From Trichocoleus sp. (GTDB lineage Bacteria; Cyanobacteriota; Cyanobacteriia; Elainellales; Elainellaceae): a DNA stretch of 64,000 nt. Each line of letters begins with the position of its first letter. Positions within the stretch are counted from its first letter, which is position 1. The notes under the pieces were generated by a model. It had not been told where the DNA came from. It worked only from the letters and a program-made list of their open reading frames with translations, and did not search any database. Shown here one piece after another: positions 1-64,000 of the stretch. Made by a program: the position numbers and the translations under genes. Location of the stretch: positions 1-64,000 of the forward strand of contig DATNQD010000067.1 of assembly GCA_036702865.1 (NCBI GenBank). The letters are read 5' to 3'.

Positions 1-90
1 TGATTCGCTCATTGCACGAGCAATCCGTTCTAACTCCTGTTGTTCTTCAACAGTCAGATCGCGAAGTGGGTGTTTTTGGCGACGTGTCAT
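1..90 (-). CDS. N-terminus of IS630-type transposase (partial)
   Basis: The first 30 codons of a leftward gene that runs off the window edge. It starts at the ATG at 88-90 and reads MTRRQKHPLRDLTVEEQQEL and onward. This resembles the N-terminal helix-turn-helix leader of IS630-family transposases common in cyanobacteria, where similar starts (RRQKHPLR, EERQQLERI) occur. The catalytic DDE domain would lie outside the window, so neither the family nor intactness can be confirmed. It marks the likely edge of a mobile element. Confidence 0.5.
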   Translation of the reverse strand, partial: MTRRQKHPLRDLTVEEQQELERIARAMSES

Positions 91-830
91 GGCAAGAGAG
101 TATAGAAAGCTCTCTTATCCTGACAGACCTTCCCAAAAATGGCTATCCTCATGCCAAATGACCCACTAGGTTGATCAACATCGCCAAAAGGGGAATAATA
201 AAGAGCTTTTAGTTGATGGCGAGTAGTGGATTCCTGGCTTAGCACCTCACATAGGGATTCCTAACACCACGTTGTGTAGAAGATTGCATTGACCACCGGG
301 CTTGACAGGTGGAATCAGGCTAGATAACAGTTCCATTGTTCTTGGCTCAAGTTGCTCGGATACGATGATGTCACAGCTCTCTAAATTCTGTCTTGTTATT
401 TGCTATTGGCAGGTCATTGTTTCGAGAGCTTTCCTATGTTTCAGGCATCCTCTTACAGAAGTGTAGCCACTTATCTTCTGCAAGATTGGCTCAATCCTCT
501 TCAGAGCAGTAACTGAACAGGAATATTAGAGTACTGTATGTTCCTGTTTCACAGGGTTGGTATGTAGTGAATCAATAAGCCCGGGAAAGTTATATCAGTG
601 TCTGTGTGTATGCTCCTTTACAGGAGAAGTGCTACGAATAGGGCAACTTTAACAAAATTCAGCAATTTTTTAAGTAAATGTGAATGGATGATGAAGAACA
701 CTTACTTTTTGAGGCCTTTGCTGACAGAACAACGGTAGATTCTCAAGAATTATGGCTGCCTGAATTCCCATCAGTTGCAGGCCTGCCATAACGAACTTAT
801 TGTGCATCACCATGAAGGGAGACAAGTTTT
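91..830. other. Non-coding stretch between transposase edge and GMC gene
   Basis: About 740 bp without a convincing gene. It probably contains the end of the insertion element whose transposase begins at 90, but I could not define a terminal inverted repeat. A 35-codon open frame (684-791, plus strand, acidic N-terminus MDDEEHLLFE) ends 39 bp before the GMC oxidoreductase start. It has no clear ribosome-binding site and I do not call it a gene. Confidence 0.4.
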
Positions 831-2585
831 ATGCTCATTGATGCTCGCACCCTATCTGCTGGGGCGACGATCGCAACCGAAATCTGTATTATTGGTGCCG
901 GACCTGCTGGACTAACGCTTGCTCAAGAGTTCCTAGGAAAAGACTTTCGAGTTTGCCTATTGGAAACGGGTGGATTAGAACCAGATGACGAAATCCAGTC
1001 GTTAAGCAGTGGTGAAGTTGTTGGTAATTACACCGGTTTGGAGGTCTCTCGTCGGCGGCAGGTAGGCGGCATGTCGAATGAGTGGACGATCGAATTAAGC
1101 GAAATCGATCGAGGAGTACGATACACTCCCCTGGATGAGATTGATTTTGAGCAACGAGATAGCATTCCTTACAGTGGTTGGTGTCTTAGTCGAGAGACAT
1201 TAGAACCCTACTATCAACGTGCTCAAGCTGCTGCCGAAGTTGGTCCCTTTGCCTACGACGCTGATACCTGGGAAGATGCAGAGGCTCTGCGCCTGCCCAT
1301 TAAAGGAGGGCGAGTTCAAACTTCAATGTTTCAGTTTGGTAATCGAAACGTTTTTACTACAACCTATCGAGAAAGAGTTATTCAATCCTCTAATGTTCAT
1401 CTTTACACCTATGGAACTGCGATCGAACTAGAGAGTGATGATACTGCCCAAACTGTGAAGCGAGTTCGGGTTGCTTGCCTTTCAGGAAATCAGTTCTGGA
1501 TTGCTGCCCGTATCTTTGTTATCAGCTCAGGCGCAGTTGAGAGTGCAAGGCTTTTGCTGTTGTCAAATGGTGTTAAACCAAATGGAATTGGGAACGACCA
1601 TGATGTTGTCGGGCGGTTCTTCATGGATCATCCATTTATTTGTACTGGGGAGTTTACGCCAGCCGATCGACAATTATTTAACCAGACCTCACTCTACGAT
1701 CGGCGCGTCGTCAATGGTACTCAGGTCATGGGAAAACTAGCACTTACAAGCCAGACGCTACGGCAGGAACAGCTGCTCAATATCTGTTTTAACATCTTTC
1801 CTCGCTATCCGGTCTATCAAACAGAGGCTGCGCGTGCCATCAAAAAAATGTTTATGAGCCAGTATATGGAGTTAAAGCAGAGTTCTCAATCTGAGAGTGT
1901 TCGATCGCTGCGGCTTCTAACTAAAGCAATCACGCAGGGTGGTAAATCTCCCCGGGAGATGGCTCGGCTGCTGGCAAGCGTAGGGATGGGCTTAGGTGAC
2001 ATCCTGAAAGCAACCTATCGTGCTGTTGTAATTGATCCGCTGCAGCCCAATATTCCAGCAGATATGGCACGCTGCGGCTGGTCAGAGTGGAAAGACAAAG
2101 ACAAGAAGTTTAGCTATTTTGAGGTTTGGAGCCTGGCAGAGCAATCTCCTGATCCAGAGAATCGACTAACGCTGAGTGATCAGAGCGATCGATTGGGCTG
2201 CCGTAAGGCTAAACTTCAATGGCGCTGGAGTGATTCTGATGCAGAGCGGATTAAGCGGGCTCAAGAAATCTTGGCAGAGGATATTGGTCGCTCTGGGTTG
2301 GGTGAGTTAAAGCTTTATTGGTGCGACGGAGATAAGCCCATGATGATGAGCCCTACAGCACACCACCATATGGGAACAACAAGGATGCATAACGACCCAA
2401 AACAGGGAGTTGTGGACGCCAACTGTCAGGTGCACGGTGTATCTAACCTTTTTATTGCGAGCAGTGCTGTGTTCCCAACAGGCGGCTATGCTAACCCAAC
2501 CCTAACCGTTCTGGCTCTGGCAATTCGGATTGCCGATCGAGTTAAGGAAACGATGGCAGTTCCTGCAATATGTATCTCCACATAG
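831..2585 (+). CDS. GMC-family FAD-dependent oxidoreductase
   Basis: A 584-residue flavoprotein of the glucose-methanol-choline oxidoreductase family, which oxidises alcohol or sugar hydroxyls with FAD. The N-terminus has the dinucleotide-binding motif GAGPAGLTLAQEF (about residues 22-34) followed by the acidic LLETGG end of the Rossmann strand. Near the C-terminus, HHHMGTTRM and NLFIASSAVFPTGGYANPT form the typical GMC C-terminal block with the catalytic histidine and the second FAD contact. The length is normal for the family. A purine-rich AAGGGAG lies upstream of the ATG. The substrate cannot be told from the sequence. It stands alone, 170 bp ahead of pyrH on the same strand. Confidence 0.85.
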   Translation: MLIDARTLSAGATIATEICIIGAGPAGLTLAQEFLGKDFRVCLLETGGLEPDDEIQSLSSGEVVGNYTGLEVSRRRQVGGMSNEWTIELSEIDRGVRYTPLDEIDFEQRDSIPYSGWCLSRETLEPYYQRAQAAAEVGPFAYDADTWEDAEALRLPIKGGRVQTSMFQFGNRNVFTTTYRERVIQSSNVHLYTYGTAIELESDDTAQTVKRVRVACLSGNQFWIAARIFVISSGAVESARLLLLSNGVKPNGIGNDHDVVGRFFMDHPFICTGEFTPADRQLFNQTSLYDRRVVNGTQVMGKLALTSQTLRQEQLLNICFNIFPRYPVYQTEAARAIKKMFMSQYMELKQSSQSESVRSLRLLTKAITQGGKSPREMARLLASVGMGLGDILKATYRAVVIDPLQPNIPADMARCGWSEWKDKDKKFSYFEVWSLAEQSPDPENRLTLSDQSDRLGCRKAKLQWRWSDSDAERIKRAQEILAEDIGRSGLGELKLYWCDGDKPMMMSPTAHHHMGTTRMHNDPKQGVVDANCQVHGVSNLFIASSAVFPTGGYANPTLTVLALAIRIADRVKETMAVPAICIST

Positions 2586-2755
2586 CCAGAAGGCTTGAAG
2601 TTCGGGCAGCAGTAAGCCTTTTAAGAGGGGAAGAAGGGAGTTCCACAAAGAATCTGTTGCTTTGCTTCCTTCTCCTGTTTCCAAGCTAGGTTACAGAAAG
2701 GATTCTGGACTGCTATCTTAGGTTGGAAGCACCTTGAACAAAAAGAATAACTTTC

Positions 2756-3484
2756 ATGGGACTGACTTACCAGCGAATTTTGCTGAAGCTGAGCGGCGAG
2801 GCGTTGATGGGCGATCTCCCCTATGGAATCGATCCGAAAGTCGTGCAAAGTATTGCCGAAGAAATAAAAGAAATTTCAGGTCAAGGCGTTCAGACGGCGA
2901 TTGTGGTGGGGGGCGGCAATATTTTTCGGGGCGTTAAAGGTGCAGCCGCCGGGATGGATCGAGCCACAGCAGACTATATCGGCATGATTGCCACAGTCAT
3001 GAATGCCATGACCCTTCAGGATGCGCTGGAGCAGCTTAATGTGCCGACGCGGGTTCTAAGCGCGATCGAGATGCAGGAGGTGGCTGAACCTTATATTCGG
3101 CGGCGGGCAATTCGTCACCTGGAGAAAGGGCGAGTCGTCATCTTTGGGGCAGGATCTGGAAATCCCTTCTTTACCACTGATACCACAGCAGCCCTAAGAG
3201 CCGCCGAGATTAATGCAGAAGTTGTCTTCAAAGCGACAAAAGTAGATGGCGTGTATGACTCTGACCCTTACAAAAACCCGGATGCGCGACGCTATCAGAG
3301 TCTAACCTACGGACATGTTTTAGCTCAAGACTTGCGGGTAATGGATTCCACTGCGATCGCCCTGTGTAAAGATAACAATATCCCAATTATTGTGTTTAAC
3401 CTGTCGGTTGCAGGAAATATCTGTCGCGCAGTAATGGGAGAGCCTATTGGAACGATTGTGGGAGGGTCTTGTGAAATTAGTTGA
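2756..3484 (+). CDS. pyrH: UMP kinase
   Basis: A 242-residue bacterial UMP kinase, which makes UDP from UMP and ATP in pyrimidine synthesis. It belongs to the amino-acid-kinase fold, not the eukaryotic UMP/CMP kinase fold. Seen in the sequence are the N-terminal phosphate-binding strand with KLSGEALMG, the glycine loop [10 protein letters not shown] (about residues 50-59), the GTGNPFF-equivalent [17 protein letters not shown], and the ATP-side segment [13 protein letters not shown]. The length is typical. Its last 14 bases overlap the start of frr, the usual pyrH-frr pairing, so the two are almost certainly cotranscribed and translationally coupled. Confidence 0.97.
3461..3466 (+). promoter_or_regulatory. 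Ribosome-binding site deciding the frr start
   Basis: GGAGGG located inside the pyrH coding sequence, five bases before the GTG at 3471. It favours that GTG over the in-frame TTG at 3447. Confidence 0.8.
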
Positions 3485-4019
3485 CGTTGAAAGTCATATG
3501 CAAAAGGCTGTTGAGGCAACTCAACGTTCCTTCAACACGATTCGCACGGGGCGAGCTAATGTGTCGCTGCTCGATCGCGTCGTTGTGGAATACTATGGAT
3601 CTCCAACTCCATTGAAATCGCTGGCAACTGTCAATACACCCGACGCCAGCACCATCACAATTCAACCCTATGATCGCAATACCCTCAACATTATTGAGAA
3701 AGCGATCAGCCTATCAGACATTGGGTTAACCCCCAATAACGATGGTTCGGTGATTCGTCTGAACATTCCACCTCTGACGAGCGATCGACGGAAGGAACTG
3801 GTCAAAATGACTGCCAAGATGGCAGAGGAAGGCAAGGTATCGATCCGGAATATCCGCCGGGATGCGATTGAATCTGTTCGGAAGCAAGAAAAAAGCGGCG
3901 AACTTTCTGAGGATGAGGCAAGAGACACTCAGGACAGCATTCAAAAACTGACTGACAAATACAGCCAGAAGATTGAGCAAATTCTTGCTGAGAAAGAAGC
4001 AGATATTATGACCATTTAG
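3471..4019 (+). CDS. frr: Ribosome-recycling factor
   Basis: Ribosome-recycling factor, which with EF-G splits post-termination ribosomes. I place the start at the GTG at 3471 (182 residues, [14 protein letters not shown]). GGAGGG at 3461-3466 lies five bases upstream at good spacing, and the family usually begins a few residues before the VE-HM segment and has about 182-185 residues. A longer reading from TTG at 3447 would add eight residues without a ribosome-binding site. The RTGRA-(N)VSLLDR motif and the C-terminal helix [14 protein letters not shown] are as expected. The GTG start lies inside the end of pyrH (14-base overlap). Confidence 0.96.
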
Positions 4020-4315
4020 GCAAGGTAGATTCGATCGGTTAATGAAAGGATTGGATCGGGCTTGGCAAAATAGATGCCCTGATCTGATCCTTTTGTGCTG
4101 GCGCTAGCAATCATGATCAGATTGTTACAGCCTGTCCTGACCTTCCTTGCGTTCGCACATTGCTGGCTCTTGGATACAAACCGATCGCAGGCATTGATAA
4201 TCACTGCCTCATGGTTGAAATCGTGACAGGAAGACCAATGCCGATCGACAATTGAGTGCAGCCCTCTCCAGCGCATAACGCAAACTGGTGTACTTAGGAG
4301 TAAGATTAGAGCTTT

Positions 4316-5449
4316 ATGTATGACTGCATTGTTGTAGGCGCAGGTCCCGCAGGCGGTTCAGCAGCTTATCACCTGGCAAAACGGGGGCGATCGGTCCTCA
4401 TTCTAGAAAAAGAAGCTTTTCCTCGCTACAAACCCTGTGGAGGCGGCGTGTCCCCCCAAGTTGCTCAATGGTTTGACTTTGACTTTACGCCAGCGATTTC
4501 CCTCAAAATTACAGGTATCCGCTACACCTGGAAGATGGCAGACCCTGTCGATAGTCAGCTAAACGCCCTAGAGCCAATTTGGATGGTGCGGCGAGACGTA
4601 TTTGATCACTTTCTGGTGAAGCAAGCTCAGAATCAGGGAGCAGAGCTACGGGAGAATACTGCCGTCAGCGGGATCGAGTTTAAGGGCGATCGATGGCAGG
4701 TCATGACAGCCAATGGTCCTGTGGAAGGACGTTATCTAGTTGCAGCGGATGGTGCAAAGGGGTCGATGGCAAAATGGTTGGGCTTCAAAGACCGAAAGCG
4801 TCGGTTTGCCGGAGCATTAGAAGCCGAAGCCAGTGCAAATGTCGAAGACCCAGAAGTCGCGCATTTTGAGTTTGGCATGATCAAAAATGGCTATATCTGG
4901 AACTTCCCCAAAGCAGAGGGCTATTCGATCGGCGTAGGTACGTTTCGAGGCGGTGAGCCACAAGACTTTAAGAGCATTTTGACAGAATACGCAACGCTGT
5001 TTGGGATCGACTTGCAGAACTGTAAGCAATTTGGGCATCCGCTTTGTCTGTGGGACGGCAATCAGAAACTACATACCCAGAATGCGGTGCTGGCAGGTGA
5101 AGCAGCCTGTGTGGTCGATCCGTTTACAGCAGAGGGAATTCGTCCATCAATGTTTACTGGGGTGAAAGCAGCAGAGGCGATCGACGCCGCACTGGGGGGT
5201 GATCTCGACGCACTGGATCGGTACACCGAAACAGTAAACCGCGAGTGGGGAGATGATATGGTGTGGGCACAGCGAATCGGCAATCTTTTCTACCGAATTC
5301 CGAGCTTTGGTTATAAGGTTGGGATCAAGCGTCCTTCTGCAACTGAGCGAATGGGGCAAATTCTCTGTGGTCGCTTGCGCTATCGAGATGTGGCAACCCG
5401 CGCTCTGAAGCGTTTAACCACAGGACTTATTCCTGGCATGGGAAGCTAA
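4316..5449 (+). CDS. Geranylgeranyl-reductase-family FAD protein
   Basis: A 377-residue FAD-dependent oxidoreductase of the geranylgeranyl reductase family (ChlP and archaeal GGR relatives), which saturate isoprenoid double bonds. The N-terminus has GAGPAGGSAAYHLAKRG (residues 8-24) and the family hallmark PRYKPCGGGVSP (about 36-47) with the conserved cysteine. A second FAD motif, GEAACVVDPFTAEGIRPSM, lies near residue 260. It is not the chlorophyll enzyme ChlP proper, whose N-terminal motifs differ. The real substrate is unknown; a quinone or carotenoid-type isoprenoid is possible. It follows frr by about 300 bp on the same strand, a gene order I recall from other cyanobacteria. Confidence 0.85.
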   Translation: MYDCIVVGAGPAGGSAAYHLAKRGRSVLILEKEAFPRYKPCGGGVSPQVAQWFDFDFTPAISLKITGIRYTWKMADPVDSQLNALEPIWMVRRDVFDHFLVKQAQNQGAELRENTAVSGIEFKGDRWQVMTANGPVEGRYLVAADGAKGSMAKWLGFKDRKRRFAGALEAEASANVEDPEVAHFEFGMIKNGYIWNFPKAEGYSIGVGTFRGGEPQDFKSILTEYATLFGIDLQNCKQFGHPLCLWDGNQKLHTQNAVLAGEAACVVDPFTAEGIRPSMFTGVKAAEAIDAALGGDLDALDRYTETVNREWGDDMVWAQRIGNLFYRIPSFGYKVGIKRPSATERMGQILCGRLRYRDVATRALKRLTTGLIPGMGS

Positions 5450-5503
5450 GACATATTGGGGAGACAAGTCAACCCCTCCTGCTGCGACTGCTGCAAGCCC
5501 AAA

Positions 5504-6718
5504 TTATTCCTCTGTTCTGTCTGCTGAAGTACAAGAATGATTCTGCTGGAGCAGTTGCTCAAACTCTAATATTGGCAGCGGACGGCTAAACAAATAGCCT
5601 TGCATTCGATCGCAGCCTTGGTGCGCCAAAAATGCTTTTTCTGCCTCTTGTTCTACCCCTTCTGCAATAATTTTCAGCTGTAGCTCATGTGCCATCTGAA
5701 TTAGGGCAGTTGTGATAGCAGCATTTTTAGGATTGCGATCGATCCCGCTGACAAAGCAACGATCGATTTTCAGGAGATCGAAGGGAAAGTGCTGGAGGTA
5801 GCCCAGCGAGGCATAGCCTGTACCAAAATCGTCAATGGCAATTTGAATCTTGAGTTCTTTCAGTTGGGTCAGCTTTGTGATTGTTGCTTCAACGTTCTGA
5901 ACAAGCAGGCTCTCGGTCAGCTCCAGGCTGAGAAACTGGGGTTCAAGATGGGCGTGCCTTAGGGTTTGCTGCACTCGATCGATTAAATCAGCTTGATTGA
6001 ATTGGACACTCGACAGATTCACTGCAATTTGTAGCGGCGGAAAGTCTGCCAGTTGCCACTTTCTCACCTGAAGACAGGCAGTTTGTAGAACCCACTCGCC
6101 TAGCGGAATGATTAAACCTGTTGCTTCTGCCAGAGGAATAAACTCGGATGGAGGAACTAAGCCACGCTCCGGTGATTGCCAGCGGACTAACGCTTCAGCT
6201 CCCACAATCTGCCCGGTGGCGAGACTCACTTGCGGCTGATAATGTAGTAAAAATTCGCCCTGGTCGATCGCTCGTCGTAATTCTGCTGCTCGATTGCCCC
6301 ACTCTAAAGACTGCTCATTTGCCTGTTGGATGTAAACCTGGGTCAGGGTTTCCTGCCGTTCCAAGCGCATCTTCACCGTTTCGACTAGTTCACGAATAGT
6401 GAAAGGTTTGGTCAGGTAGTCATCTGCGCCCAATAGCATCCCACGACGGATGTCAGGGCGATCGGTTTTGGCAGTGAGGAAGATGAATGGAATTGCTGCC
6501 GTCATTATGTTCTGGCGGATTGTCGAAAGCACACTATAGCCATCGACCTTGGGCATCATAATGTCGCAGAGGATGAGATCAGGTTGATGGACTTCAACTG
6601 CCTCAATTCCTGCCTGCCCATCTTCGACTGCAATAACTTGAAAATTTTCCTCCTCTAGCATTTCAGCAATAATGCTACGGATGATGGGTTCATCTTCAAT
6701 CACTAAAATTGTCTTCAT
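5504..6718 (-). CDS. Response regulator with EAL phosphodiesterase domain
   Basis: A two-domain signalling protein with a CheY-like receiver followed by an EAL cyclic-di-GMP phosphodiesterase. I start it at the ATG at 6716-6718 (MKTILVIEDEP, 404 residues) because receivers begin directly before this strand; the frame stays open to 6796. With residue numbers counted from 6796, the receiver has IEDEP, the phospho-acceptor D78 in CDIMMPKVDGY and K130 in DDYLTKP. The EAL domain has EALVRW (201-206), NLSSVQF, ELTES, DDFGTGYASLGYL, a lysine in LLKIDR, and AEGVE. All metal- and c-di-GMP-binding residues appear present, so it should be active. It lies just downstream of a decayed histidine kinase fragment, its probable former partner. 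Confidence 0.9.
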   Translation of the reverse strand: MKTILVIEDEPIIRSIIAEMLEEENFQVIAVEDGQAGIEAVEVHQPDLILCDIMMPKVDGYSVLSTIRQNIMTAAIPFIFLTAKTDRPDIRRGMLLGADDYLTKPFTIRELVETVKMRLERQETLTQVYIQQANEQSLEWGNRAAELRRAIDQGEFLLHYQPQVSLATGQIVGAEALVRWQSPERGLVPPSEFIPLAEATGLIIPLGEWVLQTACLQVRKWQLADFPPLQIAVNLSSVQFNQADLIDRVQQTLRHAHLEPQFLSLELTESLLVQNVEATITKLTQLKELKIQIAIDDFGTGYASLGYLQHFPFDLLKIDRCFVSGIDRNPKNAAITTALIQMAHELQLKIIAEGVEQEAEKAFLAHQGCDRMQGYLFSRPLPILEFEQLLQQNHSCTSADRTEE

Positions 6719-6796
6719 GAGCGTTGGCAAAGCAGGGGTAGCCAGCAGGGGATCGGTCGTGAGGGAAGTGAAGGTCATACCTAGAGCATCAACCAT

Positions 6797-7120
6797 TCAT
6801 AACAAGTCGGCAGTGTAGAACGGCAATTTGACCTTTTTTTCGCATCCCCCTACCCACTTTACTCTTGATCGCAATTTCTCTTGAAAGGGTTCAGTTGCTT
6901 GTTTGGCAATCGTCAGTTCTCGCCTTCCACCAACAGACCCACTCAAATTTTGGGCAGTGTAGCAGGGTTGACAGAGGTAAGTTTGATGTACGCCAAGATC
7001 TGGGGCTTTTGGGGGATCAATGTCAAAAATTGCCATCTCTGTCTCACAGCTTAGATGAAAGGTCACTCTATCACCTGGAGAAGAATACTTAAATGCGCTA
7101 GAAAACAATTACCCCACTTC
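6797..7120 (-). pseudogene. Remnant of histidine kinase ATPase domain
   Basis: A leftward frame whose translation matches the C-terminal ATPase domain of a sensor kinase, in decayed form. LFSSAFKYSSPGDRVTFHL corresponds to the N-box (usually NLLSNAFKYSPPG...), but its asparagine codon position is a TAA stop (7109-7111). AIFDIDPPKAPDLG stands where IQDQGIGIP is expected. QPCYTAQNLSGSVGG then RRELTIAKQATE replaces the G2 box GTGLGLTIAKQAVE. The end KKVKLPFYTADLL matches the usual last strand of such kinases. The histidine domain and sensor part are absent upstream, where the DNA turns AT-rich. It ends right at the EAL regulator reading frame. I read it as a dead kinase gene. Confidence 0.65.
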
Positions 7121-7448
7121 CGTTTTATCGTTACTATAAGAATTAAAAATATTTGGATTCAATTGCACTATTACAAGAGACTTTTTTCAAATGTTCTCCA
7201 ATAAACATTCCCTTTTTTGCCTCAAATCATACTTTTTTATCAAGTAAAGGCTTAAAAAATATAGGTTTTTTGACCTCATTCTGGGCAAAAGCAATAAAAA
7301 AAGGGCAGTAAGATATGCCCTAGCAGAATAATTTAGAACGAAAGTTAAATAAATTGAAATTTTTGTGGGATAGGCATCTTACTCGTCTGAGCCAGTGAGG
7401 ACACCCAGCCCACTTAATTCACAATCCTTAGAATCTGGCTAGTTTGTA
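7121..7448. other. AT-rich intergenic region
   Basis: About 330 bp of AT-rich sequence between the kinase remnant and the SPL-like gene. It contains the terminator at 7293-7322 and no convincing open frame. Part of it may be eroded upstream sequence of the former kinase gene. Confidence 0.4.
7293..7322 (-). terminator. Rho-independent terminator after SPL-like gene
   Basis: Read leftward, a stem AGGGCA / TGCCCT (7316-7321 with 7302-7307) closes an 8-base loop and is followed by a run of T (7295-7302 on the complement). It lies about 130 bp past the stop of the SPL-like gene. Confidence 0.75.
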
Positions 7449-8540
7449 CTACGTCCAGTACAGAATTCGTGCTTGGGGAAACCGATCGCCCAACTCTCGC
7501 TCAAAGAACCGACGCAACGACTTCATTGTGCTGGCATCATAAACATACTTCGCTCCGCCAAACTTATTGCGCTTGACACTACGGGTCGATTCGTCCATGT
7601 CGAGCTTTGTATTGGGATACCAGTTGAGCAACACTTCCTTAGAGCCAGGGGTAAAGCGGTGAGAGATGAGTTCAACGGTAAGGTCACACTCAAAATCAAG
7701 AGCCGCTTCAATCTCATCGAGCAACTGACGATAATGAGTCTCCCAGTCTTCGATCGGCATGATGGGAGCAATCACCAGACCCACAGGGTAGCCCCCTCCT
7801 CCCTGCTCACGCGGCAGAGCCAGTTGACGGAGTGCCTGGAGACGATCGGTTACAGCCGCCGTACCCCCCTCAAGCCGAGTTGAGATTGGAGTAGCATTAA
7901 CGCTGATGCGACAGCGCGTATGTCCATTGTGGGGTAGATCGAGCAGCCCTTCGACATTATCAAACTTGGACACCCAGCGCAGATAGCCGTCCTCGCGCGT
8001 GCCAAAATAGCGGATTGAAGCAGCCAGACTACCTGTGAGATGCTCGATTCCAAGGGGATCAGTATAGCAACTGACCTCGAAGCTCGTCGCCTGACCCGGA
8101 CGCTCATAACTCGCCAAATTCTCTAAGATCTGCGGCAGATTGGCAAAAGCCCGAATCACCGGTGGACCCTGTAGACTGCCCGCTAGATAGCAATATTGAC
8201 AGTGCCCCGGACAGCCCTCTGCAATATGATACTGCCAGTCAGCAGAAGGCGGGATTGGGCTCAGCTTAAAGCTGCTTGGGGGAGCAGTGACAACGGCAAG
8301 CGTGCGCTTGGACATTGCATAAGTCTCACGCTCAGTCTCGCCTCGCAGCCCAGTTAAGCGGTTGCGCGATAATTCTTCTACAGGCAGATTAAGAGATTGG
8401 ACGCGATCGAGGATCTGCTGTCCCCAAGGTTCATCTAATGCGGCGGGAGTAAAAATAACGCGATCTGGCATCCACAAGTGCGATCGAGAAGATGAAGCGG
8501 CAGGACTAGCGATCGGGGTTGTGGTGTGATCAGTTCCCAT
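7449..8540 (-). CDS. Spore photoproduct lyase-like radical SAM protein
   Basis: A radical SAM protein of the spore photoproduct lyase (SPL) family. In spore formers SPL reverses a UV-induced thymine dimer; in cyanobacteria the role of these homologues is unproven. The cluster-binding cysteines are in CPGHCQYCYLAG, a CX3CX2C spacing typical of SPL (residues 115, 119 and 122 counted from TTG 8555). The N-terminus has the family segment VIFTPAALDEPWG. I favour the ATG at 8538-8540 (363 residues); a TTG five codons upstream is the alternative. A short leader frame at 8568-8530 with a strong ribosome-binding site overlaps this start. A UV-repair role would fit the uvsE gene 11 kb away. Confidence 0.8.
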   Translation of the reverse strand: MGTDHTTTPIASPAASSSRSHLWMPDRVIFTPAALDEPWGQQILDRVQSLNLPVEELSRNRLTGLRGETERETYAMSKRTLAVVTAPPSSFKLSPIPPSADWQYHIAEGCPGHCQYCYLAGSLQGPPVIRAFANLPQILENLASYERPGQATSFEVSCYTDPLGIEHLTGSLAASIRYFGTREDGYLRWVSKFDNVEGLLDLPHNGHTRCRISVNATPISTRLEGGTAAVTDRLQALRQLALPREQGGGGYPVGLVIAPIMPIEDWETHYRQLLDEIEAALDFECDLTVELISHRFTPGSKEVLLNWYPNTKLDMDESTRSVKRNKFGGAKYVYDASTMKSLRRFFERELGDRFPQARILYWT

Positions 8541-8568
8541 TGAGGTTGCGATCAAGGTATGGCTCCAT
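8530..8568 (-). CDS. Possible 12-codon leader ORF before SPL-like gene
   Basis: A 12-codon frame starting at ATG 8566-8568, preceded by GGGAGGTG (8573-8580), the best ribosome-binding site in this region. It stops at 8530-8532, so it overlaps the SPL-like ATG at 8540 by 11 bases in another frame. It could couple translation of the SPL-like protein, or simply reflect a misplaced start. The peptide itself shows nothing recognisable. Confidence 0.3.
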   Translation of the reverse strand: MEPYLDRNLNGN

Positions 8569-8755
8569 TGTTCACCTCCCTTTATTATCGCGTTTGGGAA
8601 AGAGGCTGGAATGTTGAAGCAGCAGGGATTCTACAACCATTTGGGGTAGGGTTCTCTGGGGTAAAAGAGGGTCGTAAAGTATCGGTGATACTGCTAGGGT
8701 GCTTGAGGCAGTTGTTTTGGTTCTGGTGATAAATGTGGTGCTATTTCAGGATTTG

Positions 8756-9493
8756 CTAGGGCTTAGCAAAAGTCCATTCGAGAATTTCGATCGGAGCCTG
8801 TTGTAAAGCATTGACTAATTCCTCATTGCTATCAAATTTAAGCTGTGACAGGATAGCGGCTTCAACATTCACCGTAAATTCCTCGTCTTCAAAGCACCAA
8901 GGTTCGATCGTCAGCTTACCACTGGGCAATCTACGTACTTCATAGCGAATGCCATCAATGCCGCTTGTTACTTCTAAAGCCCGTCCGGCATCGGGGATCT
9001 GCTGCTGCGCCAGGATAAGGGACAGTCGATCGCTCCAGCGCATAAATTGATAAGCGCGTTCTGCCTCATCTTTGTCAATTCCTAACGCCTGCTGCCATTC
9101 ATTTTGCAGGTCGAGTTGTTCATGCAGAAAGGCATCCCATTCAGGCGAAGTTCCCCATTTGTCCTGATTCAGGAAACAAATATGTTTAGAGGTGAGCATT
9201 GTTACCCAGCGTCCCCGATAACGTGCACTGGTAATTAAGGATTGAAACTGCTGTAGAGACTCCAGCGGATCAGGTTTTCCCAGCGTAAAATCGAGCGGCG
9301 CACCAACGGGAGTCAGTTCATTGCCTTCCCATTCTTTTTCCAGGTCATCATGATGTGAGATTGCAGCGATCGTTTCATATAGACGTACTGGGGCATTCGA
9401 TCGATCCCATTGTCCAGCAAGCTGGGCTGCCAATAATGCATGAGCGCGGTGATAAATAATTTGCCAGCCGTTTTCAACTAAATTCACAATCAT
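8756..9493 (-). CDS. DUF3891 family protein
   Basis: A 245-residue soluble protein that I recognise as the DUF3891 family. Typical features are the N-terminal HRAHALLAAQLAGQW segment (about residues 15-29), the ISHHDD histidine/aspartate motif (about 46-51) and WSDRLSLIL further on. These spaced histidines and aspartates resemble HD-type metal-site arrangements, but no activity is established. It is followed leftward by the SPL-like gene after 215 bp. Confidence 0.7.
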   Translation of the reverse strand: MIVNLVENGWQIIYHRAHALLAAQLAGQWDRSNAPVRLYETIAAISHHDDLEKEWEGNELTPVGAPLDFTLGKPDPLESLQQFQSLITSARYRGRWVTMLTSKHICFLNQDKWGTSPEWDAFLHEQLDLQNEWQQALGIDKDEAERAYQFMRWSDRLSLILAQQQIPDAGRALEVTSGIDGIRYEVRRLPSGKLTIEPWCFEDEEFTVNVEAAILSQLKFDSNEELVNALQQAPIEILEWTFAKP

Positions 9494-9586
9494 GGATTTA
9501 CCTCAATCGAGCTAATAATTTTCAAGAGAGAGGGGCACAGCCGCGCCATGCCCCAGAATTTGCGGAACGATCAATTCATAGCGAGC

Positions 9587-12500
9587 TTAGGTTGAAGCGA
9601 TCGCCCCTCCAATTGCCGCTGTCGCTGCTGAAACTAGAGCAGTAAAGAACAGCCACCAAGCAGCCGTTGCTGCCGCCTTGCGAGTTTCTTCAAACTGCTG
9701 TTGGGCTTGCTGCTTAACAAGCTCCAGACGACGCTGAGCTTCCATTTGAACCCGTTCTGCCCGCTGCAATACGTTGTTTCTCGCACCTTCAATCTGGTCG
9801 ATAATCCGATTTGCCTGAGCTTCCGAGATATCTGGACGAGAACTAATTAGCGCAACGAGTGTACCGCGATCGAACTCACTCAACCGAGAACGCAGCGCAT
9901 CAAAACCGGCTTGTGGATCATCAAACAGAGTACGGACATCGCGCTTGATGCCGTCATAGTTCAGTTCAGGACGATCGAGCGAATTGAGATAATCCCGAAT
10001 CCGGGCAAAGAGGCGATCGATCGTGGATTGAATCCGGTATTGCACCTGACGGATCTGCTCCAGCATTTGATTTCGCACCGATTCAATTTGGCTGACAATC
10101 CGATTGGCTTCTTCGGGCGTCATATCCTGCCGCTGAGACAGAAGGGCAATTAGCGTCGAGCGATCGAAGTGGGAGAAGCGATCAGCAAAGCTTTGAATGC
10201 CAAGTCGAGGAGAGTGAAGCAGCAATTGCAAATCACGCTTGATGCCTTCAGGATTGAGTTCTTCCTTGTTCGTGTTTCGCAAGTAGTCCTCAATCATTGC
10301 CTCAAAATCCATCACCTGCTGCTGAGTTCGCAGTGCCAGACGACGAGGCGCACGCACAAACTGACGGATTGAATCTTGAACCTGATCAATGATTCGGTTG
10401 ACCTGTTCTTCGCTCAAATCCTGGCGCTGGCTGAGCAACCTGACCAGGGTTTCGCGATCGACATGAGAGAGCCGCTGCCGCAATGCCAAAGTCCCTTCCT
10501 TCGGATTGTTAAACAGCGTATTCAGATCGCGTTGAATTCCTTCAGGATTGAGTTCTTCCAGATTAGTCCGGCGCAGATATTCAGCGATCGAATCAACCGT
10601 CTCACTATATTTGTCTTTTACAGTATCGACAGCATCCTGTGGAGCATGAACTAATCGATTCCAGTTTGATTCAATGTTATCCACAATCTGATGCGCTTCT
10701 GCTTCAGAAATGTCTTCACGCTGGCTCAAGAGTTGGACAACTGTATCTCGATCGAAGTGGCTCACTCGGCTACGAATAGCAGAAAAACCAAGTTGTGGAT
10801 CAGACACCATCAACTGTAGATCCCGCTGAATTCCTTCAGGGCTGAGTTCTGTCTTACCTGTACCTCGGAGATAAGATTCTAACCGACCCCGCAGGTCAGC
10901 AACTCGCTGTTTCGCCTGTTCTTCGAGCGATCGAGCATCTGATAAAACCTGATCGCGCGTTGCATCCAAATTGTTGAGAATCGCTTCAGCTTCTTCAGGG
11001 TTGACATCTTGACGCTGGAGCAGAATTTGACGCAGTGTATCGCGGCTATAAGGAGAGAGGCGGACAGTCATCGTTTCGTAATCCGCATCCGTATCTTGCA
11101 GCAGTGCCCGGAACGCTGGTAGCGTCTCTTGACCCAACAATTGTTCCTTGGGAGTGAGCGTCAAATAGATTTCAATGCGTTGTTGCAAATCGGTAACAAC
11201 TTCGCGCTCTTTTTCTGCCCTGGCTGCCGTCAAAACTTCTTTACGAATCCGCTCAAGGTGATCAGCAATTTCCTGAATTCGAGATTGCGTAAACACTCCG
11301 CGTGAAGCGAGCAGATTGGCAAAATAATTGCGATCGAACCGTGAAACTTCACTGAGGACTGCATCAGGAGCAGCAGCAGGATCGTACAGCACCTCACGAA
11401 AATCTCGGTTGAGTTTGTCAGGTGTCATTTGCCAGGAATAGGTATTCAGCAAATAGTTCTCAACGTCTGCCTTGATTGCACTGGGAGTATCTGGGCTGCC
11501 TTGAATTTGAGAGACAGCTTTGTTTGCCTGATCCGCGACAGTTCCAGAAGCAGATTTCAGCCGCCCGAAAATCTGTTCGATGTTGATATCGGAGAGATCA
11601 GTACGACCCATGATGAGCCCTAAAACCGTATTCATCCCCAGAGCAGCAGTTTGCTGCAACATACCCTGGCCTGAGTTGTCTCCCTGACTGGAAGGCTGCA
11701 CTTGACTTCGATTTGTACTTCGCTCTGCAATCAGGCGATCGATCTTGTCATTCAATTCCTTGACTTGCAGTTGTCCAGGTTGGGTCGATTGCAAATAGTC
11801 AACCAACTCAGACATCTGGTCGCGTCGCTGCCGTTTGCCAACAGTTTGCCGCCATACACCCTCTAGCAAATCCGCAAACCGATTCACTTCTTGAGGTGAG
11901 AAATCTGTGCGGCGGCTGACTAGATCCACAAAAGTTTGGCGATCGATATGCTGCAACCCATTATTTTCAGCCAGCGATTGCACATCTGGATCGTTAAGTA
12001 GATCTTCAAAATCACGCCGTACTCTGCCTAAGTCAAACTGAGGAATGTGCAGCCCGCTGATATAATCCTCAACTGATTCTCGAATATGCATCGGGTCAAT
12101 ACCTGCCCCTAGCTCATTCCGGACGGCGGCAGTGACTGCTTCAGCAGTTGAAACGACTTGCCGCTTAGCCACTTGGCTACCGAGTGCTGCGGTTGCAGTT
12201 CCCCAAATCGCCTGAAAGCCAGAAGTTGCTGCCTGGACGACGGAACCAATCAGCGAACCAACGGTGCTTGAACTCACCCAAACCAGGAGTGAAAAGTACG
12301 CTGCCCAAATCACTAAACCGATAATTGCACCCAGTCCTGAACTCGTTAGCAGACTGAGTTGAACCGCTAAGTAGCAGGCAATAAACAGCGAAATGCTAAC
12401 GCTAATTAATGTCCAAAGACCAACACCAAACCCAATCTTACGAATGGTTGTGCCAGCACCATCTGAACTGCTATGGGAATGAGGAGAAGAATCATGAGAG

Positions 12501-12727
12501 TCGGAACGTCCCAGGTAAGAAATTCCTGCGGCAACCGAAAGGTTCGTCAAAACGAGCTGAATGGCAAATGCCAGCAGAATTCCTGAGATGAGCGCGACAA
12601 AAAATTGAGGACCAGAGAATAAAACTGATGTTTGTTCAGGGCGAGGTAAGTTTGGATCAACGGGAGTCTGCGCGATCCACAGTCCCCTGCCCCACGACTC
12701 CATGACCGTTACCGCAATTTGAACCAT
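9587..12727 (-). CDS. Large membrane protein with seven internal repeats
   Basis: A 1046-residue protein of unknown function. Three likely membrane helices lie near the N-terminus (about 40-62, 98-124 and 132-152), with a histidine/serine-rich stretch between the first two. Seven repeats of roughly 85-100 residues follow (about 215-985). The best-conserved repeat pattern is EDYLRxTxxEELNPEGIxRDL, then SHFDRxTLxxLLSQRxDxSEEEANRIxxQIE. Between repeats lie arginine- and glutamine-rich helices, and the first three repeats are the most diverged. The C-terminus ends in a further hydrophobic segment, WWLFFTALVSAATAAIGG. ATGGTTCAA follows GGAAACGGAC. Similar proteins occur in cyanobacteria, sometimes labelled as transporters, but I see no transporter fold. 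A membrane-anchored helical scaffold is my inference. Confidence 0.75.
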   Translation of the reverse strand: MVQIAVTVMESWGRGLWIAQTPVDPNLPRPEQTSVLFSGPQFFVALISGILLAFAIQLVLTNLSVAAGISYLGRSDSHDSSPHSHSSSDGAGTTIRKIGFGVGLWTLISVSISLFIACYLAVQLSLLTSSGLGAIIGLVIWAAYFSLLVWVSSSTVGSLIGSVVQAATSGFQAIWGTATAALGSQVAKRQVVSTAEAVTAAVRNELGAGIDPMHIRESVEDYISGLHIPQFDLGRVRRDFEDLLNDPDVQSLAENNGLQHIDRQTFVDLVSRRTDFSPQEVNRFADLLEGVWRQTVGKRQRRDQMSELVDYLQSTQPGQLQVKELNDKIDRLIAERSTNRSQVQPSSQGDNSGQGMLQQTAALGMNTVLGLIMGRTDLSDINIEQIFGRLKSASGTVADQANKAVSQIQGSPDTPSAIKADVENYLLNTYSWQMTPDKLNRDFREVLYDPAAAPDAVLSEVSRFDRNYFANLLASRGVFTQSRIQEIADHLERIRKEVLTAARAEKEREVVTDLQQRIEIYLTLTPKEQLLGQETLPAFRALLQDTDADYETMTVRLSPYSRDTLRQILLQRQDVNPEEAEAILNNLDATRDQVLSDARSLEEQAKQRVADLRGRLESYLRGTGKTELSPEGIQRDLQLMVSDPQLGFSAIRSRVSHFDRDTVVQLLSQREDISEAEAHQIVDNIESNWNRLVHAPQDAVDTVKDKYSETVDSIAEYLRRTNLEELNPEGIQRDLNTLFNNPKEGTLALRQRLSHVDRETLVRLLSQRQDLSEEQVNRIIDQVQDSIRQFVRAPRRLALRTQQQVMDFEAMIEDYLRNTNKEELNPEGIKRDLQLLLHSPRLGIQSFADRFSHFDRSTLIALLSQRQDMTPEEANRIVSQIESVRNQMLEQIRQVQYRIQSTIDRLFARIRDYLNSLDRPELNYDGIKRDVRTLFDDPQAGFDALRSRLSEFDRGTLVALISSRPDISEAQANRIIDQIEGARNNVLQRAERVQMEAQRRLELVKQQAQQQFEETRKAAATAAWWLFFTALVSAATAAIGGAIAST

Positions 12728-13137
12728 GTCCGTTTCCTTGTAATTGAAATTAAATCCCTACAGCACCCAAAACCGTGGTGAGAGATTAGACGATCGCATC
12801 GCTAACAAAATGAATATTTCTATGGACTAATAATCGCTGTCTTCAGAGAAATTTTCATCTCCCTAAGGTGAGAAAGCTAGAGCAGCAGAAGCATAGAATG
12901 GACTGCTAATAGGAACAATTAGGTCATATTTCTAGGCAATCTTTAAACGAAAAAAGGGGCTAATGCCCCCGGCAATATTTCGACATAACCTTGTTCTTCA
13001 GCCTTTGTTTCCTCAGCCTTCTTCAAAAAGGAGATAACTTGATTGGTCAGTTATCCTGCATCTACGAAAAAATCAAAGATCTCTTTGTGAAACATACTGA
13101 GGAGGGATGACTTATTGAGCTATTTTCAACTACGCTG
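12728..13137. other. Intergenic region with terminator
   Basis: About 410 bp. It holds the terminator at 12950-12969 of the DUF2267 gene and, nearer 12728, the promoter region of the repeat protein. I see no gene and no clear operator. Confidence 0.5.
12950..12969 (-). terminator. Terminator after DUF2267 gene
   Basis: Read leftward, GGGGC-ATTA-GCCCC (stem 12956-12960 with 12965-12969) is followed by six T residues. Confidence 0.8.
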
Positions 13138-14010
13138 TTATGCTTCTTCCCAAAGTTGACGGACTCGGCCTGGCATGAGTTCAGTAATCTCTTGAACCCG
13201 CTCTGGAGAAAGTTCATCTTTGGTAGCAGAAAATACGGCTTTGATCACTGTCTCAGCATCCGTATTAGGCGGAATTCCAGCTTCATTATCAACCCGGAAA
13301 ATAAAGCGACTATCATCAATTCCCGACCAACCTGGACCTCGAAGCGGTGGACGAATGCGGCTCAAAAAGCCAACGATCGGGTTTGTGTCCTTCCACAAAT
13401 CGCTGATCTCCATTCTGAGCGCTTTATCATCTGTAGGCAGCACTTCTTCATGCAGCTCAGAGGCAATGCGATCAGACTCTGCTGTTGTCATCAGGTCACG
13501 CATGACTCGGAAGACGACTTCTGTAATGTCTCTTGCGTCAAAAGGCTCAGATAAGTTGCCTTTGACCATCACCTTTTGCAAAAATGGCTTGTCCTTGTCC
13601 AAAATTGGCACAGCAGGACCTTTCTCAATTGCCTTTGGTGGTTTTGCCTCCATTTCCTCCAGCATTTTGCGACCTTTCTCAGTTAGCTCTGCTTTGCTGA
13701 ACTTAATGAGATGAGGAAGAGGACCATCTGAAGAACCAAAGGTGTTTGCAATTCGGAAATCGACTTCCTTGGGGCTTACAACATCAGGCACATCCTCCTG
13801 ATTGGCATAAGCATTTCCCTCAAATTCGGCATTGATATATTGTTCCTGGTTCAGGAAATCCAAATGACCCAGAAAGTCAACAGGGGTTACTTCCATACCG
13901 ACAAAATCGGTTTCAGTGAAATTCACTGCATCGGGACCTGGACCCTGATCACTTTCATCAATCTTTTTCAAAAGAACGTAAACTAAATCGTCTCTGATGC
14001 TGATAGGCAT
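13138..14010 (-). CDS. DUF2267-containing protein
   Basis: A 290-residue acidic, soluble protein. Its second half holds two DUF2267-like segments: DITEVVFRVMRDLMTTAESDRIASEL (split here only for reference, about residues 160-185) and AETVIKAVFSATKDELSP with MPGRVRQLWEEA at the C-terminus. The first 130 residues, including KAELTEKGRKMLEEMEAK, match nothing I know. An AAGGAG site sits well before the ATG. DUF2267 proteins are common in stress-related gene clusters, without known activity. It lies 44 bp downstream of the small secreted protein gene on the same... reading order: that gene (14055-14429) is leftward too, but starts upstream, so the two can be one transcript. Confidence 0.65.
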   Translation of the reverse strand: MPISIRDDLVYVLLKKIDESDQGPGPDAVNFTETDFVGMEVTPVDFLGHLDFLNQEQYINAEFEGNAYANQEDVPDVVSPKEVDFRIANTFGSSDGPLPHLIKFSKAELTEKGRKMLEEMEAKPPKAIEKGPAVPILDKDKPFLQKVMVKGNLSEPFDARDITEVVFRVMRDLMTTAESDRIASELHEEVLPTDDKALRMEISDLWKDTNPIVGFLSRIRPPLRGPGWSGIDDSRFIFRVDNEAGIPPNTDAETVIKAVFSATKDELSPERVQEITELMPGRVRQLWEEA

Positions 14011-14054
14011 TGTTATCTCCTTAAATTGCTTTTAATGCTGTTGAATTTCGGCTT

Positions 14055-14429
14055 TTAGCGTCCAAAGATACCCTTTGTTGTTTCAGGTTCTGCTTGCGAA
14101 CCTTCACCAAATCGTTGCTTACGCACTAAATCTAGAGTTTCAGGAATATTTTCTGGAAGTTCCCGAATATTCTTCAATCCCGTATCACCAATATCTCGCT
14201 TTGCACCATCACCCAAGTCCTCAGCCTTTCGCTGCACCCGCTTAATCGTGTTATCGCTGAGCGGATCAACTCCATTTGGTTCGGCTTGAATAATTCGAGT
14301 GTTTGCCTGAGCCTCAATTGCTTGACTAAAACTGAAAGCTGGAGCTACGACTAGAGCAATCGTCAGGCAAGCGATCGCTAGTACTCGACGCAAGTCTATC
14401 CCTTGCAGCCAGCGCACAACTTGACGCAT
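14055..14429 (-). CDS. Small exported protein, cyanobacterial stress-type
   Basis: A 124-residue protein with an N-terminal signal peptide: basic MRQVVRWLQ, then hydrophobic VLAIACLTIALVVAPAFSF, with probable cleavage after an AxA-like site near QAIEAQA. The mature part is short, hydrophilic and rich in charged residues and proline. The ATG at 14427-14429 is chosen over TTG at 14435. It resembles small periplasmic proteins of the low-temperature-induced / DUF6658 type, with the same N-terminal build as the lipoproteins at 16473 and 17085, but the match is loose. It probably shares a transcript with the DUF2267 gene 44 bp downstream. Confidence 0.6.
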   Translation of the reverse strand: MRQVVRWLQGIDLRRVLAIACLTIALVVAPAFSFSQAIEAQANTRIIQAEPNGVDPLSDNTIKRVQRKAEDLGDGAKRDIGDTGLKNIRELPENIPETLDLVRKQRFGEGSQAEPETTKGIFGR

Positions 14430-14576
14430 ATTCAATTCCCCAATTATTTATTTAACGTGACTTAATCCACTTTGTATAAGATCACACACTTAACTTTTTC
14501 TCGCGTCAATCAAAAGATGGAACCTGCAATGCGTCATTTGATATAAAAATGAGTATTACTGAGGTCAGATCTCTTA

Positions 14577-15752
14577 TTACTGCTGCTCTGTAGCACCTGA
14601 ACGGAAAATCGCAGCGATCGAAGCTTGAACGGACATTCGTTCCGGCTGAACAATATAAAATAATCCTTGATACGCTAAAGTTTGGATTGCTGCAAGTTCA
14701 ACCAGATTAACGTCTCCTGGCTCAGGAACCGCATGAACCTCTACCTCACCAATGAATGGGTTAAACTTTCCCCATTTCTCTAACGAGGGTGATAGCAGCA
14801 ATGTTGTAATTTTGCCACTGTTAGCAGCAGCAACGATTTCACCCAGATGGTTAGAAGCGTCGTTCCGTTCTACAGCCTGCTGATAGTGCTGCAAATTGCA
14901 CTCTATCTGACGCTGTAGCTCCTTTTGGACGATCGCATAACTCTGTTGATGCAGGTGCTCCAGTTTCATTGCATCAGGATTTCCTGAAATTTCTGGCTTG
15001 AGCAACTGTTGGCATGTACTAATTCGACGATAGAGCGACAAAATATGAGACGTGCCAGCAAGAATTAAAGGTGCTTGTTGCGGTTCCAGAAAAATTTTTA
15101 GCTGGTTATCTAATCTTTTACAGTAATGTTGAATAGACTGCCGCAAGTTTTCTGCCTGTTCATCTAATGTATCGATCGGATTTGCTACCGATCGCACTGA
15201 AGACAACACCATTTTTTCAACTTGAAACTGCTCCATTCGATAGCTTAACTTCAGCAGGTTTTCGAGTGCTGCTGGTAGCTCTGCCGGAAGTATCTGGATA
15301 AGCCCGCTTGCCGACCCCTGTAATAACCGAATGCGGTTTTGTCCAAATGCTAATAAGTAAAATAAGCCAGATTCAGCCAGAAACGGCAGCAAAGGTTTCA
15401 GATGAAATTGATGCTTTGAAACCGTCAGCGATTCGGTACAAACTCCAGGAATGCGATAGCAGCGAAACAAATTAGGGGTAAGAAACACTGCCAAACTTTC
15501 AGATGATCCCTGAGAAAGTAGCGGTTCTTTTAGCCTTTCGAGCTGCTGCAATAACTCAGAAACCAACGACTCAGGATAGCCATACTGAACCATCTGAACT
15601 TGTATAGACAGCGTAATTTCTAAAACCTTCTGGCGGATTGCAGAAACACTCTTGCTAACGGTTTTAGGAGACAGGAATATTGAGACATAAATGGGTTCTG
15701 AGCTTGATAGGAGAACTTTCAACTCATTTTTAGAGAAGGAACTTACATTCAT
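14577..15752 (-). CDS. baeRF-like protein (release-factor-fold family)
   Basis: A 391-residue protein of the bacterial archaeo-eukaryotic release factor (baeRF) superfamily, related to its paralogue at 26205-27371. Shared landmarks are an N-terminal YVSIFLSPKT-like strand, QFHLKPLLPFLAESGLFYLLAFGQNRIRLL in the middle (FHLKPLL and FGQ...R.), APLILAGTSHILSLYR, and the C-terminal EPGDVNLVELAAIQTLAYQG. Such proteins are proposed to act in ribosome rescue or stress; that is family-level inference. The ATG at 15750-15752 is chosen because AAGGAAGAGAG (15757-15767) precedes it; the frame continues 17 codons further without a better start. Identity to the paralogue is modest, so duplication is old. 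Confidence 0.7.
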   Translation of the reverse strand: MNVSSFSKNELKVLLSSSEPIYVSIFLSPKTVSKSVSAIRQKVLEITLSIQVQMVQYGYPESLVSELLQQLERLKEPLLSQGSSESLAVFLTPNLFRCYRIPGVCTESLTVSKHQFHLKPLLPFLAESGLFYLLAFGQNRIRLLQGSASGLIQILPAELPAALENLLKLSYRMEQFQVEKMVLSSVRSVANPIDTLDEQAENLRQSIQHYCKRLDNQLKIFLEPQQAPLILAGTSHILSLYRRISTCQQLLKPEISGNPDAMKLEHLHQQSYAIVQKELQRQIECNLQHYQQAVERNDASNHLGEIVAAANSGKITTLLLSPSLEKWGKFNPFIGEVEVHAVPEPGDVNLVELAAIQTLAYQGLFYIVQPERMSVQASIAAIFRSGATEQQ

Positions 15753-16472
15753 TGATCTCTCTTCCTTACAATTAGCTGTCCTATGCTGAACGCGATATAT
15801 CACAACACTCTATTAAAGCTTAAACAAATTTCGTCATTTATACCTCCATCAAAAGATAACTGTTAATTAGCTTAGAGCTGTATCAAGAGAGATAATCCTG
15901 ACGAAGTTTCTCCATTTTTTACAGTAGATAATAGGAGTACAAGATAGTCAGTACATATGTCTAAAGGGTATTGCTGAATAAAGGGATGGAGTTGCGAGTT
16001 GCATTCCTGTGTGCCTCTTACATCCTCTATTAATGGGAAGTTTAAAGACTTATTCTTCTCCGAGTTGAAGGTCTAAGAGGGGAAAGTCATCCTTGGATTT
16101 AGCAGGGCCTTTAAAGAGTTAAATTTAAGTCGGGTGAAGCTTGTACTTGATAAATAAAAAGTTTTTTCTCTTTAATATCTACCTACTTGGCGGCAAGCTC
16201 TTTAAACAAAGGAGTATGAAAACTGATTCGATCGTGATCACGGTACAGAGAAGCAATAACTCCATTGAGTCATAAAAGCAAACAAGCCCAGCGATCGAAA
16301 TTACTTTACTTGCTTTCCAAGCCATGATTTGAAAGAGCTTCAGCAGTCAGCAGGTATCGCTTTGTTCACCTTGAACAGAATATAACTTTTGCTAGAGGAA
16401 GTTCTCCCACTGCTCCAGTAACGTGAGTAAAGTCCCTAGTTTTTATTTGCCCGAAGCGCAAGGAGTACCTCT
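15753..16472. other. Long intergenic region
   Basis: About 720 bp between divergent genes. It should carry promoters in both directions. I see no gene, no RNA gene and no clear repeat. The AAGGAG ribosome-binding site of the next gene lies at its right end (16460-16465). Confidence 0.4.
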
Positions 16473-17039
16473 GTGAAACAGATTGTTTCATGGCTTAAAC
16501 AGCTACAAATCGCCAAAATCCTTGTCATCTGTATTGCAGGATTCAGCCTGCTACTTACGACAGCTTGTAACCCTGGAAATATTCAGGGTGCTCGTCCCAA
16601 TAATCCACCTGTACAAATGGGCGGCAACAACAATCCCTATGATGCAGGTGGCGATGGCTACAACAATTACAAAATGTCTGCTGATCCAAAAGTTAGCGGC
16701 TCGCATGGCGGTTCTTATTCCAAGAAAGAAGCGAACCTACGCTCTTCTCTTAACAACTTAGGACAGCTTGTAGCAGACAGTCACGGCATTAAGAGCAACG
16801 CGGCTGAAGATCTGCTCTATCCCGGCGAGAGCGCTACAACAAGCGGTCATCCTGATATTGGACCTGTTGGAAATGAATATGAGAAGAAGTTAGTTCGGAA
16901 TACCCAAAAGGCTCCATCTGACCGTCAACGTGTGATCCAGCGTTCTGATCCGGATCAAAAGATTCTGGAAAAGATTGGCGACCAATTTGAAGAAGCATCT
17001 GAATTTATTCAGGACTCTTTTGAAGGTCAAGCGAAGTAA
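16473..17039 (+). CDS. Putative lipoprotein
   Basis: A 188-residue exported protein starting with GTG; AAGGAG (16460-16465) is seven bases upstream. The signal peptide ends in the lipobox LLLTTAC (cysteine at about residue 28), so the mature protein should be lipid-anchored. The mature part is hydrophilic, with a glycine/asparagine-rich start (GGNNNPYDAGGDGYNN) and an amphipathic C-terminus. It lacks enzyme motifs. It resembles neighbouring 17085 in overall design. Both are probably cotranscribed: the gap is 45 bp and a terminator follows only the second gene. Confidence 0.65.
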   Translation: MKQIVSWLKQLQIAKILVICIAGFSLLLTTACNPGNIQGARPNNPPVQMGGNNNPYDAGGDGYNNYKMSADPKVSGSHGGSYSKKEANLRSSLNNLGQLVADSHGIKSNAAEDLLYPGESATTSGHPDIGPVGNEYEKKLVRNTQKAPSDRQRVIQRSDPDQKILEKIGDQFEEASEFIQDSFEGQAK

Positions 17040-17084
17040 GCTGCTTTGCACCTTAAACACATTAAAAACAAATGGAGAATGGTT

Positions 17085-17675
17085 ATGAAGAACTTCGTTG
17101 CTAATATTGCATCCTTTTTCAAACAAGTTCTATTTCAGCGCGTTGTCGTTGTTTTAGCCGCAGGCTTTGTGATGCTGATGAGCACTGCTTGCCAGCCCCC
17201 AACTCCGGTTTCCTCAGGAGAAGGGTCTTATCATGAGAAGGTTGGAGCTAACCAACCCACTGAACTTTACGACCCGATCGAGGAGCGTGAAGGTGGAATG
17301 AATCAGTATAGCGACACTGACCCTCGTTATAAGACTGGAAATTTGGGCAACAAGATCGGAGGACGGGTTGATAAAGCAAAAGAGAACCTGAACCGATCGA
17401 TTGATAGCACTGAAGACTACGCTAGAAACTACCGTGAAGGTACACCACTGGGTGAGCGAGTTCGTAACATTACCGATAACGTTGGTAAGTCAGTTGAGAA
17501 CTTGACCGATGAAGTTTCTGGAGGAACCGAGCGTGGAACTCGTAACCTGAAAGTAAATGCTGACCAGGCTGGACAGAATGCCAACGAAGCAGTGAGTGGT
17601 GCAACAGATAATTTGAAAGACAGCTCTCGTGATATCACCCAGAAAGCAAAGCGAGTGATTAACGATCGGGCGTAA
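17085..17675 (+). CDS. DUF6658-like lipoprotein
   Basis: A 196-residue exported protein. The signal peptide ends in the lipobox MLMSTAC (about residue 34 from the ATG). The mature chain has GGMNQYSDTDPRYKT, the TPLGERVRNI segment and long amphipathic, lysine/asparagine/aspartate-rich helices with 11-residue-like periodicity, reminiscent of LEA or apolipoprotein helices. I recognise this as a DUF6658-type cyanobacterial protein from memory of the family. The ATG at 17085 is preferred: GGAG at 17074-17077 is seven bases away. Upstream in-frame TTG at 17046 and ATG at 17079 are weaker. A strong terminator follows at 17718. Confidence 0.7.
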   Translation: MKNFVANIASFFKQVLFQRVVVVLAAGFVMLMSTACQPPTPVSSGEGSYHEKVGANQPTELYDPIEEREGGMNQYSDTDPRYKTGNLGNKIGGRVDKAKENLNRSIDSTEDYARNYREGTPLGERVRNITDNVGKSVENLTDEVSGGTERGTRNLKVNADQAGQNANEAVSGATDNLKDSSRDITQKAKRVINDRA

Positions 17676-17717
17676 CTCATGACGAGTCTGCAATAGGCTA
17701 ACCTATAAGCGACTTTT

Positions 17718-17747
17718 GAGACGTTGGTAGTCAACGTCTCTCTTTTT
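17718..17747 (+). terminator. Rho-independent terminator
   Basis: A perfect 9-bp stem GAGACGTTG / CAACGTCTC (17718-17726 with 17732-17740) with a 5-base loop, followed by TCTTTTT. It ends the lipoprotein pair 16473-17675. Confidence 0.9.
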
Positions 17748-17967
17748 GTATCAAGCTTCTCGTACCAGGAGATAGAAACAGATTAAACAAGCTGTTTAAT
17801 TTATCTATTCAGTCAGGATTCAATCAGGTTGTCCAAAAGTTTTACGCGATCGAGTTCCTGCTCCTTCAGACAACCGTAATATCAAGTGAGACTATCGAGT
17901 TCATCATTTAATCAGCACTGCTATTCGCGAGCAATGATGTTCACGACTAAAGATCAGCAGGAACACT

Positions 17968-18483
17968 TTAAAGCGAAGATACTTCACCCGCCCGAATCAA
18001 TTGATAGCCGATCAAAACTAGCAGCAGTCCTGCTCCAAGGAATCCTAAATCCCAAAGCAACTGCGCCTCCCCCGATCGCAAGTGATGGATTCCCAACCAC
18101 TGATGGTCAATGATGCCCTCGACAAGGTTGAATAAACCTGCTCCAGCGAGAATCGAACCTAGCAATGTTCGCCCTGACCAATAAGAAGATTGTGTTCCTG
18201 CCCGCCATAACAAGAAGATTCCAGTCAGGGTAAAGAGCCAGTCGAGTAGATGAAATAAGCCGTCACCTAGGGTATTCAGTTCCAGTCCTGCAACGGTCAT
18301 ATCTGTTTCAACGCTTGAAAACATATGATGCCATTGCAGTAGTTGATGAAATACAATTCCATCAAAAAAACCACCTTGACCTAATCCCAGCACAACTCCC
18401 GCAATTATCAGCGGTTTTGAATTTCGCTGCTTCTGGTCTGCGTTACTTTGATTGTGGCTTTTCACCTGAGTCTGTTCATCCAT
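17968..18483 (-). CDS. DUF2243 membrane protein
   Basis: A 171-residue integral membrane protein of the DUF2243 family. The signature GLGQGGFFDGIVFHQLLQWHHM (here broken: GLGQGGFFDG, then IVFHQLLQWHHM) lies at about residues 33-54, with further histidines in LFHLLDW and DHQWLGIHHL. Four membrane segments are visible. The conserved histidines suggest metal or haem binding, which is not established. It lies 11 bp downstream of the small acidic protein gene 18495-18686, so the two likely form one unit. Confidence 0.8.
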   Translation of the reverse strand: MDEQTQVKSHNQSNADQKQRNSKPLIIAGVVLGLGQGGFFDGIVFHQLLQWHHMFSSVETDMTVAGLELNTLGDGLFHLLDWLFTLTGIFLLWRAGTQSSYWSGRTLLGSILAGAGLFNLVEGIIDHQWLGIHHLRSGEAQLLWDLGFLGAGLLLVLIGYQLIRAGEVSSL

Positions 18484-18494
18484 CGCTCGTTACT

Positions 18495-18686
18495 CTAAGA
18501 AATGTTTGTCGTCGAATGTTCTACGTTGACTTCTGGCGTGATCGCAATTGGTTCTGTTAAATCCGCGATCGGTATTCCATCAACTTTCAGATCTGAGTTA
18601 GGATCTGGTTCTGCTAGGGTGTTCTGCAAATCGTAATCATCAAGTAGTTCGTTAGTTGAGGGCTCATCTGAAAGCTCATCAAGCAT
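18495..18686 (-). CDS. Small acidic protein, unknown
   Basis: A 63-residue, very acidic and probably disordered protein (MLDELSDEPSTNELLDDYD...). GGAG stands about nine bases before the ATG and the stop is 11 bp before the DUF2243 gene, which supports it being real. I do not recognise it. Confidence 0.5.
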   Translation of the reverse strand: MLDELSDEPSTNELLDDYDLQNTLAEPDPNSDLKVDGIPIADLTEPIAITPEVNVEHSTTNIS

Positions 18687-18740
18687 TGTTTATGCTCCAA
18701 GTTGAGTTGTATGAAATTGTCGAAGAAATAGAATTTCGAC

Positions 18741-18780
18741 TAAAAATCTCCTGAACTAGACATTTGTCCGGCCAGGAGAT
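18741..18780 (-). terminator. Terminator after dps
   Basis: Read leftward, ATCTCCTG / CAGGAGAT (18773-18780 with 18746-18753) closes a loop of about 19 bases, followed by TTTTTA. It lies 140 bp past the Dps stop. Confidence 0.6.
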
Positions 18781-18915
18781 TGAAGTATATAAGAGGCTTG
18801 AGGTATCGAATTGAATTAAATTGAGAATTCAACACAAATGGAATGATTAATTTGTGTGAGAACAGCCAGGAGCAACTAAACTCGCTTAGCTATTCTCCCT
18901 CAGCCCGCAGGTAGC

Positions 18916-19458
18916 TTATACACCTACTGCTGTTTTCATCCGATCTTGTCCCTCAACGGCTCCATCAGACTGAAGTGCTTGTCCTTCAATGAAAGAACGC
19001 AGCATCCATGCCATTTCTTCGTGCTGTTCCATGATTCCGGTCAGGAAATCAGCTGTTCCTTGATCATGAAAATCGTCACCGCACTGATCAACATGTCCCC
19101 GCAGATTGCGGACGATTTGCTCATGGTCTTCAACCAAATTGGAAACCATTCCAGTTGCAGTGGGAACATTGCCTGAATGCTCTTTGATGGAAGAATACTT
19201 CAGGAATCCTTCAGCTGTCCCAAGGGGATAACCGCCTAAAGCACGGACTCTCTCTGCAATGCTATCTATGTTATCACTCAGTATTTGATATTGCTCTTCC
19301 CACATTTGGTGCAAAGAACGGAACTGAGGTCCTACTACATCCCAGTGATATTTCTTCGTTTTGATGATGAGCAGGTAGGCATCAGCTAAGTCATGGTTGA
19401 GAAGTTCGATGACACCTTGGCGTTGTTCGTCTGTAAGACCAATATTAATTTTAGGCAT
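18916..19458 (-). CDS. dps: Dps-family DNA-protection ferritin
   Basis: A 180-residue Dps protein, which forms 12-subunit shells that oxidise and store iron with hydrogen peroxide and can cover DNA. The ferroxidase ligands sit in KKYHWDVVGPQFRSLH (histidine near residue 38) and in DNIDSIAERVRALGG (aspartate and glutamate near 65-69), the spacing expected for an intersubunit site. The length is normal and AAGGAG precedes the ATG. It is a classic oxidative and starvation-stress gene and fits the surrounding stress-related genes. Confidence 0.93.
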   Translation of the reverse strand: MPKINIGLTDEQRQGVIELLNHDLADAYLLIIKTKKYHWDVVGPQFRSLHQMWEEQYQILSDNIDSIAERVRALGGYPLGTAEGFLKYSSIKEHSGNVPTATGMVSNLVEDHEQIVRNLRGHVDQCGDDFHDQGTADFLTGIMEQHEEMAWMLRSFIEGQALQSDGAVEGQDRMKTAVGV

Positions 19459-19568
19459 TGCTCAAAGTCGCTCCTTATTACTCTGATTACGAGTTAAACA
19501 AATTTCAGTCTGTTCAGGCATCAATCAAAGGAGAGATCAAACTTGTAATATCTGTTGTGTGTGATCTT

Positions 19569-20582
19569 TTATTTTGCCTTTAAGCCACTGAACTGAGCAA
19601 TTTCCTGTTCTCTCACTGGCAACAGTTCTGTGTCAGTTGATTGCTCTGCTGGTGAAAGGTAGACCATTGCATCAGGCGCGCCATATAACCACTCCTCGCG
19701 CAGTTTCTTGATCGCCTGCTCCTTCAACTTCGCTTCAACTTCAATCCAGCCGACCTGACGGTAAGAACTGGGCATAATCGTAATGTAATCACTGTGATGA
19801 GAGTCATTAAAAGATCGATTGCCGTTTGAAATATGGACGAGTTGCCAATCGGGAACTGCCCAGGTTGTGCGAGCCGCTTCGAGCATTTCTAGAACACTAG
19901 AGTCTTCATAAGTATCAAGGTGCTCATGAATGATGTGGTGGTGCGCATCAAAAACGAGTGGAATTCCGGCTGCTTTGCAGATTTCAACGAGATCAACTGC
20001 CCGATAAGTGTATTCATCGTTTTCCAATGTAAGGCGCGATCGAACTGCCTCCGGTAGATCTCGAATCACCTGAATTAACCGCTCTGCCCGTCCTCCTTTC
20101 CCCCCATGAATATTCATCAACGCCCAGGGAGAACGCGGTAGCTCTAAAAGATCCATGATTCTCGCGTGAGTATTGAGAATTTTGATGCTATTTTCAATTA
20201 CTTCAGGGCGATCCGAATTCAGCACAACAAACTGATCAGGATGGAACACGAGCCGAATTTCCAGTGTTTTTGCTCGCTGTCCAATTGCTTGCAGCTCAGC
20301 CGCAAACTCGGACAAGATAGCTTCCCCGATCGTGTCATCTGCAAAGGGAAACAGCCCCGAGATCATCCGATAGAGTCTAATATTCTCCTGATCGCAAAAC
20401 TCGATCGCAATCCCCAAGCGGCGCAAATTTTCGGCATAGAGCTGACGCAGAACTCGCTCCTGTTCAGGTATTGGAAGCTGTAACAGGCGCTTCCTTGTCG
20501 TCGTTTTAAAGCGCACCTCGTTGGATGCCGTAATACAAACTAAGCCCAGAATCGGGCATTGATGATTTGATTCGCTATCCAT
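19569..20582 (-). CDS. uvsE: UV damage endonuclease UvsE
   Basis: A 337-residue member of the UvdE/UvsE family, TIM-barrel nucleases with a metal cluster that nick DNA 5' to pyrimidine dimers and other lesions. Typical elements are LGLVCITAS at the start, RLYRMISGLFPF, LVFHPDQFVVLNS, MNIHGGKGG, LTLENDE and PLVFDAHHHIIHE. These supply the usual histidine, glutamate and aspartate metal ligands. The length is right for the bacterial family. It offers a photolyase-independent repair route, in line with the SPL-like gene to the left. Confidence 0.93.
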   Translation of the reverse strand: MDSESNHQCPILGLVCITASNEVRFKTTTRKRLLQLPIPEQERVLRQLYAENLRRLGIAIEFCDQENIRLYRMISGLFPFADDTIGEAILSEFAAELQAIGQRAKTLEIRLVFHPDQFVVLNSDRPEVIENSIKILNTHARIMDLLELPRSPWALMNIHGGKGGRAERLIQVIRDLPEAVRSRLTLENDEYTYRAVDLVEICKAAGIPLVFDAHHHIIHEHLDTYEDSSVLEMLEAARTTWAVPDWQLVHISNGNRSFNDSHHSDYITIMPSSYRQVGWIEVEAKLKEQAIKKLREEWLYGAPDAMVYLSPAEQSTDTELLPVREQEIAQFSGLKAK

Positions 20583-20639
20583 AACAAAGTCTTCAAAGGT
20601 AAGATTTGACTCAGCGAATCCAGTTTATCCAACCGTTCG

Positions 20640-20720
20640 TTTTAGCGGTTTAGCTCTCCCTAAATTCCTCCTTGAAAAGAGGGACTTTCTTCAACAGCTT
20701 AATTCTCTCAAGGAGGTCAG
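20640..20720. repeat. Imperfect palindromic intergenic repeat
   Basis: An inverted repeat CCTCCTTGA / TCAAGGAGG (20667-20675 with 20708-20716), with a smaller inner hairpin CTCCTTGAAAAGAGGG. It resembles the short palindromic elements (TCTCCCTAAATCC... type) scattered between genes in cyanobacterial genomes. It lies downstream of the VKOR-like gene and could also act as its terminator, though no T-run is evident. Confidence 0.4.
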
Positions 20721-20762
20721 GAGAGCGGAAAAACTTTTTCCCTGCCTCTGCAATCGGTTTTG

Positions 20763-21272
20763 CTATTTATCACTCCGATGAAGCAGATGTTGTGTCGCAG
20801 TGATTGCTTCAGGCAGCGCGAGTAAGAGCGACAAAGCCGAGCAGAGCGTGGCAACCTGGCAGTAGGCACAGAATGCTTTATTCTCGCTCCATTCCTCGCG
20901 GGCTAACTCTAAAGAAGCGATCGTATCAACAAAGATTTTGCCAGCCATAGCGATCGGCAAAATTGGATTTTCACGCGCTCTGTCCTTGCCGCCAGCACCA
21001 GCGAGCCAACCTGTAATGGCATAGTTCGCTAACATCATAAAGCCATCTGGAGTCTCAAGACGGCTATAAGCATAATTCGAGGCATCAACGCGCTCGGAAT
21101 CAAAAATTGGCAGCGGTGGATCAGGCAGTTCTTTGATGATTCCTGTTTGATACATGGAAACAATTTGTGCCATCGTAGAGCCAACCATTGATAATCCAAT
21201 AATCCAGCGGCGACGAGTCAGGTCAGCGCTTTCACCGTTCCGTAATTCGTTGCTAAGTTGCTCTGGGGTCAT
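20763..21272 (-). CDS. VKOR-like thiol oxidoreductase
   Basis: A 169-residue membrane protein of the vitamin K epoxide reductase family, which uses quinones to oxidise thiol pairs. It has the active-site CxxC in AFCAYCQVATL (residues 135 and 138) inside the last helical pair and the common family start YQTGIIKELPDPPLPIFDS. The loop cysteine pair of full DsbB-like VKORs is absent, as is the thioredoxin domain fused in the usual cyanobacterial VKOR. It is therefore a minimal form. Function as a redox partner is inferred. It is read leftward, well separated from uvsE. Confidence 0.65.
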   Translation of the reverse strand: MTPEQLSNELRNGESADLTRRRWIIGLSMVGSTMAQIVSMYQTGIIKELPDPPLPIFDSERVDASNYAYSRLETPDGFMMLANYAITGWLAGAGGKDRARENPILPIAMAGKIFVDTIASLELAREEWSENKAFCAYCQVATLCSALSLLLALPEAITATQHLLHRSDK

Positions 21273-21458
21273 GGCACATCCTTTGAGGTAAAATGAGTTT
21301 TCGCGTGGTTTAAGTGAATGATTTCCACAGTTGCTTTTAAGCTAAAAACTTAATTTCACTGCGTCCTCTTTCGCTTGAGGGAGGTTAGCATCAGCAGGCT
21401 GCACCAATTCAACTTATTGTTGTCTTTTCTTTATTGTTATCTAATTCAGGTAGCCCAT

Positions 21459-21492
21459 AAAAAAACCCTCATTCACGATGTGAGCAAGGGTA
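21459..21492 (-). terminator. Terminator after DUF2231 gene
   Basis: Read leftward, ACCCTTGCTCAC and GTGAATGAGGGT form an imperfect stem around a 3-base loop, followed by a run of seven T. Confidence 0.7.
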
Positions 21493-21533
21493 GAGAATGA
21501 TTGAATTGATATCACTGGGCAGTTCAAACAGTC

Positions 21534-22055
21534 TTACTCGTGGCGACTCGTGTAGCCAATTACAGCAACCTTGTGACGATAAATTAGCTCTGCACCGTAC
21601 CAGCCTGTCACCGCTAATAGCCCGGCAACAATGGTTGAGAGGATCAAGCCAATCGGCATAATTGCATCTGTAGTATTACCACCCAAGCGAATGAGCCAAT
21701 TGACGAGCGTTAAGCCCAGAACTGCAATGTTACCAATCAGATGTACCCAGCCTGCCCGACGCTTGCGTACCCGATCGATCCGCAGAAAATCCATCATGCC
21801 TGTCACGGCAGCAACAATTCCACTGGCAAACCCAGCACCAAGCAGCCACAAAGATGCCCTTGCCCAGAACGGATCGCTGGTTAGCAGATAACCAATATCG
21901 GTTGCAAAGACAGGTACAAGTAAGCCAATTGGAAACGTGATTAGTAGCGGGTGGAGGGGGTGTCCGGCGATCGCAACGGTGCTAGTAATCCCACTGTCAC
22001 GATATTCGCTCTCATGACTTTCGATAACGGGGGGAACATTCGGAGTTTGGGTCAT
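21534..22055 (-). CDS. DUF2231 membrane protein
   Basis: A 173-residue membrane protein of the DUF2231 family. The family signature HPLHPLLITFPIGL lies at about residues 32-45, followed by four hydrophobic helices, with TGMMDFLRI and GWVHLIGN between them. Conserved histidines suggest a haem- or metal-linked membrane redox role, which has not been shown. It is common in bacterial stress-type clusters. GGAAATAAAC precedes the ATG. Confidence 0.8.
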   Translation of the reverse strand: MTQTPNVPPVIESHESEYRDSGITSTVAIAGHPLHPLLITFPIGLLVPVFATDIGYLLTSDPFWARASLWLLGAGFASGIVAAVTGMMDFLRIDRVRKRRAGWVHLIGNIAVLGLTLVNWLIRLGGNTTDAIMPIGLILSTIVAGLLAVTGWYGAELIYRHKVAVIGYTSRHE

Positions 22056-22199
22056 GTTTATTTCCTTACTGGTAACTTCTAGAATTGCCGAAGCTACGGT
22101 ATCGATGATCAGCGCGATCGGCTAACCGTTGAATCATGTCACATCAAATTTAGTGAGCAGTACAACGATAATCGTCTTTCCAAGGGAATATTTTTTGCG

Positions 22200-22934
22200 C
22201 TATGCAGAGGGAAACTGTTCGATCGTAGTGTTTGATGACAGCTTAAGTTCCCCTTCTTGCGCTTCTAACTGCTGGAGTTGCAGCGACATCCCTGGCATAT
22301 CAAAGTTTTTCAGGTCAAGGAGTTCCATGATTTTGTTGCACAAAGCAGTCGTCAACTCAGGAGAAAGATCGCTTTCAGTCGATAAGATATTTAATCCGAT
22401 TCGTTGTCCGCTTGCTTGCACTTCCGGAGTTGCAGTGACAGCAAAATGCTTTGTTTCGTTCGTGTCTTTTTGTAAGACATCCGCCTGCAATGTCAGCTTA
22501 TTTTCACCAGGCAGGTGCATCTCTGCTTTTTGAATATCAACGATAATGGGATTTCCATTAACCTGCATTTCCAGGTTCTGTAGCTTCTCTGCCAAGAAAT
22601 CAGAATTTAGTGCGCGGTTTATATCGTTTTCTGTCAGGGTAATTTTTGCTGCCGCATCAGTAGGTTGAACCAGATCAATCTTACCGAAAATAACGCTCCC
22701 TGGATTAATGGCGATCGATCCGGTGCTGACCTCCAGGGATTCCATGCGGAGGTCTTGTTTCATCACCATCCCTTCACCAGAAATTTTGACTGATTCTAAT
22801 TTGCCCTGAATTAAATCAAGGGGATTGGTATGGATCTCAACGTCTAAATTTTCAACTTCGTCTAGCTGGCTCGCAATACCCACTTCTGCAACTTTGCTGA
22901 TGGCTTGCTCGCCTAGGTCGGACTGTCCAAACAT
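22200..22934 (-). CDS. DUF2993 (LmeA-like) protein
   Basis: A 244-residue protein of the DUF2993 family, whose mycobacterial member LmeA binds phospholipids. It starts MFGQSDLGEQAISK and has VENLDVEIHTNPLDLIQGKLESV early and LTENDINRALNSDFL in the middle, both typical of the family. No signal peptide or membrane helix is seen. The ATG at 22932-22934 is chosen because GGAGA stands directly upstream; the frame extends five codons further to a TTG without support. Lipid binding is inferred from the family only. Confidence 0.75.
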   Translation of the reverse strand: MFGQSDLGEQAISKVAEVGIASQLDEVENLDVEIHTNPLDLIQGKLESVKISGEGMVMKQDLRMESLEVSTGSIAINPGSVIFGKIDLVQPTDAAAKITLTENDINRALNSDFLAEKLQNLEMQVNGNPIIVDIQKAEMHLPGENKLTLQADVLQKDTNETKHFAVTATPEVQASGQRIGLNILSTESDLSPELTTALCNKIMELLDLKNFDMPGMSLQLQQLEAQEGELKLSSNTTIEQFPSA

Positions 22935-23057
22935 ATCGTCTCCTGTCAATTACCGGTAACCAGTAATCAATAATCTACGGGGCAGCCGCTCTTATAGAAT
23001 CTACACAATTGGTGAAAGTGGAATTATATATGTCTCTCTTACGAAAGAACGTAAAAA

Positions 23058-23939
23058 TTATCGATCGGCCAACATTGCGTTGGAAGAGGGACGTACTCGT
23101 CCTGTTTTCTGCCTGCTATAAACTTTGATGAACTCTGCACCCGTCAACAAAATTTGAGCAGAATAAAAAACCCAAACTAAAACAACTGCAAGAGAAGCGG
23201 CAGCGCCATAAGAAGAAGCAATACTGCTACTGCCAATATATAAACCGATCAGAAATTTGCCGATATTGAAAAAAAGTGCAGTAACAATAGAGCCAACCCA
23301 GAGATACCGCCAGGGAACTTTCACATCAGGTAGCACTTTGTAAATCAGGGCAAACAAAACAGTAATGCCGCCAAAAGATATGACAAAGTTTAGAACTTGT
23401 CCCAACACTGCCCAATGAGGCAAGATACTTCCTACTCCTGTAGCAACTGCTGCAAAAGTAGTACTGAGAATAAGGGAAACCAACAAGAGAAACCCAATGA
23501 CAAGCACCATTGCAAAAGATAAGAATCGATCTTGAACAAAGTTTTTTACACCTGTTCCAGGCTTAGGTTTAACATGCCAGATCGCATTCAATGCCTCTTG
23601 AAGTTGTCCAAATACCCCAGAGGCTCCCAGCAACAATGTAATGACACTAATTACTGTGGCAACAACCCCACCTGAGCCAGGACGATTTGCATTCTGTAGC
23701 ATTGCCTGAATTGCCTCTGCTCCTTGCTGCCCAACCAAGCCGCGAATTTGTCCAACAATCTCGCCTTGAGCTGCCTCTTCACCAAAAATAGCTCCCGCAA
23801 TTGCGATCGCAATGACCAAGAGAGGCGCTAATGAAAAAGTTGTATAGTAAGCAAGAGCAGCTGCCCAGAGTGACACTTTATCCGCCTGCCATTCTGCTGC
23901 TGTCTCTTTAATTAGTCGCCACGCTACCTTGATCTTCAT
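23058..23939 (-). CDS. YihY/BrkB-family membrane protein
   Basis: A 293-residue inner-membrane protein of the YihY/virulence factor BrkB family. Six hydrophobic helices are visible, with the family segment WAAALAYYTTFSLAPLLVIA near the N-terminus, a glycine-rich VTLLLGASGVFGQLQEALN region and YGAAASLAVVLVWVFYSAQI near the C-terminus. The function is not established. It is often present in stress-linked clusters next to DUF2231 and similar genes. Confidence 0.85.
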   Translation of the reverse strand: MKIKVAWRLIKETAAEWQADKVSLWAAALAYYTTFSLAPLLVIAIAIAGAIFGEEAAQGEIVGQIRGLVGQQGAEAIQAMLQNANRPGSGGVVATVISVITLLLGASGVFGQLQEALNAIWHVKPKPGTGVKNFVQDRFLSFAMVLVIGFLLLVSLILSTTFAAVATGVGSILPHWAVLGQVLNFVISFGGITVLFALIYKVLPDVKVPWRYLWVGSIVTALFFNIGKFLIGLYIGSSSIASSYGAAASLAVVLVWVFYSAQILLTGAEFIKVYSRQKTGRVRPSSNAMLADR

Positions 23940-24324
23940 AAATAATCAGCTAGTTAATTAGCTAGTTAAAGGTTAAATCAATTCCTACTTTACCTATTAA
24001 CTAAAAAATAATCGAAAGCGTCCTCTCCCTAGAGATAGTTTGCTCTTATCCAAAGAGATTTACAGCAAAGGATGAGAGATGCGTATTGTAATGTTTGACG
24101 TCAGTCGGAAAAATTACGAGAATGAGCAGTTGAATGAGTGCTTACTTTAAACAGCTATCTCACCTGATACTTAATTAGCTGCAATTCAAAACTACTTCCC
24201 TCTAGAGAGAGAAGCTGTTAGGTGCAGTAGTTGCTACGGTGAAAGAAGCAGCTTTATAAAAGCGTTTATGACGACTCATACTAATAGCTATTTCTTAGGG
24301 CTGAATGGACCTGGAGAGCCTACA
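23940..24324. other. Divergent intergenic region
   Basis: About 330-380 bp between the divergent YihY and cysteine-motif genes. It should hold promoters for both. I see no gene or distinct repeat. Confidence 0.4.
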
Positions 24325-24723
24325 ATGCCCGTATCTGAGTTGGCATATCTTCCAGCAAGCACGAGTGGCAAGCAACAGGAAGTAACAGAGCAAAATCAAT
24401 ACACCGTTGAGAGCTATAAACCGACTGATAGTATAGCTGCACACCTCATTTGGTTAATTCCAGTCTGGGGTGTAATTGTTTGGCTGCTCTTAGCTTGCAC
24501 AACTTCTGAGATTTGGAAGATATTACGGTATAAACCAACAGAGTTAAAGAAAAGCCATCAGGTTCCTTGTCGGAATTGTCAGTTTTTTTCTAGTAACTTT
24601 TACTTAAAATGTGCAGTTCGCCCCACTGATGCACTAACCGATCGCGCTACAGATTGTTCAGACTATTGCCCCCGGCAGATTGCAGAAGTTGATCAGCAAA
24701 AGCCTACGAATGTGCGAAACTAG
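24325..24723 (+). CDS. Membrane protein with C-terminal cysteine motif, unknown
   Basis: A 132-residue protein. One membrane helix (LIWLIPVWGVIVWLLLA) is followed by a cytosolic or luminal tail with spaced cysteines: CRNCQFF, then LKCAVRP, then DCSDYCP. This CxxC plus further cysteines resembles a small metal- or iron-sulphur-binding tail. I recall similar short cyanobacterial proteins but know no function. The start at 24325 is chosen because GGAGAG stands seven bases upstream; an ATG at 24268 without a ribosome-binding site would add 19 residues. The next gene, MgtC-like, starts 36 bp after the stop. Confidence 0.6.
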   Translation: MPVSELAYLPASTSGKQQEVTEQNQYTVESYKPTDSIAAHLIWLIPVWGVIVWLLLACTTSEIWKILRYKPTELKKSHQVPCRNCQFFSSNFYLKCAVRPTDALTDRATDCSDYCPRQIAEVDQQKPTNVRN

Positions 24724-24758
24724 CACTATTCAATTTCAGTAGGCTTGATAGGAAAAAT

Positions 24759-25253
24759 ATGCTGGGGTTATCCACTACAAATGCCTTTGCACCATTAGAA
24801 CTGCAAGAATTATTATTCCGCTTATTAACGGCTTTAGTAGTTGGGGCGATCGTTGGCATTGAGCGGGAAAGACATCGCAAAGCAGCAGGGCTGAGAACTT
24901 ATATTCTTGTTTCTGTTGGTACTGCATTTCTTGTGTTAGTTCCCATTCAAGCGGGGATGGCACAGCAAAGTGTAGAAGCAATTAGCCGTGTCCTACAAGG
25001 CATTATTACAGGAATCGGCTTTTTGGGCGGCGGCGTCATTTTACACAACAACAGCACCAATCAAGATACTTTAGTTCGGCTTCGTCCTCACGGGTTAACA
25101 AGCGCTGCGGCAGTCTGGCTCTGCTGCGGATTGGGCATTGCGACAGGTTTTGGGCTTTGGCTCCTCGCCCTGATTGGAGCACTGCTTGCCTGGTTCATTC
25201 TGGATGTTTTGAAGAAGGTAGAGCACACTCACAATTCCTCATCGCAACTATAG
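24759..25253 (+). CDS. MgtC/SapB family membrane protein
   Basis: A 164-residue membrane protein of the MgtC/SapB family. The segments LLTALVVGAIVGIERE, RKAAGLRTYILVSVG and GIITGIGFLGGGVILH are diagnostic, followed by LTSAAAVWLCCGLGIATG. Four to five helices are present. It lacks the C-terminal ACT-like domain of MgtC proper and so resembles the short SapB form. MgtC family members help cells with magnesium limitation or acid stress, by modulating ATP synthase in some species; the role here is unknown. Confidence 0.88.
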   Translation: MLGLSTTNAFAPLELQELLFRLLTALVVGAIVGIERERHRKAAGLRTYILVSVGTAFLVLVPIQAGMAQQSVEAISRVLQGIITGIGFLGGGVILHNNSTNQDTLVRLRPHGLTSAAAVWLCCGLGIATGFGLWLLALIGALLAWFILDVLKKVEHTHNSSSQL

Positions 25254-25327
25254 ACCTTTGAAAGAGGAAAAGTAGCAGATTGACAAGCAAAATAGAAGTA
25301 TTGAGCCTTGAATCCTAGGATAAAAAA

Positions 25328-25540
25328 ATGTTTTTAATTCAGACTCCTCCTTCTGAAGTGCCTGATCCCGTCCCTTTTCCTGCCCCAAACCCAAATCCGA
25401 TGCCGGAGCCAACCCCCAACCCCGTACCGGAGCCAGAACCGATTCCCAGCCCAATGCCGCCACCTGATCCGATGCCTGAACCGATCGCGCCACCTAACTT
25501 ACCACCAGAAGTAAATCCTGGAGTTCCGTCAAGACTGTAA
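25328..25540 (+). CDS. Proline-rich small protein
   Basis: A 70-residue protein of which about 40 percent is proline, in PxPxP and PMPEP-type runs over residues 8-62 (for example NPMPEPTPNPVPEPEPIP). It has no membrane segment and is likely an extended rod. AGGA lies eight bases before the ATG and a terminator (25582) follows closely. These two signals support a real gene, but a low-complexity chance frame cannot be ruled out. Confidence 0.45.
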   Translation: MFLIQTPPSEVPDPVPFPAPNPNPMPEPTPNPVPEPEPIPSPMPPPDPMPEPIAPPNLPPEVNPGVPSRL

Positions 25541-25581
25541 GTAGGTTGAACCCAAGTAATTCTTAAAATTGCAGAGATTTA

Positions 25582-25607
25582 GGGGCATGAAAACTCGTGC
25601 CCCTTTT
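25582..25607 (+). terminator. Rho-independent terminator
   Basis: Stem GGGGCATGA / TCGTGCCCC (25582-25590 with 25595-25603, one G-T pair) followed by TTTT. It ends the proline-rich gene. Confidence 0.8.
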
Positions 25608-25624
25608 GCTTCTAGAGATACTCG

Positions 25625-25963
25625 CTATGCATCTCTACCATGAACCTGAGCAGGCGGACAAGTTGCCTCAACTGCGGTGAAAGGCTCCAGGATTTTGTAA
25701 GTGTGGCTGGCTCCCTGTGGGACAACCCAAGAATTTCCAGGCTCTAGCAAAACCATTTGCCCCTCTAAATGGAGTTCAGCTCGACCTTCAATGACATAGC
25801 CAACAGTCTCATAGTCTCGCTGGGTCGCTTGTTTCGGTTCAGCAGGGGATTCATTTTCCCATAACCGCATTGAAACCTGTTTGCCAGAAGCAAGATATTT
25901 TTGTCCCATTTCACCTTTTGGTGAATGCTTTGCATCAATTTTCTTAACGGTTGTGTCAACCAT
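25625..25963 (-). CDS. Cupin-domain protein
   Basis: A 112-residue single-cupin protein. YETVGYVIEGRAELHLEGQ and LLEPGNSWVVPQGASHTYKI form the two cupin motifs. The first motif has lost the usual histidine pair (GxxxH-x-H), so the metal site may be incomplete. The function is unknown. The ATG at 25961-25963 is chosen, with GGAGA upstream; TTG at 25975 is the alternative. It follows the small gene 25989-26177 by about 25 bp. Confidence 0.75.
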   Translation of the reverse strand: MVDTTVKKIDAKHSPKGEMGQKYLASGKQVSMRLWENESPAEPKQATQRDYETVGYVIEGRAELHLEGQMVLLEPGNSWVVPQGASHTYKILEPFTAVEATCPPAQVHGRDA

Positions 25964-25988
25964 GATGTTCTCCAATAATAAGGGTTAA

Positions 25989-26177
25989 TTACGCTTCTTC
26001 CATTGCTTCTTCGTTCTTCTGATTCATCCGATCGCTCGCTGGCGCACTTTGACGGATATCTTCTTCTCCCTGTACATCAACTGGAGAACCCTGTTCCGGC
26101 TGATAGCTTGTCGGGACATCTTTTTGTCCATTAATCCTTGGATCAATGTTTGGATTCGTGTTTGAGTCAGAAGACAT
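25989..26177 (-). CDS. Small hydrophilic protein, unknown
   Basis: A 62-residue, charged and probably disordered protein (MSSDSNTNPNIDPRINGQ...). It sits between the baeRF-like and cupin genes in the same direction, with short gaps (27 and 25 bp), which supports it as part of one unit. I do not recognise it. Confidence 0.5.
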   Translation of the reverse strand: MSSDSNTNPNIDPRINGQKDVPTSYQPEQGSPVDVQGEEDIRQSAPASDRMNQKNEEAMEEA

Positions 26178-26204
26178 TGGTTTACCCCACTGAATCTAGG
26201 CAGA

Positions 26205-27371
26205 TCAATAGCGGAAGATTGCAGCAAGCGGTGCAGCATCAGGGACAGAACCCGGTTCCACGGCATAAACTGTGCCACCGTTGAGAATCGTTTGCACTGC
26301 TGCAGAGTTCAGCAAGTCTTCATCACCTGGCTCTGGTTGAGGATGAACTTGCAACTCATTGTTCTGTGGATCAAAGTTACCCCACTGCTGAATTCCAACG
26401 GCAACAAAAAGCTGATCAACTCGTCCGTAGTATGCAGCAGAAACCGCTTCCTGTAGATCAGTGGAAGCCTTTCCGGTTCCGGCAAGCTCATGATAATGCT
26501 CGATCGCCTGTTGCTTGTGTTGAGCGTAGTAAGGCTCTGCCAAATTCCAGGCTGCCTTGTGCAGATCTTGCGCTTTCACAACGCCCATGTTCTCGGTATG
26601 AATGATCTCGTTAACGAGATAAGGATAGTCATTTGCTTCCTGATAAAGCGGCAGTAGCGGCTCTACACCTGCCAGAATTAGTGGAGCATGTTGATCGTGG
26701 AGGTATTTGTGAATTCCCTGGTCAACCAGATGCAGGAATTGCAAAACATCTTTTTGCTGTTCATCTCGATCGGGGCTGCCCTGCCCATGAAAGCTTCCAG
26801 CATGCTGAAAAGAATTGTTTGTTCCCCCTTTAGAAGTGCTGATTCTAAACTGTCCATCTTTAGCAGTTGGGTCATACTTAAGCGCTTCGTCCAAATTGGT
26901 TGGTACGCCTTCCAATTCAATTTCCCGGATGCCATAGCGCGTTCCTTCAAAGAAGCGAACCTGTTTTTGGCTCAATCCAAGCACAAAGAATTTGCCATCG
27001 TCTGCCATGAGTGACAGGAGCGGCTTGAGGTGAAAGCGATCGTTGGCAACAACCAATTCATTGAGGTCAAGCGGGACAGAATAATATTGGAGGAAGCCTT
27101 CTGCCAGAAAAATCGCTAATCCCTGGTCTTGTTGCTGCCAGAATTCTTCACGGTCTAGATCCATGGCAGGCTTGAGAAAATCTTGGGCTTCCGTAGGACG
27201 CAGTCCATACTGCTCAAGCTGATTAGCGGCTTGTCGCATCAAATTTTTAAAGCGAATCGGATTTTGTGTCACCTCTGATCCTGCTTTGTAAGTTGGCATG
27301 AACAGGGAAACACAAGGAGCTTGGGATTGTTCTACTAACGTTTTTAACTCGTCGATCGAGAATAAGCTCAT
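26205..27371 (-). CDS. baeRF-like protein (release-factor-fold family)
   Basis: A 388-residue protein of the baeRF superfamily, family 3/7-like. It starts MSLFSIDELKTLVEQSQAPC, with VSLFMPTYKAGSEV (the family strand), then FHLKPLLSLMADDGKFFVLG, LSQKQVRFFEGTRYG, APLILAGVEPLLPLY and PEPGDEDLLNSAAVQTILNGG. Families with this fold are proposed to act on stalled ribosomes; the human-type GGQ motif is not seen. It is a paralogue of 14577-15752 and probably forms a unit with the small gene and the cupin gene downstream. Confidence 0.8.
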   Translation of the reverse strand: MSLFSIDELKTLVEQSQAPCVSLFMPTYKAGSEVTQNPIRFKNLMRQAANQLEQYGLRPTEAQDFLKPAMDLDREEFWQQQDQGLAIFLAEGFLQYYSVPLDLNELVVANDRFHLKPLLSLMADDGKFFVLGLSQKQVRFFEGTRYGIREIELEGVPTNLDEALKYDPTAKDGQFRISTSKGGTNNSFQHAGSFHGQGSPDRDEQQKDVLQFLHLVDQGIHKYLHDQHAPLILAGVEPLLPLYQEANDYPYLVNEIIHTENMGVVKAQDLHKAAWNLAEPYYAQHKQQAIEHYHELAGTGKASTDLQEAVSAAYYGRVDQLFVAVGIQQWGNFDPQNNELQVHPQPEPGDEDLLNSAAVQTILNGGTVYAVEPGSVPDAAPLAAIFRY

Positions 27372-27405
27372 AAGTCAATTACCAGTTCTATATCTAGCTG
27401 TGAAA

Positions 27406-28407
27406 TTAGCGCAAAGTTACTGTCTGTTGTTGAGGGGTGATGGTTTGTTTGAAAGCAGGCAAAACTTGTTCACCAAAGTCTTCGATGAATCGTTCTTGCT
27501 CCAGATTAACGTTATGTAAAATGATTTCATCGAACCCTAACTCAACGTATTGCTGTAACCATTCAACATGCTGCTGAGGATTGGCTGAAATATGCACAAA
27601 CGGGTCTAACTCATGCGGCTGAACAAATTGTCCTGCGACGTCAAATTGCTCTGGCGTTTTAATCTCTGTTAACAAAACATTATCAAAGATGTTATTTCGC
27701 CATTGCTCATGCGCCTGCTGTCGGGCGATCGTTTCATCACGGAAATAAGAAAGCTGGACTTTGAGGATCATCGGTTTATCCGCACCCCCATTACTGCGAA
27801 ACGCATCGACTACTGCCCTAAGCTTGTCGATCGGCTGGGAAACTGTAATCAGCCCATCTGCCCAGGTTGCCAACCATCCTGCTGTTTTTGCGGTAACGGC
27901 TGCCCCAATAATCAATGGTGCAATTTCTGGGCGAGTGTAGAGTTTTGCTTCTTCTACTGTGACAAACCCTCGATGCGTCACTGTTTCGCCGTGCCAGAGT
28001 GCTCGGATGATATCCACACATTCTTTTAACCGCGCATTGCGATCGCTCTTGCAAAGCCACTTTTCACCCGTGATATGTTCATTCAATGCCTGACCACTGC
28101 CAACGGTTAGCCAGAAGCGATCGGGGAACATTTCAGCCAGTGTTGCAGCCGCTTGAGCGATAATTGCAGGATGATACCGCTGCCCAGGAGCATTGACGAT
28201 CCGGTAAGACAAATTTGGAGTCGCCTGCATTGCTGCACCCAGCCAAGACCAGGCAAACCCACTCTCTCCCTGACGCTCACTCCAGGGGTGGAAATGATCT
28301 GAAGAAAGGATGCGAGTAAATCCTGCCTGCTCTGCCATTTGGGCAAAGTGAAGGAGCTGGCTCGGCTTGAATTGCTCGTGGGACGCTTGACAGCCAATTT
28401 TTACCAT
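27406..28407 (-). CDS. Luciferase-like FMN oxidoreductase
   Basis: A 333-residue flavin-dependent oxidoreductase of the bacterial luciferase-like superfamily, TIGR03885-type (probable non-F420). It begins MVKIGCQASHEQFKP, has SSDHFHPW and TVGSGQALNEHITGE, and VDIIRALWHGETVTHRG. The TIM-barrel length is normal. Substrate unknown. The ATG at 28405-28407 matches the family start, and AAGAGAG precedes it; a GTG at 28464 would add 19 residues. The gene lies 34 bp ahead of the baeRF-like gene on the same strand, so one transcript is likely. Confidence 0.8.
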   Translation of the reverse strand: MVKIGCQASHEQFKPSQLLHFAQMAEQAGFTRILSSDHFHPWSERQGESGFAWSWLGAAMQATPNLSYRIVNAPGQRYHPAIIAQAAATLAEMFPDRFWLTVGSGQALNEHITGEKWLCKSDRNARLKECVDIIRALWHGETVTHRGFVTVEEAKLYTRPEIAPLIIGAAVTAKTAGWLATWADGLITVSQPIDKLRAVVDAFRSNGGADKPMILKVQLSYFRDETIARQQAHEQWRNNIFDNVLLTEIKTPEQFDVAGQFVQPHELDPFVHISANPQQHVEWLQQYVELGFDEIILHNVNLEQERFIEDFGEQVLPAFKQTITPQQQTVTLR

Positions 28408-28490
28408 TGCTGCTCTCTTATCAAATGATGGAGCAAATTGCTCTTTGCTCACCACCACTGTCACAAGTTCAGCTCGTTTCCTTCATCTCT

Positions 28491-29276
28491 CTAGATAGGT
28501 AGAATAGCCGTTGCAACAGTATTCTCTTTTTCATCGCTGAGAAAATAAGCAGCAGGGTACTGGTTCAGTGCACACCAGTCTTTAACATAGTTCACGATCG
28601 TCGCTGCTTCTGTGTCCGTTAATTCTTCTTGCCATCTACCCGTTTTAGCAGAATGAATATGATTCACATGCAGCAGGCTGTTTTCATCATGGTAGTCAAC
28701 AATTTCGCGATGATCGTCAGGATTTCTTTCAGTTTTTAGGAGCGTCTGCTTAAACTGATGAATTCGTTTTTGTTGATGTTCGATCGAATAATCTGAGGCG
28801 ATCTGCTCGCAAGTTTCGCCATTAAGCGTTACCCCTAAATGGTTGGCAATTCGCTGCACTTCTCCCGGCAAGTCTGCTACGAGGTCTTCATAGTGAGAAA
28901 CTAAAATATGAGGCAGGCTTGTCCACCAGCGATGGCTCTCCAGGCAAGTATCAAGCAATCCTTCATTCCAGAGATAGTGAAACGGCTTCATCCGCTGGCT
29001 CATATAAGAAGCATAAACATCCCTGAGATCTCTAAAAGTATAAATTCCGATCGCTTCATTATTGTGGAACGCTTCTGCAATCTCATTCGTACAGAGATGA
29101 ACTTTAATTACCTTAAATCCGCTATTTGATTCACATTCTTTTCTGACTTCAGCAAATCGCTTTGCATCGATCCAGCCAATTTGCTGTCCTAGTCCTTGGT
29201 CTTTCACAATTCGGCTGGTGATTTGAAACTGTAAGGTTGAAGCAGAACGAAACATTCCACAACAGAAAACCCACAT
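28491..29276 (-). CDS. Sulfotransferase-domain protein
   Basis: A 261-residue sulfotransferase-fold protein that would transfer sulfate from PAPS to a hydroxyl or amine. The PAPS 5'-phosphosulfate loop is in CGMFRSASTLQF (about residues 6-17), with the 3'-phosphate strand region YTFRDLRDVYASYMSQR and LVSHYEDLVADLPGEV. AAGGA is directly upstream of the ATG. The acceptor is not predictable. It stands at the head of the leftward stretch that contains the luciferase-like and baeRF genes; gap 83 bp. Confidence 0.75.
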   Translation of the reverse strand: MWVFCCGMFRSASTLQFQITSRIVKDQGLGQQIGWIDAKRFAEVRKECESNSGFKVIKVHLCTNEIAEAFHNNEAIGIYTFRDLRDVYASYMSQRMKPFHYLWNEGLLDTCLESHRWWTSLPHILVSHYEDLVADLPGEVQRIANHLGVTLNGETCEQIASDYSIEHQQKRIHQFKQTLLKTERNPDDHREIVDYHDENSLLHVNHIHSAKTGRWQEELTDTEAATIVNYVKDWCALNQYPAAYFLSDEKENTVATAILPI

Positions 29277-29561
29277 AGTTCTTCCTTATTTATTGCGCTT
29301 TTATTGCGCTTGCTCTAGGTGCTGATGCCAGCGTAGAAACCTCTTACTTTTTACTATTCTGTCGAAAGAAATAATTTTGTATGTTGAAGGCTTGTTCAAT
29401 GGACACCATGTTACCTTCGTTGCCTTCGCTGCCTTTGTTGCCTTCTCTGAAGCATTTCCCCCTTTTGGATGACCCAATTAAGCGTAAAAAAGCTTTACAC
29501 CATCAGTACACCCAATGCTGTTTTACAGGAATCTTGTGTTTTACCACTCGGGTCAGCGGTC

Positions 29562-29909
29562 ATGAACCAAAAATTTCTTGCTCCCATTCTCTCGATCGGG
29601 ATCGGTCTAGTACTGTTGCTCTTTGCAGTTTTCAGTCTCAATCAGCCGACTAGCGTCATGTTTGATCAGTCTTCTGCCAGCTATTTCATTAAACCGATCG
29701 AGATGAATCATCTTTATCTGGTTGAACCTGATATGGAAGGCTACATGAACGAGCACGTTGACCCCCCTGATTTAAAGGAGGTGTTGTATCGCTCTATTGA
29801 TGAATTAGATCAGCGATACGCCATAGACAAGACAGAGATTGTCAACGTGGAGCGTAGAGGAGTAACGATTCCTAATCTTTATGTTTACGTTCATCCTGAT
29901 CAGACTTAG
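29562..29909 (+). CDS. Small exported or membrane-anchored protein, unknown
   Basis: A 115-residue protein with an N-terminal hydrophobic segment (FLAPILSIGIGLVLLLFAVFSL), either a signal anchor or signal peptide, and a short acidic C-terminal domain (DLKEVLYRSIDELDQRYA...VERRGVTIPNLYVYVHP). The start at 29562 is chosen because it places the hydrophobic segment at the N-terminus; the frame opens earlier (29469). No ribosome-binding site stands out. I do not recognise the family. Confidence 0.5.
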   Translation: MNQKFLAPILSIGIGLVLLLFAVFSLNQPTSVMFDQSSASYFIKPIEMNHLYLVEPDMEGYMNEHVDPPDLKEVLYRSIDELDQRYAIDKTEIVNVERRGVTIPNLYVYVHPDQT

Positions 29910-30145
29910 CAAGTTTCAAGTTCAACAGTGAATAGAACCTGAGCTTGCAGATCCCGCCAGACCTCAAGAGCGATAAAACTTGTGTTGCGATCGATTCTTG
30001 CTCAGCAAGCATACAGCCGCTTTCAACGAAAAAAAATCATCTACTGGATAGACTTCAAGCTTCAGTCAAGTTGGTTAAATAGCAGCATAGCCCTGTTTCG
30101 ACGGCATTGGGCAGTTTGAAATAGAGCAACAGGTTTCACCAAATA

Positions 30146-31177
30146 ATGACTACCATCCAACTCAAGCCGATCGACCAACAAGTTGTTGTGGTTACAGGAG
30201 CCTCTAGCGGCATTGGGCGAGCAACTGCCCTTCTATTTGCTAAACGGGGTGCGAAAGTAGTTGCCTCTGCCCGGAGTCAAGAGGGTTTGGACTCTCTGAT
30301 TCAAGAAATCCAGCAGTTTGGCGGTGATGCAGTCTCTGTGATCGCTGATGTTGCCGATTTTGGGCAAGTCCAATCGATCGCAGAAAAAGCAGTTCAGCAC
30401 TACGGCAGGCTCGACACTTGGGCGCATGTTGCAGCAACCGGACTATTCAGCAAGTTCGAGGACATTAAGCCTGAAGAGTTCAAGCGAGTTATTGAAGTGA
30501 ACCTTTTGGGGCAGGTCTATGGAGCAATGGTTGCGCTACCGCATCTCCGCCGGGAAGGACGGGGAGCCTTTATTGCTGTGACTTCCGTGGAAGCAAGACG
30601 TTCACTGCCTCTACAAAGCCCCTACTCTGCCTCTAAACATGGCGTTGAAGGCTTTATCGATTCGCTACGAGTGGAATTACGACGCGAAGGCGTTCCCATT
30701 AGCATCACCAATATTTTACCTTCAACTATCAACACCCCTTTTTACAACAAAGGTAAAACCAAGCTTGGCGTGAAGCCGACAGGCGTTCCTCCTTACTATG
30801 AGCCAGAGCTTGTGGCTGAATCGATCGTTTTTGCGGCAGAAAATCCCAGACGTGACTTAATTGTGGGCGATGCTGGACGAGTCCTTGATCTGTTGCAGCG
30901 AATTTCACCCGCATTAGCAGACACCGTTCTCCAACTGGTTGCGGTTGATGGGCAGCACACCACGGTGAAGAAAAACGAGGATGACCCGAATAACCTTTAT
31001 GAGCCAATTTCAAGCCCAGGGTATGACCGCACTGAAGGCGACTTTGGTCATCTGGTTATTCCTAGCTTTGCAGAATTGCTTGATTTTCATCCAGCGGTGA
31101 AGTGGGGAGCAATTGCTGGGATTAGTGCGCTGGCGCTACTAGCAACGCAGTTTTTGATGGATAGAGAAACGATTTAA
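30146..31177 (+). CDS. Short-chain dehydrogenase/reductase with C-terminal helix
   Basis: A 343-residue SDR protein. Cofactor motif TGASSGIG (residues 17-24), catalytic S147, and YSASK with Y160 and K164 are present, so it should be active, with NADP-type use suggested by the arginine in SARSQ. The usual NNAG motif is replaced by HVAATG. Beyond the normal SDR length it has about 90 extra residues ending in a hydrophobic helix (WGAIAGISALALLATQFLM), which suggests membrane anchoring. It heads an operon with the SRPBCC gene and the two zinc dehydrogenases, with gaps of 38, 26 and 14 bp. Confidence 0.88.
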   Translation: MTTIQLKPIDQQVVVVTGASSGIGRATALLFAKRGAKVVASARSQEGLDSLIQEIQQFGGDAVSVIADVADFGQVQSIAEKAVQHYGRLDTWAHVAATGLFSKFEDIKPEEFKRVIEVNLLGQVYGAMVALPHLRREGRGAFIAVTSVEARRSLPLQSPYSASKHGVEGFIDSLRVELRREGVPISITNILPSTINTPFYNKGKTKLGVKPTGVPPYYEPELVAESIVFAAENPRRDLIVGDAGRVLDLLQRISPALADTVLQLVAVDGQHTTVKKNEDDPNNLYEPISSPGYDRTEGDFGHLVIPSFAELLDFHPAVKWGAIAGISALALLATQFLMDRETI

Positions 31178-31215
31178 ACCAACCTGAATCAGCATTTAAA
31201 CAAAGGAGATGAATA

Positions 31216-31923
31216 ATGGAAAATATATCGGATGGAAACCAGGAAAATAAGCAGCCTGAATCCATAAGTGATGCCGAACGTCTAGGTTCGTTGATTAGTG
31301 GTGGAGCAATGGTGCTGATGGGGCTGAGCCAGCGATCGCTACGGGGTGCGCTGATGGCGCTGGCAGGCAGTGGACTGGCTTATCATGGCGCAACGAGCCA
31401 GAAAAGCTTGAAGGATACGGTTACGGAAGCCACCGGGCTGGATAAAGGTATCAAGGTTGAAAAAACGGTCACAATTCTAAACAAGTCGCCCGAAGAACTC
31501 TATCAGTTCTGGCACAACTTTGAGAACCTGCCCACATTTATGAAACATCTTCAGTCGGTGCGGGTGATCGATCAAAAACGATCGCACTGGGTCACAAGTG
31601 CTTTGTTTGGCACAACGGTTGAGTGGGATGCTGACATTGTGGCAGATCAGGAAAACAAACTGATTGCCTGGGCATCGGTTGAAGGAGCGCAAATTGATAA
31701 TTCTGGCTTTGTCCGCTTTCAACCCGGCCCGCCCGGACGCGGTACAGAAGTCAAAGTGGTGATGGAATATAACCCGCCCGGTGGAGTTGTTGGAGCCGCA
31801 GTTGCAAAACTGTTTGGACAAGAAGCAGAACAGCAAGTCGGGGACGAACTGCGTCGCTTCAAAATGCTCATGGAAGCCGGAGAAATCGCTACAACGGAAG
31901 GACAGCCTTCCTGCCGCCATTAA
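31216..31923 (+). CDS. SRPBCC-family protein with membrane segment
   Basis: A 235-residue protein with a glycine-rich hydrophobic N-terminal region (LGSLISGGAMVLMGLSQ, then ALMALAGSGLAYHG) and a C-terminal START/SRPBCC-type ligand-binding domain (VEKTVTILNKSPEELYQFWHNFENLPTFM ... broken here; TVTILNKSPEELY and FWHNFENLPTFMKHL). Such domains bind lipid-like or polyketide ligands. Position within the SDR-dehydrogenase operon, with AAAGGAG upstream, implies a shared substrate; that is inference. Confidence 0.8.
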   Translation: MENISDGNQENKQPESISDAERLGSLISGGAMVLMGLSQRSLRGALMALAGSGLAYHGATSQKSLKDTVTEATGLDKGIKVEKTVTILNKSPEELYQFWHNFENLPTFMKHLQSVRVIDQKRSHWVTSALFGTTVEWDADIVADQENKLIAWASVEGAQIDNSGFVRFQPGPPGRGTEVKVVMEYNPPGGVVGAAVAKLFGQEAEQQVGDELRRFKMLMEAGEIATTEGQPSCRH

Positions 31924-31949
31924 TTTCACCACAATAAGGAGATAAAGGC

Positions 31950-33116
31950 ATGAAAGCTGTTTGCTGGCACGGTCCTCTGGACATGCGCGTGGATAATGTT
32001 CCTGATCCAGAGATTCTGAATCCGCGTGATGCGATCGTTAAAATCACTTCAACAGCAATTTGCGGTTCTGATTTACATATTTATGACGGTTTCATTCCCT
32101 CCATGATGCCAGGTGACATTGTGGGACATGAGTTTATGGGAGAAATTGTCGAGACGGGTCCTGAAGTTACAAACCTGAAGAAGGGCGATCGGGTCATTAT
32201 TCCATTCCCCATTTCTTGCGGTCACTGCTACTTCTGCCAAAAGGATCTCTGGTCGCTCTGCGACAACTCCAACCACAAAGCCCACTTGATCGAACCGCTC
32301 TACGGTCATTCTCCGGCTGCCCTGTTTGGCTATTCCCATTTCTTTGGCGGTTACGCAGGGGGACAGGCAGAATATGCGCGAGTGCCGTTTGCCGATGTGG
32401 GTCCTTTCAAAGTCCCAGACCACTTAACGGATGATCAGGTGCTTTTCCTGACTGATATCCTGCCAACAGGCTACATGGCTGCGGAAAACTGCAATATCAA
32501 GCAAGGTGACATTGTTGCAATTTGGGGCTGTGGTCCGGTGGGGCTGTTTGCGATCAAGAGTGCTTTTCTCCTGGGTGCAGAACGGGTGATTGCAATCGAT
32601 CGCGTGCCAGAACGACTGCAAATGGCTCAGGAATGGGGCGCAGAAGTGCTCAATTTCGAAGATATTGATCCGGGCGAAGCACTGAAGGAAATGACTGGCG
32701 GACGAGGTCCCGATTCCTGCATTGATGCAGTGGGTCTGGAAGCACACGGCATGGGCTTAGAAGGCTTTTATGACAAGGTGAAGCAAACGGTTCGGCTAGA
32801 AACCGATCGTCCTTCTGTTTTACGTCAGGTTATTCTGGCTTGCCGAAAGGGTGGCACTGTCTCGCTGGCAGGTGTTTATGGCGGCTTTTTGGACAAAATT
32901 CCGATGGGTGCAGCCTTTAACAAAGGATTGACATTCAAAATGGGACAAACGCATGTCCACAAATATCTCAAGCCCTTGTTGAATCACATTCAAAATGGCG
33001 ATATTGATCCAACATTTGTGGTTTCCCATCACCTGCCGATCGAAGAAGCTCCGCACGGATACGAAATTTTCAAGCAGAAGCAGGACAACTGTACCAAAGT
33101 GGTTCTGAAGCCATAG
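31950..33116 (+). CDS. Zinc-dependent alcohol dehydrogenase, copy 1
   Basis: A 388-residue zinc-dependent dehydrogenase of the medium-chain family, close to glutathione-independent formaldehyde dehydrogenase-like enzymes. Catalytic zinc ligands C38, H60 and E61 ([17 protein letters not shown]) and structural zinc cysteines C90, C93, C96 and C104 are present. The nucleotide motif GCGPVG is at 193-198 with an acidic D217 favouring NAD. AAGGAG precedes the ATG. It is nearly colinear with the next gene (33131) and clearly a tandem duplicate. Substrate unknown; aldehyde or alcohol detoxification is a guess. Confidence 0.9.
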
Positions 33117-33130
33117 GAGAATTAATCACA

Positions 33131-34300
33131 ATGAGAGCAGTTTGCTGGCATGGAGTCGGAGATGTGCGGGTTGATAATGTACCTGACCCAACGCTCCTGA
33201 ATCCAAGAGATGCCATTATCAAAGTCACCGCAACCACGATTTGTGGCTCAGATTTACATATCTATGACGGCTATATCCCCACGATGAAAGAAGGTGACAT
33301 TATTGGTCACGAATTCATGGGAGAAGTTGTTGAGGTCGGTCGAGAGGTCAAAAAGCTCAAGATTGGCGATCGCGTCGTTGTTTCATCAATTATTGGCTGT
33401 GGACAATGCTTTTTCTGCCAGGAACAGGCATGGTCGCTCTGCGATAACTCCAACCCAAACGGCTGGATTCAAGAGCCAATTTTTGGTTATGGCACTGCCG
33501 GAATTTTTGGCTATTCTCATGCCTTCGGCGGCTATGCTGGATCGCAAGCAGAATATATCCGCGTTCCGTTTGCAGATCATGGCTGTGTGAAAGTGCCTAA
33601 GGAACTACCGGAAGAGAAGCTGTTGCCGATCTCAGACGCATTTCCGACAGGCTATATGGGTGCGGCTTTCTGTGACATTCAGCCCGGTGATACGGTTGCT
33701 GTTTGGGGCTGTGGTCCGGTGGGGCAGTTTGCCATGAAGAGTGCTTACTTGCTGGGTGCAGAGCGAGTCATTGGCATTGATGAAGTTCCAGAGCGGCTTC
33801 AGTTAGCGCGAACCTTTGCGGGTGCAGAAACAATTAACTTTAGCGAAGTTGATGCTGGCGAAGCACTGACTGAAATGACCGGAGGGCGCGGACCGGATGC
33901 CTGTATTGATGCCTGTGGCTTAGAAGCGCATGGTCTGGGCTTTGAGGGAATGTACGATCGCGTTAAGCAGGCTGTCCGGATGGAAACCGATCGTCCAAAT
34001 ATCTTGCGTCAAATGCTGGTTGCCTGTCGTAAGGGCGGTACAGTGTCCATTATGGGCGTCTATAGTGGACTGGTAGACAAGATCCCAATGGGAGCCGCTT
34101 TCAACAAAGGTCTGACCTTGAAAATGGGTCAAATGTTTGGACAGAAATATATGCCTAAACTCGTAGAATACGTTTTGAATGGTGAAGTTGATCCTTCTGT
34201 CGTATTCACGCATCATTTACCGCTTGAAGAAACGAAGCAAGGCTTTGAATTGTTTAAACATAAGCGGGATAACTGTATCAAGGTGCTGTTGAAGCCTTAA
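33131..34300 (+). CDS. Zinc-dependent alcohol dehydrogenase, copy 2
   Basis: A 389-residue tandem paralogue of the preceding gene, 14 bp downstream. It keeps all zinc ligands (C38, H60, E61; C90, C93, C96, C104) and the same GCGPVG motif. The two differ mainly at residues around 107-120 and 148-175, near the substrate pocket entrance (for example NPNGWIQEPIFGYG against [14 protein letters not shown]), which suggests different substrates. AGGAG stands upstream of the ATG. It is the last gene of the operon starting at 30146. Confidence 0.9.
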   Translation: MRAVCWHGVGDVRVDNVPDPTLLNPRDAIIKVTATTICGSDLHIYDGYIPTMKEGDIIGHEFMGEVVEVGREVKKLKIGDRVVVSSIIGCGQCFFCQEQAWSLCDNSNPNGWIQEPIFGYGTAGIFGYSHAFGGYAGSQAEYIRVPFADHGCVKVPKELPEEKLLPISDAFPTGYMGAAFCDIQPGDTVAVWGCGPVGQFAMKSAYLLGAERVIGIDEVPERLQLARTFAGAETINFSEVDAGEALTEMTGGRGPDACIDACGLEAHGLGFEGMYDRVKQAVRMETDRPNILRQMLVACRKGGTVSIMGVYSGLVDKIPMGAAFNKGLTLKMGQMFGQKYMPKLVEYVLNGEVDPSVVFTHHLPLEETKQGFELFKHKRDNCIKVLLKP

Positions 34301-34439
34301 TCAATGAGTCATGGGTAATGGGTGGTAGAGAAACAGAGAAATTTTTCCTGTTCAGGTTGCATTTTGCTTGCTAACAATACCAATGATACCTTTGACCCAC
34401 TGACTAAACCAATTTTTTGATTCAATGAGGAGAACTTAA

Positions 34440-34889
34440 ATGATTAAACTGCGTCAATTTTTTACTGCGATCGTTGCAACCGTTTTACTGTTTTGTGGTG
34501 CGGCATTCGTTAGCAGTCCTGCTATGGCAAAAGCCTTGACTCCTGAAGCTGCTGCTTATCAAGTTGCTGGAAACTACAGTGCAGATAGCTGGGGTAAACT
34601 ACCAACAACAAGCGAAAACAAACCTAACGTTGATACTCGCAGCCAAACAAATTCTAAAGCAAATTCTAAATCCTACATTGATTTGGATAATGCTCAAGTT
34701 GATAACGCTCAGAACAACTTGAAGTCGGCAGCAGACAACGTGCGGGAGAAACTGAATTTAGACCAGCCGCTTTATCCCGGTACAAAAGAGTTTATTGGGG
34801 ATGTTCAAGAATCCGTGGGTGATGCGGTCGAAGGCGTAAAAGATACCCTTGGCGGTGCTTCTGATGCCATCACAGGCGGTCGGTCATAA
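34440..34889 (+). CDS. Small exported stress-type protein
   Basis: A 149-residue exported protein. A signal peptide ends at an AMA-type site (FVSSPAMA, about residue 30). The mature part is hydrophilic, with DNAQVDNAQNNLKSAADNVREK and a C-terminal amphipathic repeat (FIGDVQESVGDAVEGVKD), similar in build to LEA-like or low-temperature-induced proteins and to the DUF6658-type proteins at 16473 and 17085. GAGGAG precedes the ATG. Function unknown; inferred envelope stress role. Confidence 0.6.
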   Translation: MIKLRQFFTAIVATVLLFCGAAFVSSPAMAKALTPEAAAYQVAGNYSADSWGKLPTTSENKPNVDTRSQTNSKANSKSYIDLDNAQVDNAQNNLKSAADNVREKLNLDQPLYPGTKEFIGDVQESVGDAVEGVKDTLGGASDAITGGRS

Positions 34890-35004
34890 AGTTCATTACT
34901 CCTAAAGAGTAGCTTTTGCACGAAAGGGCTTGGTACTGCCAGGCCCAAAAGATTTTTCACACTTAATCAAACCAATCTAATTAAACTCAACCTACAAAAA
35001 AATT

Positions 35005-35676
35005 ATGGTAGCCTATCCTTCCGCCCCCTGGCAGCTTCAGGGATACGCAATCCAAACGGTACATTTGCTGGACATCGATCGCATTCGTCCACTTGTGCCA
35101 TCAAAGCTGGAAATTGTTCCTGTTTTTCCGGGTAAAACCCTGGGTGGCATCTATCTTGCTACTTACCAAGCGGGTTCTGCTTTGATCTATAACGAACTCA
35201 TTGTCGTCACGGCCCTGGTTTCAGAATCCAGCAAAGTCGGTGGCTGGGTGTCTCATATCTATGTCGATAACCCCGATTCGATCGCCGGAGGACGAGAAAT
35301 TTGGGGTTTACCAAAAGAATTGGCACAATTTACCTGGCAATCTGCACCAGGACAGAATCAGCCGTTGAGTGTGCAGGTAACGCAAGGCGAGGATGTTCTC
35401 TGTCGCTGTCGCTGTACTTGGCAACTGCCTGGCTGGCAGCAAAAATTATCTGCGCCTGCCTTTAGCCTCAAGGAAGACAAACTCCTGATCTTTGATGCTC
35501 ATACGGATAGCCGAGTTCAAATTGTAGGCGTCGATTTAGAAGTTCCCCCAGACAGCCCATTCGGCTGGCTCAAACTAGGACATCCCTGGCTCGGTGTTGC
35601 TGCGAATCCCTTAAATCTGCGGGTTGATGCGCCTAGAGTGCTCAAAGAACAGCCCCAAACCTATAGCTATTCTTGA
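35005..35676 (+). CDS. Acetoacetate decarboxylase-like protein
   Basis: A 223-residue protein of the acetoacetate decarboxylase-like family. Landmarks are PSKLEIVPVFPGKTLGGIYLA at the start, NELIVV, and GREIWGLPKELAQF, in which the lysine is the Schiff-base candidate. The length is normal. Members act on beta-keto acids or related compounds, but many have other activities. It overlaps the hybrid histidine kinase gene by 10 bases tail to tail. Confidence 0.8.
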   Translation: MVAYPSAPWQLQGYAIQTVHLLDIDRIRPLVPSKLEIVPVFPGKTLGGIYLATYQAGSALIYNELIVVTALVSESSKVGGWVSHIYVDNPDSIAGGREIWGLPKELAQFTWQSAPGQNQPLSVQVTQGEDVLCRCRCTWQLPGWQQKLSAPAFSLKEDKLLIFDAHTDSRVQIVGVDLEVPPDSPFGWLKLGHPWLGVAANPLNLRVDAPRVLKEQPQTYSYS

Positions 35677-38600
35677 TTGGCTCTGCTCTGCATGACTTCT
35701 GCCGCGACTCGCAGTAACTCGCTCGGTTCGATCGGTTTTGTGAGATGTCTAAGAAAGCCAACGGCAAGGGCTGTTTGCTGATCCAACTCGCCTGCATAAG
35801 CGGTCAAAGCAATGGCTCGTAAGGAACCGTTTTTGAGCGATAAGGATTTGAGTTGTCGCATCAACATATACCCGTCTACTTCAGGCATCCCAATATCGCT
35901 GATTAGCAGGTCAAATTCGGAGCGGGTAATGGCTTGAATCGCTGCTTTAGCAGAGCTAACACTCGTTGTGATTGCCCCGTTTTGCTCTAGCGTATAAGCA
36001 ACAAGTTCCCGGCTATCTGCTTCATCATCCACAATCAGCACTCGTAGATTTTGTAAGTTGCGCTGGATCAGCGGATCAATTGCTCCATCAGCGTTAGGGG
36101 AGGAAGGTTGATTTATCGCAGGGTTAGCTGCTTTCATCAGCGGCAGACGCACAACAAAGGTTGCACCTTTTCCTTCACCTGGGCTGGCAGCATGAACCGT
36201 TCCTCCATGGAGTTCAACCAGGTGACGCACGATCGCCAAGCCTAGCCCTAACCCACCAAACTTACGTGTTGTCGCTCCATCTTCTTGCCGAAAGTAATCA
36301 AAAATATAGGGTAGGAAATCAGGTTCGATCCCTTTACCATTATCTGTAACCCGAATTTGGGCTTGATGATTCAGGCATTCCAGCTTGATCTCAATCTTGC
36401 CATTTGCCTCAGTAAACTTGACAGCATTCGACAAGAGATTCCAGACAATTTGCTGAAGGCGGTTTGGATCTCCCATCACAGAGCCAGAGATCGGGTCAAA
36501 CAAGGTTTTAATTTCAATTGATTTTGCCTCAGCCGCCAATCTCACCGTTTCGATCGCCGCTTCAATCGTTGTTTGTAGATTAACTGACGCAATATCAAGG
36601 TTCAGTTTGCCGCGCAAGATTCGAGAAACATCCAGCAAATCTTCAATGAGCTGAGTTTGCAGTTTCGCGTTGCGCTCAATAATTTCTAAAGCGCGATCGG
36701 CGGCCTGTCCATCGAGCTTACCGCTGCGAAGTAGCTTCGACCATCCCAAAATTGGGTTAAGCGGAGAACGCAGCTCATGCGATAGCACTGCAAGAAACTC
36801 ATCTTTAATGCGATTTGCGGCTTCTGCTTCTGTTCTGGCGTTTTGCTCTGCTTTATACAAGCGCATATTCTCGATCGCCACAGATGCCATTTGAGCTAAC
36901 TGTACCAAAATGTCTGCATCTGCTTCGCTAAATTCACCTTCGTATTTGTCAGAGAGTTGGATTAAGCCAAAGTTTTGCCCGTCTCGTCGGAGCAGCGGCA
37001 CGGCAAGCCAGCCTCGGAAGGGAGGGTGTTTGTCTGTATTCTGACTAAATCTTCGCCATCGGGGGTGTGCTTCCAGATCTGCTTGAGTTAGCCGTACGGG
37101 ATGATTAATCTCTAGCATCGTGGCATAAATGTCTGAATCATCTGGCTCAGTGCTGTGGTTCACCCAGTTGGCATACTTATCTGAAAGAGACATGGTATGA
37201 ACCGCATGCTGCCAATCTTGCTCAAAGACTAGCGTTGTCACCGCCTGATGAGAACCAATAATGGTGCGGGCTTGCTCCGTAATCACTTGAGCGACTTCTT
37301 GATCAGAGAATACAGAGTTAATAGTGGGGAATGCCTCTGTTAAGCCGCGCAGTTGATCCGCATACTGCTGCGATCGGGCAAGTAGCTGTTCTCGTTCTGC
37401 CGTAGATTCTTTATGGAGCGTCACATCTGTGGCAATGCCGTCCCAAAGAACCGACCCATCAGCGAGTTTTTCAGGACGTGAAGCAAGTTGTACCCACTTT
37501 GTCTGTCCAGAGGGCATCACATAGCGCCCTTCCCACTGAAGCGATTCTCCTGTTTCAGCAGAGTGATTGATGGCGTCTTGCAGTGATTGGCAATCGTCCA
37601 GGTGAACTAAGTTCCAGAGAACCTGACTATCCTGTTGAAACACCTCAGGTTCCAGTTCAAACAAGCTGCGGCAACTTGGACTGATATAGCGGATCTCGTC
37701 CGTGCCATCGGCATAGCGGATGTAGCGAGAAATGACTCCAGGAACGTTGTGGGCAAGCCTCTGGAATCTCGCTTCACTATGGCGGAGAGCCTGCTCTGCT
37801 TTCGCTTTGTCAACAGCAATCCAGAGCCGATCGGCAACTTCTGTCATCAGCGCAATTTCTTCTGCTGTCCAGTTTCGAGGCTGAACATGGTTGAGCGCCA
37901 ATACTGCAACAAATTTTCCTTGTTTGATCAGTGGAACTGCCAGGAAAGCACAAATTTCTCCAAATTGAAACAGAGTTGCCTGGTTAGAAGTGCGGCTGTC
38001 AGCTTCAACATCACTGACGACAACCGTTCTGCCCTGCTGTAATTCAGTCAGCAAATCAGAGCCAAAGCTGGCAATTGCATAATTTCCAGTGATATCTGCA
38101 ACCCCATTGCAGTAGTTATAAATAGCTGTAAGGTAAGTTTCGCTGCTGTCAATTTCTGCATAAGAGCAGCGTGTCACTTTAAAGTGTTGTCCGATCAGCG
38201 ATGTTGCAACCCTAATCACTTCTCTGGGTTCATTTGCAGTACGGATTGCATCATTGAGCGTGAGTAGAATTTGCTGCCGCTGCTCATTCAATTTACGTTC
38301 ACTGATGTCTGATGTTGTCCCAACAATTCGGGTTGGGTTGCCAGCCTGATCGCGAATCACAAACCCCTGATCTAACACATAAATATAGCGATCGTCTTTC
38401 GTTTTGACTCGATATTCATTGGCATATCGATCGCTTGATGCCAGACAGCGCTGCACCGATTCATAAGACGCCGCGAGATCATCAGGATGCACCAGAGCCA
38501 CCCACCATTCCGGGGTTGGGTCACTTTCCTCAGGTAAATAACCAAAAATACGGGTTAGCCCTTCGGTTCTTTCCACCTGCTGAGTTGCCATATTCCAGTC

Positions 38601-39542
38601 GTAAATAAGACAGTCTACGGCAGCGGCGGCTAGCTCAAATCGCTCTTTTTCCAATCGTAGGGCAGCTTCTACCTGCTTACGCTCTGTGATATCAAATGCG
38701 GTGCCTAAGATCTGTTTTGCTTGACCATCCGGAGTGCGACTGAAGACAAGTTCTCGACCACTAAACCATCGCCAATCGCCAGTCACATGACGCATTCGAT
38801 ACTCGTTCTCTAGAACCTCGCCGTCTTTCAGTGTCCGGAACTGAGCAACATGTTTTGGAAACAGCGCCAAATCTTCAGGGTGAACCAGCCTGGGAAAAAG
38901 CATTGCTCCCATTGCTTGAATCTGCTCTGCCGTGTATCCCAAGATATGGGTAACATGCTGATTCACAAAAATGTTTTGCTGCTCAATCAAGTCATAAACG
39001 TAGAGAATTCCTGGAATCGTATCCGTAATTTGCTGTAAAAGCCGCTGGCTCTCTCTCAATCGCGCTTCATTTTGCTGACGGACAATTTCGTTTTGCTTTG
39101 TTTCGGTAATATCGCGAAAATAGACGGATAGCCCCTGGGGAGAGGGATAAGCTCGAACTTCTAGCCAGATACCGAGATTGCTGGCGAATGATTCAAACTC
39201 GATCGTGCTTTGTGTCTGGGCTGCACGTCGTAGCTCCTGCTCAAAGGTTGTCCCGCTAGTAGACTGAAAAACCTCTCGCCAAATTTCTTTACCTAACAGC
39301 GCAGCGCGATCGGTTCTGAGGAGTCTTGCCGCTTCTCGATTGATATAGGTGAGTCGCCAGTCGCGATCGAAGGCGAGAAATGCGTCGGTAATTCGCTCTA
39401 GAACGTCATGAATCTGCGCCTCATAGGGCTGCTGTAAAGGTGGGTTTCCTGCTGCAAGAATTTCTCTGCCCGCCATTGGTACTTCTGATCCAAACGGGTG
39501 AGGTTCTCCATGGCTAAAAGGTTGTTCTTGAGGAAACTGCAT
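35667..39542 (-). CDS. Hybrid sensor histidine kinase with PAS and GAF domains
   Basis: A 1291-residue soluble hybrid kinase. Approximate order: PAS (45-150), PAS with PAC (165-285), PAS with PAC (295-410), GAF (420-570), PAS (585-700), GAF (720-880), histidine phosphotransfer HisKA with FLAVLSHELRSPLNPILGWSKL (about 910), ATPase (about 1015-1130; NLLSNAVKFT, GKGIEPDF, GGLGLGLAIV) and a C-terminal receiver (RVLIVDDEAD, DIGMPEVDGY, LTKPIEP). All catalytic boxes are intact. No membrane helix is evident, so the signal is cytosolic; a GAF-bound bilin is possible, but I see no conserved chromophore cysteine motif. The partner is unknown. Confidence 0.92.
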   Translation of the reverse strand: MQFPQEQPFSHGEPHPFGSEVPMAGREILAAGNPPLQQPYEAQIHDVLERITDAFLAFDRDWRLTYINREAARLLRTDRAALLGKEIWREVFQSTSGTTFEQELRRAAQTQSTIEFESFASNLGIWLEVRAYPSPQGLSVYFRDITETKQNEIVRQQNEARLRESQRLLQQITDTIPGILYVYDLIEQQNIFVNQHVTHILGYTAEQIQAMGAMLFPRLVHPEDLALFPKHVAQFRTLKDGEVLENEYRMRHVTGDWRWFSGRELVFSRTPDGQAKQILGTAFDITERKQVEAALRLEKERFELAAAAVDCLIYDWNMATQQVERTEGLTRIFGYLPEESDPTPEWWVALVHPDDLAASYESVQRCLASSDRYANEYRVKTKDDRYIYVLDQGFVIRDQAGNPTRIVGTTSDISERKLNEQRQQILLTLNDAIRTANEPREVIRVATSLIGQHFKVTRCSYAEIDSSETYLTAIYNYCNGVADITGNYAIASFGSDLLTELQQGRTVVVSDVEADSRTSNQATLFQFGEICAFLAVPLIKQGKFVAVLALNHVQPRNWTAEEIALMTEVADRLWIAVDKAKAEQALRHSEARFQRLAHNVPGVISRYIRYADGTDEIRYISPSCRSLFELEPEVFQQDSQVLWNLVHLDDCQSLQDAINHSAETGESLQWEGRYVMPSGQTKWVQLASRPEKLADGSVLWDGIATDVTLHKESTAEREQLLARSQQYADQLRGLTEAFPTINSVFSDQEVAQVITEQARTIIGSHQAVTTLVFEQDWQHAVHTMSLSDKYANWVNHSTEPDDSDIYATMLEINHPVRLTQADLEAHPRWRRFSQNTDKHPPFRGWLAVPLLRRDGQNFGLIQLSDKYEGEFSEADADILVQLAQMASVAIENMRLYKAEQNARTEAEAANRIKDEFLAVLSHELRSPLNPILGWSKLLRSGKLDGQAADRALEIIERNAKLQTQLIEDLLDVSRILRGKLNLDIASVNLQTTIEAAIETVRLAAEAKSIEIKTLFDPISGSVMGDPNRLQQIVWNLLSNAVKFTEANGKIEIKLECLNHQAQIRVTDNGKGIEPDFLPYIFDYFRQEDGATTRKFGGLGLGLAIVRHLVELHGGTVHAASPGEGKGATFVVRLPLMKAANPAINQPSSPNADGAIDPLIQRNLQNLRVLIVDDEADSRELVAYTLEQNGAITTSVSSAKAAIQAITRSEFDLLISDIGMPEVDGYMLMRQLKSLSLKNGSLRAIALTAYAGELDQQTALAVGFLRHLTKPIEPSELLRVAAEVMQSRANQE

Positions 39543-40261
39543 CTCGGTCTGCTGCGTTCTATATCAAGTGTTACAGTAAATTTTAAAGATGGCTTCAGTA
39601 AAAACAATTGTCCATCTGAAGGCTTATATCCTTAGTTTTAGTAATTTAATCAAATTGATCAAGCCCCAATTCAACCTTGATACCTTTTATTCCAACCCTG
39701 TAAACCAATATAAGGAATTGCGGGCAACTAACGCCTTTGCTTCTATCAAAAGTAACATATTTTACTATGGCGGAAGGTTAGTTTGCGGCTACTTCTCTAC
39801 CATAAGACAGAAATTAACCCTACTACTAGAAAATTTGCCAAAAGAAAGGTGTTCTAATCGTTAACTTTTGCATTGCTCTTTCAGCAGATGTTAGACAAAC
39901 AAAGCCGAGCTGAGCGCAAGCAGAAAAGAAGATACAAAAAAGGGAATAAAATCAACTGTAGAATTTCGTACCTTTGTCTTTCTAACAGCAACAAATCATG
40001 CAAACTTGAGTTACAGAACGGAGAACCAGAACTTCAGATTTGTTCACCCTCTATGCCGCAGCTTTCCCAACTAGCCCTTCCCCTCTTCCTCAACCCTGGA
40101 AATGTCTAACGGTGTCTTTACACCAGAGGAAGCTAAGTCAAAACCTGCTATCTAAAGAACTTTTTGAGTGACTTGTGCGGGCAATGTTCAATCATAAATT
40201 GCAATGCAGTGTAACAATCGATATCTTTAAGGTCTAATGCCTACCCTGTCCCAAGCCTGCT
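39543..40261. other. Long intergenic region
   Basis: About 720 bp between the kinase gene (leftward) and pabBC (rightward), so it should hold both promoters. It is AT-rich in the first half. Two open frames in it (39589-39864 and 39873-40109) have no ribosome-binding site and no recognisable protein; I reject them. Confidence 0.45.
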
Positions 40262-42043
40262 ATGCCGAATCAAGGAATTCAGCTTTCTTCTGACCAGTCC
40301 TTCGCTGATAACAGCGTTCTGCTGCATCATGCCAAACAGCAGCAATGGCTTTTATTTCGCGAGCCGATCGCCCTTTATCAAGCATCGCAGCCTGAAGAAG
40401 TCATCCCTCTACTGGAAGCAATTGAACAACGGGTTGATGCAGAACAGCTTTATGCAGCAGGTTTTTTGGCTTACGAGGCAGCGGCGGGCTTCGATCCAAA
40501 TTTGGTTGTGCGATCGAGTAATGATGCATTTCCGTTAGTCTGGTTTGGGCTATATCAATCACCAACACCCGTTGAACTGCCTCAGTTTAAGAAGTCATCT
40601 TGTCCGACTTTGGATTGGCAGTCCTCTATCACAAACGACACTTATCAAGCTGCAATTCATCAGATTAAAAACTACATTCGATCTGGTGATACTTATCAGG
40701 TCAATTATTCATTTCGGCTGCGATCGGACTGTAATTTCGATGCATGGAATCTGTTTTTGCATCTCGTTCAGGCACAAGGAGCAGGATACAGTGCTTATGT
40801 GCAAACGCCGGATTGGTTGATCTGTTCTGCTTCACCGGAATTGTTTTTTACGCTAGAGGGAAATGAACTCATCTCGCGTCCGATGAAAGGCACTGTGGCA
40901 AGAGGACTGTGGCAAGCGCAAGATGATCAGCAAGCAAGCTGGCTACGCCAATCAACCAAAAATCAGGCTGAAAATCTGATGATTGTGGATATGGTTCGCA
41001 ATGATATGGGACAAATTGCAGAGACGGGTACAGTGAAGGTTCCCGAACTATTCGAGCTAGAGCAATATCCCACACTCTGGCAAATGACAAGTACAGTTCA
41101 ATGTACTGCAAAAGCCAGCTTTACAGAAATGATGCGATCGATGTTTCCCGCTGCTTCAATTACGGGAGCGCCTAAAACTCGAACAATGGAAATTATCAGT
41201 GAATTAGAAGATAGTCCACGCAAAATTTACACGGGAAGCCTTGGATTTTTAGCGCCTAAACGGAAAGCTCAGTTTAATGTTGCCATTCGTACTTTGTTAA
41301 TCGAGCGGCAGAAATCTACAGCTGAGTATGGCATTGGTGGCGGCATTGTCTGGGACTCAGCAGAAGATACTGAACTTGCAGAGTGCTACACCAAAGCAAA
41401 AATTCTGACGCAATCCCTCCCAGAGTTCTCACTTCTGGAAACGCTACTCTGGACACCAACCGAAGGCTATTTTTTATTAGATTATCATCTGGCTCGATTA
41501 CAAAATTCTGCGGCTTATTTTTCCTATTCGATCGATCTAGAAGCAATTCGTCAAGCGCTGATTTCGTTCCCGATTCATCTCACTGCTCCTCACAGAATTC
41601 GTCTTCTGATTTCCCAGCAAGGCAAGATTGTCATTGAACAGCAACCCTGGATTCAAACTGTCCAAACCGTTCGACTGGCGTTAGCCAAAATACCGATCGA
41701 CTCCACGAATCCATTTCTGTATCACAAAACAACGCATCGATCGATTTATGAACAGATGAAGCAAACCTGCCCCGATGCGGAGGATGTCCTGCTCTGGAAT
41801 GAACGAGGCGAGATTACCGAGTCCTGTATCGCGAATGTCGTGATTGAACAAAACGGAGAACTGTTCACACCGCCGATCGAATCTGGATTATTGGCTGGAA
41901 CCTATCGCGCTTATTTGTTAGAACAACGCAAAATTCAAGAAAAAGTTATTTCACTGACTGATCTCCTTAGCTGTACCCAAATCTATCTCATTAATTCTGT
42001 GCGGAAGCTAACTCTTGCTGAACTTCAGCCCTCCGTCTCTTAA
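40262..42043 (+). CDS. pabB: Fused aminodeoxychorismate synthase / lyase (PabB-PabC)
   Basis: A 593-residue fusion for 4-aminobenzoate (folate) synthesis. Residues about 1-375 form a chorismate-binding enzyme (component I): KGTVARG, MIVDMVRNDMG, GTVKVPELFELE and MFPAASITGAPKTRTMEII are typical. Residues about 390-593 form an aminotransferase class IV aminodeoxychorismate lyase, with LLWNERGEITESCIANVV, PIESGLLAGTYRA and a candidate PLP lysine in FLYHKTTHRS. A glutamine amidotransferase (PabA) would be encoded elsewhere. It is convergent with the primase-like gene 24 bp away. Confidence 0.88.
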   Translation: MPNQGIQLSSDQSFADNSVLLHHAKQQQWLLFREPIALYQASQPEEVIPLLEAIEQRVDAEQLYAAGFLAYEAAAGFDPNLVVRSSNDAFPLVWFGLYQSPTPVELPQFKKSSCPTLDWQSSITNDTYQAAIHQIKNYIRSGDTYQVNYSFRLRSDCNFDAWNLFLHLVQAQGAGYSAYVQTPDWLICSASPELFFTLEGNELISRPMKGTVARGLWQAQDDQQASWLRQSTKNQAENLMIVDMVRNDMGQIAETGTVKVPELFELEQYPTLWQMTSTVQCTAKASFTEMMRSMFPAASITGAPKTRTMEIISELEDSPRKIYTGSLGFLAPKRKAQFNVAIRTLLIERQKSTAEYGIGGGIVWDSAEDTELAECYTKAKILTQSLPEFSLLETLLWTPTEGYFLLDYHLARLQNSAAYFSYSIDLEAIRQALISFPIHLTAPHRIRLLISQQGKIVIEQQPWIQTVQTVRLALAKIPIDSTNPFLYHKTTHRSIYEQMKQTCPDAEDVLLWNERGEITESCIANVVIEQNGELFTPPIESGLLAGTYRAYLLEQRKIQEKVISLTDLLSCTQIYLINSVRKLTLAELQPSVS

Positions 42044-42066
42044 ATTCAATCCTTTAAATTCAATCC

Positions 42067-44052
42067 CTAAACCTGTTGCTCCAACCATTCCAACCACTCC
42101 AACAATTCCGTTTCACTCAACATTGCCCGACTCGGCTTACCAAACTGAGTGAATAGGCGATCGCGTGCTTCTGCCGCAGTCCATTCAAGCCGTCGTAACT
42201 GAAGTGAGATTGCTGCCAGCACATCTGATAAATCTGTTCTTGTAACTGGTTTTGCTGCACTTTTGCGCTGCTGTTCTTCCTCTTGAGGCTTTGCATTCAG
42301 CGGATCTGCTGGAATTGGGGGTTCTGTGGTTGAACTGGCTCGTAAGGATGGGCTTTGCAAGCGATCGAGATCCAGCACGTTCGGATTCATTTCTGCCCAG
42401 GCAGTTGCTTCAGCCACCAAGATCGGATCACCGGATGCTAAAAACTGCTGCATTCGGGCAAGTTGCCCCTGCTGCTCAGACTCTTCTCGAATGCGCTGCT
42501 GCTGTACTTTTGCCTGCGCTGCTGCCGCCTGGCTGGCTTCCATCCAAGCTGAAATATCAAACAGCGTTGGTTGGCTGTAGGGATGAGCTGGGAGATGACC
42601 GGAAGATTGACGAGGTGCCATATTACCGCCTGTGAGTTGTGAATTGAAAGAGTTTCGATCGCTAGAAGCTTTGTTTTGTGAGGAATTACCGTCTGAGAGA
42701 GGGAATAAGCTTGTAAGATAAGCCCGGCTCGATGCACCCTCAGAGCGATCGAACGGGCTATCTTCAAATGAAGCTGGGGGGTGTGGGGGGTTTTTCACAG
42801 GGGTGGAGTTTTCCACAAGATACTTAGGATGCCATAAATCGCGATGGCGGTAGAGTGAACCCCCACCAATTCCATAGCTGACTAGCATCTGAAAGCGAGC
42901 CGTTGCTGCTGCAGGAAGTGAATTCTTATCCAATAAGTCAGCGATTGCTAAGCGAATTCGCTCTCTTGCCCCTTCCGATTGCCGCTGATTCCAGGTTGGT
43001 AGTTGAGCAACCGCCTCATCAACCGACAACTCTTCTGGCTTCGGTTGATATTTTCCTTTTGGATCACCGTAGGGAAAGTAGTGGCTGTTTTCAATACACC
43101 TTGCCCATTCCGTCGCACGGTCTTCAATCTCATGCTGATGCCGACACCATTGCTGATATCCCGGCAAAGATTTTGCGGTTGCCACAATTTTGTCTACTAA
43201 TGCCTGTCCGGTCAGCGGCACATCACCTGTCAAAATATGATGAAAAATATAGGAACGCATCGTAATTCGACCGAGCAGACGATTCGTTTGACCGTAATCT
43301 GTCCAGCCGAGTTCAATTTCTGCATTCAGATCATTAATAAACTTATCTGCTTTACCAGAAAAGAAATATTGCTTTCGTCTTGCCTGTTTCAGAATCTGTT
43401 TCAAGCATTGACGGGTAACATCATTTCTACTCTGGATAATCTGCCATTGATCAACAAATGTTTGCTGATTTCCCCAAACAGGTTGAAAGTCCCCATTTAA
43501 TAAATAGGAACCTGTTTGCATTGGTAAACGATGAGCATTGAAAAGTGTTGGATGACCTTCAGTAACGTAAGGTTTGGGATTAGGAAAAAGTTCTAAAACT
43601 CCTGGTTTAATCGTAAAACCCGCATTTCCCAAAATGACTGAGGTTGCTGCTGCCAGAACCCAGGAACTTTGGGTTTCTTGAAAGGGAAAATAAAGGTGAA
43701 TTCCGCCACTATCACTTGAGGTACAAGCCACATAAGCCACCAACCCGATCGCCTCAAGTGCTGCCACAATTCGATCAATTGCCAGTGGATCTTGTCTGGG
43801 ATGATAGGGGCTATTAGTATCAATATCCAGCACACAATATTGAGTTTGTGAACCAAATCGAACACCAAATAAATAAGCACTCTGAATTAAAGCCCGATCA
43901 GACAACGGATAACGAGTTTCAGTTTGCCAATCTGGTTTCTGTTTCGGTTCAGGATGTTTCGCGTAAATATAATCAAACCGATGTGGAAATAGCGCTAGAA
44001 ATGCGTTGCTGCACTCTTGAATATAAGTAGAAGGGGAAAGTGTTAAAGCCAT
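42067..44052 (-). CDS. Primase-like (AEP-type) replication protein
   Basis: A 661-residue protein with motifs of the archaeo-eukaryotic primase superfamily near its N-terminus. The metal motif is LDIDT with two aspartates (near residues 77 and 79), and the second motif SGGIHLYF has histidine near 120, followed by LELFPNPK (third acidic motif, similar to the TOTE-type primases). About residues 220-340 and the C-terminal half are helical and glutamine-rich, and the C-terminus has ALRLRRLEWTA-like text I cannot assign (LQLRRLEWTAAEARDRLF is the last clear segment). GGAGGGTG stands before the ATG at 44050-44052. No helicase domain is visible. It faces the iteron region at 44100-44600, so a replication initiator or primase role is likely. 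Confidence 0.6.
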   Translation of the reverse strand: MALTLSPSTYIQECSNAFLALFPHRFDYIYAKHPEPKQKPDWQTETRYPLSDRALIQSAYLFGVRFGSQTQYCVLDIDTNSPYHPRQDPLAIDRIVAALEAIGLVAYVACTSSDSGGIHLYFPFQETQSSWVLAAATSVILGNAGFTIKPGVLELFPNPKPYVTEGHPTLFNAHRLPMQTGSYLLNGDFQPVWGNQQTFVDQWQIIQSRNDVTRQCLKQILKQARRKQYFFSGKADKFINDLNAEIELGWTDYGQTNRLLGRITMRSYIFHHILTGDVPLTGQALVDKIVATAKSLPGYQQWCRHQHEIEDRATEWARCIENSHYFPYGDPKGKYQPKPEELSVDEAVAQLPTWNQRQSEGARERIRLAIADLLDKNSLPAAATARFQMLVSYGIGGGSLYRHRDLWHPKYLVENSTPVKNPPHPPASFEDSPFDRSEGASSRAYLTSLFPLSDGNSSQNKASSDRNSFNSQLTGGNMAPRQSSGHLPAHPYSQPTLFDISAWMEASQAAAAQAKVQQQRIREESEQQGQLARMQQFLASGDPILVAEATAWAEMNPNVLDLDRLQSPSLRASSTTEPPIPADPLNAKPQEEEQQRKSAAKPVTRTDLSDVLAAISLQLRRLEWTAAEARDRLFTQFGKPSRAMLSETELLEWLEWLEQQV

Positions 44053-44206
44053 CAAACACCCTCCAATTCATGATCTTTAAAGTAGGACACAATACGAGTA
44101 AACAAGTTCGGCAAATTACATCAACCCAAAAAGGAATTTAGTTCAATTGTTCTCTCTAAACTTTCGATCGCATCTTTCTTACTGCTCCAATCAACTGCCT
44201 GAGAAA

Positions 44207-44286
44207 GTTTACGATCCTCCAAAGCCGATCGACCGAAGCTGTTTACGATCAGATTGATCAAGATCCTTAGTGCTGTTTACGTTTAC
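44207..44286 (+). repeat. GTTTAC repeats, 34-bp spacing
   Basis: GTTTAC at 44207, 44241 and 44275 are spaced exactly 34 bp apart, and a fourth follows at 44281. The first two extend to GTTTACGATC. They may be binding sites for the HTH protein or an initiator. Confidence 0.55.
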
Positions 44287-44331
44287 TGAAACCTATGCAA
44301 TATAGGAGTTTCAAGCATTTAAAAAAATAGT

Positions 44332-44464
44332 TTGCCCCCCCCGATCGGGATCATTGCCCCCCTCGATCGGGTTTTCTGCCTTGTAGGTTCGGGATCATTG
44401 TCCCACCCGGTCGGGGTAATAACATGGGGATAAGCAGGGATTTTGTCCCTAGGGTTCGGGTAGG
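44332..44464 (+). repeat. 22-bp-period iteron array
   Basis: An 18-bp core TTGYCCCNNNNNNTCGGG recurs at 44332, 44354, 44398 and 44443. A degenerate copy (CTGCC...GTTCGGG) sits at 44376, and the position at 44420 is filled by a poorly matching unit. Starts are therefore 22 bp apart (44332, 44354, 44376, 44398), the typical two-turn spacing of initiator-binding iterons. Examples: TTGCCCCCCCCGATCGGG and TTGTCCCACCCGGTCGGG. Confidence 0.65.
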
Positions 44465-44465
44465 T

Positions 44466-44586
44466 GTTTACAGGCTGAAGTCATTGGTATACATGAGCTT
44501 TGGTAACAATGAGCAGCACAAAAAGCAGTAAACAAATGGTACATCCGTTTACTCGCGTTTACTGTTTACACCTGTTTACTGTTTAC
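44466..44586 (+). repeat. Second GTTTAC cluster
   Basis: GTTTAC at 44466, 44547, 44557, 44564, 44574 and 44581, with an inverted GTAAAC at 44528-44533. The last five copies lie 7-10 bp apart, closer than the first group. Seven to ten bp is near one helical turn, as expected for repeated binding of one protein. The cluster ends 56 bp before the HTH gene. Confidence 0.5.
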
Positions 44587-44641
44587 TCAAATTACTCAAA
44601 CTTTTTACTCAAACTCAGACAGGCTCGAATTCACGCTAGAT

Positions 44642-46612
44642 CTACTCCAGTTCCAGTACTTCCCGCAGTCGGGCAGCATCTTCTGGTTTAATGCTGCGCT
44701 TGCCTCGCTCAATCAAGCTGATCCACATTTTGGTACGATCGAGCCGTTCCCCCAGATCTGCCTGGCTCCAACCTTTCTGTTCTCTGGCAGCTTTGACTTC
44801 CTCACCCGTGAGTGCAGAAGACTGGCTTTTGGTTTTGGAGGCGATCGGTCTGCTGTTGACGGTGATAGTCTGTTTGCGTCGCTGCAGTTTAGCGATCCCG
44901 TCGGCAATTTCTTTGGGTGGATAGATATGTAGACGGCTGTTGCGAAGCTGCTCCCAAAATCCTTTCGGTCTTCTGTTGCTGCCACGTCCACCTTCTGTCC
45001 AATCAGGCTGAATTTCTGGGGGATAGGTCACTGGATCGAATTCGACAGTCCAGCCTGCCTCAAACAGAATTCGCAGATCGTTATCCCAGGTTGTAGCGAG
45101 TTCGCTTCTCAGGTCGCGGTCTTGTTGGGCAACTCGCAGTTTCTCGGCTCCATAAGCGACTTCCATCAGGGTTGCAGTCATTAACACGGGATAGGCACTC
45201 ACCCGAATCTTAAACGATAGCCAAGCCAGCATCCGAGCCGCTCCTTCACTGTGCTGCCAGACTCGTGTAATCGTTTGCAGTAGCGTTTTAGAAAGAACCC
45301 CATATTGATAGAAAGCTTTCCCTTCCTCCGAGCCGCGTTTATTCAGAAAATACTTAGCCCACATACCCGCCCGACAGCGAATCGTTAAGCCCGTACACTT
45401 AATTCCACCAAAAATATCGCGTTGCCCGTGATAGCCGATCGCCACTTCCCACAGGCGGCTTTTTTCTACATAGAAATTCTCGATGCTTCCCTGCTGCGAC
45501 CAATGAAGAAACGTCAGAATTTGGGCAGGTTGTTCTGCCAGCCGCTCAATGATTTTTAGCCGCTTTTCTTTTGTAATATCCTTGCGCTTATCTAAGCCCA
45601 GGTAGGCAGCAATTTGAGCATCGTTGATAATAAACTCTTCTTCCCAGGGGCGATCGAGGGCGGTGACATGAGCCGCGTAAATTAGATGAATGCAGGCAGC
45701 CCGAATATCAAACGTTTCAATCACTGCGAGTGCTGCTTCGCCTGCGAGTGCTTCGGGGTATTGTTCTTCAGGATTATCTGTCACCCAAAAAATTAGCTTG
45801 CCGCGTCCATCTTTTAAGGTGCTGGTGTAAGCCAGCTTACCGTCATCATCGGCTTGCCAGAGTAGATCAGTTTTTTGCGTTAGAATGTTGACGCTTTCCC
45901 AGAGAATTTTACAGGTCGCAAAGTTATTTGTGATCCCGTTAACAAATAAATCAGGGCTGGTGACTGGAGCAGCTGGAACTGCCTTTTTTCCTAAGCCTGC
46001 TAGCCATTCCAGCTCTTGCAATGATTTATTGGAAAGGTCATATTTGCTGATAATTGACTGGGTTGCCTGGTCAATATAAACACGCAAAACGGTCGAAAAA
46101 TTCGATTTTAGGGAGTCTGATGCCTCGTCAAAAATGTAGCGGTAGAGCATCTCTAGCTGCGCTTGATGATTCATTGTCTGAAGCGTTTCCTGGCTCAGGC
46201 TTTGCTCCATCTCGGCAACTGCCATGTGCGTCAAATCGTGCCACATATAAGAGGCAGAAGTTTCCCAAAAATTTAGAGCTTTCAGCAACCGATCGACCTG
46301 CTCTTCGGTGGTGGCAGTTGGTTTCGTACGAGCGTCGATCGATCGCGTTAGCGCAACTGTTGGCTGCCCGTCTTTGCTTTGCTTAATCTCTAAATGAGGA
46401 GAATTGAGCTTGCGCGGTTCAATCTCGCCTGCTCTCAGTCCGGCTTCAACTCGCTGCCGATAAGCTTCAAGTAAATGCTGCGAAACCTGGATCGCCACTA
46501 ATTTGAGAATGGGCGACTGCGATAACTCCTCTTTAAACTTCTGCCGCCACTCATCGGGAATTGCAGCGAGAAGCAAAGGACGGTCAAGGAATGCAGGTCG
46601 ATCGGGTGTCAT
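44642..46612 (-). CDS. Large protein with C-terminal XRE helix-turn-helix
   Basis: A 656-residue protein. The last 55 residues are a clear XRE/Cro-type DNA-binding domain: TGEEVKAAREQKGWSQADLG, then ERLDRTKMWISLIERGKR, with KPEDAARLREVLELE at the end. The first 600 residues match no family I know; they are mostly helical and include ACIHLIYAAHVTALDRPWEEE, YLGLDKRKDITKEKRLKIIERL and EKSRLWEVAIGYHGQRDIFGG. I recall similar cyanobacterial proteins but no function. It is leftward, like the primase-like gene, and the iterons lie between the two. A replication or copy-control regulator is my inference. Confidence 0.6.
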   Translation of the reverse strand: MTPDRPAFLDRPLLLAAIPDEWRQKFKEELSQSPILKLVAIQVSQHLLEAYRQRVEAGLRAGEIEPRKLNSPHLEIKQSKDGQPTVALTRSIDARTKPTATTEEQVDRLLKALNFWETSASYMWHDLTHMAVAEMEQSLSQETLQTMNHQAQLEMLYRYIFDEASDSLKSNFSTVLRVYIDQATQSIISKYDLSNKSLQELEWLAGLGKKAVPAAPVTSPDLFVNGITNNFATCKILWESVNILTQKTDLLWQADDDGKLAYTSTLKDGRGKLIFWVTDNPEEQYPEALAGEAALAVIETFDIRAACIHLIYAAHVTALDRPWEEEFIINDAQIAAYLGLDKRKDITKEKRLKIIERLAEQPAQILTFLHWSQQGSIENFYVEKSRLWEVAIGYHGQRDIFGGIKCTGLTIRCRAGMWAKYFLNKRGSEEGKAFYQYGVLSKTLLQTITRVWQHSEGAARMLAWLSFKIRVSAYPVLMTATLMEVAYGAEKLRVAQQDRDLRSELATTWDNDLRILFEAGWTVEFDPVTYPPEIQPDWTEGGRGSNRRPKGFWEQLRNSRLHIYPPKEIADGIAKLQRRKQTITVNSRPIASKTKSQSSALTGEEVKAAREQKGWSQADLGERLDRTKMWISLIERGKRSIKPEDAARLREVLELE

Positions 46613-46747
46613 GACCTATGATGGTATCGCAATTTTTTTACCCAATCCCTATGCTGAACTCACAGGATCTAAATTTGCAGAACGGGTAGAGCTTGATAAT
46701 CTGGTATTGGGAATACAGTTAACAGACGGTTACAAATTCTACGACCT

Positions 46748-49700
46748 ATGACTCATCCCTTCCTCGCTCGTCTTCACAGCCCTGATTGTCCCGTCATTGT
46801 CTTCGATGGCGCAATGGGCACAAATCTCCAGGTGCAGAATTTGACTGCGGCAGATTTTGGCGGCGCAGAGTATGAAGGATGCAACGAATACCTGGTGTTT
46901 ACCAAACCGGAAGCTGTCGCGAAAGTTCACCGAGATTTTCTGGCAGCCGGAGCCGATGTGATTGAAACCGATACCTTCGGTGCTGCTTCGATCGTCCTGG
47001 CAGAGTATGACCTGGCGGATCAGGCATATCAACTGAATAAGGTGGCAGCGGAACTGGCAAAGCAATGCGCCGCAGAGTTTTCGACCCCAGAAAAGCCGCG
47101 CTTCGTTGCTGGTTCAATCGGCCCCACGACAAAACTTCCAACACTTGGACATATTGACTACGACACGATGAAAGCCTCCTTCGCTGAGCAGGCAGAGGGC
47201 TTGTTTGATGGTGGGGTTGATCTGTTTATTGTGGAAACCTGTCAAGATGTGCTGCAAATTAAAGCAGCGTTGAATGCGATCGAAGCGGTCTTTGCGAAAA
47301 AGGGCGAACGCCGTCCGCTAATGGTATCTGTGACGATGGAAACCACAGGCACAATGCTGGTTGGCTCCGATGTTGCGGCAATGCTGACGATTCTAGAACC
47401 CTACCCGATCGATATTCTGGGGCTGAACTGTGCTACTGGCCCCGATCGGATGGCAGAACATATTAAGTATCTCTCTGAGCATTCGCCGTTTGTGATCTCC
47501 TGTATCCCCAATGCCGGAATCCCTGAGAACGTTGGCGGTCATGCTCACTACAAGCTGACTCCGATGGAACTGCGGATGGCACTGACGCGCTTTGTGGAGG
47601 ATTTGGGCGTACAGGTGATTGGGGGCTGCTGCGGGACTCGCCCTGACCACATTCACCAGCTGGCAGAAATTGGGGCAGCGCTGAAGCCGAAACAGCGTCC
47701 GATTCGAGAAAGCGTTCTGGAACTGACTGGAGCCAATCAAGCCGAACATCCAGTTCGTCCTCCCCTGCACTATGTCCCCTCAGCGGCATCGATTTATTCT
47801 GCGCAACCTTACGAGCAGGACAATTCTTTCCTGATTATTGGTGAACGCCTCAACGCCAGTGGCTCGAAGAAATGCCGGGATCTGCTCAACGCTGAAGATT
47901 GGGATGGTCTGGTGGCTCTGGCTCGGGCTCAGGTGAAGGAAGGCGCACATGTACTGGATGTCAACGTCGATTATGTTGGGCGTGATGGTGTCCACGATAT
48001 GCACGAACTCGTGTCCCGTCTGGTGACAAACGTTAACCTCCCTTTGATGCTTGATTCCACCGAATGGCAAAAGATGGAAGCAGGGTTAAAGGTGGCAGGC
48101 GGAAAGTGCTTGCTCAACTCCACGAACTACGAGGATGGCGATGAACGCTTCTTTAAGGTGCTGGAGCTTGCCAAGGAATATGGTGCAGGGGTTGTAGTCG
48201 GAACGATCGATGAAGATGGCATGGCAAGAACTGCCGAGAAAAAATTTGCCATTGCTCAACGTGCCTATCGCGATGCGCTGGAATATGGCATTCCGGCTCA
48301 CGAAATCTTTTACGATCCGCTGGCTCTGCCTATTTCAACCGGGATTGAGGAAGACCGCGAAAACGGCAAAGCGACGATCGAAGCAATCCGCATGATCCGG
48401 CAAAACCTCCCCGGAGTTCACATTCTGCTGGGAGTCTCCAACATTTCGTTTGGTCTGAGTCCGGCGGCTCGGATGGCGCTCAACTCGATGTTCTTGCACG
48501 AAGCAACGGCAGCAGGCATGGATGGGGCGATCGTCAGTGCAGCAAAGATTCTGCCGATATCGAAGATTGATCCGAAACATCAGGAAGTCTGTCTCCAATT
48601 AATTTACGATCAGCGTCAGTTTGAAGGCGATGTCTGCGTTTATGACCCGCTGACCGAACTCACCAAGCTGTTTGAAGGAGTCTCTGCGAAAGATGCCAGA
48701 GCCAACAAAACTGCCACTGCTGATCTGCCAATCGAAGAACGCCTGAAGCAGCATATTATCGATGGCGAAAGAATTGGGTTAGAAGATGCCCTGGCGATCG
48801 CGCTAGAACAATATCCACCGCTCACCATCATCAACACCTTCTTGCTCGATGGCATGAAAGTTGTGGGTGAACTGTTTGGCTCCGGTCAAATGCAGCTTCC
48901 TTTTGTGCTGCAATCGGCTGAAACAATGAAAGCAGCCGTGGCTTACCTGGAACCCTACATGGAGAAGCAGGAGTCGGGCAATAACTATAAGGGATTGGTG
49001 ATCATTGCGACGGTGAAGGGCGACGTTCACGACATTGGCAAAAACCTGGTGGATATCATCCTGACTAACAACGGCTATAAGGTGATCAACCTGGGGATCA
49101 AGCAGCCTGTTGACAACATCATTGATGCCTACAACGAACATAAGGCAGACTGCATTGCCATGAGTGGCTTGTTGGTGAAATCAACCGCCTTTATGAAAGA
49201 AAACCTGCAAGTGTTCAATGAGCGAGGCATCTCAGTTCCGGTGATTTTGGGTGGTGCAGCCCTGACGCCTAAATTTGTCTATGAAGATTGCCAGAATACC
49301 TACAAAGGCAAGGTCGTTTATGGCAAAGATGCTTTCTCCGATCTTCATTTCATGGATAAGCTGATGCCTGCTAAAGCGGAGGGCAATTGGGATGACCTGA
49401 AAGGCTTCCTCAACGAGTCTGAGGCAGAAAACGGCAAAGCTGCGATCGCGGTAGAGGAATCAAAGCTATCCGATTCGGCTGTGGCTGAACCTGCTGAAAT
49501 TGATACTCGTCGCTCGGAGGCAGTCCCGATCGATACTGATCGACCCACGCCGCCTTTCTGGGGCACAAAGGTTTTGCAGCCGCAAGATATCCCGATCGAT
49601 GAACTGCTGTGGAATTTGGACTTGCAGGCGTTGATTGCCGGACAGTGGCAGTTCCGCAAGCCCAAAGAGCAGAGCCGCGAAGAGTATGACGCATTCCTGA

Positions 49701-50377
49701 CAGAGAAGGTCTATCCGATTCTGGAGCAGTGGAAGCAGCGCGTTCTAGACGAAAATCTGCTCCATCCCCAAACTGTCTACGGCTATTTTCCCTGTCTGGC
49801 AGAAGGAAATTCCTTGCTTCTCTATGATCCTGCTGTGATTAGTCAGGGCATTGATCATCAGGCTGCAACGCCGATTGTCACGTATCACTTCCCGCGCCAG
49901 AAGTCTCTGCGCCGTCTCTGTATTGCCGATTTCTTCTTGCCGAAAGAGAGTGCTCAGCCCCAGCAATATGATGTCTTCCCCATGCAGGCAGTGACCGTTG
50001 GTGAGATTGCCACTAAATTTGCCAAGCAGCTATTTGACTCCAATCAATACACGGATTATCTCTACTTCCACGGGTTTTCCGTACAGATGGCGGAGGCACT
50101 TGCTGAGTGGACTCATACGCGCATCCGGCGAGAACTGGGCTTTGGTGCAGAAGACCCTGCCTCAATTCGAGATATTCTGGCACAGCGATATCGTGGCTCT
50201 CGCTACAGCTTTGGTTATCCGGCTTGTCCCAATATTCAAGATCAGTACAAGCTGCTGGAACTGCTAGGGGCTGAGCGGATTAGTCTGCACATGGACGAAA
50301 GCGAACAACTTTATCCGGAGCAGTCCACCACGGCGATCGTGGTCTATCACCCTGTAGCGAAGTACTTCAGCGCCTAA
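46748..50377 (+). CDS. metH: Cobalamin-dependent methionine synthase
   Basis: A 1209-residue methionine synthase that transfers the methyl group of 5-methyltetrahydrofolate through cob(I)alamin to homocysteine. Homocysteine domain (1-330) with zinc cysteines C228, C294 and C295 ([16 protein letters not shown]); pterin domain (about 355-610) with [16 protein letters not shown] and [11 protein letters not shown]; cobalamin cap and binding domain (about 650-895) with DVHDIGK at 759-765 (D759-H761-G764) and [14 protein letters not shown]; reactivation (AdoMet) domain at about 960-1200. Length and motifs are normal, so B12 is needed. A flavoprotein gene follows 15 bp later. Confidence 0.97.
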
Positions 50378-50392
50378 GTTAGGGAATCACGC

Positions 50393-51580
50393 ATGACAAC
50401 CTATGACTGGATTGTGGTCGGCGGCGGGCTGGCTGGCTCGGCTCTGAGCTATGAACTCGCTGCTGCAGGCTTCAAAGTGCTGCTGCTGGAACAATCGATC
50501 GCCCCGCAAAGTGCCACTCGCTATAGCTATGGTGGAATTGCCTATTGGTCAGGCACAACGCCTCTGATGCGTCAGCTTTGCCAGGAAGGAATTGAAATCC
50601 ACCGAAATCTCTCGGCAGAACTGGAGGGAGATACCCAGTTTCGGGAAATTGATCTCTTGCTGACAATCGACCCCGATCGCGATCCAGAGGCGATTGCCGC
50701 TAACTATGCTCACTTTGCCATTTCGCCCAAGCTGATTTGTCCGAAAACTGCCTGTGAAATAGAGCCGTTGCTTGATCCGGAAGCGATCGCGGCGGCGTTC
50801 CATGTGCAGCATGGTCATGTTTCTCCAGAAGCAGTCGTTCAAACCTATCAGCAAGCATTCTTGCGGTATGGTGGCGAAATCCAAATCGAATCGGTGATTG
50901 GCTTGATCCAGACCGATCGTTCGATTCAAGGAGTCGTTACTTCAACGGGATCATATGCCAGTGCCCATGTTGCCGTTTGTGCTGGTGGAATGAGCCGATC
51001 GCTGCTGAAACAAGCAGGTTTGTCCATCCGGCTTTGCTATACCCAGGCAGAATTGATTGAAACGCCTCCGGTGGAGTTGAAACTGCGATCGATCGTCATG
51101 CCTGCAACACTGAAACGGTTTGAGCTTGAAGCAGAGGCAGGGCAGCCAGAAGTCGATCGACTTTGGGATGAGCCAGGTTATGAGGTCGCACCAGCCATTC
51201 TGGACGAAGGGGCAATTCAATTGCTCGATGGGCGGATTCGGATGGGACAGGTCAGCCGCACGTTTACCGATCCGACGGCAGTGGGTGACTCAGCGCAAAG
51301 TGAACAAGAGATCCGATCGGCAGTGGGTCGAGTTTTGCCAGGATTAAAAAACTTGCCAGGGCAATGGCACACCTGCTTAGTGTCTTTCAGTGGCGATCGA
51401 CTGCCGTTTGTTGGTGCAATTCCTGAGACAAAAGGCGTCTATTTGTTTGCTGGATTTGGCAATCCCTTTGCAATTCTGCCCCCACTGGCGCGTCGTTTTG
51501 CTCGGCATGCTGCTGGGCAACCGGATGATCTGCTGCCCCAAGTCTCTCCCGATCGGTTTAGTGCCCCTGCTGCCTCTTGA
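50393..51580 (+). CDS. DAO-family FAD oxidoreductase
   Basis: A 395-residue FAD-dependent oxidoreductase of the D-amino-acid oxidase (DAO) superfamily, which includes glycine oxidase and sarcosine oxidase-like enzymes. The FAD motif GGGLAGSALSYELAAAGFKV (residues 11-30) and the C-terminal ...GAIPETKGVYLFAGFGNPF (FAGFG near residue 355) are typical. The substrate is unknown. It starts 15 bp after metH and is probably cotranscribed, but no functional link is known. Confidence 0.82.
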   Translation: MTTYDWIVVGGGLAGSALSYELAAAGFKVLLLEQSIAPQSATRYSYGGIAYWSGTTPLMRQLCQEGIEIHRNLSAELEGDTQFREIDLLLTIDPDRDPEAIAANYAHFAISPKLICPKTACEIEPLLDPEAIAAAFHVQHGHVSPEAVVQTYQQAFLRYGGEIQIESVIGLIQTDRSIQGVVTSTGSYASAHVAVCAGGMSRSLLKQAGLSIRLCYTQAELIETPPVELKLRSIVMPATLKRFELEAEAGQPEVDRLWDEPGYEVAPAILDEGAIQLLDGRIRMGQVSRTFTDPTAVGDSAQSEQEIRSAVGRVLPGLKNLPGQWHTCLVSFSGDRLPFVGAIPETKGVYLFAGFGNPFAILPPLARRFARHAAGQPDDLLPQVSPDRFSAPAAS

Positions 51581-51675
51581 AAGAGCGATCGACTGCGGTT
51601 ATTCGCTAGACTTAGGTTTAAAGCTATTCTGTGTCCGTAGCTTACAGAGAACCAGAACACCCAAGGGTAGTCTCT

Positions 51676-51951
51676 ATGTATTTACTCCTGAACGCTGTCA
51701 ATACTTTTATCGGTATCTATACATTCCTCCTGCTCGTCCGGATCATCTTGACCTGGTTTCCCACGATCGACTGGTATAACCAACCCTGGGCAACGCTAGG
51801 ACAACTGACTGATCCATACCTCAACATTTTTCGATCGATTATTCCTCCTCTAGGCGGGATCGATTTTTCACCAATGCTGGCAATCTTGCTGCTTCAGGTC
51901 GTTGGACAACTGCTCAGCTCAGCCTCCGTCATGGCATACAGCCTGTACTAG
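51676..51951 (+). CDS. YggT-family membrane protein
   Basis: A 91-residue YggT protein (MYLLLNAVNTFIGIYTFLLL). The two-helix pattern, ILTWFPTIDWYNQPWATLGQLTDPYLNIFR and IIPPLGGIDFSPMLAILLLQ, is diagnostic (quoted in pieces: LTWFPTIDWYNQ, TDPYLNIFR, IPPLGGIDFSPM). In cyanobacteria YggT-type proteins affect photosynthetic membranes or cell shape, without a firm mechanism. ATG at 51676 is preferred to the longer GTG start at 51631. A terminator follows. Confidence 0.88.
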   Translation: MYLLLNAVNTFIGIYTFLLLVRIILTWFPTIDWYNQPWATLGQLTDPYLNIFRSIIPPLGGIDFSPMLAILLLQVVGQLLSSASVMAYSLY

Positions 51952-51991
51952 ATCGGGCAGCTAAAATGATCAAGCTGAGTTTCTGCTTGTG

Positions 51992-52019
51992 GGATGGGCG
52001 TCTTGCCCGTCCATTTTTT
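51992..52019 (+). terminator. Terminator after yggT
   Basis: Stem GGATGGGC / GCCCGTCC (51992-51999 with 52005-52012, one G-T pair) followed by TTTTTT. Confidence 0.85.
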
Positions 52020-52042
52020 ATTTACTTTACTGATTCAATCCC

Positions 52043-53500
52043 TTATAATTCGCCGCCTTCAGACGAATAATTTCGAGACGGTAGCTTGTCAGAAGGCTCA
52101 TTTTCTGGAGACAGATTCTCTGGAGACTGATAGTAACTGGCAACGATTGCCACCATCAACCACCACAACGTACTGACCTGCGGACGATACCAGACCGTAT
52201 CCACTAAACCATGTCCCAGAAGACCGAGCATTGTCGCCAGGGCAGCCATGAGCCAAAATCCTTCCCGGTTTCTGATGCGTCTAAGCTTTTGAATCTGAGT
52301 CCAGCCTTGAGTAAAGGTGACAAGGAGCAGCCAGAGAAAGCAGCCTAACCCCAAGATTCCGGCTTCGACGGTAATCTCTAGAAACACGGAGTAGGCGCTT
52401 AGTGCTGTAAAGCCTGTCTCCTGATAGCGCGGATAAACCCTGTTGAAGGCATCATTCCCTGGACCAATTCCCAAAATTGGGTGGTCTTTGATCATGCGCG
52501 TCACAGCAGCCCAGACATTCAACCGGAAATTGTTGCTGCTGTCTTCCCGCCCCATAAACATACTGCTCACCCGATCGCGCAGTGGCTCTACTGTAACAAC
52601 TGCGAGCAAGACGATCGCGGCAAATCCGCCCAGAATCATCGGCAATGCCCAGGTGCGCCAGAATCGGGGTAAATGAACGCTGAACCAGTGAAACAGCAGC
52701 ATGAGCAGCGTCAAGCCGGAGAGCACAAATCCAATCCAGCCGCCCCGGCTAAAAGTCAGCACCAGACAGGCAGAATTGACTAGCCACATCAGGACTGCCA
52801 GCAGTTTAGGCGTCCAGCCTCTCCAGGCAAAAATTGCTGCCGCACTGAAGTTAACAGCGGGTAACAGGTAAGCCGCTAACAGGTTTGGGTTGCCCAAATA
52901 GCTATAAACGCGCGTTGTGCCAGCCAGGGTAGACTCCGGATCCACCCAGGTTGCCAGTGCTGCTGCTCCAAAAAACCACTGCCTTAAACCTGCCACGCTC
53001 ACGAGAAGTGCTGTCAGTAAATATCCGGTGATCACCAGCGATCGAAGCCGGGGCGATCGAAGAATTCGTGCGAGTAGAGCGAACAACAGCAGGTAGAGCG
53101 TTAATTTTGACCATCCTTCCAGAGCAGCCCTGCGAACCGGAGAAGCAGCAGTTGCGATCGTCACAACGCCCCAATAGAGCAGCACCATCAAGTGAACGGG
53201 AGTCAGCCCAGTTCCAGCTTCACCATTGTCAGAAAGGGTTAACAGCAGCCAATAGATAGCGCAAGCGGCTAGTAGAACCCCAATTACGCTAGTAGAGAGA
53301 AAGGGAGCGAATAGGTAAATCAGTAAGACGAGCAACGCGCCTAGCGGTTCTGCCCACTGCATCAACCAACTGCCTGCCCGCCACTGCCTGAGCCAACCTA
53401 TCGGGTAATGAGCATAGCTAACCTGGATCCACTGACGCAGCGGTAGGTTGACGAGCGTAAGCTGTTGCCAGAAAGACTGGAGAGGAGCTGGTAATTGCAC
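52043..53500 (-). CDS. ictB: IctB-like O-antigen-ligase-family membrane protein
   Basis: A 485-residue polytopic membrane protein with about ten to eleven helices, of the cyanobacterial IctB group within the O-antigen ligase (Wzy_C) superfamily. Typical segments are YLFAPFLSTSVIGVLL, YLGNPNLLAAYLLPA, LTFSRGGWIGF, and GIGPGNDAFNRVYPRYQETG with SVFLEITVEAG. IctB was first described in connection with inorganic carbon uptake, but its direct role as a transporter is contested and a glycan-ligase-like role is possible. It is divergent from patX, with 228 bp between them. Confidence 0.85.
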   Translation of the reverse strand: MQLPAPLQSFWQQLTLVNLPLRQWIQVSYAHYPIGWLRQWRAGSWLMQWAEPLGALLVLLIYLFAPFLSTSVIGVLLAACAIYWLLLTLSDNGEAGTGLTPVHLMVLLYWGVVTIATAASPVRRAALEGWSKLTLYLLLFALLARILRSPRLRSLVITGYLLTALLVSVAGLRQWFFGAAALATWVDPESTLAGTTRVYSYLGNPNLLAAYLLPAVNFSAAAIFAWRGWTPKLLAVLMWLVNSACLVLTFSRGGWIGFVLSGLTLLMLLFHWFSVHLPRFWRTWALPMILGGFAAIVLLAVVTVEPLRDRVSSMFMGREDSSNNFRLNVWAAVTRMIKDHPILGIGPGNDAFNRVYPRYQETGFTALSAYSVFLEITVEAGILGLGCFLWLLLVTFTQGWTQIQKLRRIRNREGFWLMAALATMLGLLGHGLVDTVWYRPQVSTLWWLMVAIVASYYQSPENLSPENEPSDKLPSRNYSSEGGEL

Positions 53501-53581
53501 GGTACGCTAATGGGCGATCGACGCCTTCTGAAATGAGTTCCTACGTCATTATCCTCAAAACGGGGACAGTCGCAAACGTAA

Positions 53582-53603
53582 AGTCCGATCCCTTCAACGG
53601 ACT
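53582..53603. promoter_or_regulatory. Inverted repeat upstream of patX
   Basis: AGTCCG ... CGGACT (53582-53587 and 53598-53603) with a 10-base spacer, about 125 bp before the patX start and 82 bp before the ictB start. It could be an operator for either gene. HetR operators are imperfect palindromes, but this one does not match the known hetP-type site in detail. Confidence 0.3.
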
Positions 53604-53728
53604 AATTCTTTATCCCTTCTCAGTGAAATTTACATGAATGTTCACTTTTGATGAAGCTGCTTAATCCATCCTGATTGGCTCAGCTGAAAGGCGTATCTGG
53701 GATCAACAACGCGTAATTTAAGACTCCC

Positions 53729-53929
53729 ATGTTTACCTCTTCACTGGCGCTCTCCGTTGGAATTTTTCTAGTAATGTCTCATGTCTCAGTCCAAAACGAA
53801 ACGACTGCCTTAACTCAGCCTCAGAAGGGAAATTTCACTGTCCTCTCTCAGGGCAGCCTGGCTGAACAAGTAGCAACAACAACGAATGAATTCACTGGTT
53901 ATGACGATCATCGTGGCAGTGGTAGATAA
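53729..53929 (+). CDS. patX: PatX: HetR-inhibitor precursor ending in RGSGR
   Basis: A 66-residue precursor with an N-terminal hydrophobic signal (SSLALSVGIFLVMSHVSV) and the C-terminal sequence DDHRGSGR followed at once by the stop codon. RGSGR is the pentapeptide of PatS/PatX, which binds HetR and blocks DNA binding to set the spacing of heterocysts in heterocyst-formers. PatX is known to sit next to hetR in many filamentous cyanobacteria, including non-heterocystous ones. Here it lies 392 bp upstream of hetR on the same strand. The export of the precursor and cleavage to the peptide are inferred from the signal and family. Confidence 0.85.
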   Translation: MFTSSLALSVGIFLVMSHVSVQNETTALTQPQKGNFTVLSQGSLAEQVATTTNEFTGYDDHRGSGR

Positions 53930-55227
<1,298 letters not shown>

Positions 55228-55805
55228 GCCGCTGCCTTTACCAATCTCTTTACCGATAACAGTCTCTTACCCCACTATTGTCGTTATTGAAACGACATAT
55301 GAGATTGCGGCGGTCTAGTCTGACCTTTGCTAAACTAGCTAGGAAGATTGAGCGTTTTCAATCTGCTCTTGTTCGGCTTGTCAGTCAGGTTTACGCTGTA
55401 AGCTTGACGGTGTGAGGGGTGCGTGGTTCTTATGTTGTGGGGTGATGCACTTGTTTCCCAAATTGGGTTACATAAGTAACAAAACCTTGAATGAAATAGT
55501 CAGAGTAGGGCATTCCTAATAACTTAGTAAAATCGGTGTCTTTCTGGATTCACGCATTTCAGTAGTCCACCAGTCAACGAGATATCGTTAACAGATCTTT
55601 CTGATACTGGTAAGTTTGTCTTGCTGGTTGAGGAAACTAAACTAAAATGTCGCTGTAATCGCTACAAGTTCTATTTATTGGAATGCTAACTGCTTAAAAC
55701 AAAGAGCAATTCGCTTGCTCTGATTGCCAGCCTAGAGTTATTCACAGGGTGACTCTGCCTTTGGGACATCCAGCATCTCATTCAGTTTTCTGGGTCTACG
55801 CCATT
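55228..55805. other. Intergenic region after hetR
   Basis: About 520-580 bp, depending on the start chosen for the protease gene. It is AT-rich and contains no convincing gene. No T-tailed hairpin follows hetR. A small RNA cannot be excluded, but nothing in the sequence allows a call. Confidence 0.4.
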
Positions 55806-57137
55806 ATGAAGCATTTCTCTCGCTTTCCTGTTCTCCTGCAGGCTGTCTGCTATGGAGGAGCAATTTCTGTTGCCGCTACGTCATTCCTCAACCTTCCTGC
55901 TCAAGCCTCGTTTCAAACGAATAACCCCAAAGCTGTGCTTGATGAAGCATGGCAGATTGTGAATCGGGAATATGTTGATGGTTCGTTTAACCAAGTCAAT
56001 TGGCAGGCAGTGCGGCAGGATTTATTAAGCCGCAGCTATACCTCACCTCAGCAAGCCTATCTTGCGCTGCGCCAAGCTCTAGAGCAGTTGAATGATCCCT
56101 ATACTCGCTTCCTAGACCCTGACCAGTATCAGTCGTTGACCAACCAGACAACAGGTGAACTCTCGGGTGTAGGAATTCGGCTGCGAGTTGATACTCAAAC
56201 AAAAGTGTTGACCGTTGTTGAGCCGATCGCCAATTCTCCTGCCAGTGCTGCCGGAATTCAACAGGGCGATCAGATTCTAGCGATCGATGGTCGCTCTACA
56301 GAAGGAATGAGCGTGGAGACGGCTTCGGATCTCATTAAGGGTGAAGCAGGAACAAAAATTACGCTGCGGCTCGATCGCGCGAGTGATGTGGGTGGAGCGT
56401 TTGATCTCTCCCTGACTCGTGCCCGAATTGAGCTACTCAATGTTCATCATCAGGTAAGGCAAGAAGGACGAGAGCGGGTTGGTTATATTCGCCTGACAGA
56501 ATTTAGCAGCCATGCCCCTGCTCAGATGAAAACTGCGATTCAATCACTACTGGCACAAAAGGTGGATGGCTTTGTTTTAGATCTACGCGGGAATCCGGGC
56601 GGCTTGCTGCAAGCCAGTATTGATATTTCGCGGATGTGGCTGGATAACGGCTCGATTGTGAGAACGGTCGATCGGGATGGCAACAGTGAGGATATCAAAG
56701 CTAATCATTCTGCCCTAACGCAGCTACCCCTTGCAGTTTTAGTAGATGGCAATTCTGCCAGTTCTAGTGAAATCTTGACGGGTGCTTTGATGGATAACCA
56801 TCGGGCTGTTATCGTAGGGACGCGCACCTTTGGCAAAGCGCTGGTGCAGTCAGTGCATGCGCTTTCTGATGGCTCTGGGCTGGCAGTCACAGTTGCTCAC
56901 TACTATACGCCGGGTGGTACAGACATTAGCCATCGTGGGATCACGCCAGATGTAGAAGTTAGCATGAACGACCAACAGCGACAAACACTTTCCAGTAATG
57001 CTGCCCTGGTTGGAACAACATCTGATCCCCAATATGCACAAGCCATCAATGCCCTTCGTTTGCCGATCGCCCAAAATCATTTACCCTTGGCGCAGCCTGT
57101 GAGTTTAGGGCAGGAACGGTCAGAGCGATCGTTTTAA
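55806..57137 (+). CDS. Carboxyl-terminal processing protease (S41)
   Basis: A 443-residue periplasmic or lumenal serine protease of the Ctp family; in cyanobacteria CtpA trims the D1 protein of photosystem II, and CtpB and CtpC have other tasks. A signal peptide (VLLQAVCYGGAISVAATSFLNLPAQA) is followed by a PDZ domain (about 110-210, with GVGIRL and GIQQGDQILAIDG) and the catalytic segment DGNSASSSEILTGAL with the nucleophile serine and RTFGKALVQ with the general-base lysine. ATG at 55806 is chosen over an upstream GTG (55749) because it places the signal peptide at the N-terminus. I cannot say which Ctp it is. Confidence 0.88.
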   Translation: MKHFSRFPVLLQAVCYGGAISVAATSFLNLPAQASFQTNNPKAVLDEAWQIVNREYVDGSFNQVNWQAVRQDLLSRSYTSPQQAYLALRQALEQLNDPYTRFLDPDQYQSLTNQTTGELSGVGIRLRVDTQTKVLTVVEPIANSPASAAGIQQGDQILAIDGRSTEGMSVETASDLIKGEAGTKITLRLDRASDVGGAFDLSLTRARIELLNVHHQVRQEGRERVGYIRLTEFSSHAPAQMKTAIQSLLAQKVDGFVLDLRGNPGGLLQASIDISRMWLDNGSIVRTVDRDGNSEDIKANHSALTQLPLAVLVDGNSASSSEILTGALMDNHRAVIVGTRTFGKALVQSVHALSDGSGLAVTVAHYYTPGGTDISHRGITPDVEVSMNDQQRQTLSSNAALVGTTSDPQYAQAINALRLPIAQNHLPLAQPVSLGQERSERSF

Positions 57138-57277
57138 GCATTTAAGCAGGAGTGCTCAGAGCATCGGAGATTTGGAGAATGATAGGGTGGGTGTTTTGCC
57201 TGCCCTGATCTAAATAAGCATGAATAAGCGGGTACGATTCACGAAAGTAGTGAATACAGTCGCATTATTAATGAAAA

Positions 57278-57307
57278 AGGGGCAGATGGATTGCCCCTCA
57301 TTTTTTT
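57278..57307. terminator. Bidirectional terminator
   Basis: AGGGGCA / TGCCCCT (57278-57284 with 57292-57298) with a 7-base loop. T-rich on the plus side (57301-57307) and A-rich on the minus side, so it can serve both the protease gene (plus) and ndhD (minus). Confidence 0.8.
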
Positions 57308-57339
57308 GATTTAGTTGTTTGACAGGTTGTTGACAGAAC

Positions 57340-58923
57340 TTAGTCGATCACGGGAGCCTGAACCGAATAGAACGCTAGAGGCTTCGATCGGGTTTCTTGC
57401 TCAGCCAGAGTTGTAAGCGAATCCTGAAGTCTAGCTGTGATTGCCAACGTTTTGTTGTCGTAGATCTGGGTGATCAACTTTGGATAGAAGCCGATACCAA
57501 TGATGGGGATCAACAGACTCGCAATGATAAAGATCTCGCGTGGTTCAGCATCAACCAGAACTTCGTGAGACACGAGTTCTTTGTTTTCAGGACCAAAGAA
57601 GATTTCGCGCAGCATTGAGAGGAGGTAGATGGGAGTCAGGATCACTCCAACTGCCGCCAGGGTGATGACAATTACCTTAAAGAGAGAGCTGTAAGCATCA
57701 CTGCTGGCAAAACCAACAAAAACCATCAACTCTGCAACAAAGCCGCTCATGCCAGGAAGCGCCAACGATGCCAGAGAACAAGCCGTAAACATGGCAAAAA
57801 TCTTCGGCATCTTTTGTCCAACGCCGCCCATTTCATCCAGGATTAGGGTATGGGTGCGATCGTAGGTTGCGCCAACCAGAAAGAACAGACTCGCTCCAAT
57901 CAAACCATGAGACACCATTTGCAGCATTGCGCCACTCAAGCCTAAATCGGTGAAAGAAGCGATCCCGATCAGGACGAAGCCCATGTGCGAGATTGAGGAG
58001 TAGGCAATCTTTCGCTTCAAGTTGCGTTGGGCAAAAGAAGTCAGAGCTGCGTAGATAATGTTAACGATGCCCAGAATAATCAAAATCGGGGCAAAGTATA
58101 CGTGAGCATCTGGCAGCATCTCAACGTTCATGCGGATCAGGGCGTAACCACCCATTTTCAACAAGATTCCTGCCAGCAGCATGTGAACCGGAGCCGTTGC
58201 TTCACCATGAGCATCGGGAAGCCAGGTATGTAGTGGGAAGATTGGCAGCTTGACAGCATAGGCAATTAAGAATCCACCATATACCAATAGCTGAAAGGTA
58301 AGTGGATAGTCTTTTGCCATCAGCGATCGCATATCAAATGTGATTGTATCGCCATAGAACGCCATCGCCAGAGCACAAACCAGGATAAACAGCGAACCGC
58401 CTGCAGTGTAGAGAATAAATTTGGTCGCTGCATAAAGCCGCTTCTTGCCGCCCCAGATCGAGAGCAGCAGGTAAACCGGAATCAGTTCCAGTTCCCACAT
58501 GAGGAAAAACAGCAGCATGTCTTGCACAGCAAACACGCCGATTTGCCCACCGTACATTGCCAGCATTAAGAAATAAAAGAATTTTGGCTTCAAGGTAACC
58601 GGCCAGGATGCCAAAATTGCCAGCGTCGTGATAAATCCGGTAAGCAAAATCAGCGGCATCGAAACGCCATCTGCCCCAACTGACCAGCGCAGATCGAGCG
58701 ACGGCACCCAGGAGTAGCTTTCTACAAGCTGCAATCCCGGATTTGAAATGTCGTATTGTGTGTAAAAGGCGTAAACCAGGATGACAAAATCGATCAAGCC
58801 GACGGTCAGCGCATACCACCGAACTGTCTTGCCATCCTTATCCGGGATGAATGGAATCAAGAGGGAGGCAAGAATGGGCAGCAAGATTGAGGTGGTTAAC
58901 CAGGGGAAGGTTTCTAAAGTCAT
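57340..58923 (-). CDS. ndhD: NAD(P)H-quinone oxidoreductase subunit 4 (NdhD)
   Basis: A 527-residue proton-pumping membrane subunit of NDH-1 (photosynthetic complex I), in the respiratory/cyclic electron-flow form. It has about 13 to 14 helices, with the conserved glutamate in [16 protein letters not shown] and lysines in [12 protein letters not shown] and [24 protein letters not shown] is typical. It probably corresponds to NdhD1, given the ndhF next door. It lies 212 bp downstream of ndhF on the same strand, the usual ndhF1-ndhD1 arrangement. Confidence 0.95.
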
Positions 58924-59135
58924 TTTTTTGAAGGGATGGGGTGGTAAGGTTTTTCTTCCCGTTAATTGCTAATTGTTGGTTTTTAATTGAGAAATGTCAG
59001 TTATCAGATAAAAGTTTTTACATTTTGATAAGGATTTAGTGACTGTCCAAAGGCTGAGAATCAGCGATCGTCCCTTGTTCATCTGCGAATTCGCATAAAG
59101 GGCGAGATGATCCCGCCCCTTACTTATTCAATCAA

Positions 59136-61232
59136 TTACGTAATTCCGGAAACCAGCACTAAACCCAGCACTGCCCCAAACACAATCAGAGCATAGAACT
59201 GAACTCGCCCATTTTCCAGGTATTTCAAGGCTTCACCCGTCACCAGGGTAACGAAACCTGCCAAGTTGACGATGCCATCGACAATTCGCACATCGACTTC
59301 GAGCACCTGACGCGCTAAACGGCGGCTGCCCTGGACAAAGAGCACATCATAAAGCTCATCGAAATACCACTTGTTTAGCGAGAGCTCGTAGAATGGCTTA
59401 ATTTTGTTGGCGATCGCGGCAGGGTCAATTTTACGGCTGAGGTACATCAGGGATGCCAGCGTAATACCAATCAAAGCGATCCCAACGGAGCTACCGCCCA
59501 TAATCAGGAACTCTGACCAATCAAACTCAGAAGCCATTTCGCCTGCTGCGGTCAACTCTTCCGCCATCACCCCGTGACCCGGATGGATGAACTCCTCGAA
59601 GTAGTTGGCAAACGGTGTGCCGATCAGACCAATCAAAATTGAAGGAATTGCCAGCGCCATCAGCGGCAGCGTCATTGTAATTGGTGACTCATGCGGCTCA
59701 TGACTGTGATGCTCATCGCCCGTGTGAACTTCGTGATCGTTGCCTTCCTGAGAAAGGGCAAGCTCCTGCGAGTTCATTGCACCTGGACCAAGCGACAAAC
59801 CCATCCGCTTGAACTGCTCAACTTTGAGCTGCTTTTTAATTGACTCGTCTTCGCCCCGGAATGACCCTTCAAAGGTGCTGAAATACATCCGGAACATATA
59901 AAAGGCGGTGATCCCAGCCGTCAACCAGCCGATACCCCAGAGGACTGGGTTCACTTCAAAGGTAGAGCCAAGAATTTCGTCTTTTGACCAGAATCCAGCG
60001 AACGGTGGAATTCCGCTGATTGCCAGAGTACCAATCAAGAAAGTGATTGCGGTAATGGGCATGTATTTCCGCAGCCCACCCATGAGGCGCATATCCTGCG
60101 CATAAACCGGATCATGACCTACGACTGATTCCATCCCATGAATGACTGAACCCGATCCCAGGAACAGCATCGCCTTGAAGTAAGCGTGGGTCATCAGGTG
60201 AAACAGCCCAGCGCCGTAAGCGCCAGCGCCCATTGCCATCACCATGTAACCCAACTGCGACATCGTAGAATATGCCAACCCTTTTTTGATGTCGTTTTGG
60301 GTAATGGCGATCGATGCACCCAAGAAAGCGGTAAATGCCCCTGTCCAGGCAATCACAGTCATTGCCGCAGGGATGTTTTCAAACACCGGATACATCCGAG
60401 CAATCAGGAAGACTCCGGCAGCCACCATGGTTGCAGCGTGAATTAAGGCTGAAATGGGAGTTGGACCTTCCATTGCATCAGGCAGCCAAACATGCAGCGG
60501 AAACTGCGCCGACTTTGCCACCGGACCCAAGAAGACCAGCACAGCAAAGAGACCTGCTAGAGCAACGCTCAATGTTCCAGACTGCACCAGATCTGTCAGC
60601 CGATCGCCCATTGCTTGAAACTCAAAGGTTCCGGTTGCCCAATAAAGCGCCAGAATACCAAGCAGTAGTCCAAAGTCCCCAACGCGGTTCACGACAAAGG
60701 CTTTCTGACAGGCATCGGCAGCGGCTTTGCGATCGTACCAGAAGCCAATCAGCAGGTAGGAACACATCCCCACCAGTTCCCAAAAAATATAAACTTGCAG
60801 CAGATTTGGGCTAATGACCAAACCGAGCATTGAAGAACTAAATAGGCTCAAATAAGCGTAGAAGCGGACATATCCGGGGTCATGAGCCATGTACCCATCG
60901 GTGTAAATCATCACGAAGAAAGCAACCGTCGTGACGATCACCAGCATCATTGCTGTTAAGTGATCAATGGTGTAGCCCATCGAAAGGTGAAAATCACCCG
61001 CTGATGCCCATTCAAACATTTGCACATAAGGTGCGTGCCCCTGGACTTGGCTCCATAGCAGGGCAAACGACAGCACCATTGCAGTTCCAATTAAGGAAAC
61101 AATGAATGTGGCACTCAACTTGCGAAGCCGATTGGTTGCTTCGCCATAAGATATCAAACCTAAGCCCAGCAGCATCGCGCCTGCCAGCGGCAGAACGGGA
61201 ATTAGCCAGGCGTATTTATACATTGGTTCCAT
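59136..61232 (-). CDS. ndhF: NAD(P)H-quinone oxidoreductase subunit 5 (NdhF)
   Basis: A 698-residue NDH-1 subunit homologous to NuoL, the distal antiporter-like proton channel with the long lateral helix. Conserved charged residues are visible: the glutamate in IFWELVGMCSYLLIGFW, lysines in AQFPLHVWLPDAMEGPTPISALIHAA (quoted as SAQFPLHVWLPDAMEG and PTPISALIHAATM) and KKGLAYSTMSQLGYM. A hydrophilic loop with many histidines (HEVHTGDEHHSHEPHE, about residues 515-530) is characteristic of cyanobacterial NdhF1. Likely the NDH-1L subunit, cotranscribed with ndhD. Confidence 0.95.
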   Translation of the reverse strand: MEPMYKYAWLIPVLPLAGAMLLGLGLISYGEATNRLRKLSATFIVSLIGTAMVLSFALLWSQVQGHAPYVQMFEWASAGDFHLSMGYTIDHLTAMMLVIVTTVAFFVMIYTDGYMAHDPGYVRFYAYLSLFSSSMLGLVISPNLLQVYIFWELVGMCSYLLIGFWYDRKAAADACQKAFVVNRVGDFGLLLGILALYWATGTFEFQAMGDRLTDLVQSGTLSVALAGLFAVLVFLGPVAKSAQFPLHVWLPDAMEGPTPISALIHAATMVAAGVFLIARMYPVFENIPAAMTVIAWTGAFTAFLGASIAITQNDIKKGLAYSTMSQLGYMVMAMGAGAYGAGLFHLMTHAYFKAMLFLGSGSVIHGMESVVGHDPVYAQDMRLMGGLRKYMPITAITFLIGTLAISGIPPFAGFWSKDEILGSTFEVNPVLWGIGWLTAGITAFYMFRMYFSTFEGSFRGEDESIKKQLKVEQFKRMGLSLGPGAMNSQELALSQEGNDHEVHTGDEHHSHEPHESPITMTLPLMALAIPSILIGLIGTPFANYFEEFIHPGHGVMAEELTAAGEMASEFDWSEFLIMGGSSVGIALIGITLASLMYLSRKIDPAAIANKIKPFYELSLNKWYFDELYDVLFVQGSRRLARQVLEVDVRIVDGIVNLAGFVTLVTGEALKYLENGRVQFYALIVFGAVLGLVLVSGIT

Positions 61233-61542
61233 GACTCACGCCCACTCCAAAAATACTCCACTGAGTTGGCAAAACCGTTTACATTGTGACACAGACGCGC
61301 ATCGGAGATTCTTAAGCCAAAGAAAAGTCCTGTTAATCTCTTGCCTATGACGTACTTTGGGGGCATAGAAGACGAGAATCTGTGCAAAATGCGACACCTA
61401 TTTTTAAACTTAATAGTTCTTTAAGCCCAAGTCGAATTCCGATCGATAGAAGCTTTCCGGTAGATAGGATAGAGATTGAAGAAATACTTCTTGATTGAAA
61501 TGAGGCAATTTGGATTAAACAAAATCCTTGCAGGGTTAAGGG
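61233..61542. other. Intergenic region upstream of ndhF
   Basis: About 310 bp between the YdcF-like gene and ndhF, both leftward; it should carry the ndhF promoter. I see no gene, repeat or RNA gene. Confidence 0.4.
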
Positions 61543-62232
61543 TCATTTCTCTAGGTTGCCCTGTCTTTCGCAAGTAAAACCCTGTCGGTTCCATTCAGCA
61601 CGATCGATCGCTTCAAGCAACTGTAGATTTTGACAGGTGGGCTGATAAATTTGGCTGATCCCTGCCCAGAGTAAGCCGCGAGCCATATCTAGCCCCGTTT
61701 TAAGCCAGGATTCGCGATTGCCAGGAATTCCCTGTTCTGTAACAATTTCAGGTTCAACCCAAATGCCATGGGCTGCCAGCAAAATTCGTCCTAGCCATAG
61801 CGCTCTTGGCAGATGTGTGGGGGAGGTGATGAGCTTGACCTTGTGCACATGCCACTGCTGCAAGATAGGGGTGCTGTAAAAGAAATTGCCAAAGGTCGAT
61901 CGCGCACAGTTCTCTAGCCAAACTCGATGCATTGATGCGCCTGCTCGTTGAAAAATCAGCCAGAGGCAGGGCGGCGGCGAACCGCTAGAGATCAGAACTG
62001 GCACCTCTGGAAACTGCTGCACCAGACTCGCAACATAAATTTCGCGGCGAATGCTGCCCCCCAACACCAAAAACGCTTCTACAGGCTGACGGGCTGCCGA
62101 TCGCAACTGCAACCCCATCAACAACAGCCACATGGCTAAGAACAGCCCAATACCGATCCTAATTCGGCGAAAAAAGCTGAAGCGCGATCGATGCAATAAA
62201 TGATGCAATAAATATTGTTGCCCTCGCAGCAT
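61543..62232 (-). CDS. YdcF-like (DUF218) protein
   Basis: A 229-residue protein with one N-terminal membrane helix (IGIGLFLAMWLLLMGLQL) and a DUF218/YdcF-type domain: AFLVLGGSIRREIYVASLV, PVLISSGSPPPCLW, and VKLITSPTHLPRALWLGRI. Related proteins act on the cell envelope or as SAM-binding proteins, but no activity is known. It is divergent from the sulfate-transport genes. Confidence 0.75.
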   Translation of the reverse strand: MLRGQQYLLHHLLHRSRFSFFRRIRIGIGLFLAMWLLLMGLQLRSAARQPVEAFLVLGGSIRREIYVASLVQQFPEVPVLISSGSPPPCLWLIFQRAGASMHRVWLENCARSTFGNFFYSTPILQQWHVHKVKLITSPTHLPRALWLGRILLAAHGIWVEPEIVTEQGIPGNRESWLKTGLDMARGLLWAGISQIYQPTCQNLQLLEAIDRAEWNRQGFTCERQGNLEK

Positions 62233-62398
62233 TGCCTGCTTCCCTAGTCTGAGTAATAATTAAAGTCCGGTTTCCTGACCAAGTAACTGTACTTTATGGC
62301 TTAGGATAGAGAATGTCTTGATAAAAGGGTTTCAGGAATTTGATTCAGCAGGCTCTAGGAACCTGGGGAAGTATGGGCGCATGGGGAACGGAAGGGGC

Positions 62399-62806
62399 AT
62401 GAGTTGGGGTCGATCGCTCAAGAAACTAATCTCTCTTTTTTTAACAGGAATCATCGTGTCAGTGGGAATTGCTGCCCGTAATTGTCTGGGCAATTCCAAT
62501 CTTGTTGAATTCACCCTGGTTTTCTATGCTGTAACTCGGAGTGCCTACGAACAAATTGTTCCCAAGTTTGCTGCTAAGTGGAAAGCCGAGCATCAGCAGG
62601 ATGTGTTTTTCACTCAGAGCGATGGTGGGTCAGGGGCACAAGCGCGTGCCAAAGCCAGATTTCGTCCAGTTGAGCAGCAAGTCGCGCCAGAATTCGTGGC
62701 TCAATTCCCCAAGGTCGATCGACTCTTCACAGTGCAAGAACTCGAGGGCTGGAAGACGGCGAAAAGCAAGTTTTTTGATACAGGAGCAGTGTTTGACCAA
62801 ATCTAG
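62399..62806 (+). pseudogene. sbpA: sbpA with large in-frame internal deletion
   Basis: A 135-residue relic of the sulfate-binding protein of the CysAWTP ABC transporter. The N-terminal part keeps the signal-like segment and VEFTLVFYAVTRSAYEQIVPKF with the family stretch QDVFFTQSDGGSGAQARA. Directly after it the sequence jumps to KARFRPVEQQVAPEFVAQFP and FTVQELEGWKTAKSKFFDTG, which in intact SbpA comes about 200 residues later, near the C-terminus. The join lies near 62640-62656. The protein lacks the sulfate-binding body, so it cannot work as a binding protein. The frame is preserved. It precedes cysT at the usual place; the start (62399) and the lipobox are also uncertain. Confidence 0.75.
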
Positions 62807-62868
62807 GCACCGATCAGCAGCTAAGCTTGCCTTTCTCAATTCGCAGTTTTGTTTGGAGTATTAATGAC

Positions 62869-63717
62869 ATGACTTCTGTTTCCGAATCCCCAACTCGACC
62901 AGGACGATCGCGCAAATTTGCTCTGCCTTCCTTGCCCTGGGGCGTGACGATCGTTTATTTAACGTTGATGCTGCTGGTGCCGATCGCAGCCCTGACTTTG
63001 AAATCTAGCACGCTTGATCTAGGGCAAATTTGGAAAATTGCGACTGACCCGGTTGCCATTTCCACCTATAACGTTACTTTCTTGACCTCTTTTGCTGCGG
63101 CTTTGGTCAATGGGGTGGCTGGACTGATTATTGCCTGGGTACTGGTGCGCTATGACTTTCCGCTGAAGCGGTTAGTGGATGCGGCGATCGACCTGCCTTT
63201 TGCGCTGCCTACAGCGGTTGCAGGTTTGACTCTGGCAACTGTTTATAGCGACAACGGTTGGCTTGGATCTTTGCTGGCTCCCTTTGGCATCAAAATTGCA
63301 TTTACGCGCCTGGGCGTATTTGTCGCGATGCTATTTATCTCGCTGCCCTTTGTTGTCAGAACGGTTCAGCCTGTTTTACAAGAAACAGAGATTGATGTGG
63401 AAGAAGCTGCCTGGTCGTTGGGTGCGTCGCAGTGGCAAACATTTTGGCGCGTTGTTTTGCCGCCGCTGATGCCTGCGGTATTAACCGGGATCGCCCTGGG
63501 GTTTGCGCGTGCCGTTGGAGAATATGGTTCAGTTGTCATTGTCTCCTCCAACATTCCCTTCAAGGATTTGATTGTGCCTGTTTTGATCTTTCAGCGGCTA
63601 GAACAGTACGACTATGCGGGCGCAACCGTAATCGGAATGGTCATGCTGCTTATTTCGCTGGTTATGTTAATTGCAATTAACCTATTACAAGCTTGGGGAC
63701 GACGCTATGACGCTTAA
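62869..63717 (+). CDS. cysT: Sulfate ABC transporter permease CysT
   Basis: A 282-residue permease subunit (CysT/CysU) of the sulfate/thiosulfate importer. Six membrane helices and the cytoplasmic EAA loop, [21 protein letters not shown] (here split: [11 protein letters not shown] and [13 protein letters not shown]), are visible, followed by [14 protein letters not shown], a signature of sulfate permeases. ATG at 62869 is chosen with GGAG at 62855-62858; the longer frame from 62827 starts without one. It overlaps cysW by 11 bases, so the two are translationally coupled. Confidence 0.93.
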
Positions 63718-64000
63718 TCCTGCTTCGATCGATTCGCACGTTCAGCCTGATAGCCCCAAGCCAAATAGCCCTGCCAAAACAGGGACAGCCTCCTGGGTCA
63801 AGGGTGCTCTGATTGGGTTTGTTATTCTTTATCTCGGCTTAGTTTTGTTTATTCCGGCGCTCAATGTCTTCGTTCAGGCATTTACCGGGGGCATGGGCGG
63901 ATTTTTCAACACCTTCAGCGATCGAGCCTTTCTAAATGCAGTCAAGCTCACCTTGCTTATGGCATTCATTGCTGTTCCGGTGAATACTGTCTTTGGGCTT
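63707..64000 (+). CDS. cysW: Sulfate ABC transporter permease CysW (partial)
   Basis: The first 98 codons of cysW run off the window edge. It starts at ATG 63707, 11 bases inside cysT. A poorly conserved cytoplasmic N-terminus is followed by the first helix ([20 protein letters not shown]), then [19 protein letters not shown] and [20 protein letters not shown], typical of CysW. The rest cannot be judged. Confidence 0.9.

Follow-up and report, generated by a model that had tools for sequence, protein, structure and literature searches.

Two genes and a repeat-bearing gap

The window, that is, the whole stretch of DNA analysed here, comprises 64,000 nucleotides of a contig from the cyanobacterium Trichocoleus sp. 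At 42067-46612 it carries two minus-strand genes, P0002 and P0001, on either side of a 586-bp gap that holds two classes of repeats. The features of the locus are:

40262..42043, plus strand: ORF ending 23 bp from the P0001 end, which we take to resemble an aminodeoxychorismate synthase
42067..44055, minus strand: P0001, 662 aa, Prim-Pol-like partner, with an alternative ATG at 44052
44207..44286, minus strand: four GTAAAC boxes between array and P0001 (44207, 44241, 44275, 44281), with another at 44098
44277..44326, no strand: AT-rich stretch (72% AT) directly past the last iteron, a candidate unwinding element
44332..44461, minus strand: 22-bp iteron array of 19-bp units starting at 44332, 44354, 44376 (weak), 44398 and 44443
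44466..44471, minus strand: lone GTAAAC box inside the conserved element TTTCAGCCTGTAAACA, immediately before the array
44528..44586, minus strand: dense cluster of six GTAAAC boxes (starts 44528, 44547, 44557, 44564, 44574, 44581), adjoining the P0002 end
44642..46612, minus strand: P0002, 656 aa, likely iteron-binding initiator, upstream of P0001 on the same strand
46748..50377, plus strand: metH, 135 bp from the P0002 start, assigned through a TIGR02082 match on a 77% identical fragment

A sequence-only reading had placed a repeat array between a primase-like gene and a gene with a C-terminal helix-turn-helix (HTH), and P0001 and P0002 were found to flank the gap as described. It had also proposed an 18-bp core with four good copies and a degenerate one at 44376. 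Exact copies of the core TTGYCCCNNNNNNTCGGG lie at all four named starts (44332, 44354, 44398 and 44443); a fifth, at 38315, falls within a coding ORF. If one mismatch is tolerated, the 64 kb contain five matches, as compared to a mean of 0.46 and a largest count of 3 in 100 shuffles. In the 5.93-Mb whole genome the exact core is present six times, four of them within the array gap, and a reversed control pattern once. Repeated 8-mers give the same picture: the gap contains 65 pairs, and 200 dinucleotide shuffles averaged 7.2 pairs and never exceeded 22. The 19-position matrix used to score the units was derived from 11 units in the relatives at loci L143-L147, the window being left out. The five units, in order of their starts, score 20.9, 21.8, 12.3, 20.7 and 17.4 bits, the degenerate copy being the weakest. 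Apart from the array, scores above 12 bits occur at only two places in the 130,566-bp contig, 19213 and 38315. The exact match at 38315-38332 is solitary, lies within a large ORF (35667-39542) and is probably due to chance.

The 22-bp spacing proposed earlier holds from 44332 to 44398 and fails at the last step, which is 45 bp long; the steps are therefore 22, 22, 22 and 45 bp, with one slot near 44420 lacking a unit. The same slot is empty in L143, where the step is 44 bp. The array itself also stands as described, but the minus strand gives the better reading of its units (matrix consensus ACCCGAACCTGGGGGACAA), and a second class of repeat, the 12 GTAAAC boxes, had been missed. These boxes, counted as GTAAAC or GTTTAC, amount to 20.5 per kb in the gap, whereas the rest of the window holds 22, or 0.35 per kb. 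The six-box cluster could be aligned with five relatives. The likely origin is thus ordered as boxes, element TTTCAGCCTGTAAACA, array and AT-rich stretch, and, as in iteron replicons, direct repeats about 21-23 bp apart lie in a gap adjoining an initiator-like gene. By composition, the stretch past the iterons is a candidate for the site of unwinding: AT content in the first 50-bp windows past the last unit is 64-74% for the window, L143, L145, L146, L147 and L357, and the arrays of the window and its relatives, at 30-60% AT, fall below the flanking AT-rich stretch. An Rfam scan of 40-48 kb returned no matches, and a tRNA search of the window found none.

P0002, P0001 and their kin

P0002 is divided into an N-terminal helical part (residues 1-210), a core (222-568) and a C-terminal XRE-type HTH (601-656). 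Its Pfam match is HTH_31/HTH_3 at 603-655; Rep_3 was not matched, and no families other than HTH ones and BTAD appeared at E up to 1. A model built from 67 sequences reached a pLDDT of 82.8 and a pTM of 0.62, as compared to a pLDDT of 36.7 for the single-sequence model. The sole Foldseek match at E up to 0.001 was 5tbf_A, domains 2-3 of RctB (E 3.3e-4; TM 0.22 by query, 0.45 by target), and Foldseek TM-scores were modest throughout (0.22-0.24 by query, 0.45-0.47 by target). In a second fold comparison the top match was 2nra_C, the R6K pi protein with iteron DNA (Z 11.0 over 227 residues, rmsd 4.1, model residues 222-568), and RctB followed with Z of 9.8 (over 242 residues) and 9.3. Most remaining structure matches are XRE domains that align with residues 599-656. 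Because the core matches pi and RctB and residues 599-656 match XRE domains, P0002 is predicted to combine an initiator core with an extra C-terminal HTH, and the predicted model suggests the tandem winged-helix fold of pi and RctB. A BFVD fold search with P0002 gave nothing at E up to 0.001, and tblastn against phages was likewise empty.

This arrangement invites comparison with the R6K pi/RepE iteron plasmids and with the Vibrio chromosome 2 origin and its initiator RctB, which share the regular direct repeats, the adjoining AT-rich stretch and the predicted initiator core. RctB acts on two unlike site classes, 12-mers and 39-mers (PMC6090056, PMC7858055), and the gap likewise holds two classes. 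Unlike these initiators, P0002 has a long N-terminal part and a further XRE domain at its C-terminus, lacks a Rep_3 match in Pfam and is followed by a distinct rep/primase gene, which is swapped from one module to another.

P0001 had no Pfam match at E up to 1, nor did it show the DUF3854 and helicase domains of CyRepA1. Its C-terminal 100 aa resemble the slr1353 family, scoring under the family cut-off. The Prim-Pol family PF09250 was detected in four of the 23 P0001-type proteins aligned, with a best E of 0.0017, and is absent from P0001 itself; no match to a PDB sequence was better than E 1.9. Residues D77, D79, S113, S114, G118, H120 and E155 are invariant in the P0001-type alignment and resemble the catalytic motifs of Prim-Pol, the archaeo-eukaryotic primase fold. 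P0001 is therefore likely to be primase-like, as judged from its sequence, and its homologues occupy the rep position on plasmids.

Neither gene looks decayed. P0002 has no private deviations in 432 columns that are otherwise invariant among 13 relatives, and the P0001 N-terminus has none in 333 columns otherwise invariant among 22. Among the five members of its own clade, the window shows the largest number of private changes (30), followed by L143 (28). Both proteins thus appear intact. Orthologues of P0002 (E up to 1e-150) are present in seven of 291 genomes sampled across the class, counting the host genome. The host genome, G000, carries further P0002-like or P0001-like genes at C81:139108-140937, C81:170332-172188, C31:24162-25373 and C18:19059-20240; the two on C81 lie 31 kb apart and are therefore not paired as in the window.

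CnfR and PatB are regulators of nitrogenase genes and a master switch for cyanobacterial nitrogen fixation. The most surprising result of the analysis is that the P0002 core is homologous to proteins of their architecture, with 36-43% identity over P0002 residues ~208-655 and a C-terminal XRE domain common to both. At loci L172, L186, L167 and others, two 4Fe-4S motifs accompany a P0002-type core and a C-terminal XRE domain, which is the CnfR/PatB architecture. The L172 protein adjoins a cytochrome oxidase (cox) operon and a nitrogenase-associated gene, and patB lies with coxBAC (PMC3141674). Such ferredoxin-type proteins are probably CnfR/PatB, as judged by architecture and neighbours rather than by comparison with a named CnfR sequence. 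P0002 differs from them in that no ferredoxin family was found at its N-terminus, where they carry the 4Fe-4S part, and in its association with an array and a rep gene. Overall, N-terminal 4Fe-4S families were found in 34 of 67 P0002-type proteins (the alignment holds 67 sequences from 79 loci; the locus set kept 80 of 122 relatives), and the ferredoxin motif in 33 of the 85 rows of a family tree. One side of a branch with SH-aLRT 100 holds these 33 rows and five from Okeania, Trichodesmium and Hydrocoleum (38 rows), and the rep-linked rows lie on the opposite side in several groups. Because the 85-row tree was made by a quick method with midpoint rooting and drew long-branch warnings, it does not establish a direction from initiator to CnfR. 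Loci L154, L157, L162 and L166 encode P0002 relatives for which no ferredoxin motif, rep gene or strong downstream array was found; they may represent a third role of the family, a chromosomal one. A literature search largely confined to non-subscription journals found nothing linking CnfR/PatB with replication initiators or plasmid replication.

Related modules and the partner of the repeats

Matches to P0002 were found in 42 plasmid records and to P0001 in 66. Six plasmid regions were opened, and in five a P0002 relative directly precedes a P0001-like or CyRepA1/DUF3987 rep gene: the next gene is P0001-like in AP017311, AP018204 and AP017309, an annotated CyRepA1-family plasmid replication protein in NC_019691, and a DUF3987 protein in NC_020051. 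In the sixth, NZ_AP017564, the P0002 relative has no adjoining rep gene. A ParB-type gene stands directly before the P0002 relative in NC_020051 and two genes before it in AP017311, and parA/parB-like genes lie near by in L143. In further genomes, P0002/P0001-type pairs are tandem or divergent. The repeat arrays in all five rep-linked plasmid gaps exceed each of 200 shuffles, so that the earlier suggestion of iterons of a plasmid-type origin gains support from five regions with the order HTH gene, array and rep gene. Matching repeats also recur elsewhere: the near relatives L143-L147 (65-76% identity) carry the same GTAAAC boxes and 22-bp units before a rep gene, and L357 (73% identity), outside the matrix set, has ten boxes and four units at steps of 65, 22 and 22.

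In a broader set, 20 of 22 gaps exceed all 200 shuffles in repeated 8-mers, and in a second set all 11 do, the window included. The two gaps without excess are L141 (pSYSG) and L142 (plasmid D of ATCC 29413), beside which no P0002-type gene was found. In pSYSG of Synechocystis PCC 6803, the gap in question lies before the first of two P0001-like ORFs, 3591-5318 (35%) and 1696-3288 (31%), which are candidate rep genes; the Rep of this plasmid is called unknown in PMC10899382. A two-class layout recurs in the plasmid relatives, pairing a short box with a longer unit that is often GC-rich, and its letters vary by subfamily (TGATTACA with TCTAGAACCCC, TGAGACAA with CTCCGTATC, TGAGTACA with AAGCTATT). 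A distant blastn search of the gap against plasmids found nothing. In viral contigs, a pattern search with alignment A1 matched 99 stretches, none of them a relative, and the 15-mer AGTAAACAGTAAACA gave at least 120 matches, of which 80 loci were compared and encode neither P0002 nor P0001. The same 15-mer is present in three of 60 genomes including the host; the G019 and G049 loci encode neither protein within 2-3 kb.

The repeats follow P0002 and not the rep gene. The same repeats are found with reps that look unrelated, P0001-like in the window and L143-L145 and CyRepA1-like in L146, L147 and L357. Across modules, motif similarity correlates with identity of the HTH protein when rep identity is controlled for (partial Spearman 0.40, permutation p 0.0005; 28 modules, which are not independent because L144/L145 and L146/L147 are near-copies), while its correlation with rep identity given P0002 is 0.16 (p 0.08; the 24 modules with a P0001-type rep). 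Left out of the 28 were L132 (HTH gene cut), L143 (rep cut), and L141 and L142 (no P0002 gene). Contrary cases are three of the 65 pairs with HTH identity above 0.5, whose motif cosine is below 0.05, and L041, whose motif similarity to L134 and L135 is 0.23-0.26 despite an HTH identity of 0.26. Such co-variation is the pattern expected of a protein and the sites it binds; it would also result from joint transfer of gene and gap, and linkage alone could make the repeats follow P0002 if the two move together. Since the repeats follow P0002 rather than the rep, and since its model matches pi and RctB, P0002 is the likely iteron binder, in preference to the primase-like P0001.

Among the replication proteins of large cyanobacterial plasmids are CyRepA1 and CyRepX, and the accessible parts of the two sources make no mention of iterons or an HTH partner for either (PMC10899382, PMC10079941). 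CyRepA1-type proteins can take the rep position after P0002 relatives; P0001 differs from them in its lack of a Pfam family at E up to 1. CyRepA homologues are also reported on 80 of 145 cyanobacterial chromosomes, with their function left open (PMC10899382). Our search of the mostly non-subscription literature on cyanobacterial iterons found no description of a P0002-type module, nor of the P0002 family as initiators.

Chromosomal setting and interpretation

Gene content indicates that the contig is chromosomal, as the sequence-only reading had supposed, since metH, ndhD, ndhF, ctpB, ictB and uvsE lie on it. The module takes up the interval between the gene at 40262 and metH, leaving 23 and 135 bp at its two ends, and a scan of 10 window ORFs plus the module's neighbours found no par, integrase or other plasmid genes beside it. 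When 1.5-kb flanks of metH were compared in 29 relatives, and those of the 40262 gene in 14, none showed the neighbours that these two genes have in the window. An argument from an empty target site was dropped, the genus being represented by the host genome alone. In Okeania hirsuta (L189), a truncated metH ORF at 2368-4688 adjoins a P0002 relative; the arrangement differs in orientation and subfamily, and a link between metH and the module as such was set aside as chance.

A second stand-alone P0002/P0001 module, in divergent form, was found in another genome, at 7168-11592 of L121 (G023:C6:422000-440000). Its contig of 4.26 Mb also bears dnaA and metH. The module is flanked by a dehydroquinate-synthase-like protein with an O-methyltransferase and by a CAAX-type protease, and none of six neighbours scanned is a par or integrase gene.

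With a probability of roughly 0.77, we read 42067-46612 as a plasmid-type iteron replication module that now resides in the chromosome, with P0002 as the likely iteron binder. The basis is the array and boxes, their conservation beside P0002 relatives, the exchange of the rep with the same repeats kept, the chromosomal gene content and the absence of decay. The modest TM-scores, the many XRE domains among the structure matches, the missing Rep_3 match, the lack of plasmid genes among the ORFs scanned beside the module, the empty blastn search of the gap, the P0002 relative on NZ_AP017564 with no adjoining rep, the possible effect of linkage and the high number of private changes within the clade speak against it. 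On a plasmid, the pi/RctB-like core and the XRE domain of P0002 would bind the two site classes, 22-bp iterons and GTAAAC boxes; binding would open the AT-rich stretch, and P0002 would then recruit or license the downstream replication protein, P0001 here or a CyRepA1-type protein in other modules. These steps of binding, opening and recruitment by P0002 are inferred. Most likely, the module reached the chromosome when a plasmid, or just its rep segment, integrated.

The module may be a silent relic, an integrated plasmid or rep segment that is carried along with its origin off; we hold this to be possible but lean against it. One array slot is empty, one unit is weak, and no par genes were seen beside the module, but L143, with parA/parB-like genes near by, has the same empty slot, and the genes show no sign of decay. 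An active second origin, firing in the chromosome either alone or upon failure of DnaA, seems unlikely. Both module genes are intact and a stand-alone module also exists in the dnaA- and metH-bearing chromosome of G023. There is also precedent in a dnaA-less Synechococcus elongatus whose replication start moved to the origin of an integrated plasmid and in cyanobacteria that start replication at several sites (PMC7198777). Against this, the host has dnaA, on another contig (C36), which rules out a dnaA-less chromosome, and the GC skew of the window makes no clean switch. Cumulative skew dips near 46 kb and equally low near 30 kb, with a change of gene orientation there; on this ground the skew was not taken to mark a DnaA-type oriC.

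P0002 could instead be a CnfR-like activator with the repeats as its operators for P0001, a reading we find rather improbable. Its relatives are annotated as XRE regulators, and the related CnfR/PatB are transcription activators (PMC8510180). Yet P0002 relatives precede two types of rep, have par genes beside them on plasmids and come with long arrays. Strong arrays (z >8) in the downstream 800 bp accompany nine of 10 rep-linked rows, six of 17 other rows and only four of 35 ferredoxin-type rows, as compared to one of eight, one of 17 and none of 37, respectively, upstream; at the lower bar of exceeding all 60 shuffles, the downstream counts are 9/10, 11/17 and 16/35. Autoregulation by P0002 and initiation may both be true. 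It is very improbable that the contig represents a large plasmid or a mis-join, as the division of the genome into 90 contigs might allow, given that 39 of 40 relatives have a match to metH (mostly one full match), that ndhD, ndhF, ctpB, ictB and uvsE lie in the window and that chromosomal-type genes flank the module on both sides. A more far-reaching proposal, that selection keeps the module as a DnaA-independent second origin (it lies beside metH, with the same form in G023) and that CnfR/PatB arose from the same initiator family, is improbable as a whole.

If the preferred reading of a plasmid-type module is right, these results offer a predicted initiator family, together with its sites and two exchangeable rep partners, for large cyanobacterial plasmids, whose Rep proteins are described as largely unknown in PMC10899382. 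The locus would also provide a natural case of a plasmid-type module in a dnaA-bearing chromosome, in which the question of DnaA-independent or multiple origins is directly testable. Finally, CnfR/PatB-type proteins would be placed in a plasmid-initiator-like family, which would explain their core and suggest a mode of DNA binding.

What the first reader, a model, noticed from the sequence alone, without database searches (positions are those of the whole stretch)
62399..62806. sbpA with an in-frame loss of about 200 codons inside an otherwise intact operon
The protein jumps from GGSGAQARA to KARFRPVEQQ, the start and end parts of the sulfate-binding protein. The transporter permeases downstream look intact. 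Either sulfate import uses another binding protein, or the deleted relic no longer matters. An in-frame deletion keeps translation and coupling to cysT, which may be selected.
Basis: partly seen in the sequence, partly recalled or inferred. Interest (0 to 1): 0.6.

Follow-up and report, generated by a model that had tools for sequence, protein, structure and literature searches.

The report
Deletion remnant of a sulfate-binding gene
A cyanobacterium has lost the middle three-fifths of the sulfate-binding-protein gene in its sulfate-import operon, but a complete second copy elsewhere in the genome very likely does the job, so this is ordinary gene decay backed up by a spare.

Summary
Window 62399-62806 encodes a 135-aa remnant of SbpA directly upstream of intact cysT and cysW. 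Against the closest operon orthologs (G005, G023; about 360 aa) it lacks 203 consecutive codons (609 bp), in frame. The junction lies at 62647-62649 and shows only about 2-3 bp of inferred microhomology. Most of the sulfate pocket is gone, the lipoprotein Cys is replaced, and the remnant carries about three times more lineage-specific amino-acid changes than cysT, cysW or the other sbpA.

The genome holds one complete sbpA (C42:756-1835, 359 aa, no cysT/cysW beside it), two CysA candidates over the family cut-off, and no SulP permease. The two nearest genomes keep both copies intact. The best reading is that the operon copy is a pseudogene remnant and the orphan SbpA feeds the CysTW permease, as Sbp does for CysTWA in E. 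coli. A comparable case is published for Microcystis.

Selection for coupling to cysT is not supported: a 62-nt gap separates the genes, and one deletion in three is in frame by chance. Assembly error cannot be fully excluded without reads, but no repeat or paralog chimera explains it. Interest is low.

The parts
62399..62806 (+). sbpA remnant, 135 aa: signal-peptide region and first part of the mature protein joined in frame to the last ~52 codons
62399..62647 (+). N-terminal part (83 codons, to QAR); keeps the GGS loop (Ser45 of 1SBP); lipobox Cys replaced (AARN versus AACS)
   Evidence: alignment; 1SBP alignment; DNA match to G005
62647..62649 (+). deletion junction; TGC covered by both halves of the G005 match (2-3 bp inferred microhomology); 203 codons / 609 bp missing
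   Evidence: no direct repeats within 62300-62900
62648..62803 (+). C-terminal part (52 codons, AKARFRPV...FDQI)
62807..62868 (+). 62-nt intergenic gap between sbpA stop and cysT start; no start/stop overlap, no terminator-like site
62869..63717 (+). cysT, sulfate permease subunit, intact (405.7 bits to TIGR02139, cut-off 246.1)
   Evidence: conservation check
63709..64000 (+). cysW, permease subunit; start overlaps the end of cysT; runs beyond the window and is complete in contig C67

Best explanation
This is a decayed sbpA. A single deletion of about 609 bp, probably by short-homology (illegitimate) recombination, removed the middle of the operon copy and left an in-frame but non-functional relic. 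Sulfate import should still work because a complete orphan sbpA (C42:756-1835) supplies the binding protein to the CysTW permease of this operon, with CysA encoded elsewhere. The deletion, the spare copy, the intact permease and the lack of SulP are shown here. That the orphan protein docks on this CysTW, and that the remnant has no function, are inferred.
For: A 203-codon loss relative to operon orthologs. Mapped on 1SBP, residues from about 50 to about 260 are missing, including the SSGG loop (130-132) and the positions of Ala173 and Trp192; that these are sulfate contacts is my own knowledge of the 1SBP work. Further damage: lipobox Cys changed, and three positions invariant in all 61 compared SbpA are changed (Y to D, G to R, G to E). 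The remnant has 18 window-only amino-acid changes in 135 codons, versus 12/282 in cysT, 16/302 in cysW and 16/360 in the orphan sbpA (Fisher p 0.001-0.004). The genome has exactly one complete SbpA, with an intact lipobox, and its orthologs in G005 and G023 also stand away from cysTW. CysT and CysW show normal conservation. TIGR00968 gives two CysA candidates over cut-off (C59, C17), and PF00916 finds no SulP. Precedents: in E. coli Sbp lets the CysPUWA transporter work without CysP (PMC6731281, citing Sirko 1995); in Microcystis a MITE splits sbp in sbp-cysTWA while a second unlinked sbp exists (PMC11448079).
Against: The remnant has no stop and no frameshift, and its lineage-specific changes still favour codon position 3 (24 of 49; p 0.017 against one third), so decay is either recent or incomplete. 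The acceleration may partly reflect that the terminal parts vary more in general (the G010 control shows a weaker, non-significant excess). No expression or transport data are available.
Confidence: 0.85

Rival explanations
1. Assembly artefact: the assembler collapsed or mis-joined a full-length sbpA, so the deletion is not in the organism.
For: Reads are not available, and the assembly is a draft of 90 contigs. No second genome of the genus was available to confirm the junction.
Against: A collapse needs repeats, and none of 10 bp or more lies within 62300-62900. Both halves are operon-type (67% and 65% to G005), not orphan-type (43-44%), so it is not a paralog chimera. The point damage (lipobox, invariant residues, faster substitution) is independent of the join. 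The operon lies inside a 130-kb contig.
Confidence: 0.08
2. Retained mini-gene: the in-frame remnant is kept because its translation is coupled to cysT, or because the 135-aa protein modulates the transporter.
For: The frame is open over 135 codons, and third-position changes still dominate.
Against: There is a 62-nt gap to cysT, a one-in-three chance of being in frame, changed invariant residues and lost lipobox Cys, and faster amino-acid change than neighbours. Two other cyanobacteria have cysTW with no sbpA in front at all (L111, L112).
Confidence: 0.06

Closest known systems
Sulfate-binding protein SbpA of cyanobacteria (TIGR00971; solved relatives 5UM2, 1SBP, 6DDN)
   Same: N- and C-terminal parts align colinearly; same place in front of cysT-cysW as in relatives
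   Different: 203 internal residues missing, including most of the sulfate pocket; 24 bits to the family against a 155.5-bit cut-off
[quoted passage not shown]
   Same: Operon sbp damaged, cysTWA intact, second unlinked sbp in the genome
   Different: There an insertion in a laboratory strain that leaves the putative ligand-binding residues present; here an in-frame deletion that removes most of the pocket
E. coli sbp and cysPUWA: an unlinked binding protein serving the operon's permease (PMC6731281, citing Sirko 1995)
   Same: A binding protein encoded away from the operon can supply the permease (that E. coli sbp is unlinked is own knowledge)
   Different: In E. coli the operon-borne partner CysP is intact; docking has not been tested here

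Membership tests
Functional sulfate-binding protein (SbpA, TIGR00971) | Match over the curated family score (155.5 bits) along the whole length | tested here: not met
   23.9 bits, positions 11-59 of 315
Functional sulfate-binding protein (SbpA, TIGR00971) | Complete sulfate pocket (by 1SBP numbering Ser45, Ser130, Gly131, Gly132, Ala173, Trp192; list from own knowledge) | tested here: not met
   Only the Ser45 position remains; the others fall in the deleted stretch
Functional sulfate-binding protein (SbpA, TIGR00971) | Export signal with lipobox cysteine, as in relatives | tested here: not met
   AARN in place of AACS/AACN in the alignment; a nearby Cys (RNC) does not fit the lipobox rule
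sbpA pseudogene / deletion remnant at the ancestral locus | Colinear homology with intact orthologs at the same genomic place | tested here: met
   Orthologs in G005 and G023 lie between ndhF/ndhD-type genes and cysT-cysW, as here
sbpA pseudogene / deletion remnant at the ancestral locus | Relaxed constraint | tested here: met
   About threefold excess of window-only amino-acid changes; changed invariant residues; frame still open
Unlinked binding protein serving a CysTWA permease (works like E. coli Sbp) | A complete binding protein encoded away from the permease operon | tested here: met
   C42:756-1835, 359 aa, 289.6 bits
Unlinked binding protein serving a CysTWA permease (works like E. coli Sbp) | Docking to and transport by this CysTW | not testable with these tools
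   Inferred from the single CysT/CysW pair in the genome and the absence of SulP

The most novel reading that the evidence does not exclude
The 135-aa remnant is translated, exported in some form and retained as a small modulator of the CysTW permease or as a leader that tunes cysT expression.
Probability: 0.04. Interest if true: 0.45.

Novelty: new member of a known kind. Interest (0 to 1): 0.12.

Why it matters
It matters little beyond annotation. The short ORF should be marked as an sbpA pseudogene, and the orphan sbpA should be recognised as the likely sole sulfate-binding protein of this genome. It is a small natural example of a permease outliving its operon-encoded binding protein because a paralog can serve it.

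Tried and rejected
Chimeric assembly of the two sbpA copies: rejected, since both halves are operon-type. Repeat-driven collapse: no repeats near the junction. The missing middle part elsewhere in the genome: not found; the only other SbpA match is the complete copy. SulP permease as bypass: none. Translational coupling to cysT: 62-nt gap. Promoter and terminator scan: nothing beyond chance. In the tree of the terminal parts, WIN groups with G005 and G023, but that node has weak support (0.26); the node that also includes G010 has 0.91. Other genomes also have long end branches, so the tree alone does not prove acceleration.

Full report
Observation. The ORF at 62399-62806 (+) encodes 135 aa that read from a signal-peptide-like start through QSDGGSGAQAR directly into AKARFRPVEQQ...FDQI. 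The sulfate-binding-protein profile TIGR00971 matches only its first part (23.9 bits, positions 11-59). Downstream, cysT is over its family cut-off (405.7 bits against 246.1) and cysW, which continues past the window end in contig C67, has an open frame of 307 codons. The finding is confirmed.

Size and place of the loss. The nearest genomes with the same locus are G005 and G023 (same family, another genus). Their operon SbpA proteins (359 and 358 aa open frames) align colinearly with the remnant except for one gap of 203 residues (609 bp). At the DNA level the two halves match separated parts of the G005 gene and overlap by three bases (TGC, 62647-62649). This suggests 2-3 bp of microhomology; the ancestral sequence is inferred, not known. 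No direct repeats of 10 bp or more lie in 62300-62900. The locus is the ancestral one: in G005 and G023 the same two NADH-dehydrogenase-type genes lie on one side of sbpA and cysT-cysW on the other.

Could it still work? By alignment to the structure of the sulfate-binding protein 1SBP, residues from about 50 to about 260 are gone. Of the sulfate contacts known to me for 1SBP (Ser45, Ser130, Gly131, Gly132, Ala173, Trp192), only the Ser45 position remains. The lipobox cysteine of relatives (AACS) is replaced (AARN). Three positions invariant in all 61 compared SbpA proteins are changed, more than in any other sequence at that threshold; at a 95% threshold the window is not exceptional. Window-only amino-acid changes amount to 18 of 135 codons, against 12/282 in cysT, 16/302 in cysW and 16/360 in the orphan sbpA (Fisher p 0.001-0.004). 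CysT and CysW of the window are as conserved as those of relatives. The remnant still has no stop, and third positions still dominate its changes (24 of 49), so much of the branch was under constraint and the decay is probably recent.

Who binds sulfate? The genome has exactly one other TIGR00971 match: a complete SbpA at C42:756-1835 (359 aa, 289.6 bits, intact lipobox), with no cysT or cysW beside it. G005 and G023 keep both an operon copy and such an orphan copy (75-78% identical to this one), so the spare predates the deletion. The genome has a single CysT/CysW pair of this type, two CysA candidates over cut-off and no SulP permease. The most economical reading is that the orphan SbpA delivers sulfate to this CysTW. 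Docking is inferred.

Wider picture. Of 45 cyanobacterial cysT loci fetched, about 39 have a full-length sbpA directly in front (counted). L111 and L112 have none, and L098, L104 and L117 look broken or rearranged. The genomes of L111, L112, L098 and L104 hold complete sbpA genes elsewhere; that of L117 shows only fragments, and its cysT/cysW also look damaged, which may be assembly quality. Loss of the operon copy with a spare kept is therefore not unique to this genome.

Literature. [quoted passage not shown] The same paper cites Laudenbach and Grossman 1991 for sbpA mutants of PCC 7942 that still grow on sulfate while cysT, cysW and cysA are essential for uptake (PMC11448079). In E. coli, Sbp lets the CysPUWA transporter work without CysP (PMC6731281, citing Sirko 1995).

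The option 'another binding protein' is supported. The idea of selection for an in-frame relic coupled to cysT is not: the gap to cysT is 62 nt, in-frame is a one-in-three event, and the protein is diverging fast. Assembly error remains possible in principle because reads are not available, but the sequence gives no sign of repeat collapse or paralog chimerism, and the independent point damage fits real decay.

Verdict. An ordinary pseudogene remnant with a functional spare; a new member of a known kind; interest 0.12.

Noticed in passing
window 61543-62232 (-): A DUF218-domain gene (229 aa) lies between the ndhF-type gene and sbpA; in G005 and G023 the two genes are only about 0.5-0.7 kb apart with no matching ORF found, so it was gained here or lost there.
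   Followed up: partly
L111 and L112, upstream of cysT (about 4243-4886): Tildeniella nuda and Stenomitos frigidus have cysT-cysW with no sbpA in front (a kinase-like gene on the other strand instead); both genomes hold two complete sbpA genes elsewhere.
   Followed up: partly
L117:4076-6288: Hydrococcus rivularis NIES-593: sbpA is in two short overlapping frames and cysT/cysW look fused or damaged; no complete sbpA was found in that genome. Could be assembly quality.
   Followed up: partly
L104:3493-4789: Nostocales cyanobacterium HT-58-2: the N-terminal stretch of sbpA appears twice in different frames in front of cysT, as after a partial tandem duplication.
   Followed up: no
L098:3564-4810: Nostoc sp. 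CMAA1605: operon sbpA is split into two overlapping frames by a frameshift; complete copies exist elsewhere in the genome.
   Followed up: partly
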